Shown here piece by piece: positions 1 to 39,492 of a stretch of 39,492 nt of DNA. This DNA is from a virus. The position numbers and the translations under genes were made by a program. The stretch lies in the IMG/VR virus record IMGVR_UViG_3300022200_006582, positions 1 to 39,492 of that record; one strand, given 5' to 3'. Position 1 is the first letter of the stretch, and each line of letters opens with the position of its first letter. The notes beneath the pieces are model-generated. The model was given only the letters and a program-made list of their open reading frames with translations, did not search any database and was not told the DNA's origin.

Positions 1-1031
1 CCTCTATGGTTCTTCTGAATGTAATTAATACCTCTCTTGATTGCATCTGCGATTGCTGCGCCTGCTTCGACTGCTGATGCAACAGTTTCAACTGCTCCGT
101 TCCAAACCGCAACAGGAAGTCCTAAAGTAGCGTCAAATGCCTTACCTTTACCATCTATCTTTAGTGAACGAATATTAACAACTAATTCCTTAGCTCTTGC
201 TGCCTTTTCTTTAAGTAATTCTATCTCTGATTTTCCTTTACCTTCTGCTTTAAGTTGCTTTTCTTTAAACTTAAACTTCTCTAAAGGTGTTTCAAGCTCA
301 CCAAATCCTTCTTCAGCAAATTCTTTCTCTCTTGCAATATCTTCAGGAGTAATACCTACTTCTTCTAATTTTTGTTTTTGTTGGTAAAGCTTATCAATAG
401 CTTTATTTTTTTCCTTAACTGATTCAACGCCTTTTTCAACAGCTTTTGGAGTTATATTTTTACCAGTTAAATCAAAGTACCTTTCTTCTAATGCTTGTTG
501 AATGTTTGACTTCTTCTTCTCCTTAAAACCTTTCTTACTTCCATAATCCAAAACAAAATCAATAAAGTCATTAGGCTCTACCCTCATTCCTATATTATTC
601 TGTAATTCTTCTGATTGACTATCTAATCCATCGCTTTTATTTGATGAATCAATATATCTTTGGCGTATTTCAGGCGTAAGCAAATTTGGGTCACTGTATT
701 CTCTCCAATCACTTTCGTTAATCTTGCCCTTGCTTCCTAAGTAATCACTTATTTGAGATTCCAAAAAGTCTGTTTCTTCTATTGTTGGCAAGTCATTAAA
801 CTTTGCAGCAATAACTTTTGGGTCTGTTTCCCTTGAAATATCGTATAATTCAGCTTCCTCTTCAGTATCAAATTCTGTCTTTTCAACCATTTCGGCTTTT
901 TTAACAAAATCACTATCATCAATAATATTATCCTTAACCATTTGGTCAAGAAGTCCATCATGCAAAATAGCTGCATACTCTTCAAAAGAGTATTTTTTAC
1001 CACCAAAAGTAATTATACAAGGACTTGCCAT
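1..1031 (-). CDS. Large virion or polyvalent-type protein, C-terminus cut by window edge
   Basis: An open frame starts with ATG at 1031 (MASPCIITFGGKKYSFEEYA) and runs off the left edge after about 343 codons. The first 100 residues are acidic. The middle (about residues 190-290) is Lys/Glu-rich and probably coiled coil. Near the break is an Ala-rich segment (LGLPVAVWNGAVETVASAVE) like those in very large polyvalent or internal virion proteins of Bacteroidota phages. It follows the ferritin-like gene by 6 bases, so it belongs to the end of the virion operon and may be injected with the DNA. No catalytic motif is visible in the part present. Function is unknown; that it is a real gene is well supported. 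Confidence 0.7.
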   Translation of the reverse strand, partial: MASPCIITFGGKKYSFEEYAAILHDGLLDQMVKDNIIDDSDFVKKAEMVEKTEFDTEEEAELYDISRETDPKVIAAKFNDLPTIEETDFLESQISDYLGSKGKINESDWREYSDPNLLTPEIRQRYIDSSNKSDGLDSQSEELQNNIGMRVEPNDFIDFVLDYGSKKGFKEKKKSNIQQALEERYFDLTGKNITPKAVEKGVESVKEKNKAIDKLYQQKQKLEEVGITPEDIAREKEFAEEGFGELETPLEKFKFKEKQLKAEGKGKSEIELLKEKAARAKELVVNIRSLKIDGKGKAFDATLGLPVAVWNGAVETVASAVEAGAAIADAIKRGINYIQKNHR

Positions 1032-1037
1032 AGAATA

Positions 1038-1538
1038 TTATGCGAAAAGCTTCTTCTCTAAAAGTAATAAGTTCATTTTATCTTTAGGATTTACTCCTTC
1101 AAGCATATTTAATTTGTCAGAATATTCGGCTACTGATTTTCGCTGAATTGTACGGTATTCCTGTAAAAAGTCAAACGTGCATAAATCACCTGTTTTAAAG
1201 ACTTTCATGCTCGTATCTTCATATTCTTCATACAGCTTGTATTCAATCACGTATGCCTTATCTAATGCAGCCACAAGGTCACTAAATTCAAGTTCAGGCA
1301 TTTCAATCTTAGGCAAATTAGGTGTTACGTTCCAATCAACAAGATATTTTTCAATTCCTTTTGCATGACCAAATTCATCTTCGCTTTCTTTAGCAAAAAA
1401 TTCAGCAGCAGTAAAGTAGCCAACACCTTGACACCAATTACTTATAGCACGATACAAATAAGCTGCATCAAATTCATCTTTTAGTCTTGGTAATAGCAAC
1501 TTTACTATTTCCTGTGGTAGTTTAATTGGTTTTTTCAT
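1038..1538 (-). CDS. Ferritin-like protein (FtnA-type four-helix bundle)
   Basis: 166 aa, close to the length of bacterial ferritin FtnA. By-eye alignment to E. coli FtnA keeps the ferroxidase ligands: Glu22 (DEFDAAYLY, for FtnA E17), Glu55 and His58 (ESEDEFGHA, for E50/H53), Glu99 (VIEYKLYEEY, for E94) and Gln132 (for Q127). The sixth, FtnA E130, is Ser135 here, so site B may be altered. The NWC near residue 35 and the TFDFLQEY segment (TFNFLQWY in FtnA) also match. Ferritins oxidise Fe(II) and store it as ferric mineral in a 24-mer shell. The gene lies between virion-type genes in the late operon, so the product could be a virion part, an iron scavenger in the infected cell, or a structural re-use of the fold. 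The family call is good; the role is inference. Confidence 0.82.
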   Translation of the reverse strand: MKKPIKLPQEIVKLLLPRLKDEFDAAYLYRAISNWCQGVGYFTAAEFFAKESEDEFGHAKGIEKYLVDWNVTPNLPKIEMPELEFSDLVAALDKAYVIEYKLYEEYEDTSMKVFKTGDLCTFDFLQEYRTIQRKSVAEYSDKLNMLEGVNPKDKMNLLLLEKKLFA

Positions 1539-1548
1539 TGTATTTTAA

Positions 1549-4500
1549 TTAAGGGCAGTTACCTTCTTTTTTAAGCAATCCTTTTGCTTCTAATTGCTTA
1601 CTAATATTAGACCAGTTATCATCAACATATTTTATTGATGGGTTTTGCTCCATAAATGTACGCCTTTTAGCAGATAAGGTACGTTTCTTTGCGCTTCCTT
1701 CCGTACCACTAATATCGTAGAATAAATTGACTGCTTTTTCAAATAGAACCTTAGTATTTACTTTGGCTTTTAATCTTGGTGCAGGTTTTGTTTTTGCAGG
1801 GGCAACTTCCGGCAATAGAGGAGTAATGAGCTTATCATACTTGTCATAGATTTCTTCTCTTTTTGCTTTATCTGTCGGGTCATCCATAGCAGCATACTCT
1901 GCTTGCTCTTTTGCTCTTAGTTGTTCTACTTTTTGCGCAGGAGTTTGTTGTGCTTCTTGGGTAGCGGCAGTTGCCTCTTTTTCACCCTTAGCCCATTGAT
2001 TAATTTGGTCATACTCGCCTCTAACAGAGTCTGGGGTAATACCGACATACGCCTTAACGACCTCCTTTAGTTTATTTACTCCAGCATTTGCCTTTGATAC
2101 CTTTTGGCCAGTAATGGCTTCTATGATAAACGCTCTTTTAGAAGCATTTGAATCTCCAGCTAGTCTAGAAATATCCCCATTAACTGAAGAAAGAATTTGC
2201 TTGACCTTACCTATCTTTACTTCTTCTTGCTTACCTTCTTGGGTAAGGCCTTCAGGTTTTGCTTCGGGTTTTCCTTGCTCCACTTCTTCGCCAACTGTGG
2301 CTTCTGGCTGAACAGGAACTTCGCCTGCTGTTTCGACTTGAATGGCATCTTCTTTAAGTTTAAGTTGTTCTACTTTTTCAATTTCTGGTTCAACACCTGC
2401 AACCTTTTCTGTGCTGGCAATTTGGCTAACATCTCCTTCAGTTGATTCAAGCTCTCTTGCCTGCTGAACTGCTTGTTCGATTTGACTGTCTGTTGCATTT
2501 TCTTCAAAGCTTTTAAGTGTGTATTGATATGCTATTTCTTGCGCTCTTTGCCCCCTGATTGTTCTTTTTTGCTGATTGTCAGTTTCTAAATTTATAGATA
2601 TAACATTACCTTCTTTATCATAATTAATAGCAGCCATAGGGTCGCTATAATTATTAAACAATTTATTACCATCAATATTTACTGAATTATCATCACCAAC
2701 TTGAATGTTTAATTCTGATTCTTCTTTTAAACCAAGCTCACTTATTTTTTTATTGCTTATTTCATCTATATTACCTAATTCTGTAACTCTATCATTAGAT
2801 TCAAAAACAACCATTCCATTTTCTTCTGTGTAAAGGCTTCCCTTTTCACCATCCATTGTAAAAATCTTTGGTTGATTTATAGCATCAGATACAGAGTAAT
2901 CTTTTACTCCTTCAGGTTCTGGAACTAAATTCTTTTCTCTTTCTTCAATTTCTTTTATCTTTTGCTCATAAGTAACTTGGTCACCTGTTTTCTTATACTC
3001 TTCTTCAGCAGCTTTACCCTCTGCTATTAATGATGCTTCTGTATCAAATGTTGGCTTGGATAACTTAAACTTAGCATCCAATTCAGCTTGCGCATCCTTT
3101 AAATCCTGTTCAAGTATAGCTTTTGTTGTTTCAGAAATAAATTCATTTTGCAGATATTCCTTAATATTTTCAATCTTATCAGCCAATTCAGCGACTTCTA
3201 ATTTTACTTCTTCAGGAAGATTTTTTATATCATTTCTGTTTTCATCAAGAGTATTATTTATTTCTTCGGTAATTGCTTCAAGCTTTACCTCTAATTGTTC
3301 TTTGACAGTATCAGGAATAGCTTCATTATCTAAGTCATTAACAATATCATCTCTTTGCTTACTTAGCTTTTCTACTTTGTCTTTAGATTTTCTATTTTTG
3401 TAAATATCAATACCTTTTCTGATTGCACTTGCTCCTAATCCTTGTGCGCCACCGACAATTCCTGCATCAGCAACCCCATCCATTATACCCCTATTCGGGT
3501 CTTCTCCTGTTGCTATTGCAATAAAGTTTTGAGATAAGGTTGTAGCCATCTCTTCAGCAGCGTTAGAAACAACATCTGTTACTGGCTGAACCTTCGATAG
3601 CACCTTTTTAATATAATTGTAAGCCAAATCCTTTATTGACTTAGCAGCTACATCTGCTCCTTGCTCGGCAATTACCTTTGTTGCTCCTTTTAAAATAGCA
3701 GTAGTACCAAATTTTCCTTCAAGAAGAATTTCTGACAATCCATTAAATGCTGCATTTACAGGCTTTAACCACTCTGGAATATTTTCATTTTCCAATAATG
3801 CTTGATTTTGCGCAGATGCAAATGGTAAAGCAGTAGCAATTTTACTTGAAATAGAACCTAACTTAGCTGCATTGGCAGCCCCACCACTTACAAACATGGC
3901 CGCAATAGAAGGAGCAGAACCTATAACATTATCATATATTTGAAGTCCTGCACCTGGAAAATCACCATTTGCTAATTGGTCAAATACGCCTTCATCGTAT
4001 TGTCTTTGACGAGATTGCCATTTTTCTTCTTGACCTTTGGTATAATCCCCTGCATATTCTAAGTACGCTAAAGGATTAAATGTTCCCTTAGATACATTTT
4101 CGTAGTTTGCTTGCAATCCGGGAATATCACCTAAATCGGCTACTAAATTTTGTGGAATAGCAAACACATTGTATATGTATCTTGGAATTTTATAAAAAGA
4201 AGAAACTGTTCCTTGTATTCCTGAAAGCAATGGTGCAATATTCTCATAACCTCCCTCAAATGCCATCGGCTCTTTGCCTGATTGCGCCCTTGCTTGGTCT
4301 GCCATTTCATCACCTTGATAGGTTCTGTATGCGTTCTCTGCATTTTCTATTTGCTTCTGTAATGCAGTTTTCTTTTCAGTAAACTTATCAGTTGTTAATT
4401 CCCTGAAATCAGTTCCTTTTGTTAAGCTTTCGCCCAATAATTGCCCCTCTGTCATTGCAGTTGGTTGCATTCTTGGAATCTCACCGTATTTTCTAAGACT

Positions 4501-4824
4501 TGGAACTTCAGGAAGAGTTTTTTGAATTTGTTTGGCTGCCTTCATAGCACCACCTACTCTGCCAAACTGTGTTGGTATATTTAATAAAGTAGTTTCAAAC
4601 CTTTTACCTATACGTTCTTTTTCTTTATAAAGTTTTTGAGCTGAAGGGGTTAATACACTTGGAACTTCAGTATCTACTTGGGGAAGGAAATTCTCTAAGC
4701 CAGCTGATGAACGCCTTGAAGTAGTTGGAGCAACGCTTTCGACAAGATTTTTTTTTTCCAATAAGTCTTGTGGCTTAGGCAATCCTTTACTTAATAAATC
4801 ACTTGGTTTTGGTAATTCAGCCAT
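1549..4824 (-). CDS. Very large internal virion (ejection-type) protein, 1091 aa
   Basis: It starts with a duplicated Pro-rich motif (LPKPSDLL then LPKPQDLL within the first 25 residues). Residues about 200-380 hold several hydrophobic, Ala/Gly-rich segments, for example NVIGSAPSIAAMFVSGG, that could insert in a membrane. A long charged, coiled-coil-prone section follows (about 470-640), then Glu/Gln/Pro-rich linkers and a conserved-looking C-terminal segment of about 70 residues ending GLLKKEGNCP. Size, composition and position with two other internal-type proteins fit a podovirus ejection protein or large polyvalent protein delivered into the cell. No lytic transglycosylase or peptidase motif was recognised. 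It overlaps the upstream gene by one base (TAATG), so the two are translationally coupled. Confidence 0.72.
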   Translation of the reverse strand: MAELPKPSDLLSKGLPKPQDLLEKKNLVESVAPTTSRRSSAGLENFLPQVDTEVPSVLTPSAQKLYKEKERIGKRFETTLLNIPTQFGRVGGAMKAAKQIQKTLPEVPSLRKYGEIPRMQPTAMTEGQLLGESLTKGTDFRELTTDKFTEKKTALQKQIENAENAYRTYQGDEMADQARAQSGKEPMAFEGGYENIAPLLSGIQGTVSSFYKIPRYIYNVFAIPQNLVADLGDIPGLQANYENVSKGTFNPLAYLEYAGDYTKGQEEKWQSRQRQYDEGVFDQLANGDFPGAGLQIYDNVIGSAPSIAAMFVSGGAANAAKLGSISSKIATALPFASAQNQALLENENIPEWLKPVNAAFNGLSEILLEGKFGTTAILKGATKVIAEQGADVAAKSIKDLAYNYIKKVLSKVQPVTDVVSNAAEEMATTLSQNFIAIATGEDPNRGIMDGVADAGIVGGAQGLGASAIRKGIDIYKNRKSKDKVEKLSKQRDDIVNDLDNEAIPDTVKEQLEVKLEAITEEINNTLDENRNDIKNLPEEVKLEVAELADKIENIKEYLQNEFISETTKAILEQDLKDAQAELDAKFKLSKPTFDTEASLIAEGKAAEEEYKKTGDQVTYEQKIKEIEEREKNLVPEPEGVKDYSVSDAINQPKIFTMDGEKGSLYTEENGMVVFESNDRVTELGNIDEISNKKISELGLKEESELNIQVGDDNSVNIDGNKLFNNYSDPMAAINYDKEGNVISINLETDNQQKRTIRGQRAQEIAYQYTLKSFEENATDSQIEQAVQQARELESTEGDVSQIASTEKVAGVEPEIEKVEQLKLKEDAIQVETAGEVPVQPEATVGEEVEQGKPEAKPEGLTQEGKQEEVKIGKVKQILSSVNGDISRLAGDSNASKRAFIIEAITGQKVSKANAGVNKLKEVVKAYVGITPDSVRGEYDQINQWAKGEKEATAATQEAQQTPAQKVEQLRAKEQAEYAAMDDPTDKAKREEIYDKYDKLITPLLPEVAPAKTKPAPRLKAKVNTKVLFEKAVNLFYDISGTEGSAKKRTLSAKRRTFMEQNPSIKYVDDNWSNISKQLEAKGLLKKEGNCP

Positions 4825-6281
4825 TATTTCACTTTTATAACCCCTTGTTTAACTCCTTCATTAATTTGTTCATCAGACCATCCTGCCGATTTCCATTCAG
4901 ATTTTGTAGCTGAAGGTATTGTAGACTTTATGGGTTCAACAGGTTTTTCAGATTTTGTATTTAATACTTCATTAAAACTCTTATCAACTGCTCTTAATAC
5001 AGGTAGATAATATTTTTTATCTGTTCTTATATCAACAGGCAAGTCCCTAAGATTAATTACATACTCTTCACCCTTTACTTTAATGGTAGCTTTTAACTCA
5101 ACACCGCCACCTTCTGTTTTGCCATATCCAATACCTGTTAAATTAACAGCATCTTCCGTATTTAAAGGTTCATTCTTGCCTTTATCAATATTAAATGCCT
5201 GTGTTAATTGTGGCATTTGGAAGGATGGAGGATTAACTGTTGAGTATGCAACAAAATCAGCAGTAACACCCTTCCCCTTTCTTACCTGATTCCCCTTTGC
5301 ATCCAATACAGGCTTTCCTGTTTTGGTACTTTTTTGGGGCAATCTTGTTCCTGTAAAAGTTTTTGGAGATACGTTTATGCTTTCGTTAATACCACCCTCT
5401 TCGCTTGATAATCTATTTTCTCTACGTATAGCCAAATTCTGCATTGTAAAATCTTTATCTGGCTGAAAAGTAGGTTTAGAAGATTCTTCTTTAATCCTTT
5501 GCTGAACTAATAATGGAATAGCTTGTGCCTTTAATTGCTCTTTTGGTAAATCAGCTAAATCTGGGAACATCTCACGAAGTCCTGCTTGAAACTTTCTATC
5601 TAAATCAAATAATGAAGCATAAGCAGTAGCTTGTTTTTTAGGGTCTATTGCTCTCTTATTGTAAACATAAACTCCCTGCTGATTACCCTGCATTGCTTTT
5701 TCCGTAATAGGGGCAGACCATTGAGAAGATTGAAGAAGATTCTTATCTAAAGCATCTAAATCTTTGGTTAGTTTGCTTAAATCAGGTCTTATCTGAAACT
5801 GATTCATATCCCTAATATAATTAGGGTCATCTTTAGCTAATGAACTTGATTTTACTATTCGTTCAATTACTGCTTCATCATATCTATCCCTTACGTTAGG
5901 GTCTAAAAGCATTTTCTTTCTATCCTGCTCATTTCTCAATTCATTCTTTGAATCATCCTTGTACATGAAAGTGGCAAGCTTTTCCTTTTCCGCTTCTTGC
6001 TTTAAAAGTGCTTTTTTAGTTGGATTTCTCTCGGCATCTGCTTCAATAGCTTTACTTCTCCATTTACCAAATTGGTCTACGAACCCTTGAACATCTGGTT
6101 GCCTTAATCCTTCAGGAGTAATTTTACCTAATTCATCTGCCAATTTTTTTGTTTCAGCTTCACGCCTTAACTGTTGCTGCTGCATCAATTTGGCATAGGC
6201 ATTTACAGGCGCACTTGTGTCGTAAACCTGTGCTGCACCACTACCTAAACCACGAGAAATATTTGCTCCTCCGTCAGACAT
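4824..6281 (-). CDS. Internal virion-type protein, 485 aa
   Basis: Hydrophilic protein. After a Gly/Ser-rich start it has a long alpha-helical, Gln/Lys/Glu-rich region (residues about 30-130, with QQQQLRREAETKKLADELGK) that looks coiled coil. A mixed region follows, then a C-terminus with KSEWKSAGWSDEQINEGVKQ, a short helical motif often found at the ends of phage internal proteins. No enzyme motif is seen. Single-base overlaps with the genes on both sides (6281 and 4824) make a coupled three-gene cassette, consistent with an ejection or internal core complex. Function is inferred from position and composition only. Confidence 0.68.
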   Translation of the reverse strand: MSDGGANISRGLGSGAAQVYDTSAPVNAYAKLMQQQQLRREAETKKLADELGKITPEGLRQPDVQGFVDQFGKWRSKAIEADAERNPTKKALLKQEAEKEKLATFMYKDDSKNELRNEQDRKKMLLDPNVRDRYDEAVIERIVKSSSLAKDDPNYIRDMNQFQIRPDLSKLTKDLDALDKNLLQSSQWSAPITEKAMQGNQQGVYVYNKRAIDPKKQATAYASLFDLDRKFQAGLREMFPDLADLPKEQLKAQAIPLLVQQRIKEESSKPTFQPDKDFTMQNLAIRRENRLSSEEGGINESINVSPKTFTGTRLPQKSTKTGKPVLDAKGNQVRKGKGVTADFVAYSTVNPPSFQMPQLTQAFNIDKGKNEPLNTEDAVNLTGIGYGKTEGGGVELKATIKVKGEEYVINLRDLPVDIRTDKKYYLPVLRAVDKSFNEVLNTKSEKPVEPIKSTIPSATKSEWKSAGWSDEQINEGVKQGVIKVK

Positions 6282-6895
6282 TATGAAATTCCGTTACTAT
6301 AATTATTATACTTATTATACTTATTATAACCACCAGTTCCATCGCCTTGTTGACCACCCATATAGGTCAATCCAACTCTTGACAAATCAGAAAAAGCACC
6401 CATAACATTTTGCCTTCCTGCACCTTTTAAAGCTTCTGCTGCTGCTGCTTGCTCTTGATATTTACCAAATTTATCCCAAGACTGTTTAGCTAATTGTTGC
6501 TGACCAATCTGTGACCTATAACCCATAGCTGCTCTTTGATTAGACATACGTGCATTTGCATCTGCAACATCTAATCCTAATGTAGCATCCATACCTGCTC
6601 TTGCAAGTCCTGCAACATTTCCACCTCTGCCCATTCTACCAATTTGTCTTAATCCAGTAGTTTGACCTCTTTGGATATTTTGCAAACCTTGTGTATATTG
6701 CTGTTGAGGAAGGCCAACCCTGCCCATGTTTTCAGCAATAGCTAAATTTTGCTGAAATGCTGGTGGAATCTCATAAGTAGGTCTTATATTTTTCTTAGCA
6801 AGTTTAGCTCCTTTAGCTCCTTGAAATATTCCTTGAATACCTTTCAAGGCTGCTGGGGCTGCTGAAATTAATGCTGCGGCTATTGCTGGTGCCAT
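6281..6895 (-). CDS. Small internal virion protein with hydrophobic N-terminus (gp14-like)
   Basis: 204 aa. Residues 1-30 are an Ala-rich hydrophobic stretch (MAPAIAAALISAAPAALKGI) that could insert in a membrane. The centre is Gln/Arg/Gly/Ala-rich and helical, and the C-terminus is a Gly/Asn/Tyr-rich tail (residues about 180-204, repeated YNKYN). This layout resembles the small ejection protein of T7-like phages (gp14), but no sequence match is claimed. It is first of three coupled internal-protein genes and has its own TATATTTG box just upstream (6912-6919). Confidence 0.65.
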   Translation of the reverse strand: MAPAIAAALISAAPAALKGIQGIFQGAKGAKLAKKNIRPTYEIPPAFQQNLAIAENMGRVGLPQQQYTQGLQNIQRGQTTGLRQIGRMGRGGNVAGLARAGMDATLGLDVADANARMSNQRAAMGYRSQIGQQQLAKQSWDKFGKYQEQAAAAEALKGAGRQNVMGAFSDLSRVGLTYMGGQQGDGTGGYNKYNKYNNYSNGIS

Positions 6896-6911
6896 AATTT
6901 TATCGTTTTAA

Positions 6912-6940
6912 CAAATATAACTTTAAATATTCTACTTTTT
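6912..6940 (-). promoter_or_regulatory. Putative Bacteroidota-type promoter for the internal-protein module
   Basis: The minus strand reads TATATTTG at 6919-6912, a perfect TAnnTTTG -7 box, 16 bases upstream of the ATG at 6895. An AAAAA tract lies at 6940-6936, about where a -33 element would be; its spacing is 2 bases shorter than in the four similar sites listed elsewhere. Confidence 0.45.
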
Positions 6941-7234
6941 AATTTGGTACTCTTCGTAAATACCTTCCAATTTCATTAAATTATGACAACCTTCAATATT
7001 TATCGCATAAAACTTCTTTTTAGAAATACCATAAAAAGCTTTTAGCTTATCTACATTACATATCAATGGTCTTTCATTATATACTTTGCACATATTGTCA
7101 TCACCAAGCATCTCACATCTACCTGATTTATCCCATTTATACGGAAAATTAAATTCAGGTCTTGTGTTTATTATATCTTTAGCATTGTCAATATGCCTAC
7201 AACAAGCTCCACATCCTGTGCATGGGAAACCCAT
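6932..7234 (-). CDS. YkgJ-family Cys-cluster (zinc/iron-chelating) protein
   Basis: 100 aa. The start FPCTGCGACCRH gives Cys5, Cys8, Cys11 and Cys12, the CxxCxxCC signature of the YkgJ/UPF0153 family. The second half of the signature follows: GRCEML, then CKVYNERPLIC, with a further Cys in IEGCHNL. Family members are thought to bind zinc or an iron-sulfur centre; their reaction is unknown. The start codon overlaps the stop zone of the 308-aa tail-associated gene, so it is co-transcribed with late genes. With a ferritin-like gene 5 kb downstream in the same operon, a shared link to metal is possible but unproven. Confidence 0.8.
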   Translation of the reverse strand: MGFPCTGCGACCRHIDNAKDIINTRPEFNFPYKWDKSGRCEMLGDDNMCKVYNERPLICNVDKLKAFYGISKKKFYAINIEGCHNLMKLEGIYEEYQIKK

Positions 7235-8160
7235 TAACGAACTCCGATAAACGATTTCTCTGAATGAACAGCAACAGAAAATAATCTCAATTTAGTAGAA
7301 GTGGTAGTTTGTAATTCCAATAACAAATAGTTGCCTTTCAGAACATCTCCATTTAGTATTTGACCTACACTATTCTTATCTCTTAAAAATGAAGCACTAT
7401 ACACGCCTTCTACGGAGCTTATTGTTACAGTTGTTGCACCATCAACCAATGTAGATTTAGTGAAGTCTGAAGCTATTAAATCGCTAATCTGACCCAAGCT
7501 TGTTTCTATTCCATCCTCCGTTGTAACCATCAACATATTACTTTGAACAGACATGCTTTCAAATGTACTTATAAACGCTGCTTGTTGATTAAATGGTAGA
7601 TTGACTATTGTATCATAAGAAACACCATAGAAGTTATTTCTGCTTGATGAATTATTCTGATGAAGATATAAATTACCTTTCTTATACGTATATAAATCTA
7701 TAAATAAACCAAATCCACAATCAGGATTGTAAGTATAGAAACTTGTCCATTTATTTGTTCTTTCACTATAAACAATATTATTTTGTTGTTTTTTAGTGGT
7801 AACAGTTGCAGTATTTCTAATATCAAATACTTCAATTACACAATCGGCATTAGAATAAAATGAAAATCTTGGACTTGAACCTATACAAAGTAATGTTTCA
7901 ACATAAAAACCTGCTGTTGTTCTTTGAATACCTGCTGTTGAACCCATAAAAGGTTGAACGTAACCATTTGATATACTGGTTATCTTATAAGTGAACTCAT
8001 ACGTTTGTCCTGCAACAATGGTATACCCATTTAAAAATATTCTACCTGCATTACATTTTTCATGGGTAGCAACAAGATTTGAGAAAGACCATCCAGTAGT
8101 AGGAGCTTGTGCTACTAAATCTACATTAAGCGGAGTATTTTCTAAAGTAACAAATCCCAT
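7234..8160 (-). CDS. Tail-associated or receptor-region structural protein, 308 aa
   Basis: Beta-rich, Thr/Ser/Asn-rich protein with no signal peptide or membrane segment. Residues about 30-120 resemble a carbohydrate-binding-like sandwich (repeated aromatic and Gly strands, YTIVAGQTYEFTYKI). Residues about 138-200 (TNKWTSFYTYNPDCGFGLFI, then a NNFYGVSYD segment) resemble a segment common in tail or adaptor proteins of Bacteroidota podoviruses, where WTSFYSY and FYG recur. The last 80 residues are again beta-rich. It lies between glycosyltransferase-type genes and the YkgJ-type gene. A tail-tip or fibre-adaptor role is likely from composition and context. Confidence 0.6.
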   Translation of the reverse strand: MGFVTLENTPLNVDLVAQAPTTGWSFSNLVATHEKCNAGRIFLNGYTIVAGQTYEFTYKITSISNGYVQPFMGSTAGIQRTTAGFYVETLLCIGSSPRFSFYSNADCVIEVFDIRNTATVTTKKQQNNIVYSERTNKWTSFYTYNPDCGFGLFIDLYTYKKGNLYLHQNNSSSRNNFYGVSYDTIVNLPFNQQAAFISTFESMSVQSNMLMVTTEDGIETSLGQISDLIASDFTKSTLVDGATTVTISSVEGVYSASFLRDKNSVGQILNGDVLKGNYLLLELQTTTSTKLRLFSVAVHSEKSFIGVR

Positions 8161-8180
8161 TCCTATTTAATTATAATAAA

Positions 8181-8188
8181 CAAAGATA
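8181..8188 (-). promoter_or_regulatory. Possible -7 box upstream of the 308-aa gene
   Basis: The minus strand reads TATCTTTG, a perfect TAnnTTTG match, 21 bases before the start at 8160. No TTTG or A-tract is found at the right -33 distance (the nearest TTTTT on the plus strand is at 8196-8200), so this is weak. Confidence 0.3.
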
Positions 8189-8205
8189 AACGATATTTTT
8201 CATAA

Positions 8206-9069
8206 TTATTTACTAAACAAAGTCTTGAAATTATCGTGGTTACCCCAATATGGATGTTCATGAAAATAAGAGTTTTTACTATACACATTGTAATGAGAAG
8301 TGAAGTGATGGCCATGATTAACATGGATTGAAGGGTTAACGCTTTCCCATTGTTTTCTTTCCATATCCTGTGGTTCAATAAGACCACTATTTTTTATCAA
8401 TGCGTTGCATAAAATACTTTCGCAATGATGAATAGCATCTTCAAAGTTCATTGTCATTTGATGAAAAGGTTCATCTCTTTGACCTAATGGCTGAAAACCA
8501 AATTCATTAACACCCATATAATTCATATTTGTTATAATAACTCCCTTTTTAAATTCAGGAAAATCAAAATAACCATCTCCGTACATTACATCATGCTCTA
8601 AAAAACTAACATACTTATAGCTATGAACTTCTCTTGCAGTATATAACAGTTGCATTATTTGCAGTAGCTGATTCAAATGGGAATAGGTTTGTGTCCAAGC
8701 TATATATTCCCTGAATGGATTTTCAGGCTCGCTACACCACATACAAGTATAAATATCTGCTTTGCCTTCTGAAACCTTTTCTAATTGCTTCAAAGAACTT
8801 ACAATAGTTTTGTTTGTTTCTGGATTGGTATTGTTTGAATAAAATATTCCAAGTCTGTCATTGACAACTTCAGGGTAATTAATTATATCGCCTTCTTTAG
8901 CTTTAATAATATTACCATTATCCAATTCAATGGATAGATACTTAACTACTCCCGGACTTGTATCACCAAAAATAGAATTACAAGCTCTAACCAAAAGCTT
9001 ATTATTTTTTATTTTAGATTTAACTATATCAGTTACATCAATATTACCATAAGTAGCTGATTTTATCAT
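8206..9069 (-). CDS. Glycosyltransferase-like protein with N-terminal DUF3395-like domain
   Basis: Start chosen at 9069 because its ATG overlaps the upstream stop as ATGA; a longer frame to 9111 would overlap by 46 bases. Residues 1-66 (SATYGNIDVTDIV, then IFGDTSPGVVKYLSI and KEGDIINYP) match the pattern of the DUF3395 beta domain. Residues about 95-287 look like a glycosyltransferase-type catalytic region, with VSFLEHDVMYGDGYF (an acidic EHD in place of DxD), GVIITNMNYMGV and a His-rich C-terminus (HVNHGHHFTSHYN). It is coupled to another glycosyltransferase gene and sits directly after the Thr-rich tail gene, suggesting it modifies a virion protein. Acceptor and sugar are unknown. Confidence 0.62.
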   Translation of the reverse strand: MIKSATYGNIDVTDIVKSKIKNNKLLVRACNSIFGDTSPGVVKYLSIELDNGNIIKAKEGDIINYPEVVNDRLGIFYSNNTNPETNKTIVSSLKQLEKVSEGKADIYTCMWCSEPENPFREYIAWTQTYSHLNQLLQIMQLLYTAREVHSYKYVSFLEHDVMYGDGYFDFPEFKKGVIITNMNYMGVNEFGFQPLGQRDEPFHQMTMNFEDAIHHCESILCNALIKNSGLIEPQDMERKQWESVNPSIHVNHGHHFTSHYNVYSKNSYFHEHPYWGNHDNFKTLFSK

Positions 9070-10259
9070 ATCAATACGGAGTTTTTGGCTGTTTTTTGTA
9101 TTATGTTCCAATATTTTTCAGAAGAAGTATTTTCTTTTATTTTAATATCAGAATTATATGGAAGCTTATCTCTAAAGTCACCCTTAAAAAACAATCCATC
9201 TTTACCTGAAACAACTCCTGCATTATGGTAAATATTGCAAAGACTAAATCTATCTATATGAGAAGTTGCCCAACAAAAATCAAAATTTTCATGAACTTTT
9301 GTTTCAAATCCTAATCTCCAAGCACCCCATAATACTGCCCACATATCAGCAGTCCATATTTGCAATTCATGGTATTCAGGATTTTCTTCTTTCTTAATAT
9401 TGTTTATATCGGTAATCTGCTTAAATAATTGCTCACTATCAGATTCAACTCTTTCCCAATAGGAGTAAGTCACATTTTTCATTAAATATTGTGCGCCAAT
9501 ACAATTCTTTTCATTATCAAGAATAACTCTTTTATTAATGGATGTTATCTCACACATTTTATTTAATATATCATCACCTTTAGATGATATGTAAGAGTGA
9601 GAAATATATGAATTTGTGTTAGAGCCATACCAATGATTATCTTTCAGCATATCCTCTGTAATCCATTCCTTAATAGGCTTTGTAAATACAATATCGCAAT
9701 CATGATAAAATATAGCTTCTTCGCTTAATTCAGGATAACGCTTCCAATGATGTTTTAAAATATTGGGTCTTATAGAAGAAATGTAATGCTTTGTAATTCT
9801 TGTATCATCATAGAAGAAAAAACGAGCAGGATATGCTCCGGCAAGCTTTGACCATTCAACAGGAATAACTCCATTAATCTTCCAGCAAACAACATCAACC
9901 TGATTAAGATTAACACCCATTTCTAAAAAGTTTTGAAGCATTACTTCAACTTGCCAAGCGTAATAAATAATAGCAGGCTGTGCAGATACAAATCTTAGTG
10001 TTTTAATATCAGTGTGTTTTATAAATTGATTATCTACTTCATCCCATTTTTTTTCAGGACAAGCACCTTTCACAGGCGAATATACCTTTTTGTTTAAAGG
10101 GCATGTACAAATATTGCATATTTTTTTAAAAATAGCATTTTCACCCTTGTGTTCACAAGAATTACAAACCTCTAATCTTTTTGATGCTAACTCAATTTGC
10201 TCACTATTAGGATTAAAACTTACACCCCAAGCAGTAAACAATTCTATTAGTTTATTCAT
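9066..10259 (-). CDS. Fusion of Cys-rich zinc-binding domain and glycosyltransferase-like domain
   Basis: Start set at 10259, where ATG overlaps the stop of the tail gene (TAATG), giving 397 aa. Residues 32-67 hold six cysteines (C32, C35, C48, C51, C53, C67) arranged as CNSC, then CNICTCPL, then SPVKGACPEKKW. This is a small zinc-binding module usually found as a stand-alone phage protein. Residues about 80-397 resemble a GT-A-type transferase: HDCDIVFTKP supplies a DxD (D187, D189), preceded by ARFFFYDD and followed by WTADMWAVLWGAWRLG. Translational coupling to the 1300-aa Thr-rich tail protein makes that protein an attractive acceptor, which is inference. Confidence 0.68.
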   Translation of the reverse strand: MNKLIELFTAWGVSFNPNSEQIELASKRLEVCNSCEHKGENAIFKKICNICTCPLNKKVYSPVKGACPEKKWDEVDNQFIKHTDIKTLRFVSAQPAIIYYAWQVEVMLQNFLEMGVNLNQVDVVCWKINGVIPVEWSKLAGAYPARFFFYDDTRITKHYISSIRPNILKHHWKRYPELSEEAIFYHDCDIVFTKPIKEWITEDMLKDNHWYGSNTNSYISHSYISSKGDDILNKMCEITSINKRVILDNEKNCIGAQYLMKNVTYSYWERVESDSEQLFKQITDINNIKKEENPEYHELQIWTADMWAVLWGAWRLGFETKVHENFDFCWATSHIDRFSLCNIYHNAGVVSGKDGLFFKGDFRDKLPYNSDIKIKENTSSEKYWNIIQKTAKNSVLI

Positions 10260-13200
10260 TAACCAATTATTGTTGTTGTCGTAGTTGTTGTTATTGAACC
10301 GCAAGCATTACAATCATAATCTGCTGAACAAGGAGTTCCACAATTTGTTACAGTTAAACCTGTGGCATATATAGGTGTTCCATTATCAACACATATATTT
10401 ATTATGTAACCAGCAGGAACACTTACAGTAGTTTCTCCACTTGCACAAGGAGTGTATGTAATATCTAAAGCACCTCCTGTTTCATTTTCAATTTCATAAC
10501 ATATACAAGGATAAGTTGTCGTAGTCGTTGTGGTTGAAGTTGTTGTACTTGTCGTAGTCGTACTTGTCGTAGTTGTTGTAGTTGGAGGCGGCTCTAAAGT
10601 AGTTGAAGTAGTAGTCGTTGTCGGCTCTAAAGTAGTCGTAGTTGAAGTAGTAGTTGTTGTCGGTTCTAAAGTTGTTGTGGTAGAAGTCGTTGTTGTTGTC
10701 GGCTCTAAAGTTGTTGTAGTAGTTGTTGTAGAAGTCGTAGTAGTAGTTGTAGTTGTTCCTGCGGTAGTAACATCAAAATCAACAACTCTACAATTAACGG
10801 TTAATGTAGCAGTAGTTTTTGTACTTGGTGTACCAGAACTTGTTTGCCTTACTTCAACAATATCATTATTAACAACAACACCTGCTAAACTTGTCCAAGA
10901 ACCGCCATTGATTCTATATTCTCCACCTATAATAGTAACAGGAACAGAAATATCTATTCCGTATATATTTACAGCATTTGAAGTATATACCGTACTTAAA
11001 GAAGCACCTGTTATTTCACCAAATACAAAGTTATTAGGACAAGGATTTCCTGCTGTAATTGTAATACATACATTCTTTGTTTTTGGTATTCCACCAACAG
11101 TAAAGCCAAAACTAAATGAATCAGCCCCTGTCTGTCCCGAATTTGGAGTATAAGTTGCAATACCTGTTGTATTATTATACGTAGTTACACCTTTTGTTCC
11201 TTGCGCAGTTATGCTTATTGCGCTTGGTAAAACAGTATAGCTATCTTCTAATTGCCAATTAAGACCATCAAATCCCGGAACAGCTAATATATCGCCTTCG
11301 GTTTCAGTAGATAGCAAATATTCATTATTGAATATATCGTAATAGCCAATAATTTTCTTTCCACTCTCATAGGCTTGTTGCAAAACTCTTTTGAAATATT
11401 TGCTCATTTTACCAGAAATAGGAGCTATGCCATCTAATCCTGTTTTAATAGGTTCTGAACGAAAAGGGTCTACAAAATATAAATTGTTGTTCCATTCTGC
11501 ATAGGATTCTTTAGCGTTACCCATTCCTATATTTAATCCATTGTAACGTATAAAGTTAAATAGCTTAAATGATAATGCGTATTGCGAACTACCTGATTGG
11601 TCTTCAACTATTGTTTGAGATACAGGGATATAACCTACCTTTAATTCTTGAAAACAAACGAGTACATTATTTCTTTGACGTATTTTACGAATCCAACCAT
11701 AATTTGAAGAACTTTCACCATCTATATCTCCGTATATATTATCAGTATAAAATCTTGTAAGTCCATTGACTTGTGAATCCCTTAAAAAAGAATCAGAGTA
11801 ACGTATGCTTGCCTTTCTTTCGACTAAACCCGGCTCGTCATTATAACTTCTTGGCCTTCCGTAAGAAGTGTAAGCACTTTCATAAAAATCACTAAAGTTA
11901 AAATCCTCTACTAAGAAACTATATGGAGGAGGAATGTTTGGATTTACAGCACTATAAAGACTTCTTGTTTTAAAGTAAACATCGCCATCTGTTATAGTTC
12001 CTACTTTCGTTACATAATCTCCATTTACAATATTTATTTGGTCACCAACCTCATAAAATAATTGTTCAGCAGGAACGGTAGCATTATTTTCAACTATATC
12101 ACGCAATCTTGGAGTATAAATTTCAAGCATTACGTTCTTTCCAGAAATAGCAGCAGTATTTAAAAGTTCAGCCTTCCTTATTTTTAATAAATATTTACCA
12201 TTGTTTGCGTCTATAACAAAACTCACAACTTCTACATCAAAAGCAGGACTATCAAAATAATTATATGTTGTTCCATCAATGTAGAACAATAATGTACATC
12301 TATCTCCCGGAGTATAATCATAATTTAATACTGAAGAACTGTTTACTTCATTGAATTTTTTTAATGGAGATAAGTTAAATGTAACGTAATCATCAGTTGG
12401 TATTGCGTCAAGAACACCGTTTACCATTAATGTAGTTTGATGCGTATTGTTTTTAGTAATTGCCCATTGTGCAGAAACGGCTTCCGCAGGAGGCAAACTT
12501 TTTATCTCCCAATTTATTTGTGGAGTTAAACCATAAGAGCCTGTTGTGTTAGCACTATTTATTACTGCATAAGAAGGAGTATTAATGACATATTCCTTTC
12601 CACTAACCATAGGGAAATATCTACCCCATCTATCAAAATGTAATAATGCAAGTTGATAACTTGAATTACTCTTTAAAGCATGAATTGATTTAAATGTGGC
12701 TGCACCTGCACTTGCTAAAGTAATAGCACAATCCAAGAAAGTATATCCTGATGGAGCTTTTATTGTTAAAATAGTAAATGCAGGATTGTCAAAATCTAAC
12801 CCCCAAGCATAAGTGGGAGATAATGCAGAATACAAACCGTTCATTACTGAACCTAAGTTTACAGAAGTCGCAGTATATCCACTTGGAGCAGGAAGTGTCA
12901 ATATATTTGAATAATCATCTATTTTTTTATATCTAATAATTATTTTATCGCCAATAGCAGGAGTTCCTGCAAAATAAAGGTATTGAAATGTATTAACTTC
13001 AGGAGTATACCAATTAACAGTCATTCCAGTAGGGGGAAGAGTGACACTCAACAATGGGTCGTATGCACTTACCTTTATATCTACTTCAATAGTTGGTCTT
13101 GGGTAACCTTCTGTAATGCCACCCATAGCCAATATATTACCATTGACATTTTCTAATGTTTCGCATTTTAATGGAACGTGGTCATAGTTTAAGTCGGTTT

Positions 13201-14161
13201 CTAATGGGTCGATATTGGTATATAACCCATTGTTATAAAAGGCAATGCTGTAAATATTGGTTGCAGGATTGTATGCTTCATAAACCTGAGTAGCTACATT
13301 TATCGTAGCAGGTAAAGACAATATATAAGCTCTGCTTGCACTCTTTATGGTAAACCAATCGTAATTGGAATACCTCGCACATACATTGACTTGATTTACT
13401 CTATTTGTTCCAATATTTAATTGTACAACAATATGATTATTATTAGTTACGTTTGTACCAATAGCTGGTGTAGATTCTTGCGTAGGAACAGGCCTTTTTG
13501 ACCTTGTACTCCAAGCTGAATGTTCACCCTCTGAATACACATACTGGTAGCCAAATTGAAATAACTTTCCCTGAAGTAAATTTACAGACTGACCCTCATC
13601 ATTTCCATAAGCACAAATTGCAGGTATTAATCCTTGCGCTTTAATGACAAGCATATCATCTTGCGTTAAGCTACCATATAATGAAGTATATGTTCCTGCT
13701 GCAAGCTTATCTATGTTTATCATTCTTGGCTGCATCCTGCCATCAGTCCACGCCAAAAACTTATCATTAATTAACTTAATATCATTTACATAATATTCAG
13801 GGTTTAATGGAAGTATATCAACAGATGCACTATTTGTTAGATTTTCAAATATGTTTGTTTGCGTATTTGTGTCATACGCAAGTTTTGTAATTAAGTTTTT
13901 GTTTTGAGAATTATATACGAAAGCATACGCATTTCGAGTTATTTCAAATCCTGCTGCACCAATAGCTTTATTCAAACCTGCTGGCCTTGTTCCTGCAATT
14001 AATACATTAGATTCAATATTTGTTGCAAGACCCTCTTCACCTTCTGAAGTACCCATAACCCTTACGTTATAAGCATCAACAAAATCTGTTTGCTCAATAA
14101 ATTCGTAAGCATCATCGGTGTCCATTCCACCTTGACGAAATAACTTGATATTCTCTGCCAT
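10259..14161 (-). CDS. Large tail protein (stabilization/muzzle-type) with mucin-like Thr-rich C-terminal stalk
   Basis: 1300 aa. The N-terminal ~950 residues resemble the large tail 'stabilization' protein of Bacteroidota podoviruses: an early DTDDAYEFIEQTDFVDAYNV, then LINDKFLAWTDGRMQPRMIN, similar to the WTDGxxxPRxIN motif. Around residues 1010-1080 is an Ig/cadherin-like repeat (TYTPNSGQTGADSFSF), followed by another beta domain (about 1080-1175). Residues about 1178-1250 are almost only Thr, broken by Ser and LEP (repeated TTTTTSTTTTLEP). The last 75 residues form a Cys-rich domain (PCICYEIEN, CGTPC, DCNAC) ending in a second Thr run. The stalk and terminal domain probably project from the virion for receptor contact. 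Coupling to glycosyltransferase genes suggests O-glycosylation. Confidence 0.78.
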   Translation of the reverse strand: MAENIKLFRQGGMDTDDAYEFIEQTDFVDAYNVRVMGTSEGEEGLATNIESNVLIAGTRPAGLNKAIGAAGFEITRNAYAFVYNSQNKNLITKLAYDTNTQTNIFENLTNSASVDILPLNPEYYVNDIKLINDKFLAWTDGRMQPRMINIDKLAAGTYTSLYGSLTQDDMLVIKAQGLIPAICAYGNDEGQSVNLLQGKLFQFGYQYVYSEGEHSAWSTRSKRPVPTQESTPAIGTNVTNNNHIVVQLNIGTNRVNQVNVCARYSNYDWFTIKSASRAYILSLPATINVATQVYEAYNPATNIYSIAFYNNGLYTNIDPLETDLNYDHVPLKCETLENVNGNILAMGGITEGYPRPTIEVDIKVSAYDPLLSVTLPPTGMTVNWYTPEVNTFQYLYFAGTPAIGDKIIIRYKKIDDYSNILTLPAPSGYTATSVNLGSVMNGLYSALSPTYAWGLDFDNPAFTILTIKAPSGYTFLDCAITLASAGAATFKSIHALKSNSSYQLALLHFDRWGRYFPMVSGKEYVINTPSYAVINSANTTGSYGLTPQINWEIKSLPPAEAVSAQWAITKNNTHQTTLMVNGVLDAIPTDDYVTFNLSPLKKFNEVNSSSVLNYDYTPGDRCTLLFYIDGTTYNYFDSPAFDVEVVSFVIDANNGKYLLKIRKAELLNTAAISGKNVMLEIYTPRLRDIVENNATVPAEQLFYEVGDQINIVNGDYVTKVGTITDGDVYFKTRSLYSAVNPNIPPPYSFLVEDFNFSDFYESAYTSYGRPRSYNDEPGLVERKASIRYSDSFLRDSQVNGLTRFYTDNIYGDIDGESSSNYGWIRKIRQRNNVLVCFQELKVGYIPVSQTIVEDQSGSSQYALSFKLFNFIRYNGLNIGMGNAKESYAEWNNNLYFVDPFRSEPIKTGLDGIAPISGKMSKYFKRVLQQAYESGKKIIGYYDIFNNEYLLSTETEGDILAVPGFDGLNWQLEDSYTVLPSAISITAQGTKGVTTYNNTTGIATYTPNSGQTGADSFSFGFTVGGIPKTKNVCITITAGNPCPNNFVFGEITGASLSTVYTSNAVNIYGIDISVPVTIIGGEYRINGGSWTSLAGVVVNNDIVEVRQTSSGTPSTKTTATLTVNCRVVDFDVTTAGTTTTTTTTSTTTTTTTLEPTTTTTSTTTTLEPTTTTTSTTTTLEPTTTTTSTTLEPPPTTTTTTSTTTTSTTTSTTTTTTTYPCICYEIENETGGALDITYTPCASGETTVSVPAGYIINICVDNGTPIYATGLTVTNCGTPCSADYDCNACGSITTTTTTTIIG
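10512..10770 (-). repeat. Thr-codon tandem repeat region inside the tail gene (39-bp units)
   Basis: On the plus strand the marker GGCTCTAAAG (GGTTCTAAAG once) recurs at 10590, 10623, 10662 and 10701, with spacings of 33, 39 and 39 bases. This corresponds to a 13-aa protein unit (TTTTTSTTTTLEP) with one shortened copy. Thr codons are mixed (ACT, ACG, ACA, ACC), so the protein repeat is kept while the DNA has drifted. Such arrays change copy number by slippage or recombination. Confidence 0.8.
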
Positions 14162-14165
14162 AATC

Positions 14166-14939
14166 TTATGCTCTTGCAGTAAGTCCTGTCAAGCTGCGCT
14201 TTTTAGCTGTAAATTCAGAAGCGTAAGCCTTATTGATACGCATCTTAGCTAAACGCATTTCTCTGTAATATTCGTTTTTGTATTCTCTTACCTGACCTGC
14301 ACTAAACTTTTTAACCATGTCAGTAGAGTTTTTCCATCTAAGATAGCATATAAATGCTTCTTCAGCCATTGAATTGATTTGATAATCGTCTGCTGTTTCA
14401 TCATAACCATCTGATAAGTATTCAAAAAGTATTTCGGGATATTTATTTTTAGGGTTTAATAGTATAACTCCAGCGCCTTCATCAATATCAAAATCACAAA
14501 TCTGTGCTGTACCACTATTTAATCCAAATAATGTATAAGAAGTACCACCCCACCAATAATTGCTATATAAATAAGGATAAGGAAGCGGAGCTACATAATT
14601 ACCTATTGTTGTAAGTTCAGGTACTCCTGCATTTCTATCTGTTTCATTCTGATATATAGCATGATACTGCGACAATTGCTCATTTTTAGTAAACGTAATT
14701 ATTTCTCCCCTTTCATTGATAATACCCATCTTTGAATAGGTAAGATAATCAACAGGAAGATTAACTGTATTGTTTACATTTACAGGAAGTAAAACAGTAA
14801 TCATCTGGCCTGTAATATCTAAATTAAAAGCACGAGAACCACGCACACCAATATTATACATACGTCTAAACTGGTGAGAGCTTTGGTCTGCACTATCTAA
14901 AAATTCAGCTACTAATTGTCTTAACCCTATCGTTGCCAT
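14166..14939 (-). CDS. Head-tail connector / tail adaptor-type structural protein, 257 aa
   Basis: The start (MATIGLRQLVAEFLDSADQS) is followed by RRMYNIGVRGSRAFNLDITG, then beta-rich sequence with VNLPVDYLTYSKMGIINERG, Tyr-rich loops (PYPYLYSNYWWGG) and a helical C-terminus rich in Arg/Lys (EYKNEYYREMRLAKMRI). This is typical of small structural proteins between capsid and tail genes in Bacteroidota podoviruses. No enzyme motif is seen. It lies 4 bases upstream of the 1300-aa tail gene and 2 bases after the preceding gene, in a tight connector cassette. The exact ring position is not determinable here. Confidence 0.65.
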   Translation of the reverse strand: MATIGLRQLVAEFLDSADQSSHQFRRMYNIGVRGSRAFNLDITGQMITVLLPVNVNNTVNLPVDYLTYSKMGIINERGEIITFTKNEQLSQYHAIYQNETDRNAGVPELTTIGNYVAPLPYPYLYSNYWWGGTSYTLFGLNSGTAQICDFDIDEGAGVILLNPKNKYPEILFEYLSDGYDETADDYQINSMAEEAFICYLRWKNSTDMVKKFSAGQVREYKNEYYREMRLAKMRINKAYASEFTAKKRSLTGLTARA

Positions 14940-14941
14940 GC

Positions 14942-15583
14942 TTATTGTACTGTTGGTGAATCGTTAGCATTATTCAAAACATCCTGTGGTAAACCTTTTG
15001 ATATTCTTAATAACTGAAATATTTTACCTATAATTTCACTTTCTACACTTTTTGGAACATTTAATTTAGCACTTAATAAATCACCTGTGCTACTTATAGC
15101 TCCAACCATTGTTATATTTACCGAAGTAAACATATACTCTTGTATGTTGTCATAATACAATTTACCATCCTCTATATAAGCTAAAATAAAGCCTTTTACA
15201 GGAGGTAGCATGTCTTGCATGAACTTATCCTTATTCTTCATTAAAACTATCTGTCTACGCCTTCCTATAATACCAAGAGGAGTAATGCTTATTATCTCCT
15301 GATTATTTGGCAAGGCAGCAGGTATTTGCGGCAATACTGAATAGTTTTGTTTTAACGTGCTATTATACACTACTGCAATACTTGTGAATGTAGAAGTAAA
15401 TGTATCATTTGCGTAAGTAGTTTCTCCTGCATTACTATTTTCAAATGCGTTTTTCCTTGCTTGAACAGCAACTTCTTGTGCCACTAATTCAGCAATATAT
15501 CTTAAACTAAAAGACGCATCATCAGAAGGTATGCCACCATATAGCATAGTCCTAATTTGTTCGCTTATTTGCTGATAGGTCAT
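14942..15583 (-). CDS. Connector-type structural protein, 213 aa
   Basis: Begins MTYQQISEQIRTMLYGGIPS, with a helical N-terminus (SLRYIAELVAQEVAVQARKN). A beta-rich middle follows (NNQEIISITPLGIIGRRRQI), then a helical C-terminus (VESEIIGKIFQLLRISKGLP). This alpha-beta-alpha pattern and its position are those of an adaptor or neck protein in podovirus-type gene orders. Its start overlaps the end of the 300-aa gene by 4 bases (ATGA). No catalytic or metal-binding motif is seen. The structural call is from context and composition. Confidence 0.62.
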   Translation of the reverse strand: MTYQQISEQIRTMLYGGIPSDDASFSLRYIAELVAQEVAVQARKNAFENSNAGETTYANDTFTSTFTSIAVVYNSTLKQNYSVLPQIPAALPNNQEIISITPLGIIGRRRQIVLMKNKDKFMQDMLPPVKGFILAYIEDGKLYYDNIQEYMFTSVNITMVGAISSTGDLLSAKLNVPKSVESEIIGKIFQLLRISKGLPQDVLNNANDSPTVQ

Positions 15584-16482
15584 TTCGCTTGTTGTGTTTC
15601 TACTTGTGCAAACTGTTGCAACATTCCATCTCTCATATTTTGAGAAACATCCTGTAATGCAAGGTAAATAATATTATCTAAATCTGTTTCATTCCATTCA
15701 GGTTGAACAGAAGTTAATGGATTATAAATTGGTCTACTTCCTGATACTTGGGTAACTGTAAATGCAAATCCTGAACCTGTACCGCCAATATTAGCAGCAT
15801 TAGCCGACAACACATTCCCAACCACATATCCGTTACCTGCTGTTGTTATTGAAACTGAAGTAACTTGATTGCTTGAAACAATTATAGTTGCTCTTGCGCC
15901 AGTTCCTGTACCTCCTGTCAAAGGAATATTACTATATGTACCATTGGTATATAAACTTCCTGCAACCAATGTACTAAAAGCTGTAATTCCATTTAAAGTA
16001 TATCCCCATACACTTGTAGTAGGTGCTTTTAAATAAACTATATTAGCAGTAGCTAAATCCAATGGATAAAACTGCAAATATGTTTTATATTCAGTATAAA
16101 TAGGAAAAGTAGTAGTTGGCGCTTCTATTTTAGATGATAGATGATTAGATAATCTATCTTTTTCAACCCTAACAACAGGATATTGTATTCCTGATACGTT
16201 ATGTGTTATTGCGTCTACATGAAATAAATCAGCTGGGAAAATGTACTGACCAGCACTACCTCCAGAAGTAGTCATACTAATAGCAGTCAACCCACTAAAA
16301 AATCTACTTAAAGCATCAGAAATACGTTGAGTTTTATAATATTGAGCATAAAGCGAATTGAAATATTTAATTTCTGCACGAGGAAAAATTAAATTAAAAT
16401 CATTTGGAGAGATATTCCCTAAAAATCCGCTTTTATTGGCACGATATTGTACTAACTGATATATGTCGTTGATATTTGCCAT
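15580..16482 (-). CDS. Head-tail adaptor protein, 300 aa
   Basis: Begins MANINDIYQLVQYRANKSGF with a helical start; FPRAEIKYFNSLYAQYY comes near residue 40. A beta-rich core follows (FPADLFHVDAITH, and YPVVRVEKDRLSNHLSSKI near residue 110). A Gly/Thr-rich insertion of about 70 residues (TGGTGTGARATIIVSSNQVT) splits the conserved YLKAPTTSVWGYTLNG from the later PIYNPLTSVQPEWNETDLDN, motifs that normally lie close together in related connector proteins. The insertion looks like an added small beta domain. First gene of its module, 19 bases downstream of a TACATTTG promoter and after a terminator. Confidence 0.66.
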   Translation of the reverse strand: MANINDIYQLVQYRANKSGFLGNISPNDFNLIFPRAEIKYFNSLYAQYYKTQRISDALSRFFSGLTAISMTTSGGSAGQYIFPADLFHVDAITHNVSGIQYPVVRVEKDRLSNHLSSKIEAPTTTFPIYTEYKTYLQFYPLDLATANIVYLKAPTTSVWGYTLNGITAFSTLVAGSLYTNGTYSNIPLTGGTGTGARATIIVSSNQVTSVSITTAGNGYVVGNVLSANAANIGGTGSGFAFTVTQVSGSRPIYNPLTSVQPEWNETDLDNIIYLALQDVSQNMRDGMLQQFAQVETQQAK

Positions 16483-16500
16483 TGAAATTTCTTACTTAAA

Positions 16501-16531
16501 CAAATGTAATACAAAAAAGATAATAGTTTTT
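16501..16531 (-). promoter_or_regulatory. Promoter for the connector/tail module
   Basis: The minus strand has TACATTTG at 16508-16501 (perfect TAnnTTTG) and AAAAA at 16531-16527, exactly 18 bases upstream; TTTG lies directly before the A-tract. The site sits between a hairpin terminator (16541-16566) and the ATG at 16482, the arrangement expected for independent initiation. Confidence 0.62.
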
Positions 16532-16566
16532 CAAATCAAAAACCCCACGCCTTTCAGCGCAGGGTT
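16532..16566 (-). terminator. Rho-independent terminator after the 302-aa gene
   Basis: Read leftward, AACCCTGCGC pairs with GGCGTGGGGTT around a short TGAAA-type loop (about 11 pairs with some G-T), followed by TTTTTGATTTG. It lies 43 bases past the stop of the 302-aa gene and just before a promoter. Confidence 0.75.
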
Positions 16567-16609
16567 GAAAACAAAGAGAGAATTTGGACAGAATCCTCCT
16601 CTTGCTAAA

Positions 16610-17518
16610 TTAAATATTTGATAATTGCTCAAATAAAGCAAGAATTTCAGATTCTTTATTTACTGCTCTTTCAGCAAGTTGCTGTGCAACATCTGCATTT
16701 GGAGCAATACTTGTAATTTCAGCCTTACTCTCTGACCATATAAGTTTTCCGCTATTTTTATTTACGGTTATAAGGTCATTCTTTACAGCTTCAGAAAAAG
16801 CATATTGATATTTATTCTTTGGATTAACAAAGTGCTTAACAAAATATGTAGGATTTGACTTAGCTGATACAATGAAATCCTTGCGGATGCCTGCTTCGCT
16901 TTGCTCTAAACTAATTCCTAAAACACTTGCAAATTCAAGCATTTCTTTTGAAGAACAAGCTCTTGCAGCACTCTCTGCTTCCCACGCTAAATCTAAAATA
17001 TCTTGTGTACTCTTTAGTATTGCTTCAGGATTTAATAAACGATATACAGGAGGAATTTGCTTTAATTGCTTTTTCTTTCCTTCATACATATCTTGTATCA
17101 TCAATGCAGCAAGCTTTGACTTCTCAATACCTCTAACCATTAACTTTCCTTTTTTAAATTCAAGTTGGTTATCAGTATTTGAAAGCAATGATGCCTCTTC
17201 TTCTTTTGTCAAATCACGTTGTTCATCAATCCAAATTGATTCTTCAGTATTAATAAACCTCCATGCTCTTTGACGGCCTTCTTCTTCATCCCAAGCAAGT
17301 CCACTATTTGGAATGGCATAAGTAGGAGGATATAGTGTGTCGCTTTTACCTACACTTTTTTCGCTATTTCTTCCTGTAATAATAACAACCTCTGGCTTGT
17401 AAATTTCATAGGTTTTAATAAGCTCAAAATCATAAATTTTATCCAAGTCACTTACAACCTGAACATTTTTCTTACCAAAATTTGGGTTTCCCTTTTTCTT
17501 TTCAATTAATACTTCCAT
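16610..17518 (-). CDS. Unknown capsid-region protein, 302 aa
   Basis: Starts MEVLIEKKKGNPNFGKKN. Mixed alpha/beta with an acidic, helical second half and no signal peptide, membrane segment or catalytic motif that I recognise. The N-terminal half contains YEIYKPEVVIITGRN and LYPPTYAIPNSGLAWDEEEG; the second half has short helices with many Ala/Glu/Ser (LAWEAESAARACSSKEMLEF). It is framed by strong terminators on both sides (after the capsid gene and after itself), so it is expressed as a short separate unit. A capsid accessory or head-completion protein is possible, from position only. Confidence 0.6.
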   Translation of the reverse strand: MEVLIEKKKGNPNFGKKNVQVVSDLDKIYDFELIKTYEIYKPEVVIITGRNSEKSVGKSDTLYPPTYAIPNSGLAWDEEEGRQRAWRFINTEESIWIDEQRDLTKEEEASLLSNTDNQLEFKKGKLMVRGIEKSKLAALMIQDMYEGKKKQLKQIPPVYRLLNPEAILKSTQDILDLAWEAESAARACSSKEMLEFASVLGISLEQSEAGIRKDFIVSAKSNPTYFVKHFVNPKNKYQYAFSEAVKNDLITVNKNSGKLIWSESKAEITSIAPNADVAQQLAERAVNKESEILALFEQLSNI

Positions 17519-17540
17519 TTTTCTCTCTTTTGTTTTATTT

Positions 17541-17569
17541 AAAAAAGGGTGAGGAATTTCCCCACCCTT
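17541..17569 (-). terminator. Strong terminator after the major capsid gene
   Basis: Read leftward, AAGGGTGGGG pairs with CCTCACCCTT around an AAATT-type loop, with one G-T pair, followed directly by TTTT. It lies 15 bases past the capsid gene stop. Confidence 0.82.
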
Positions 17570-17583
17570 CTACCTTTTTTAAA

Positions 17584-18921
17584 TTAGGATTTCTTTAGAA
17601 TAACATACTGATTCGCAGCGAAAACCATCACTCCGTAGTATGCTTGCTGGAATACATCTAATTCCAACTTGGTAGTCTTACCGTTAGGTGAAAGACCTCC
17701 AGTTTCTCCGATAACAACCTTTCCGAATCCCGGAATGTTTTGGTAACGAATACAGAAGTTAGGAACAATGTTCTTAGTTCTTGCATCAGTACCTGTACCT
17801 TTAGGGATAAGTAAACCAAAGTTATCACGAGTAGTTCCTGCAACATTATTGCCATAGAAAGCTGCTTGTGAGAAAGGCAAGTAACGAGTGAAGTTGTACT
17901 TACGATGGTACGGAGTGAATGACTTAAATCCTCTTGCAAGGTCTAAATTATCCATGTTACCTGTTTGTGCGTACAAAATAGCACCGTTATTGAAGTCATT
18001 GCCCAAAGCATTCTGGATTTCAATACTTTGATTAGTATCTGACAACCAATCGTACTCACCGGGCCCGCCTTGACTATCAATCTGACGCTCAATTTGAGCA
18101 AAAGTAGTCTGCGCTCCCATAGTGGAGTAGTATTGAGTTGTTCCGTTTGCTTGTACTTGCTGGATAACACCTGCTGTACCTGATTCGTTGTAACCCAAGT
18201 TGTTAGTCAAGTTTGAATCCATAAGAGCAACTTCTTTTTGAAGCATCATCTCATAGTTATCATCCTTCAACTGCTTGTACTTGTAAAAACGCTGTCCATC
18301 AATTTCAAAGTCAATTCTTTCTGCCATTGACAAATCGGTGAACTTACTATCCTTACGAATTTGAGTACAGTAGTTGGTGTACTTGTCGATGTTACGAACT
18401 TCAGTACCTGTGTAATCAGATGCTTCACCTAAGTATTTGTAACCTCTGTTCTGTAATACATCACCTGCAAGAGTTGAAGCATTATCAGTAACAATTACTG
18501 GAGTTAATACAAATGTGTGAGCATAAGGAGTTGACTTATTCGGAACTGCACTTACACGAGATTCAACTCCTGTACGAGCATTGTAATAAATCTGTCCTTC
18601 ATTTGGTAGAGAACGAGTACCTGAAGCTGAATAAGCTCCTGCTGCAACTGTAATAGTAGCTGGCGCACCTGCTGATACAGAAACTGCTGCTGAAGACTGT
18701 ACGAAGCCCATAGCACGACCTGCTTGCTCATACCAATAGAACAATTTGTTATCAGTAGGCATTTCGTTACCTGCTAATTCGTTCATCATAACAATAGGAA
18801 CAAATTTCCATTTGTCAATAAACTGATTGTATGCACGAGGTACAATGATGTTAAGCTCACTAATGAGCGTGCCGGCTCTGGTTACAGAGGGGGTGGTAAA
18901 ACTTGATGGTAAAGCTGACAT
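17584..18921 (-). CDS. Major capsid protein
   Basis: 445 aa, a usual length for HK97-fold capsid proteins. Position supports the call: portal, then acidic scaffold-like protein, then this gene, then a strong terminator, the standard head-gene order. The N-terminus (SALPSSFTTPSVTRAGTLIS) is followed by a helix (PRAYNQFIDKWKFVP) and an Ala/Ser-rich region. The middle has many aromatic and charged residues (IDFEIDGQRFYKYKQLKDDN) with a long helix (YEMMLQKEVALMDSNLTNN). The last ~100 residues are beta-rich (NIVPNFCIRYQNIPGFGKVV). No long cleavable N-terminal delta domain is evident. Third base composition seems richer in G/C than its neighbours, as expected for a highly expressed gene. Confidence 0.85.
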   Translation of the reverse strand: MSALPSSFTTPSVTRAGTLISELNIIVPRAYNQFIDKWKFVPIVMMNELAGNEMPTDNKLFYWYEQAGRAMGFVQSSAAVSVSAGAPATITVAAGAYSASGTRSLPNEGQIYYNARTGVESRVSAVPNKSTPYAHTFVLTPVIVTDNASTLAGDVLQNRGYKYLGEASDYTGTEVRNIDKYTNYCTQIRKDSKFTDLSMAERIDFEIDGQRFYKYKQLKDDNYEMMLQKEVALMDSNLTNNLGYNESGTAGVIQQVQANGTTQYYSTMGAQTTFAQIERQIDSQGGPGEYDWLSDTNQSIEIQNALGNDFNNGAILYAQTGNMDNLDLARGFKSFTPYHRKYNFTRYLPFSQAAFYGNNVAGTTRDNFGLLIPKGTGTDARTKNIVPNFCIRYQNIPGFGKVVIGETGGLSPNGKTTKLELDVFQQAYYGVMVFAANQYVILKKS

Positions 18922-18955
18922 TTTCTTGGCTTTTAAATTTTATAATTTTTGTTAA

Positions 18956-20026
18956 CTATTCCCCAGCTTCCATAGCTACTTGCCAAAAGGGTTTAGAAAC
19001 TTTAAAATCAGATGATGACTTATCATCCATATCAATGTTCTTTATATCTCTTGAAATAACTTCTTTTCTTGTAGCAGTTTTAATCTGTGTTGCCACAGAG
19101 CCAATCATCTTACCTTGATTTTCTAATTTATAGACATCCTCGCTAATTTTTAGAATATTCGGGTTACCTTCTTGGTCAAACCATCCACGTTTAGATAGGT
19201 ATTCTGAAGCATTAAAACCTTTCATGGTTTCTGTCAAATTCGTTCTTTCTTCTTCAGTAATTTTATAAATGACATCCTCGCCATTTAATTTATACTTGAA
19301 GTCTGAAAGTTTTGGAACTTCACTTGAAACCATTGCTTCCCATTGCTTATTTGCTTCTGCAATTTCTTCATCGGTAGGCTGGTTTTGTGCTTCTTGGGTT
19401 AATTTGGGAAATTCTATGTTTTTCTTTTGTTCATCTAAGATGCGTCTTGCTTCTCTTGCATCCCTTGCAAGGATTGTTTCACGCTCTTCAATCATTTCAT
19501 TGAACTCAACAGCACTTTGATATTCATCAGGATAAATATCTTCATCTATCTCTGATAAATCTTTTTTACCTGCCAAATTACCATACTTTGATTTCAACTC
19601 AATGGCTACATCTTTATCAGTCCAATTTGGATTAGAACGAATAAGATTTTCTTTAACTACATCATAATCTGACATAGAAGTGTAGTCTTTTCTTTTTTCA
19701 GATAAGTAATTAAATACTTCATCTTCTTTACCTGCTTGAAGAGCTTCTAATATACTCTTAGCATCAGCACTCATTTCAGGATAGCGTTCAACTATCTTTT
19801 CTTCTATTGCTGATTCAGGAATTACAATTTCTTCGGCTTCGTTGCTAACAATTTCTGCTCCTTCAGGTAAAACAATTTCAACAGCATCATTTACAGGTGC
19901 TGCAATAGTTTCTTCGCTTGTTGCGGTGGTTACAAATTCATCCTGTACGGTAGTTGATTCTTGCTCCTCGAAATTATCAAGTACTGCATCCTCCCAAGAT
20001 TTTGCTACGTTTACTTTTTCACTCAT
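18956..20026 (-). CDS. Scaffold-like protein
   Basis: 356 aa, very acidic and predicted helical, with repeated Glu/Asp-rich stretches (EAEEIVIPESAIEEKIVERY, YLSEKRKDYTSMSDYDVVKE) and no cysteine-rich or membrane feature. A long charged helix (EMIEERETILARDAREARRI) covers about residues 180-205. The basic C-terminal ~60 residues (TQIKTATRKEVISRDIKNID) could bind the capsid protein. Composition and the place between portal and capsid genes are those of head scaffolding proteins. No protease motif is apparent. A TAGCTTTG promoter lies 28 bases upstream. Confidence 0.75.
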   Translation of the reverse strand: MSEKVNVAKSWEDAVLDNFEEQESTTVQDEFVTTATSEETIAAPVNDAVEIVLPEGAEIVSNEAEEIVIPESAIEEKIVERYPEMSADAKSILEALQAGKEDEVFNYLSEKRKDYTSMSDYDVVKENLIRSNPNWTDKDVAIELKSKYGNLAGKKDLSEIDEDIYPDEYQSAVEFNEMIEERETILARDAREARRILDEQKKNIEFPKLTQEAQNQPTDEEIAEANKQWEAMVSSEVPKLSDFKYKLNGEDVIYKITEEERTNLTETMKGFNASEYLSKRGWFDQEGNPNILKISEDVYKLENQGKMIGSVATQIKTATRKEVISRDIKNIDMDDKSSSDFKVSKPFWQVAMEAGE

Positions 20027-20053
20027 GTTGATTTGTCTTTTAATTCTCTAATA

Positions 20054-20084
20054 CAAAGCTAAACTACTTTTTTAATAGTTTTTT
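20054..20084 (-). promoter_or_regulatory. Promoter for the scaffold-capsid unit
   Basis: The minus strand has TAGCTTTG at 20061-20054 (perfect TAnnTTTG) with AAAAAA at 20084-20079, 17-18 bases upstream. The sequence around the A-tract, AAAAACTATTA, is shared at the same distance with the 16501 promoter. Confidence 0.58.
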
Positions 20085-20087
20085 GAC

Positions 20088-22583
20088 TTACATCATTTGT
20101 TCTTCTTCGCCCTGCATCATTTCTTCTTCACCCATATTCATTTGTTCTTCGCCTTGCATCATTTGCTCTTGCTCCATGCCTTGTTGTTGCTGTTGCATCA
20201 TTGCTTCTTCTTCTTCAGCAGCCATTTGCTGTGCCATTTGTTGCGCTTCTCTTTCATTTTCAGCTAACTCTTCCATCAACAACTGCTTATTTGTTTTATC
20301 AATAAGACCTATACCATCAAATATCATTGAAGGGAGTTGCTCCATAGTTTTGCCCTGTGCAAACAATGCTTTCATCAACTCAATCTTCATGATACTTGCA
20401 TACTTGGTCATCTCTTCAGTCTTCATTGCTTCAAGCCTTTCGTTTTCCCTTTCCTTCTCTAAATCATTTTTTAACTGAATGACTTGCATTTCTCCATTTG
20501 ACTTGGCCTCAGCAGCAGCAATAGCAGCTTCAGTATTTGATTGAGAATTTAATTGAGCTTCTTTAATGCGTTGCTTTTCACGCTTCTTTTGTCTTGAAGC
20601 CAATAAATAAGAAGCATACTTTACATTCGTTTGAGATAGCTCTTCTACTTGCAAAGCATCTTGTAAAGTAATTTCTTTATTACCTAATGCAATGTTAATA
20701 CGCTCTTTCAATATAGCCTGTGCAGTATCATCTAAAACAGCTTCAATCTTAACATCAAATTGCGCTCTTTCAAAGTCATCAGTAGATTCCAAACGAATAT
20801 ATTCAACCTTGTCATTACCCAAAGCAGCCATATATCCTTCATATCCACCTTTCTTATAAACGAGAATATCCCAACCCAGCTGCTGAACTTTTTGTGCAGT
20901 CGGTTCCATGATATTTAGATAAGCATTGTATATGTAATTTGAAGCACTCTCGCCTTGCTTACGAGCATCTTGGAATACCTGCTTACCAACAGCTTGATTA
21001 TTTATTTGGCCTGAATCTAAGGCATTAGAACCAATAATAGTCACAAGTTTTTGGTATTCAGACTGCCATTGTTGTTCTAATTGTTGTAATTTATTGGAGA
21101 AATTTACATTGTTTGGTGTAATAGGAGGTTGTCTTCTATCTTCTCCATTATCGCCAATACCCTTATAATACATATTACCTGTTTGTAGGTATATTCCATA
21201 AAGCTGTAAAGGAGAAACAACGCCAATACCTGAACCTAAATCAATATCAGATAGTCCTGCAAAATCAATATTTGAACCATCTGGAGCAATCGTAGCAATA
21301 ATATTTTGTGTTTTAAGATTCAACAACTGCATCATCTTAATACTTGGAATCATAGTTTCAATCAATGGAGTATTTACCATTTGATTGTTATTGTACATAT
21401 AAACCGTATATGGAGAAAGTATCTCTGTAAGATTCTTCTCTGGCTTAATCATGTTTTTACTTAATCCCCATTCAAGAACTTTATCTGTATTTATTATGTA
21501 AGCACCTGTATAACTTACATAATACGGCTTAGATTTTTCATACTCTTTGCCTTCTTTTAATTCTTTAGCTGGGTCTAATATCTCTTTACCAAATCTATCT
21601 GTTTTCTTTTCGTAATTAAGATTGTAAAGAGTTTTGTAAGTCAAATTGCATACTTGAACACGATATGAATCGTAGGGTCTTGCAACAGCATTTAACCAAA
21701 CATAAGACCAGTTATAAGTCCATAAAGCATTATTAAATAACCCTGAATGTTCTTTTGCTAAATCAAATAATTGTTCTTCAGAAAACTTTCCAGGATATTT
21801 TAAACGAATATCGGTAATAGTCATATAATCAACTTCACCCTGCCATTCCCAATCCCTCATATCATTCCATTCAGAATAAGAAGTAATGAAATTATCGGGC
21901 TTAACAAACTTTAGTTTTATCCTCCCATTTGGGTCAATATATGTTTTAGTTACTGAGTAACCACAATTAATTAAATCATCAAAAACCCTATCCTTAATTA
22001 CCTTGCTCCATTTATTATCATAAAAAACAAGATTAATCAGGTTCTCCATAACTACTTCTTCACGTTCCTTGTAGTTAAATCCAAACTCAATATCTAATTC
22101 TTGTTCATCTTCAGGGTCTGTATCTTTAAACTCCTCCAACTCAAAACCTGCATCCTGCTGTAAGGCTATAATTTCTTCCTTGTGCTTCATTTTGAACAAG
22201 GCTTCATTCTTGGCTTTTTCTTTTTTTGATTGAGTAAATGGGTCAATAGAAACACAGCTTATTTTTTCAACTCGCTGCATATATCTATCCTTCAAACGAT
22301 TAAGAAAAGGAATAGCAATAGGATTTGGAGTATATTGAAGATTAATTACAGATAACTGACCATCGGTATCAATAATATCTTTGTATTCCGACATCGGTTG
22401 CTTACCAACAGAAAATGAACGGTTATAATCAAACCTTTGTTTTTTTACTACCCAAGATTCAGAGCCATAGCCAGATTTCCATCTTTCATAACAAGCTTTT
22501 AGAACAGAAAAACCGAAAGCTTCCGAGTTTTTTTCTTTGTCTGAATCTAATGTATTTGGTAGTGAGGATTCGTGTATAGGCAT
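20088..22583 (-). CDS. Portal protein
   Basis: 831 aa, long for a portal but usual for crAss-like and related Bacteroidota phages. It sits between the large terminase and the scaffold. The N-terminal third has many Trp/Tyr and charged residues (RFDYNRSFSVGKQPMSEYKD, YTPNPIAIPFLNRLKDRYMQ), the middle has a Gly-rich turn (IDLGSGIGVVSPLQLYGIYL), and the clip/stem region is helical (FSNKLQQLEQQWQSEYQKLV, then NQAVGKQVFQDARKQGESAS). From about residue 700 it is a long coiled coil, and the last 50 residues are a Met/Gln/Glu repeat (EEEMMQGEE-type). The portal dodecamer forms the DNA gate and docks the terminase. Confidence 0.85.
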   Translation of the reverse strand: MPIHESSLPNTLDSDKEKNSEAFGFSVLKACYERWKSGYGSESWVVKKQRFDYNRSFSVGKQPMSEYKDIIDTDGQLSVINLQYTPNPIAIPFLNRLKDRYMQRVEKISCVSIDPFTQSKKEKAKNEALFKMKHKEEIIALQQDAGFELEEFKDTDPEDEQELDIEFGFNYKEREEVVMENLINLVFYDNKWSKVIKDRVFDDLINCGYSVTKTYIDPNGRIKLKFVKPDNFITSYSEWNDMRDWEWQGEVDYMTITDIRLKYPGKFSEEQLFDLAKEHSGLFNNALWTYNWSYVWLNAVARPYDSYRVQVCNLTYKTLYNLNYEKKTDRFGKEILDPAKELKEGKEYEKSKPYYVSYTGAYIINTDKVLEWGLSKNMIKPEKNLTEILSPYTVYMYNNNQMVNTPLIETMIPSIKMMQLLNLKTQNIIATIAPDGSNIDFAGLSDIDLGSGIGVVSPLQLYGIYLQTGNMYYKGIGDNGEDRRQPPITPNNVNFSNKLQQLEQQWQSEYQKLVTIIGSNALDSGQINNQAVGKQVFQDARKQGESASNYIYNAYLNIMEPTAQKVQQLGWDILVYKKGGYEGYMAALGNDKVEYIRLESTDDFERAQFDVKIEAVLDDTAQAILKERINIALGNKEITLQDALQVEELSQTNVKYASYLLASRQKKREKQRIKEAQLNSQSNTEAAIAAAEAKSNGEMQVIQLKNDLEKERENERLEAMKTEEMTKYASIMKIELMKALFAQGKTMEQLPSMIFDGIGLIDKTNKQLLMEELAENEREAQQMAQQMAAEEEEAMMQQQQQGMEQEQMMQGEEQMNMGEEEMMQGEEEQMM

Positions 22584-22607
22584 AGCAAATTAATAAAAAT
22601 CGTTTAT

Positions 22608-22638
22608 CAAAGATAAAATAAGTTTTAGTGATATTTTT
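22608..22638 (-). promoter_or_regulatory. Promoter for the portal gene
   Basis: The minus strand has TATCTTTG at 22615-22608 (perfect TAnnTTTG) and AAAAA at 22638-22634, exactly 18 bases upstream and overlapping the 3' end of the terminase gene. It lies 25 bases upstream of the portal ATG at 22583. Confidence 0.58.
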
Positions 22639-25600
22639 GTGCAGCAGGCTTGTTGAAAATATGAAATACTTTTAACTTGCTATTGTCTACTTTTTTAACT
22701 GCCAACTGATGTTCTTTTAATCCCATAAGAGCATAACCCCATGCCATGCAAGCATCATAGTCTGTACGAGAGTTAATATTGAAATTAACCATATCCTTTA
22801 ATAGTCTTAAAAACTTTATTTTGTGCATATTATTTAAAGCATATTCAACCATTTCTGTTAAATGCTGCTCTCTCGCTTCTTTATCTTGTGGAGCAATACC
22901 ATAAACCTCTGAATTGTTTGAACGCTTTGTGCTAATCAAATAACCATGTTTCTTTGAACTATCAAGAGGAGAAGCGTATCTTTTTGTAATAGCATAATCC
23001 TCCCAATCCGTAGGACTTCTTTCAGCAAGCATCTTTATGCCATAATATTCAAGACCATAAAAAATCTGACTATGAAATTCTTCTTTCGTTTTAGGCCTTC
23101 CAATAAACATAGCTATTGGCATATTAGATTCGTCTGGGTTTAAAGAATCATATCTTTTATGAATAATACAACAGGCATCAGAACCCTTTTCAACAGTTTG
23201 TTTTGCATTGGCAAATGTATCTAATCCTGAAGCGCCATAACTTGTATTATTTGGGCATTTAATACTTCCATTATAAACAGACCTATTGTTATTATCAGGA
23301 AATTCTAAGATATACCACATACCCTTTGGATTATCTACAAAATAAACCTCTCCGCTATCATGTTTTTTAAATAAGCCAACACGACCATTCTCTGATTTGT
23401 TTTTACCTTCAAGCTCTAACTCAATACTTAATATCTGTTCATTTAACTCATTTAAGTTAAAGTGGCACATATTATTTGAATCCTTAAATACTTCCTGCCA
23501 TTCAAATGGGTACATACGAACCCACTCTGATAATTTTTCAGGATTGTTTGAAAGTAAAGACCTTCTTTCTTGAATATATTGCTTTGCTCCTATCTTAGGA
23601 TTTGGACAAGCCTTCTTTCCTGTTGTTGGGTCAACAAGTTTTGTTAAATATGCTGTTTGTTCTGGAGTAGGATTTTCAATTACAGAATTTCCGTATTTAT
23701 CAATATAACCAAAATATCCACGATAGCCTTCAAGGAAAAATCTTTTTAGTCTTGTTTCTGTTTGACCTATTGAGTCAAGTTTCCCTAAATGATTTGAACC
23801 AAGCCAAATGTTTTTAAAGTTGTTACCACCTTTATCACCTCTATTTACCGAACTAAAAGCCGATACATGACCAATAACAGACGCACCAATAACAAGAGTT
23901 TCGCTTATTTTAGCTAAGCAAATTTCTACATTGGCTTCCTCCCACTTTGCACAATTCATTGTCAAAGTAAAATCTTCCAATATCAATCTTCTATCGTCGT
24001 CGTTGGTTGCTTCTACTTGAATACCGACATATTCGCCTATACCTATTGATGAAACTTCAATTCCGTTTCTTCTATACTTAGACTGCTGAACATATCCATT
24101 AAATTGTTTTCTTTTTAATATTGTTGGTATTTCTGAAAGGTTTCCACTTATAGAAACTTTGTAAGAGCTTGTATTAAAATTTGTTTTGCTTATTCTATTT
24201 TTAGAAACTGATAACCCTAAAGACCTACATAAAAATATTATTTGGTCAATAATTTCAGTATTGGACATCGTAATATGTATTGAACCCTTTTTAATTGAAC
24301 AATGACCATCAGTATCAATAATGCCTGCCAATAATTTTAATCTATTTTCGCGAGAGTTAAATAAATATTCATTTGGTATATGCTTGTTGTTTAATACATT
24401 CAACCTCTTTAATTCATCCATTAATGGGTTTGTATAAGTTCCCTTGCCTCTTTCAGCCATTGTATAATAAAGTCTTACTACCTTTTTGCTATTAGACACT
24501 TTATGTTCAGAAACATTATACCCTAAACCTTTGCCATAATACTTTATGTATTCATACAATTCTAAATCATCTTCATAATTTACAATAAACCCCATAGCTT
24601 GACTAAATCCATCGCCAATCCAAGCCCCAAAAATATATGGGTCAATTAAATTTTGTTTTGATTTTATATCAATTCCAGAACTTCTTACGCCATAGGTTGT
24701 TCTTTTTTTATACTTTCCTAAATTAATTGCTTCTAATGGAGTAATAATTTTTATTCCATCATCTTTGATAGTTTTAACGCTGCACCTTTGCTCCAAATAA
24801 AGCCTATGCTTTGATGAAACAACATAATCCTTAGAATACGGTTGCTTTACCAAAAACATTTCATCTTGCCCATTAAAAACCTTTGCTACACGCTTTCTTT
24901 TTCCGCCCTCTACAATAATGTAATCACCAACATTAATATCCTTTATCTCCCTAAATACAAAGCCATCACACAATATTTTAGTATCAGGTGACATACACTC
25001 ATCTATTGTAATATTTCTTGCTCTACGACCATCGTAAGCATTTTCAGCAGTAGAAAGCCAATTAATACGATTATTCTTACCCTTATCCCCCGAAACGGTT
25101 TTATTATTTGTCGATATTCTACTTCTTGGTTTTGCTATGTGCAATTCAGTTTCTGCAACCTTAGCCAAATCGGGCATCAAAAACTCTGGCAAGTTTTCCA
25201 ATCCATTCTTTACCATTAAATACATTTCCTTTGCATCCGTACCTGTTTTAGATACAATACCCTGCAATGTATTTTCTTCAAGTAAACCTATAAGTAGATT
25301 TATGGATGCCTTCATTGATGAAAGACCGACACGCCTTCCTTTTATTCCACAATCTCCCAATGTAAAGTCATCATCTTCACATATCTGATAAAAACGAAAA
25401 TATTCTAATGAGGTGTCTTTAAAAATAGGGTATATGCCCTCCTGAAGCATAAACCATTGATGAAAGAAATAAGCGTACTTATTAAAGTAAACAGGTTCAC
25501 CGTAAATCATTATCCACGCACCTGTATGCAGTCTTTCTATTTCTGCTTCATACCATTCAATCTGACCCTTTGCAGGCTTCTCGTGCCATACAAATCCCTG

Positions 25601-25753
25601 TGCAGGGTCAGTATTCCAATCCCATTGTAAATATGTTGTATCTCTACTCCAAACTTGGTCACGCTTCATTAAATCTCTGCCACGAATCTGCTTTGGAACA
25701 TCGGGTGTCACATATTCCAAACCCTGAAGCATAATTTTAATTTGTCTTGCCAT
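22625..25753 (-). CDS. terL: Terminase large subunit precursor, interrupted by an intein
   Basis: 1042 aa as encoded; removing residues 253-600 leaves a 694-aa terminase. The N-terminal ATPase has a degenerate Walker A-like segment (GIKGRRVGLSS, residues about 136-146; the usual P-loop Lys is replaced, as seen in other Bacteroidota phages) and a Walker B NITIDE (residues 247-252). The next residue is the intein Cys1; the C-extein resumes CAKWEEANVEICL. The C-terminal RNase H-like nuclease has candidate acidic residues in YGASGLDTFAN and RTDYDACMAWGYAL. TerL drives DNA packaging at the portal and cuts the concatemer. It overlaps the preceding gene by 17 bases. Without splicing, the ATPase would be split exactly at its catalytic glutamate. 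Confidence 0.93.
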   Translation of the reverse strand: MARQIKIMLQGLEYVTPDVPKQIRGRDLMKRDQVWSRDTTYLQWDWNTDPAQGFVWHEKPAKGQIEWYEAEIERLHTGAWIMIYGEPVYFNKYAYFFHQWFMLQEGIYPIFKDTSLEYFRFYQICEDDDFTLGDCGIKGRRVGLSSMKASINLLIGLLEENTLQGIVSKTGTDAKEMYLMVKNGLENLPEFLMPDLAKVAETELHIAKPRSRISTNNKTVSGDKGKNNRINWLSTAENAYDGRRARNITIDECMSPDTKILCDGFVFREIKDINVGDYIIVEGGKRKRVAKVFNGQDEMFLVKQPYSKDYVVSSKHRLYLEQRCSVKTIKDDGIKIITPLEAINLGKYKKRTTYGVRSSGIDIKSKQNLIDPYIFGAWIGDGFSQAMGFIVNYEDDLELYEYIKYYGKGLGYNVSEHKVSNSKKVVRLYYTMAERGKGTYTNPLMDELKRLNVLNNKHIPNEYLFNSRENRLKLLAGIIDTDGHCSIKKGSIHITMSNTEIIDQIIFLCRSLGLSVSKNRISKTNFNTSSYKVSISGNLSEIPTILKRKQFNGYVQQSKYRRNGIEVSSIGIGEYVGIQVEATNDDDRRLILEDFTLTMNCAKWEEANVEICLAKISETLVIGASVIGHVSAFSSVNRGDKGGNNFKNIWLGSNHLGKLDSIGQTETRLKRFFLEGYRGYFGYIDKYGNSVIENPTPEQTAYLTKLVDPTTGKKACPNPKIGAKQYIQERRSLLSNNPEKLSEWVRMYPFEWQEVFKDSNNMCHFNLNELNEQILSIELELEGKNKSENGRVGLFKKHDSGEVYFVDNPKGMWYILEFPDNNNRSVYNGSIKCPNNTSYGASGLDTFANAKQTVEKGSDACCIIHKRYDSLNPDESNMPIAMFIGRPKTKEEFHSQIFYGLEYYGIKMLAERSPTDWEDYAITKRYASPLDSSKKHGYLISTKRSNNSEVYGIAPQDKEAREQHLTEMVEYALNNMHKIKFLRLLKDMVNFNINSRTDYDACMAWGYALMGLKEHQLAVKKVDNSKLKVFHIFNKPAAQKYH
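23954..24997 (-). other. Intein with LAGLIDADG homing endonuclease inside terL
   Basis: 348 residues from Cys1 (CMSPDTKILCDGFVF, block A) to the terminal Asn (EDFTLTMN), followed by Cys+1 of the extein. Block B is VVSSKHRLYL with the conserved His at residue 64. The endonuclease has two dodecapeptide motifs, IFGAWIGDGF (about 122-131) and LLAGIIDTDGHC (222-233), so it is LAGLIDADG type. The penultimate residue is Met where most inteins have His. Insertion directly after the Walker B glutamate of TerL is a common site for inteins because it is so conserved. Boundaries are exact by codon: the TGT of Cys1 is at 24995-24997 and the TGT of Cys+1 at 23951-23953. Confidence 0.93.
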
Positions 25754-26132
25754 TCAGCTTGCTCTTTATCTTTCTTTCGGTTTTTTCAAAAATACTTTCT
25801 CCAACCTTTGTTGTATCTGAATCATCATCCAAACTTCGCAATGCTTCAACAACTTCAGAGAATGATTTTATCTTATCTGACTTATCAATAAGTTTTATAA
25901 AGGTATCAACAATCTTATGAGATATTTCAACTTCATTTCCATCTTCATCTTGTTGACCATTTGCCATCATATCAATATCGGTAGCAATCTTACCTGCCAT
26001 AGAATCTATTGATGTAATAAGCCTTAATGTATTTGAACCATTGATAGCATTTACCTTTTCTTCAAGCTTCTCAATATAATTGTCAACATCTGCTATTCCG
26101 CTACGAAGTTTTGCCAATTCTTTTCCTACCAT
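25737..26132 (-). CDS. Putative small terminase subunit
   Basis: 131 aa, wholly helical and acidic. The N-terminus (LAKLRSGIADVDNYIEKLEE) forms a coiled coil, the centre is an oligomerisation-type helix pair, and the C-terminus is basic (ERKIKSKLNGKTN). It overlaps the start of the large terminase gene by 17 bases and follows the HU/IHF-like gene by 4 bases. Small terminases are of this size, form rings through helical cores and lie directly upstream of terL. No DNA-binding helix-turn-helix is evident, so the call rests on position and fold expectation. The HU/IHF-like neighbour could supply the DNA-binding part. Confidence 0.5.
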   Translation of the reverse strand: MVGKELAKLRSGIADVDNYIEKLEEKVNAINGSNTLRLITSIDSMAGKIATDIDMMANGQQDEDGNEVEISHKIVDTFIKLIDKSDKIKSFSEVVEALRSLDDDSDTTKVGESIFEKTERKIKSKLNGKTN

Positions 26133-26136
26133 GATA

Positions 26137-27066
26137 TTAATCTTTAAATTTTACAGGTAAACTTTCATCTTCATCCTTTACTTTATCCCTATATTTATTC
26201 AATAACCTACGAACACCGCTATTTATTTCTCTTGAAAAATTGGTAAACTTTCTTTTACCACTAAGACTAACTGAATACTTATTTGAATGACCAGTAAATT
26301 TTTCAAGCAATCCTGCGCCATGCAATGTATTCAGAACAGTTAAGGCAGTAGCCTTTTTAAATCCAAATAATTCAGAATCTTTTACAGTAAAATACTCAAA
26401 GTGATTGACAATAATGAACATATTTATTTCATTAATCGTTAAGCTTTGAGTTTTATAAAATTCTGTTAATACAGGGAAAGCTGTGATGGCATCTAAAAAA
26501 TAGGTTGAGTTGATGCGTTTTCTCAATATCTTATCATTCAATAAGTTCCTTGCCCTGCGTTTTATTAAAAGAGCAGATGCTTGTTTGTACCTATGAACCT
26601 TTCTTATTTCTTTTGTACTATTATAAATTTCCCTTACTCTTTTGTTATACTTATCCCTAAGAATGTCGGCTCTTTTTGATGCACGATACCTTGAAGTGAT
26701 TAACCTCTTGACTTCTTTTTTAAGCTTAATAATAGTATTGCTCTGGACTGTTTCAAATAAACCCAAATCAAACTCAATAGGTTCGGTAGAGTTTATAACA
26801 TGGCGCATATTCTTTGAGGGAATAATCTTTGCCGAATTAGAGCCAATAATGGCTACGCCTTGCGGATTTATCAGACCTGATTTTCTGTAACCCGAAGCAT
26901 AACTTGCAAAATTTTTAAAGGAAACCGTATTGTTATTTCTCAATTCCCTTAATATGATTTGATGATAAGCGTCTATTGTACCTTGAACAGCAGCTTGCGT
27001 TTGATTAGAAATTTTTGCAATTTCATGTATAACTTCTACGCTTCCAATTCTACCACTTACTCCCAT
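26137..27066 (-). CDS. HU/IHF-like DNA-binding protein fused to a winged-helix domain
   Basis: Start at ATG 27066, 2 bases after the upstream stop; a longer frame would need a TTG at 27087 inside the previous gene. Residues 1-90 follow the HU/IHF pattern: a helical SVEVIHEIAKISNQTQAAVQ, the core NNNTVSFKNFASYASGYRKS, then an arm segment GLINPQGVAI with the Asn-Pro found at the DNA-intercalating arm tip, and ending SAKIIPSKNMRHVIN. Residues about 105-185 are a very basic helical linker. Residues about 190-280 look like a MarR-type winged helix (INMFIIVNHFEYFTVKD, ATALTVLNTLHGAGLLEKFT). Known HU/IHF proteins bend DNA; lambda uses IHF at cos during packaging. Here it directly precedes the terminase genes. 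Confidence 0.72.
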   Translation of the reverse strand: MGVSGRIGSVEVIHEIAKISNQTQAAVQGTIDAYHQIILRELRNNNTVSFKNFASYASGYRKSGLINPQGVAIIGSNSAKIIPSKNMRHVINSTEPIEFDLGLFETVQSNTIIKLKKEVKRLITSRYRASKRADILRDKYNKRVREIYNSTKEIRKVHRYKQASALLIKRRARNLLNDKILRKRINSTYFLDAITAFPVLTEFYKTQSLTINEINMFIIVNHFEYFTVKDSELFGFKKATALTVLNTLHGAGLLEKFTGHSNKYSVSLSGKRKFTNFSREINSGVRRLLNKYRDKVKDEDESLPVKFKD

Positions 27067-27067
27067 A

Positions 27068-27922
27068 TCAACTAATTGTTGCAGCAATCCAATCTGGTGT
27101 TATTTTAACATAGGTTTCATTATAAACATCAATCTCATATTGATAATCATCTTCAGTTATAATAATATCTCCTGTTTTTAATTTTGAATCTCTTGGTATA
27201 TGTGTTATAACAAGCTTTAATGGTTCTTTTTTAGTTTCAACAGAACTTAAAAATATACCCGAATTTGTTTTTGGTGCTTCAACAAGTATTCTTTTAGCAA
27301 GCAAAATACCATCGGCCATTTCAAAATCATCTTTACCGTTTATCTTAAAAAATATTGTATTAAATGGAATGTATTTAATACCATCAATAATTAAATCAGA
27401 ATTATATTGCAAGTAGTGGACAAACACTAAGTCATCTTTTTGCAAACCATATTTCACATTGGAATTTAGAATATGTGCTATTTGAGGATTTGTGGCTTTT
27501 AAATCTTTATTGTTTTCATACATAGTTTTATCATCAAACTCCTGATAAACCCACGTTTCAGGTCTTGCAATCTGAATGCCGCCTACATTAACTGTTCTAT
27601 TGTGACTTTCATCGAATTTAATACCAATCCAATCATTAATGGGAAAACCATTTGCTGTAAATATCTCTTCTTCCCTTAATAAAACACAAGCCTTACCATC
27701 ATTATCAACCAAATAACCAACATTTGGTGTATAGGCAACCTTATCGCCAACTTTAACTTGAACTGGCCTGAAATCTCCTGTCTTTTGATTATAGCAACCA
27801 TCTCCTGTACTAACAACTGTTCCTTTTGTATAAGATTTTGCAATAGTATCAGGAGTAAAAATAAATTTACTTTCAACAACAGGTTCAGGTAAAATTAAAA
27901 TGTAATTTAAATTTGGCTTCAT
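27068..27922 (-). CDS. Tandem GroES-like co-chaperonin
   Basis: 284 aa with two GroES-type folds. The first (residues 1-90) shows KGTVVSTGDGCYN, then VKVGDKVAYTPNVGYLVDND and CVLLREEEIF, the classic Cpn10 order: turn, beta barrel, mobile-loop-like segment and terminal strand. The second (about 200-284) repeats the scheme with ILLAKRILVEAPKTNSGIFL and SKLKTGDIIITEDDYQYEID. Between them is a unique section (about 100-200). Single GroES proteins are about 95 aa, so this is a double-barrel form. Phage co-chaperonins such as T4 gp31 replace host GroES to fold the capsid protein in GroEL. Its place ahead of the head genes fits that role. ATGA overlap with the preceding glycosyltransferase gene. Confidence 0.78.
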   Translation of the reverse strand: MKPNLNYILILPEPVVESKFIFTPDTIAKSYTKGTVVSTGDGCYNQKTGDFRPVQVKVGDKVAYTPNVGYLVDNDGKACVLLREEEIFTANGFPINDWIGIKFDESHNRTVNVGGIQIARPETWVYQEFDDKTMYENNKDLKATNPQIAHILNSNVKYGLQKDDLVFVHYLQYNSDLIIDGIKYIPFNTIFFKINGKDDFEMADGILLAKRILVEAPKTNSGIFLSSVETKKEPLKLVITHIPRDSKLKTGDIIITEDDYQYEIDVYNETYVKITPDWIAATIS

Positions 27923-28902
27923 GATAATATTCTCTCTACTCTTAGTTTATTTATATTGCTCAATAATCTGTTTTCTAAAATCCAACTCCAAGAATCATTA
28001 TTTAATATCTCTAATCGGTAAAAATCATTTTTTACTTTTTCAAATTCATCCTTAAAACCATTTTGAATAGGTATAACAAAAGGTAAATTAAATTCAGATA
28101 AATTCCTATTTCCCATAAATGCTGCACCCGCATACGTGGCTTCCAAAAATGATATATTACTTTTACCATCATTGAATGTGTTTGTAATCAATGGGAAGAA
28201 AGCTATGTTAGGGTTCAAATCATGATAGCTTTTATAAAACTGCATAATTGTAAATGGGTCTGTATAGGTATGATTATCACTTGTCCTATCTTCTAAAAAT
28301 TTAAACCTGCTTCCCTGAAATCTAAATTCCCAATCTGTATTATTGTTTATTGTAGAAACAACATCATTTATATTTTGATACATATCTGCCTCATGACTTG
28401 CCCCACCCCTGTATGCAGCAATCTTTTTTGTTTTATCAAATGGCTTTTTATTTTCTATTGGATATAAATAATCATTATGAGCATTTGGAATAACATATAT
28501 ATTCCTATTGTAAAAACGATATTCTTTTTTAATTGATTCTGTTGTTACCCATACTTCATCGGCAAGACTTAATGCCTTTTTAATGTTTGCCCTTTGCTCT
28601 GTTAGTGTAACTGCTGCATTGTTATGAAATGGAACATTAAGCAAATCATCATCATATTCACAAATAACTTTAATGCCCATATCCTTTGCCATCATTATCA
28701 GGTTAACATGATGCTCATGATATGGCCTTTGAAAGACAAAAATGTCTGCACCTATCAAACTCTCCCATCCATAGACTTTTTGAGGATTAAAAATATTCTT
28801 TACCGAAATTTCTTCATGATTTAAAAACGGAAAGACACCATTCGTTCTGTAAAACGAAGCAGCATCATCTTCAACCATACTTAAATAGAAAACATTTTTC
28901 AT
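27919..28902 (-). CDS. Glycosyltransferase, GT4/GT-B type
   Basis: 327 aa. The N-terminal Rossmann half has ADIFVFQRPYHEHHVNLIMM and GIKVICEYDDDLLNVP. An ADEVWVTTE strand near residue 112 and NIYVIPNAHNDY near 135 are the standard positions in GT-B transferases. The C-terminal half has KIAAYRGGASHEADMYQNI and a donor-site-like NDGKSNISFLEATYAGAAFM, where the Glu is the usual EAxAxGxP-type acid. It would move a sugar from a nucleotide-sugar donor to a protein or glycan. It belongs to a cassette with two other transferases and a methyltransferase, overlapping neighbours by 4 bases at each end. Confidence 0.8.
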   Translation of the reverse strand: MKNVFYLSMVEDDAASFYRTNGVFPFLNHEEISVKNIFNPQKVYGWESLIGADIFVFQRPYHEHHVNLIMMAKDMGIKVICEYDDDLLNVPFHNNAAVTLTEQRANIKKALSLADEVWVTTESIKKEYRFYNRNIYVIPNAHNDYLYPIENKKPFDKTKKIAAYRGGASHEADMYQNINDVVSTINNNTDWEFRFQGSRFKFLEDRTSDNHTYTDPFTIMQFYKSYHDLNPNIAFFPLITNTFNDGKSNISFLEATYAGAAFMGNRNLSEFNLPFVIPIQNGFKDEFEKVKNDFYRLEILNNDSWSWILENRLLSNINKLRVERILS

Positions 28903-29036
28903 TTTGTAAATTTTACATGACCTTTTTTATACATATCCTTCAAGTCCTGATAAACCATTCTCTTAGACTTATCATCTGAAGTTTCAAATTCTCTATTAGA
29001 TATTTGCTTTAACTTACGGGCTTTCTTTCCGTTCAT
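28899..29036 (-). CDS. Small basic phage protein, 45 aa
   Basis: A short frame of 46 codons that fits both neighbours by ATGA overlaps (start at 29036 against the methyltransferase stop, stop at 28899-28901 against the glycosyltransferase start). The protein begins MNGKKARKLKQISNREFETS and ends MYKKGHVKFTK. The opening MNGKKARxL and a LKxxYKKG end resemble a family of tiny proteins found beside virion genes in Bacteroidota phages. It is basic, helical and without known function. The perfect overlap with both flanking genes is the best evidence that it is translated. Confidence 0.72.
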   Translation of the reverse strand: MNGKKARKLKQISNREFETSDDKSKRMVYQDLKDMYKKGHVKFTK

Positions 29037-29746
29037 TTTCTTTTATATACTTTAAGGTGAACAACATTAAATACAAACTCAAAATCTTTACCTATCTCTG
29101 TTTTTTCCCATTCCAAAACAGCATCGGTAACTGGCTGAATGCCCTGAAAAAATCCAAATGGCATCTTCATATCATTGCAGCAATCATCAATCATTAGATA
29201 CCCACCAGACTTTATCATTTGTGGATAATAAAGTAAGTCTGAATCTACAACCTCTCTCGTATGACCACCATCAATGTATAAAATATTGTATGGTGCAGTA
29301 TTCAAAGATTTTTTAATTATTCTTTCTTCGGTACTTGAACCATGATAAATAGTGTAATCTGGCTCTAAATCAAAACTATAATGAATACGAGAAACATCAT
29401 GGAAATAATCGCTATCCCAATGGCCATCGCTATTATCCATAGGACTTACACCGTATCTTTTTACTTTCCTATCTGATATATTGGCAAGAAGTTTAATTAA
29501 GCTTAATGAAGAACCCCTAAACACGCCAATTTCTAAGAAGGAAAACTCTTTAGGCATTTCATCAACTATTAATTTAAATAGCCAACCAAAACTTCTCTCA
29601 CCAAAGCCAAAAGCATTGCTTTCTACAAAATCCCTATGAGCCCTTAATTCTTCATGCTCATTAACCAATTCAGAAAATGATTCATGTATTGCATTATGGT
29701 ATTCAGGAATATCACCCCAAATATTTGCGTAACTATCTAATTTCAT
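29033..29746 (-). CDS. Class I SAM-dependent methyltransferase (Methyltransf_24/TylF-like)
   Basis: 237 aa. Motif I is FSFLEIGVFRGSSLSLIKLL (about residues 68-87, the SAM-binding E-x-G-x-x-x-G loop). YNILYIDGGHTREVVDSDLL is the acidic and metal-binding IDGxH motif of this family, followed by GGYLMIDDCC. These are typical of small-molecule or sugar O-methyltransferases found with glycosylation genes. It is embedded in the glycosyltransferase cassette with 4-base overlaps on both sides, so it probably methylates a sugar added by its neighbours, or a polysaccharide; the substrate is unknown. Confidence 0.8.
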   Translation of the reverse strand: MKLDSYANIWGDIPEYHNAIHESFSELVNEHEELRAHRDFVESNAFGFGERSFGWLFKLIVDEMPKEFSFLEIGVFRGSSLSLIKLLANISDRKVKRYGVSPMDNSDGHWDSDYFHDVSRIHYSFDLEPDYTIYHGSSTEERIIKKSLNTAPYNILYIDGGHTREVVDSDLLYYPQMIKSGGYLMIDDCCNDMKMPFGFFQGIQPVTDAVLEWEKTEIGKDFEFVFNVVHLKVYKRK

Positions 29747-30375
29747 AATAGGTCGATTATTTTGGTTAGGTCTGTTTTCCCATTTCCATGAATAAACACA
29801 GGTTCACTTTTTGTTTTTAAATTCTGAAGCCTTTTATTTTCATATCCAAAGTCATCTTCAGATATAAACGAATAACATTGAAATACCTGACAAGAATAAT
29901 CCAAAACAAAACTATTTTTGTGATTAAGAAACTCATTAGTCATCCACAACTGGTCATCATCTGAATATAAAGGAGGATTTTTCTCAATCAGTTCCATAAA
30001 CACATCTCTCGGTGCATAATAAGTTCCTGAATTAATGTATTTCCACTCGCTATCAGTATCAGGGTATTCAGTAGATAATTTTGAATCAGGCCAACAGTTT
30101 TTTTCAACGCTAACAAGCATTTTACTTCTGTCTTTTATTTTTTCAATAACCTCCTGCGGAGTAGATAAAGCAACAACATCGTAAGCATCAACAAACATAA
30201 AATCTTTAACGTCAGGATTTCTTAGAAGGTAATTATATGTTTCAATTAGCTTTGTACCAAATCCTCGCCACTCTGCTTCTATAACCTCAATATCCCAACC
30301 ATTTTTTTTAGCTGAATTATATAATTGATTAAGGCCATCGTTACCTAAACTTGTTGCTACTGTTATTAACTTCAT
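29743..30375 (-). CDS. Glycosyltransferase of the PLOD/procollagen-galactosyltransferase type
   Basis: 210 aa. It opens with MKLITVATSLGNDGLNQLYN, has DVKDFMFVDAYDVVAL (an acidic DxxD in place of DxD, about residues 55-70), then WKYINSGTYYAPRDVFMELI and DDDQLWMTNEFL, and ends SEPVFIHGNGKTDL. The order FVDAYD, YINSG, DDQxW, HGNG is that of the glycosyltransferase domain of lysyl hydroxylase 3 and its bacterial and viral relatives. Eukaryotic members glucosylate hydroxylysine on collagen; the viral target is unknown. It is coupled to the GT2 gene by a 1-base stop-start overlap (TAATG). Confidence 0.75.
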   Translation of the reverse strand: MKLITVATSLGNDGLNQLYNSAKKNGWDIEVIEAEWRGFGTKLIETYNYLLRNPDVKDFMFVDAYDVVALSTPQEVIEKIKDRSKMLVSVEKNCWPDSKLSTEYPDTDSEWKYINSGTYYAPRDVFMELIEKNPPLYSDDDQLWMTNEFLNHKNSFVLDYSCQVFQCYSFISEDDFGYENKRLQNLKTKSEPVFIHGNGKTDLTKIIDLL

Positions 30376-31172
30376 TATTCGTATGGATTATAATAAATAT
30401 CTCTTACACCACTTTTATAATCTTCAGCTATCTCACCAAACTCTGCAATAGTCTTTTCAGCTTCCTTTAATTTCTTCTTGACATAATCTCCTTCTCCATC
30501 ATCTAAGTGAATAATTGGAATGTGTGGTAAAAAAGCATTTACGAAACCTGCCTTTTCTGAACGAATACAAGCCAATACATCATCCCAACCATAATTTGCA
30601 GGCTGAAATAAATAACCTATTTTATCAAGTAGTTCAGGGGAAAACATGGTGCAAGTTCCTATAATATCTTCACAAAGTTCAAGAGTAATCCACTTCTGCC
30701 CTCTTACATGAGGAGCAGATACTAATTTAGTTCTGTATGCAGGATTTTCGTGGTCGGCCTTTTGAGTAACTTCTGTTCTTTTAAGGCCAAGTATGCCCAA
30801 GTTTGGGTAACGAGAAAAACACTCTTCCATATCCTCAACCCAACCATTTCTACCTATCTCTACATCTGAATCAATTTTTATTACAAACTGATTAGGCTTT
30901 CGTTCTTTAATACCAAAATTAACTGCTTCTGCTGTGCCTAAATTATAACTATTGTATTGTATTTTTAAATTACTTTCAAGATAAATTTTATAAAATAATG
31001 ATTGAAATACTTGATAGAATTTAAGCATTTCCGAACAACTTCCATTGTCGCAAATAAATAATTCATGAGTATAAAAATCAACGGTGTCTAATAAAGAACA
31101 CAAGGTATCTTTGGCATATTGTAACCGCCCGTTTGTTTCGGTTACGTAGGAGGCCATTACGATTTTTGTCAT
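30375..31172 (-). CDS. Glycosyltransferase family 2 (GT-A) enzyme
   Basis: 265 aa and the first gene of the leftward block. The N-terminus (MTKIVMASYVTETNGRLQYA) leads to HELFICDNGSCSEM, then YNLGTAEAVNFGI and NQFVIKIDSDVEIGRNGW, giving the DxD (DSD) of GT2 enzymes. The C-terminal acceptor region has GTCTMFSPELLDKIGYLF and NYGWDDVLACIRSEKAG, an ED/DD catalytic segment. Inverting transferases of this type add sugars to proteins, lipids or polymers. It starts 38 bases downstream of a TATGTTTG box, so it is probably the promoter-proximal gene of the decoration cassette. Confidence 0.82.
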   Translation of the reverse strand: MTKIVMASYVTETNGRLQYAKDTLCSLLDTVDFYTHELFICDNGSCSEMLKFYQVFQSLFYKIYLESNLKIQYNSYNLGTAEAVNFGIKERKPNQFVIKIDSDVEIGRNGWVEDMEECFSRYPNLGILGLKRTEVTQKADHENPAYRTKLVSAPHVRGQKWITLELCEDIIGTCTMFSPELLDKIGYLFQPANYGWDDVLACIRSEKAGFVNAFLPHIPIIHLDDGEGDYVKKKLKEAEKTIAEFGEIAEDYKSGVRDIYYNPYE

Positions 31173-31182
31173 AATTTAAATA

Positions 31183-31242
31183 ACCCAACGACAAATGATG
31201 CGCAAACATACAGCAACTTGGGGGTTGCATCTGCCGTTGGGT
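31183..31242. other. Nested hairpin in the divergent leader
   Basis: ACCCAACG (31183-31190) pairs perfectly with CGTTGGGT (31235-31242). Inside, GATGC (31197-31201) pairs with GCATC (31227-31231), or alternatively GCAAC (31213-31217) with GTTGC (31224-31228). It could form in the leader of the leftward transcript or act as an operator. Inferred from base pairing only. Confidence 0.5.
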
Positions 31243-31293
31243 GGGTTTTAAATAAGGTTCTCTCTTGTTTCATTACTGTTAGAATGTTTGCGC
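31200..31293. repeat. 10-bp inverted repeat (GCGCAAACAT / ATGTTTGCGC) between divergent blocks
   Basis: GCGCAAACAT at 31200-31209 is the exact reverse complement of ATGTTTGCGC at 31284-31293. The left copy contains the -7 box of the leftward promoter; the right copy reads the same way on the plus strand. The arms lie 74 bases apart and face outward toward the two gene blocks. Confidence 0.7.
31203..31210 (-). promoter_or_regulatory. -7 box of the main leftward (late) promoter
   Basis: The minus strand reads TATGTTTG (perfect TAnnTTTG) 30 bases upstream of the GT2 gene start. No TTTG or A-tract occurs at the usual -33 distance, so it may need an activator; it lies within an inverted repeat and a hairpin. 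Confidence 0.5.
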
Positions 31294-31330
31294 TAAACAA
31301 AAATCATTATTTAAACCCATATTACCAAAT

Positions 31331-31361
31331 AAAAAAAATATTATTTTTTACTATATCTTTA
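31331..31361 (+). promoter_or_regulatory. Rightward promoter for the 86-aa gene
   Basis: An A8 tract begins at 31331 and TATCTTTA (7 of 8 to TAnnTTTG) begins at 31354, the same 23-base offset as in four leftward promoters. Expected transcription start is near 31367, about 30 bases before the ATG at 31396. Confidence 0.5.
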
Positions 31362-31395
31362 CCTTAGTTTATAAACCCTTTAAATTTAAAATATC

Positions 31396-31656
31396 ATGGC
31401 AGTAGCTGTAAGCGTTAACGTACTTCAAACTCCAGACGGAACTTCCTTCTCTGGTTTAGCAAATCCTTGTCCTGTACTTCTTGTTGGAACTGGTTATATT
31501 CAACAAGTACAATCTGCAACAGCAGAAGAACAAGCATCACAACCCGGCACACAATCAATTATTACTGTTAATTATTACAACGGTAACAACGTATTGACTG
31601 GTGCTTATTGGGTAGGTCAAACAGTAACAACTTTAACAACAAGCATTAACGCTTAA
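31396..31656 (+). CDS. Small Thr/Val/Gln-rich protein, 86 aa, unknown
   Basis: Starts MAVAVSVNVLQTPDGTSFSG, with beta-strand-like alternation of Val/Ser/Thr, and closes with VTTLTTSINA. It has no charged core, no signal peptide and no known motif. It stands alone between its own promoter and a strong terminator, the first gene to the right of the divergent control region. A short, strongly expressed virion decoration or capsid-associated protein would fit the composition, but an early inhibitor is equally possible. GC at third positions seems higher than in the following genes (many GTA/AAC/GGT codons), as in the capsid gene, hinting at high expression. Confidence 0.7.
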   Translation: MAVAVSVNVLQTPDGTSFSGLANPCPVLLVGTGYIQQVQSATAEEQASQPGTQSIITVNYYNGNNVLTGAYWVGQTVTTLTTSINA

Positions 31657-31676
31657 TTAGTTATTGTTGATTAAAT

Positions 31677-31709
31677 AAAAAAACCGTATCTAATGGTTGC
31701 GGTTTTTTT
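31677..31709 (+). terminator. Rho-independent terminator after the 86-aa gene
   Basis: AAAAAAACCG (31677-31686) pairs with CGGTTTTTTT (31700-31709) across a 13-base loop; an inner ACC/GGT pairing is also possible. The run of Ts completes it. It lies 21 bases past the stop. Confidence 0.8.
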
Positions 31710-31758
31710 ATTTGCAAATAAATTTCATTATTTGTGAAATAGTAATTACTTTTGACTT

Positions 31759-31938
31759 ATGGAAACAACAAAAGAAAAACTACCGCCAATTCAAAATCTT
31801 GTAACGATTGATGAATATGCTATCCTTGTAGATAAAACAAAAAGGACAATCTATAATTGGATTAACGAAAAAAAATTAACCACTTACGAGAAGTTTGGAG
31901 TAACACTATTAAATAGGTTTGATAGACCAAAAGATTAA
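31759..31938 (+). CDS. Small helix-turn-helix (MerR/excisionase-like) DNA-binding protein, 59 aa
   Basis: The ATG at 31759 opens a 60-codon frame. After a short tail, residues 14-50 (LVTIDEYAILVDKTKRTIYN then WINEKKL) match the compact winged HTH of the HTH_17/excisionase group: TIDEYA begins the first helix, TKRTIYNWI is the recognition helix, and LTTYEKFG would be the wing. Such proteins act as excisionases, repressors or directional factors. It is the first gene of the replication-type rightward block. A TACTTTTG box at 31747-31754 lies only 5 bases before the start, so if used the mRNA would be nearly leaderless. Confidence 0.7.
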   Translation: METTKEKLPPIQNLVTIDEYAILVDKTKRTIYNWINEKKLTTYEKFGVTLLNRFDRPKD

Positions 31939-31976
31939 TTGTTTTTTAGGCTTTATACAATTCATAAATTAAGAAA

Positions 31977-32660
31977 ATGGCAGAAGACAAAAAATCATTT
32001 TTACTATACTCTGATTTAAATCACACACTAAACAAGTTAACAGATAGTGATGCAGGTGTATTATTCAAAACTATTTTATCATACGTTAACGATGAAAATC
32101 CAATCATAGATAGCTTAGTAATTGATATAGCATTTGAACCTATTAAACAGCAATTAAAGCGTGATTTAAGGCATTGGGAAAACATAAAAGTAAAGCGTTC
32201 AAGTGCAGGAAAAGCAAGCGCAGAATCAAAAAGATTAGCAAAAGAAAACCAACAAATCTTAACAAATTCAACAAGTGTTGATTCTGTTCAACAAACTTCA
32301 ACACATTCAACTGTAAATGTAAATGTAAATGGTAATGTAATAAATAAAGATATATATACCAATGTTGACACATTGGCTATTGATTTTCAGAAATTTATTG
32401 ATTGGTTTAATTTTTTTACTAAAAGAAATTTTAAGGCCACGCAAAAAGTTAAAACTGCTTTAAAATCAAGATTGAAAGATTACAGCAAATCTGATATACT
32501 TACAGCAATTGAAAACGCACATAAAGACGATTATCATATCGAAACAAATTTTAAGTATTTAACTCCTGAATTTATTTTAAGGCAGGACAAAATTGAAAAG
32601 TTTTTAAATGCACCAGTTAAACAAAGCACTAAATCGTACTCAATGGTAGCAGCAAACTAA
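31977..32660 (+). CDS. Replication-initiation/helicase-loader-like protein (DUF6291 + Phg_2220_C type)
   Basis: 227 aa. Residues 1-70 (SFLLYSDLNHTLNKLTDSDA, then LFKTILSYVNDENPIIDSLV) resemble the DUF6291 N-terminal domain of phage replication proteins. A Ser/Thr/Gln/Asn-rich linker (about 85-125) follows. Residues about 135-210 (FIDWFNFFTKRNFKATQKVK, LKDYSKSDILTAIENAHKDD and FKYLTPEFILRQDKIEKFLN) have the pattern of the conserved phage C-terminal Phg_2220_C/DnaD-like domain. Proteins of this type bind the origin or load the helicase, and the next gene, 1 base away, is a DnaB-like helicase. The linker is low complexity, with repeated GTAAAT bases near 32320. Confidence 0.7.
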   Translation: MAEDKKSFLLYSDLNHTLNKLTDSDAGVLFKTILSYVNDENPIIDSLVIDIAFEPIKQQLKRDLRHWENIKVKRSSAGKASAESKRLAKENQQILTNSTSVDSVQQTSTHSTVNVNVNGNVINKDIYTNVDTLAIDFQKFIDWFNFFTKRNFKATQKVKTALKSRLKDYSKSDILTAIENAHKDDYHIETNFKYLTPEFILRQDKIEKFLNAPVKQSTKSYSMVAAN

Positions 32661-32661
32661 A

Positions 32662-33627
32662 ATGATAAAGAAATACACACACATTCAGCAGAGTTTAGAC
32701 GAGTTAAGGGAAATTGGAATACCCAGAGGAGAAAATACTGGCTTTAAAAAATTGGATAGTCTTTACAGCCTAAAACAAGGTTCATTCACATTTATACTTG
32801 CTCCTCCGCATCATGGAAAATCAGAATTTTGTTTTGAAATTGTAATTAACCAAGCAATTAAGTTTGGAAAAAAATCATTGATTTATTCTCCAGAAACAGG
32901 AAGTGTAGAGGATATTTATTCTGAATTAATTCACAAACTCACAGGAAAATCTTTCTACAAATCTATTAATGGACATGTAGATGACAAGGAATATTATGCA
33001 GCAATAAATTACATTGATGAATACTTTTCAATCGTTGATGGTGATGAAAAAGGTTATAGTTTTAAGGATTTAACGGATTTAGTAACCGATGAAAAAATTA
33101 TTATGTCCGACCCATACAATGAGTTGATTCATGACATGACCGAATTTGGTTCAAGACAAGATTTATACATAGAAAAACTTTGTAGTGATATTCGTAGATA
33201 CTGTAAGAAAAACAAAAAACATTGTTTGCAAACACTTCATCCAGCGCATCAGCAAATTGTAGTTGAAAAATCAGGATTCAGATACTATCCTATGCCTATG
33301 GCAAGGGAAGCGGCAGGAGGTCAGGCATTGTTACGTAAAGCAATGACTTGGATTAATATGTGGCGACCACCTTCAGGTATGAAAGATGAAAATGGTATTC
33401 CATACCGAGATAATGAAGTTTTAATAAATATTGAGAAGGCAAAACCAAAAGGAGTTTCTGCACGAGGAACAATTAGTTTGTATTTCGATTGGAGAAGGAA
33501 CAGGTACTATGAACTTGGCGAATACAAAGACCTTTATGCTTTTGAGCATGAAAAAGCTGTAAAAACCACAGATTTTAGAGAACCGTTAGTGCCAAGAATT
33601 GTCAAGGAGGAGGAAAGTCCATTTTAA
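32662..33627 (+). CDS. DnaB-like replicative helicase (RecA-fold core)
   Basis: 321 aa, consisting of the ATPase core only, without the usual N-terminal DnaB domain. Walker A is APPHHGKSE (residues 47-55), Walker B is KIIMSDPYN (about 145-153), the H3 sensor region is LQTLHPAHQ (about 189-197), and REAAGGQALLRKAMTWINMW precedes the final strands. Such helicases form hexamers that unwind DNA at the fork. It follows a DnaD/Phg_2220_C-type protein, giving a loader-helicase pair. No primase or polymerase is recognisable in the window, so those are probably host-supplied. The acidic C-terminal tail (VPRIVKEEESPF) is short. Confidence 0.78.
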   Translation: MIKKYTHIQQSLDELREIGIPRGENTGFKKLDSLYSLKQGSFTFILAPPHHGKSEFCFEIVINQAIKFGKKSLIYSPETGSVEDIYSELIHKLTGKSFYKSINGHVDDKEYYAAINYIDEYFSIVDGDEKGYSFKDLTDLVTDEKIIMSDPYNELIHDMTEFGSRQDLYIEKLCSDIRRYCKKNKKHCLQTLHPAHQQIVVEKSGFRYYPMPMAREAAGGQALLRKAMTWINMWRPPSGMKDENGIPYRDNEVLINIEKAKPKGVSARGTISLYFDWRRNRYYELGEYKDLYAFEHEKAVKTTDFREPLVPRIVKEEESPF

Positions 33628-33629
33628 TC

Positions 33630-33974
33630 ATGAGCAAGGAAAACTACTACAAAGACTTGGCAGAGATGTATGCCTACAAAAAGGAAGCTGAATTAAAGCC
33701 ACACAAGCAATTATTATTAGCCAAAGGTGTACTTTATAAGATGGAGGATGAAATGCTCGCATATCGCATTAAAAGTGGCAACAGCGAGAAGATTAATGAG
33801 GTTCAGGATAGACTGAATATTTTATTTGAGTTTGTTGATACTATTTCATCTGTTTTATCAGAAAATACACAACTTAGGCTTTTATTACGAGATGGTATGA
33901 TTGAGCGTTCTAAATTAGAAGATTTACTAATTTCTATTGATAAACAAAATAAATTTGCAAATGAAAATAATTGA
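33630..33974 (+). CDS. Unknown helical protein, 114 aa
   Basis: Starts MSKENYYKDLAEMYAYKKEA; strongly helical and charged, probably coiled coil at residues about 5-55 and 60-105 (EVQDRLNILFEFVDTISSVL). No catalytic motif. It is 2 bases after the helicase gene and overlaps the next gene by 14 bases, so it belongs to the replication operon. A helicase partner, SSB-like adaptor or loader component is possible, but nothing in the sequence decides this. Confidence 0.66.
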   Translation: MSKENYYKDLAEMYAYKKEAELKPHKQLLLAKGVLYKMEDEMLAYRIKSGNSEKINEVQDRLNILFEFVDTISSVLSENTQLRLLLRDGMIERSKLEDLLISIDKQNKFANENN

Positions 33975-34200
33975 AGATAGCATACTTGCTTTTTGCTGGA
34001 AAATACTTGATAAAATTGAAGTAGGAAATAAGATTTTAGTGTCTGATTACGCTAAAAAAGACCCTAAACTATTTATAAATTGCTGTAAATTATACATTGA
34101 TGTTTATGGAAATATGATGTTTAATAAAGATTATACTGAACTTTACAAAGTTTATTCTTTTAAAGAAATTGAAGATAATTTTACGATAATTAAAAAATAA
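33961..34200 (+). CDS. Unknown small protein, 79 aa
   Basis: Start set at ATG 33961 (MKIIEDSILAFCWKILDKIE), 14 bases inside the end of the previous gene; the frame further upstream has no ATG. Residues 1-79 hold a hydrophobic helix-like start, KILVSDYAKKDPKLFINCCK in the middle and a basic end (NFTIIKK). It has four aromatic-rich strands or helices and two adjacent cysteines (NCCK). No family is recognised. Small replication-operon genes like this are common. Confidence 0.6.
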   Translation: MKIIEDSILAFCWKILDKIEVGNKILVSDYAKKDPKLFINCCKLYIDVYGNMMFNKDYTELYKVYSFKEIEDNFTIIKK

Positions 34201-34260
34201 TTTATTGTTTTTATTAATACTTTTATATTTTTATGCTAAAATAGGCGCAAATATTTCTTA

Positions 34261-34596
34261 ATGGCAACAATTAAACAACAATCAAAGTTGATTATAGAAC
34301 ATCCGTTCTTTAAGAATTGCTTAGAAAAGGCAAACAGAGGGGATTTTTCTGACTTTGAAAGATTGTTTATAGAAGTTCAAGCTCATGTATGGGAAAAAGT
34401 AGCTTTAGATGCTTCAAGAGTTTATGGACAATACAGAAGAGCAAATAGTTGTGACATAAAAAAAGAAATAAGGGATATGCCACCACCTGTTGCATTGGAT
34501 TTAAGACTTCCATTTGTAAGAACAGAAACAATTATTATCATAACTGAAATAAAAGAAGAAATTCGATTAACTAATAACCAATTAGTAATATTTTAA
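34261..34596 (+). CDS. Unknown protein, 111 aa
   Basis: Starts MATIKQQSKLIIEHPFFKNC. Residues 20-60 are charged and helical (KANRGDFSDFERLFIEVQAH), then AYGQYRR-type sequence, a DMPPPVALDLRLPF loop and a beta-rich tail (TETIIIITEIKEEIRLTNNQ). No known motif. A weak TACTTTTA box lies at 34218-34225 and an A-rich tract before it, so it may have its own promoter after the previous gene. It is the last protein gene of the rightward block, 4 bases before a structured RNA region. Confidence 0.58.
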   Translation: MATIKQQSKLIIEHPFFKNCLEKANRGDFSDFERLFIEVQAHVWEKVALDASRVYGQYRRANSCDIKKEIRDMPPPVALDLRLPFVRTETIIIITEIKEEIRLTNNQLVIF

Positions 34597-34600
34597 TCAT

Positions 34601-34751
34601 TCCGTATGGTGTCTGAAGAGATTTTAGAACAAGGGTGGTTCTCATAATTCTACCCTTAGTGAAACAAAGGCTTGATTAAAACACTTACCTATCCGAAGGT
34701 TATGAGGAAGCATCTGATACCGTATGCTCCTAAAGTAGATAGGAACGGTAT
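34601..34751 (+). ncRNA. Possible structured RNA with a pseudoknot
   Basis: Two modules are seen. First, AAGGGTGG (34631-34638) pairs with CTACCCTT (34650-34657) around the palindromic loop TTCTCATAATT. Second, CCTATC (34688-34693) pairs with GATAGG (34738-34743). Inside it AGGA and GCAT pair with ATGC and TCCT (34705-34731). The loop of that hairpin carries ATACCGT (34717-34723), which pairs perfectly with ACGGTAT at 34745-34751 beyond the outer stem, forming a pseudoknot. No open frame of note. It precedes the tRNA-like RNA by 4 bases, so both may come from one transcript. No RNA family is recognised. Confidence 0.5.
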
Positions 34752-34755
34752 AAAC

Positions 34756-34863
34756 AGTCAGGTGGCGGAATGGTAGACGCTAATGATATGATAGATGAAT
34801 ATGTCGTGTATATCATGTAAGAGAAAATTATTCATCATGCAGGTTCGAGTCCTGTCCTGACCA
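34756..34863 (+). tRNA. tRNA-like RNA with Leu-type D and T arms but abnormal anticodon region
   Basis: A 7-base acceptor half AGTCAGG (34756-34762) faces CCTGACC (34856-34862), six pairs plus an A-C mismatch at the end. TG and a Leu-type D-arm follow (GCG, GAATGGTAGA, CGC, 34765-34780). The T-arm is GCAGG, TTCGAGT, CCTGT (34839-34855). The 58 bases between have no 5-bp/7-base anticodon arm. Instead ATGATAT (34783-34789) pairs with ATATCAT (34810-34816), and GATGAATA (34794-34801) with TATTCATC (34829-34836), which would interleave as a pseudoknot. It could be a tRNA with an insertion, a degraded tRNA, or a tRNA-mimic RNA. No amino acid is assigned. Confidence 0.5.
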
Positions 34864-34872
34864 CAAACAAGA

Positions 34873-34910
34873 AACCCCAGAGAAATTGGAAAAACTCTGG
34901 GGTTAATTTT
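34873..34910. terminator. Bidirectional terminator between converging blocks
   Basis: AACCCCAGAG (34873-34882) pairs perfectly with CTCTGGGGTT (34895-34904), loop 12 bases, followed by AATTTTT on the plus strand; on the minus strand the stem is followed by TCTTGTTTG. It lies between the rightward block and the leftward block and ends both. A smaller hairpin GTAGT/ACTAC (34914-34927) follows. Confidence 0.8.
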
Positions 34911-34995
34911 TGAGTAGTCCGCACTACCAGACCATTCGATGAAAACACACTAAATCGGCAGAGATGCCAGATAATAGACAAGCAAATATAAAAAC

Positions 34996-35463
34996 TTATT
35001 CTCTATTTTGAAATTTTAATTTAACCTGCTCTTCAGGAAGTGGTAAATGAATACCCAAAAAGTCCATTGCCCATACTCTAACATTATCAGTAAAATCCAT
35101 AAACTCTGTAACAGTTAGTTCTGATGTTCCCCTAACTCTTTCCATAACTTCACCAGTTTCCTTGTCTGCCATTATATCTCCATCTTTGGTAGTAAGTGGA
35201 ACAGTTAGAAATTTCTTCTTTAAAGCTTCTTTAATCTGCTCTAATTGCATACCTGTTTCTTTGGCTATCTCCGATAAGTACAGGTGAAGCAAGTTGTTCT
35301 GCTTTAAACTTCTTTTAGTGTAGTATTTTTCGACAACTATCCATACTCTATCCTTGTGAGTAAAATCTTTCAGGTCATCTAAGAATGATTTTTTGGATAG
35401 GAAATCTAATTTTGGTTTTTCAGGGTCACTTAGGTTTATTATCGCAAGGTTTCTCTTCTGCAT
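34996..35463 (-). CDS. NinB/Orf-like recombination protein
   Basis: 155 aa. RSLKQNNLLHLYLSEIAKET (about residues 51-70) matches the RSxxQN start of the NinB/lambda Orf group, followed by MQLEQIKEALKKKFL and a C-terminal TSELTVTEFMDFTDNVRVWA then MDFLGIHLPLPEE, the family's typical end. Lambda NinB (Orf) is a recombination mediator that binds SSB and single-stranded DNA to help replace RecFOR. It is the last gene of the early leftward block, consistent with a recombination-replication role. The N-terminal ~45 residues look like an added beta portion. Confidence 0.6.
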   Translation of the reverse strand: MQKRNLAIINLSDPEKPKLDFLSKKSFLDDLKDFTHKDRVWIVVEKYYTKRSLKQNNLLHLYLSEIAKETGMQLEQIKEALKKKFLTVPLTTKDGDIMADKETGEVMERVRGTSELTVTEFMDFTDNVRVWAMDFLGIHLPLPEEQVKLKFQNRE

Positions 35464-35476
35464 TTTTAGTGTGTGT

Positions 35477-35758
35477 TTAACAATTCCAATTTCTTAAAGT
35501 TTTATTAATTCTTGCATTTGGGTCTTTAGCTTTTTTAGCAGACGTTAATTTAGCCTTCATTCCTTTCATTCTTGAACAAAATGATTTTCTTCGCTTAGCA
35601 GGTTTACTTCCTGCTTTAAGTTTTGAAGGAGGAGTAGTAACAGCCATCTTTAGCTTACTTTTAGGGTTTTCCTTACGATAAGACGCTACGCCTTTGGCAT
35701 TTAATCCTCCTTTTGGGTCTTTACCCTCTTTTCTTGTCCAAGCAGGTATCTTTGCCAT
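35477..35758 (-). CDS. DUF6321-like very basic protein, 93 aa
   Basis: Starts MAKIPAWTRKEGKDPKGGLN, then GVASYRKENPKSKLK, and ends RRKSFCSRMKGMKAKLTSAK and NARINKTLRNWNC. The pair RRKSFCxRMxGMK and DPNxRINKxLRxWNC is the signature of small basic phage proteins (DUF6321). About a quarter of residues are Lys or Arg. Function is unknown; DNA binding is plausible from charge. It is overlapped at its start by the end of the 74-aa gene (38 bases). Confidence 0.75.
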   Translation of the reverse strand: MAKIPAWTRKEGKDPKGGLNAKGVASYRKENPKSKLKMAVTTPPSKLKAGSKPAKRRKSFCSRMKGMKAKLTSAKKAKDPNARINKTLRNWNC

Positions 35759-35945
35759 ATCTTCTAAATGTTATATTTGGTTTCACTATAATATCTTTGT
35801 GTGTGAATTGCCATAACTCACAAGTGTCGTTAATGATGATGGTATAAATAGTGTCTGTTTCGTGCCCCAGCTCCGTAACCAACCATACCACACCATCACC
35901 ATTAGGAGTTGTAACTTCAAGCCTGTTTTTAGGCTCGTAAATCAT
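35721..35945 (-). CDS. Unknown small protein, 74 aa
   Basis: Starts MIYEPKNRLEVTTPNGDGVV. Residues 10-60 look like a small SH3-like beta barrel: GDGVVWLVTELG, then TIIINDTCELWQFTHKDIIV. The NG-D-G turn and the WxFxxxD spacing resemble SH3-like modules that recognise regulatory or host proteins, but no family is assigned. ATGA overlap with the next upstream gene supports the start. The 38-base overlap with the DUF6321-like gene is larger than usual in this block. Confidence 0.6.
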   Translation of the reverse strand: MIYEPKNRLEVTTPNGDGVVWLVTELGHETDTIYTIIINDTCELWQFTHKDIIVKPNITFRRYGKDTCLDKKRG

Positions 35946-36076
35946 TTATTTTTAGCTTTAATCTTAGCTTCCTGCTTCAGCATAGCCGCAGTAGGTTTCT
36001 TAGGTTTAGCACCAGTAATCTTATTCTGTTTGGCTTTCTCCCTTATATTTTTCCAAAGACTATTTTTCTCTACCAT
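35942..36076 (-). CDS. Tiny basic phage protein, 44 aa
   Basis: A 45-codon frame starting at ATG 36076 (MVEKNSLWKNIREKAKQNKI) and ending AKIKAKNK, with its stop TGA at 35942-35944 overlapping the next start as ATGA. The LWxNIRxKxK start and a KPKKPTAAML middle are shared by tiny basic proteins found next to DUF6321-type genes. Nothing indicates an enzyme; a nucleic acid or host-protein binder is possible. Overlaps on both sides support translation. Confidence 0.65.
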   Translation of the reverse strand: MVEKNSLWKNIREKAKQNKITGAKPKKPTAAMLKQEAKIKAKNK

Positions 36077-36216
36077 TATCTTCCTTGACCTTTATATTTT
36101 TTTAAATAATTCTTAGATGACTTCATTTTGCTTGATTTTGTTTTAGAATGAATATTCGGCCTTGAAACTTTCCCATGCTCAATCTTTTTTACAGATGAAG
36201 AAATAACCTTTGCCAT
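36076..36216 (-). CDS. Tiny basic phage protein, 46 aa
   Basis: 47 codons from ATG 36216 (MAKVISSSVKKIEHGKVSRP) to TAA 36076-36078. The centre and end (SRPNIHSKTKSSKMKSSKNY, then GQGR) match a widespread phage mini-protein pattern (RPxxHxKTKxSKxKxSKNY, GQGR). Both ends overlap neighbours by 1 base. Highly basic; a nucleoid or DNA-binding role would be only a guess. It joins the 44-aa, 93-aa and 107-aa genes as a run of Lys-rich products. Confidence 0.68.
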   Translation of the reverse strand: MAKVISSSVKKIEHGKVSRPNIHSKTKSSKMKSSKNYLKKYKGQGR

Positions 36217-36539
36217 TACTTTTTCTTTAAGGCTTTTTTAATCACATCACTTGCTGAAGTACCGTACATAGGTCGTTCGCCCTTCTTCATTATTGGCTCA
36301 CCAATAGCTTTGCCAAACCCAACTCTTTTCAAGCTATCAACAGATTTCTTTGAAGCTTCACCCTTAGGATATAAACCTACTTTTTGGTCAACAGGCTTTC
36401 TAATTCTCGTTGCAGTAACCTTTACTTCGGGCATCATAACCCTTTTCATTGGCTTTGACTTTGGAACTTCTTTCAATACTGATTTCATTACCTTAACAAG
36501 AGTTCCTTTTTTCGGTGTTTGTTTTTTATCGTTTTTCAT
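36216..36539 (-). CDS. Unknown basic protein, 107 aa
   Basis: Starts MKNDKKQTPKKGTLVKVMKS; Lys-rich throughout, with PEVKVTATRIRKP around residue 38 and YPKGEASKKSVDSLKRVGFG near 56. Low predicted structure at the N-terminus, helical C-terminus (SDVIKKALKKK). No family recognised. It starts 22 bases downstream of a TACATTTG promoter box and is the first of a run of basic genes, so this module is probably switched on together. Confidence 0.6.
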   Translation of the reverse strand: MKNDKKQTPKKGTLVKVMKSVLKEVPKSKPMKRVMMPEVKVTATRIRKPVDQKVGLYPKGEASKKSVDSLKRVGFGKAIGEPIMKKGERPMYGTSASDVIKKALKKK

Positions 36540-36561
36540 TTTAATAATTATAAGTTATAAA

Positions 36562-36592
36562 CAAATGTAACCAACAAAAAACAATTATTTTT
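36562..36592 (-). promoter_or_regulatory. Promoter for the basic-protein module
   Basis: The minus strand has TACATTTG at 36569-36562 (perfect TAnnTTTG) and AAAAA at 36592-36588, exactly 18 bases upstream, overlapping the end of the MazG-like gene. The start at 36539 is 22 bases downstream of the box. Confidence 0.58.
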
Positions 36593-36875
36593 CTTCATGC
36601 TTTATACTTTGAAGCCTGTACTCTAATCGTTCTATCTTTAATTCACGAAATTTAATAGCATTTCCCTTATCAAACATGATATTCATCTGTTCAAGCATAA
36701 TGCCCAAATCCGCAAGCTCTTCATCCATGTGCGCCTGCGTTTCATTAGATGGACTGTTCTTAAAACGCATCACCGCAGCAATACACTCTCCTGCTTCTTC
36801 TATAAACTTATTTACTTGGCTCTCATATCCATAAACATGGATAGCCTCTTTCATTATATCTATTTCTTTTTTCAT
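36585..36875 (-). CDS. MazG-like nucleotide pyrophosphohydrolase
   Basis: 96 aa, a single short MazG-type fold: KFIEEAGECIAAVMRF (about residues 23-38) gives the ExxE motif, and HMDEELADLGIMLEQM (about 49-64) gives the second acidic E-ExxD helix that binds Mg2+. MazG-like enzymes hydrolyse nucleoside triphosphates to monophosphates; phage versions are thought to adjust nucleotide pools or alarmone signalling. Only one domain, so a dimer or tetramer is expected. It is coupled to the upstream gene by a TAATG overlap. Confidence 0.75.
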   Translation of the reverse strand: MKKEIDIMKEAIHVYGYESQVNKFIEEAGECIAAVMRFKNSPSNETQAHMDEELADLGIMLEQMNIMFDKGNAIKFRELKIERLEYRLQSIKHEEK

Positions 36876-37090
36876 TAATTCAAGTTTACATTTTCAGGTA
36901 ATAGTATTTCCTTTTGCGTTTTTGTTATCTTCTGGATTTTATACCCATCACCATTAAGGTCAGAAACAAACTGCTCATTGTCAAATAGCTCCAAATTTTG
37001 TATCTCAACAAGAGCAATCATCTGTCCATCGTAAGAAATTACATAGTACTCTTCTTCTTTGCTCATAGCTTTTTCTGTTGGTGTTTTCAT
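36875..37090 (-). CDS. Unknown small protein, 71 aa
   Basis: Starts MKTPTEKAMSKEEEYYVISY. Mixed alpha/beta and acidic, with ISYDGQMIALVEIQNLELFD then VSDLNGDGYKIQKITKTQKE. No motif known. Coupled to the MazG-like gene by a 1-base overlap and 1 base from the zinc-ribbon gene, so it is part of one operon. Its function cannot be assigned from sequence. Confidence 0.55.
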   Translation of the reverse strand: MKTPTEKAMSKEEEYYVISYDGQMIALVEIQNLELFDNEQFVSDLNGDGYKIQKITKTQKEILLPENVNLN

Positions 37091-37091
37091 A

Positions 37092-37358
37092 TTATGTATA
37101 GCTTACGTTAAAATGATTCCATTTAGGCTTTGCACACTTAGTACATATACCATCCCCTGTTTCACTTACATATCCTGAGCAGATATAAGCATAAGAAGTA
37201 GTATTTGCATTAGTTACCGTAATTGCTGTATTTAAAACACCAATATTTCCTCCACTAAGTGATACCTTTGTCAGAACAGAACATTCACATCTATCCACTT
37301 TTGGAGCATACACCACTAAGCAATTAGGGCATTGCCAACCTATGTTTTCAGTTTTCAT
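37092..37358 (-). CDS. Zinc-ribbon-like small protein, 88 aa
   Basis: Start chosen at ATG 37358 (MKTENIGWQCPNCLVVYAPK), 11 bases before the stop of the upstream gene; a longer frame upstream translates to low-complexity sequence that belongs to another gene. Cysteines are paired as CPNC, then CEC, with CSG and CTKC near the end, so one or two zinc ribbons form around a Val/Thr/Asn-rich beta core. Such proteins are often small phage regulators or structural modules. No DNA-binding helix is seen. Confidence 0.58.
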   Translation of the reverse strand: MKTENIGWQCPNCLVVYAPKVDRCECSVLTKVSLSGGNIGVLNTAITVTNANTTSYAYICSGYVSETGDGICTKCAKPKWNHFNVSYT

Positions 37359-37590
37359 AAACGTTTTTATAATAATCCTTAGCATCTGTATCATCATCAA
37401 CAAACTCATTAGGGTCACCCAAGAGGTTTTGTCCATCAAAATAAGCACCTATGAGTTGCGTTTTTTCAATTTCTTTAGCTTTTTCAAGGTTTTCAAAAAT
37501 AGCGTTTAACGATAGTCCTCCATTACTAATAAAATCTTCCTCGATTTGTTTTTTTAGCCAACTTACTGCTGTCATTTTTTTAATTTCCAT
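37348..37590 (-). CDS. Unknown acidic protein, 80 aa
   Basis: Starts MEIKKMTAVSWLKKQIEEDF; MTAVxWLxxQI near the start and KAKEIEKTQLIGAYFDGQNL in the middle follow a pattern seen in many Bacteroidota phage and prophage mini-genes (LExAKxMEKxQIxxAY). The C-terminus is very acidic (FVDDDTDAKDYYKNVYEN). Mostly helical. Function unknown. It overlaps the zinc-ribbon gene by 11 bases. Confidence 0.62.
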   Translation of the reverse strand: MEIKKMTAVSWLKKQIEEDFISNGGLSLNAIFENLEKAKEIEKTQLIGAYFDGQNLLGDPNEFVDDDTDAKDYYKNVYEN

Positions 37591-37616
37591 AATTATTTAT
37601 TTAGTGTTTAAAATAT

Positions 37617-37943
37617 TTAGCATACTTCCCATAAAGTCGCAGGGGTGCAATGCGCTTTTGCATTTTTCACATTCATAAAACCCTTTCTTTTAATTAATCC
37701 AGATTTTACTGCCCTTACAAATACTCCTCCCCATGCCCTTTGACTTGGTGGATTTTCAACAATCCCATCAGATGCAAGCCTAACATCTTCTGCCATAAAT
37801 TCTTTATTTGATTTAATATAGTTAAGCAAAAACTGATAAGCATAATAAGTCCATTTATTACCATGCTTATCAGCATTTTCCATAGATTGAGCAATTCCAT
37901 TATCCCTCAATTGCCTACCTAAAAATAAATCCAATTGTTCCAT
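37617..37943 (-). CDS. Small conserved phage protein, 108 aa
   Basis: Starts MEQLDLFLGRQLRDNGIAQS. Its middle, YYAYQFLLNYIKSNKEFMAE then VRLASDGIVENPPSQRAWGG, and the end FVRAVKSGLIKRKGF, match a pattern of widespread small phage proteins (RDxGI, FxxxDV, NPPxxRAWGxVFxRAxxxGLI). It looks like a winged-helix or helical-bundle protein with a positively charged end. DNA-binding is possible. 15 bases downstream of the RepL-like gene. Confidence 0.62.
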   Translation of the reverse strand: MEQLDLFLGRQLRDNGIAQSMENADKHGNKWTYYAYQFLLNYIKSNKEFMAEDVRLASDGIVENPPSQRAWGGVFVRAVKSGLIKRKGFMNVKNAKAHCTPATLWEVC

Positions 37944-37958
37944 ACCTTTTTATTTTAA

Positions 37959-38459
37959 TTATATTCCTAATTTTTTATTAGTCAGTACCTTAAAGTTATC
38001 TATTCCACTATTATCAAATATCAGCTTAGCCACAATCCTTTCAATCCTTTTCTTCTGTTCCCCATTAAAAAAGTATTTAGGGTGGACTAAGAACGCTGAC
38101 CTGCTCCCTTGCTTAATAATCAAACCTGATGCACTTAGCTCACCCCACGCCTGTTTAATCGTTTGGTCTGCATATCTAACTCTATCATTTGTTATCATAG
38201 TTATAAAGTCATTAAACGCGCTCCTGCTATCCTCGGTATGATATATAATATTCTTATCGTTCATCTCCTCGCCTAACCAATCCATTAAGTTTCTCGCACA
38301 AGGACTCAACCCTGCCAATAAATACAAACAGTTATGAAACCTTTTGGTATGGCTTAACTCAACCTTCTCACCATGAATATCATTAACCTTAATACATTCA
38401 TTCTCATCAAAGTGCCAACCCGATATGTAATTTAATATTTCCTTTCTTTTCTTCGCCAT
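37959..38459 (-). CDS. RepL/winged-helix-like replication or regulatory protein, 166 aa
   Basis: First gene of the leftward early block. Residues about 45-140 form a winged-helix region: LYLLAGLSPCARNLMDWLGE, RSAFNDFITMITNDRVRYAD (helices) and QTIKQAWGELSASGLI (recognition helix), then a wing with SRSAFLVHPKYFFNGEQKKR. The hairpin ending in NPKYFFKG is typical of RepL-like plasmid initiators. Such proteins bind iterons at an origin or repress their own gene. Upstream are three 19-bp repeats, one overlapping its promoter, so autoregulation or origin binding is likely. Distant relation only. Confidence 0.6.
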   Translation of the reverse strand: MAKKRKEILNYISGWHFDENECIKVNDIHGEKVELSHTKRFHNCLYLLAGLSPCARNLMDWLGEEMNDKNIIYHTEDSRSAFNDFITMITNDRVRYADQTIKQAWGELSASGLIIKQGSRSAFLVHPKYFFNGEQKKRIERIVAKLIFDNSGIDNFKVLTNKKLGI

Positions 38460-38484
38460 TAGTTTATAACTTCTATATACTATT

Positions 38485-38602
38485 AGTATCTACACAGCAA
38501 ACTTACAGTATTTATTTAACAATACCAAAAGTATTTTTTAAAATATATTAGACAATAGTTAGTATCCCCACAGCATACTGGTCAGTATACCCACAGTATA
38601 CT
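38485..38602. repeat. Three 19-bp iteron-like repeats
   Basis: Copies are at 38485-38503, 38561-38579 and 38584-38602 (AGTATCTACACAGCAAACT, AGTATCCCCACAGCATACT, AGTATACCCACAGTATACT). Copies 2 and 3 differ at 2 positions, copies 1 and 2 at 3. Each is a partial palindrome (AGTAT ... ATACT). Copy 1 overlaps the -7 box (38498-38505) of the leftward promoter. They lie 26-143 bases upstream of the RepL-like gene and probably are its binding sites. Confidence 0.72.
38498..38529 (-). promoter_or_regulatory. Canonical Bacteroidota promoter for the leftward early block
   Basis: The minus strand has TTTG at 38529-38526, 20 bases, then TAAGTTTG at 38505-38498, matching TTTG-N19/20-TAnnTTTG. It lies 39 bases upstream of the RepL-like start and overlaps repeat copy 1 (38485-38503). 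Confidence 0.65.
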
Positions 38603-39005
38603 AACTTTTAGCTAACTGCTTGATAATCAGTAACAACACCTAAAAATCTCCCTTAACAATACTTTATTTTTTAAGGAGTAAACTTAACTCTTCCACAAAA
38701 AACAGCTACATCGCACGCATACGCACCCACAAATAGTACATAACCATACCACCACTCACAAAACGGGGTACACCCAATACACAAACAGGGGTAGGCTTAA
38801 CGGGGTACTTTATAGATACCACATATAGCTTTAACGAGGTTATACATATCCTCGTAACGGGGACTATCACCGCTCGCCCAACCTCAACACGCGCCGAAAA
38901 GAAACGCTTTCACCAGACCGCCGTACCCTAAAACATCCAGACAGACCAGCACAACACCCAGCCAAAACCGCCAACAATCAGACAAAACGAAATCGGAAAG
39001 CCTTA
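38603..39005. other. Non-coding A/C-skewed, GC-richer control region with AACGGGGTAC-type repeats
   Basis: About 400 bases without a plausible gene. From about 38690 the plus strand is mostly A and C and richer in GC than the rest of the window. The motif AACGGGGTAC recurs at 38762-38771 and 38799-38808, with variants ACAGGGGTAG at 38785-38794 and AACGGGGACT at 38856-38865. ACGAGG (38834-38839) pairs with CCTCGT (38850-38855) as a hairpin between copies. It lies next to iteron-like repeats and a RepL-like gene, so an origin or packaging/control site is a reasonable candidate. Confidence 0.5.
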
Positions 39006-39009
39006 ACGC

Positions 39010-39492
39010 TTACCACTTTTTCAGGATGCAAAGCGCAAGATTGAAAGGTATTTTTTGTAGGTTAAATAGGGAGATAATAGGTAGAAGATAATCACGCCTA
39101 AAAAACCAAAGAAAACCCCAAAGCAGACAAACCACAAGAAACCCAGTTAACAGAGTAAAGGTAAAGAGTAGTAAAAGATAGAATTTATTAAATAGACCTT
39201 GAATAAAGCTATCTAAAAGACTTTTAATATATGTATAGTATAAATGTACTGATAAAATATAATTAACCACCTGAAGGCCTTATTTAATGCCTAATGAATT
39301 GATAGCATTATATAGTATATAGGTATTTTATTAATAATGTACTGAATAGTACTAAATAGCATATTTATAATATATAGTATTAAATAGGTAGTATTATTTT
39401 AATTTATTTATCATTTTATTGTGCTGATAATCAGTACTTTATGTATTGTAACACAACCGTTACAAAGAATAATTTGGTATGTACTATATTAT
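39010..39492. other. Very AT-rich non-coding right end with short repeats
   Basis: The region from about 39240 to the edge is almost only A and T. ATAGTACTAAATAG (39346-39359) is repeated as ATAGTATTAAATAG (39374-39387), 28 bases apart, 13 of 14 identical. TGATAATCAGTA at 39425-39436 also occurs at 38621-38632. It could be a DNA unwinding element flanking the repeats. An 86-codon hydrophobic frame at 39010-39270 on the minus strand is doubtful. Confidence 0.45.

Follow-up and report, generated by a model that had tools for sequence, protein, structure and literature searches.

Phage ferritin genes have been described before: ferritin of freshwater phages is named among the genes for defence against reactive oxygen species (PMC6802176), and a viral bacterioferritin was found to be under purifying selection (PMC10904782). 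The passages found in these two papers do not discuss the position of the gene in a virion module, the clade of the protein or its ligands, and in the literature on phage-encoded or virion ferritin we did not find the gene position described. As to internal phage proteins, crassvirus cargo genes follow the muzzle gene (PMC10172136), and polyvalent proteins of other phages are inferred to be injected (PMC5512222).

The window analysed here (the whole stretch of 39,492 nucleotides of the record IMGVR_UViG_3300022200_006582) belongs to a lake-type bacteriophage. An earlier note, made from the sequence, had presented a ferritin in the virion module as a new angle. This stands in part: freshwater phage ferritin already counts as a ROS-defence gene (PMC6802176, as far as its relevant passages go), but the phage-specific H-type clade and the recurrent position in head or cargo modules appear to be new. 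The features of the window are as follows (L002 is the nearest relative, G312 and G313 are colinear relatives, and elemo is a Flavobacterium phage):

3–1031, minus strand: downstream giant ORF, N-terminal 343 aa, presumed cargo; runs off the contig end; 2075 aa in L002
1038–1538, minus strand: phage ferritin, 166 aa; putative H-type two-iron site Glu22/Glu55/His58/Glu99/Gln132 (with Tyr29 and Ser135); helix E 154–165
1549–4824, minus strand: upstream giant ORF, 1091 aa, presumed internal-virion or cargo protein; in relatives a homologous ORF stands immediately before the ferritin gene
4824–6281, minus strand: 485-aa ORF of the same operon; colinear in G312 and G313
6281–6895, minus strand: 204-aa ORF; its positional equivalent, elemo gp20, is annotated as virion structural protein
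10259–14161, minus strand: virion structural protein, 1300 aa (phrog_14478)
17584–18921, minus strand: 445-aa ORF in the position of the major capsid protein by colinearity (after portal and a 356-aa ORF); no PHROG match
20088–22583, minus strand: portal protein (phrog_6547)
22625–25753, minus strand: terminase large subunit with an apparent in-frame intein (phrog_6681)

Fold and metal site of the ferritin

The ferritin ORF runs from an ATG at 1538 to a stop at 1038 on the minus strand, exactly at the position given earlier, and the plus strand across this region is closed by many stops. Residues 14–147 match Pfam PF00210 (Ferritin) with E 7.3e-22 and 78.3 bits (cut-off 24.5). The best solved relative by sequence (HMMER) is the ferritin of H. 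pylori (1.7e-15); the sole PHROG match, 16594, is annotated as function unknown. The AlphaFold2 monomer, built from an alignment of 27 phage sequences, has a mean pLDDT of 94.8 and consists of five helices (9–39, 42–68, 88–116, 119–145 and 154–165), i.e. a four-helix bundle followed by the C-terminal helix E. Foldseek superimposes the model on V. cholerae ferritin with a TM-score of 0.90–0.92, and VIA-align gives Z 23.6 to the same protein (3qz3); for human H ferritin, Z is about 23 with 165 residues aligned. The gene thus encodes a genuine full-length ferritin: the Pfam match and the structure prediction bear out the earlier assignment, and a fold of another type was not obtained.

In the HMMER alignment with H. 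pylori ferritin, Glu22, Tyr29, Glu55, His58, Glu99 and Gln132 sit on the known ferroxidase residues. All six are invariant in the 75 distinct phage homologues, one N-truncated fragment aside; the ligands Glu22, Glu55, His58, Glu99 and Gln132, previously picked out by eye, are therefore confirmed, and homologues in this position lacking them were not encountered. The third iron site C of FtnA (Glu49, Glu126, Glu129 and Glu130 in E. coli numbering) is a different case. Its residues align with Asp54, Ile131, Lys134 and Ser135, Ser135 falling on the Glu130 position as the earlier note had stated, so that this site, judged by the alignment, is degenerated in the phage ferritin. Positions 131 and 134 vary freely in the 75 homologues; position 135 is Ser in 53 and Ala in 22 of them, with no other residue.

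In animal H ferritins the equivalent of position 135 is Ala or Ser (Ala144 in human H ferritin); these proteins lack the third site and oxidise iron rapidly. Since Ser or Ala is fixed throughout the family and is the residue type of animal H ferritins, Ser135 is better taken as a mark of an H-type two-iron centre than as decay, and the suggestion that it weakens the enzyme finds no support. With the third site lost, the protein looks like an H-type two-iron ferroxidase of a distinct phage subfamily.

Three other assignments were considered and rejected. The FtnA equivalog (NCBIfam NF007638) gives 44.1 bits against a required 178, and the third site is absent. For a bacterioferritin, residue 56 beside the di-iron Glu is Phe and not the heme-ligand Met (Met52 in E. 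coli); in the family alignment rows listed this position is Leu, Phe or Arg, and no Met was seen. A Dps protein is excluded by the ligands, which lie within one bundle and not across a subunit interface, and by helix E (154–165) in the model.

A phage-specific clade under purifying selection

The searches recovered 75 distinct relatives, nearly all of them viral, and the motif scans found 136 viral places that encode relatives. The same scan of 84,980 bacterial and archaeal species genomes gave a single match, which lies in an actinobacterial MAG on a contig of 3.2 kb; because the motifs were taken from the phage family, this result tells that the subfamily is viral and not that cells have no ferritin. 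The contig itself is probably of phage origin, since the 601-aa ORF downstream of its ferritin clusters with those of phage group B. In a profile search of 296 Actinomycetota genomes it scored 255 bits and every other gene at most 74 bits; among solved structures, the highest-scoring cellular ferritin has 88 bits.

In the tree a branch with full support sets all phage sequences apart, the cellular ferritins compared being those of the motif scan, the 296 Actinomycetota genomes and the solved structures. On these comparisons the phage ferritins form a distinct, phage-specific clade. Their single origin is provisional because the cellular sample is small and the tree contains no Bacteroidota ferritins. 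The tblastn search of 50,697 named phage records with three ferritins (window, L029 and L109 types) gave no match. BFVD holds several phage ferritins and Dps proteins, one of them 48% identical to the window protein. Three BFVD entries annotated as prohead proteases of uncultured Caudovirales (A0A6J7WIS1, A0A6J7WPK9 and A0A6J7XDU5) give weak ferritin-fold matches (E 0.008–0.015), a hint that some head proteins may carry a fused domain of the Dps/ferritin-like kind.

The gene is under strong purifying selection, with a median dN/dS of 0.066 over 107 homologue pairs, and is therefore not a chance ORF. Between the window and L002 the ferritin is 90% identical and its neighbours 37–78%, which makes it the most conserved protein of the operon compared.

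Gene neighbourhood in the window and in related phages

As the earlier note had noticed, the ferritin gene stands among virion-type late genes: it belongs to a minus-strand block without interruption, which also contains the terminase, portal and tail genes and the ORFs in scaffold and capsid positions. In the order of transcription the block starts with the terminase large subunit, the portal, the ORFs in scaffold and capsid positions, several virion structural proteins and the 1300-aa virion protein. After glycosyltransferase-like ORFs it ends with ORFs of 308, 100, 204, 485 and 1091 aa, the ferritin, and the giant ORF cut by the contig end. The ferritin starts 10 nt after one giant ORF and ends 6 nt before the other. 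Some homologues of the upstream giant match elemo gp18, annotated “structural protein”; no virion proteomics of elemo was found in the literature, so this name rests on annotation. The L014 member of the downstream-giant cluster matches phrog_10089 (DarB-like antirestriction). Searches of solved structures with the 204-aa, 1300-aa and portal proteins returned no usable relative, and the promoter and terminator scan gave counts near those of shuffled sequence. A 69.5-kb relative (G003) is colinear with the window. Among named phages the portal has relatives in those of Flavobacterium, Cellulophaga, Tenacibaculum and Maribacter, and for this reason the host is likely a member of the Flavobacteriia.

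Several other genes of the block deserve a remark. The 1300-aa protein carries long threonine-rich repeats near its C terminus. The apparent intein of the 1042-aa terminase starts with Cys after ITIDE, contains a LAGLIDADG-like IIDTDGHC and ends with MN before Cys; the terminase relative in G312 and G313 has 698 aa and no intein. A 100-aa CxxCxxCC protein (6932–7234, minus strand; PF03692, putative zinc- or iron-chelating domain; 73% identical in L002) is possibly a second metal-related gene of the same late operon. Glycosyltransferase- and methyltransferase-like ORFs lie in or beside the operon (8206–10304 and 27919–31172, minus strand), the latter group colinear in G313.

Homologues with comparable neighbours were indeed found in other phages. 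Among 74 distinct ferritins at least 47 directly follow a same-strand ORF of more than 700 aa, and at least 32 of these also precede an ORF of more than 900 aa, both counts being lower bounds because many loci are truncated. The gap to the upstream ORF ranges from -13 to +34 nt; that to the downstream ORF ranges from -8 to +6 nt, apart from one case of 88 nt. In podovirus-like relatives the ferritin usually lies between giant presumed cargo proteins and often overlaps them. One upstream giant carries DUF3293, as does elemo gp18, a single ORF of 3694 aa (L142:2719-13803). This ORF is undivided and corresponds to the two giants that flank the ferritin in relatives; it matches the upstream giants in some ferritin relatives and the downstream giants in others. 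Its matches to the two flanking giants are ordered differently on the two sides, which suggests domain shuffling. By size and position the giant neighbours would fit cargo or polyvalent proteins.

Other lineages place the gene elsewhere. In L109 and six similar distinct loci the order is terminase, head-tail adaptor, portal, ferritin, MuF/DNA-pilot-type minor head protein and neck protein, with a maturation protease further along (the PHROG matches are those of L109, with which the other six loci cluster). In the myovirus-like L029 type the ferritin follows a DNA polymerase A-like ORF and comes before the genes for SSB, exonuclease and DnaB, and a baseplate gene lies upstream; in L115 and L119 it precedes an endolysin-like gene. 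G312 has no ferritin though it is colinear with the window across the whole late operon (33–64% identity). Its slot between a 365-aa ORF and the giant holds a 257-aa unknown ORF (L186:11481-12254) and, at 11090–11446, an ORF of 118 aa which on visual inspection looks like a GNAT acetyltransferase. Because of these other locations, of G312 and of the undivided giant ORF of elemo, the ferritin is, judged by gene order, an accessory gene in a variable slot of the late operon, and the content of the slot in G312 means that it may be a hot spot for accessory genes.

Possible role and comparison with known systems

Translation of the ferritin would take place late and in coupling with the giant cargo genes, and its subunits would assemble by themselves in the cytoplasm of the host to form a cage of about 466 kDa. 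We infer that this cage uses O2 or H2O2 to oxidise Fe2+, which it then keeps as a mineral. Free iron and Fenton chemistry would then be reduced while phage DNA is replicated and packaged and the host's own iron proteins are presumably being lost. Both the assembly of 24 subunits and the enzymatic activity are predicted from the sequence and the monomer model, in which helix E is present as in ferritins of 24 subunits.

We find it somewhat probable that the ferritin acts in this way, as an accessory and not an essential structural part, binding Fe2+ and lowering Fenton chemistry in the infected cell late in infection; its place among head and cargo genes would mainly set timing and dose, and its presence in the particle would not be required. 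Removal of Fe2+ and peroxide during DNA replication and packaging is the most economical reading. The locations near DNA polymerase A, SSB, exonuclease and helicase genes (L029) and before the endolysin gene (L119) are easier to reconcile with a role in the infected cell than with a structural one. Ferritin also occurs in similar places in dozens of related phages, which suggests that iron control late in infection matters to them. However, most of the recovered ferritins lie beside presumed ejected proteins, and those of the separate lineage between portal and MuF genes; this recurrence exceeds the needs of timing alone.

Packaging in virions, the main alternative, is possible, though we judge it rather unlikely. 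The ferritin would enter the capsid with the giant internal proteins, and there shield the DNA from Fenton damage and/or be delivered to the new host against early oxidative or iron-based defences. The giants flank it directly in most distinct relatives, often with overlaps of 1–13 nt, one downstream neighbour being DarB-like and one upstream sharing DUF3293 with gp18; in a second, unrelated head module the portal and MuF-type genes enclose it. The crassvirus cargo genes cited above have a similar place behind the muzzle gene, and the polyvalent proteins are presumably injected. However, no packaging signal was seen and group A ferritins have no N-terminal extension; lineages B and C lie outside cargo modules, the L029 and L115 types outside head and cargo genes, and the colinear G312 has no ferritin gene. 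The 466-kDa cage is also large relative to the portal channel, and since a 12-nm cage would not pass it, the subunits would have to be delivered unfolded or only partly assembled. A supply of iron for virion assembly, or a Ferrojan-horse route in which ferritin buffers host iron to fill iron-loaded tail proteins, appears improbable: the gene order suggests late co-expression with tail genes, and the CxxCxxCC putative chelating protein is in the same operon, but among the tail proteins of the window none was identified as iron-binding, and a colinear phage with the same tail genes has no ferritin. Phages do acquire host genes, yet a chance-acquired host ferritin with no selected role is highly improbable, being contradicted by monophyly among the sampled sequences, invariant ligands, the dN/dS of 0.066 and 90% identity against 37–78% for the neighbours.

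We know of no ferritin shown to be a virion component. Here viruses maintain a ferritin subfamily of their own, with a predicted H-type active site and a position that recurs next to portal and cargo genes. The question of where phages control iron, in the infected cell or within the virion, thereby becomes directly testable, and the subfamily is of relevance to the iron cycle of lakes when viruses lyse their hosts. A packaged ferritin, if real, would carry iron control into the next host or guard packaged DNA from Fenton damage.

Among known proteins, FtnA of H. pylori, V. cholerae and E. coli shares with the window ferritin the fold, length, helix E and the ligands of site A and core site B (24–29% identity, TM about 0.9). 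It differs in the third iron site, absent here, and in Glu130, replaced by Ser or Ala at 135, and the window protein stays far under the equivalog cut-off. Animal H and M ferritins have the same ligand pattern, including Gln at 132 and Ser or Ala at 135, and align over 165 residues at Z 23 with about 19–24% identity; this likeness appears to be one of site chemistry and does not imply descent. The freshwater phage ferritins of Kavagutti 2019 (PMC6802176) and the viral bacterioferritin (PMC10904782) are, in the passages found, likewise phage-encoded and come from freshwater or lake-sediment viruses. Polyvalent and internal cargo proteins (DarB, crassvirus gp45–gp50) resemble the neighbours of the ferritin in size and position, and one neighbour is DarB-like in sequence, whereas the ferritin, a small enzyme of one domain, carries no packaging signal that could be recognised.
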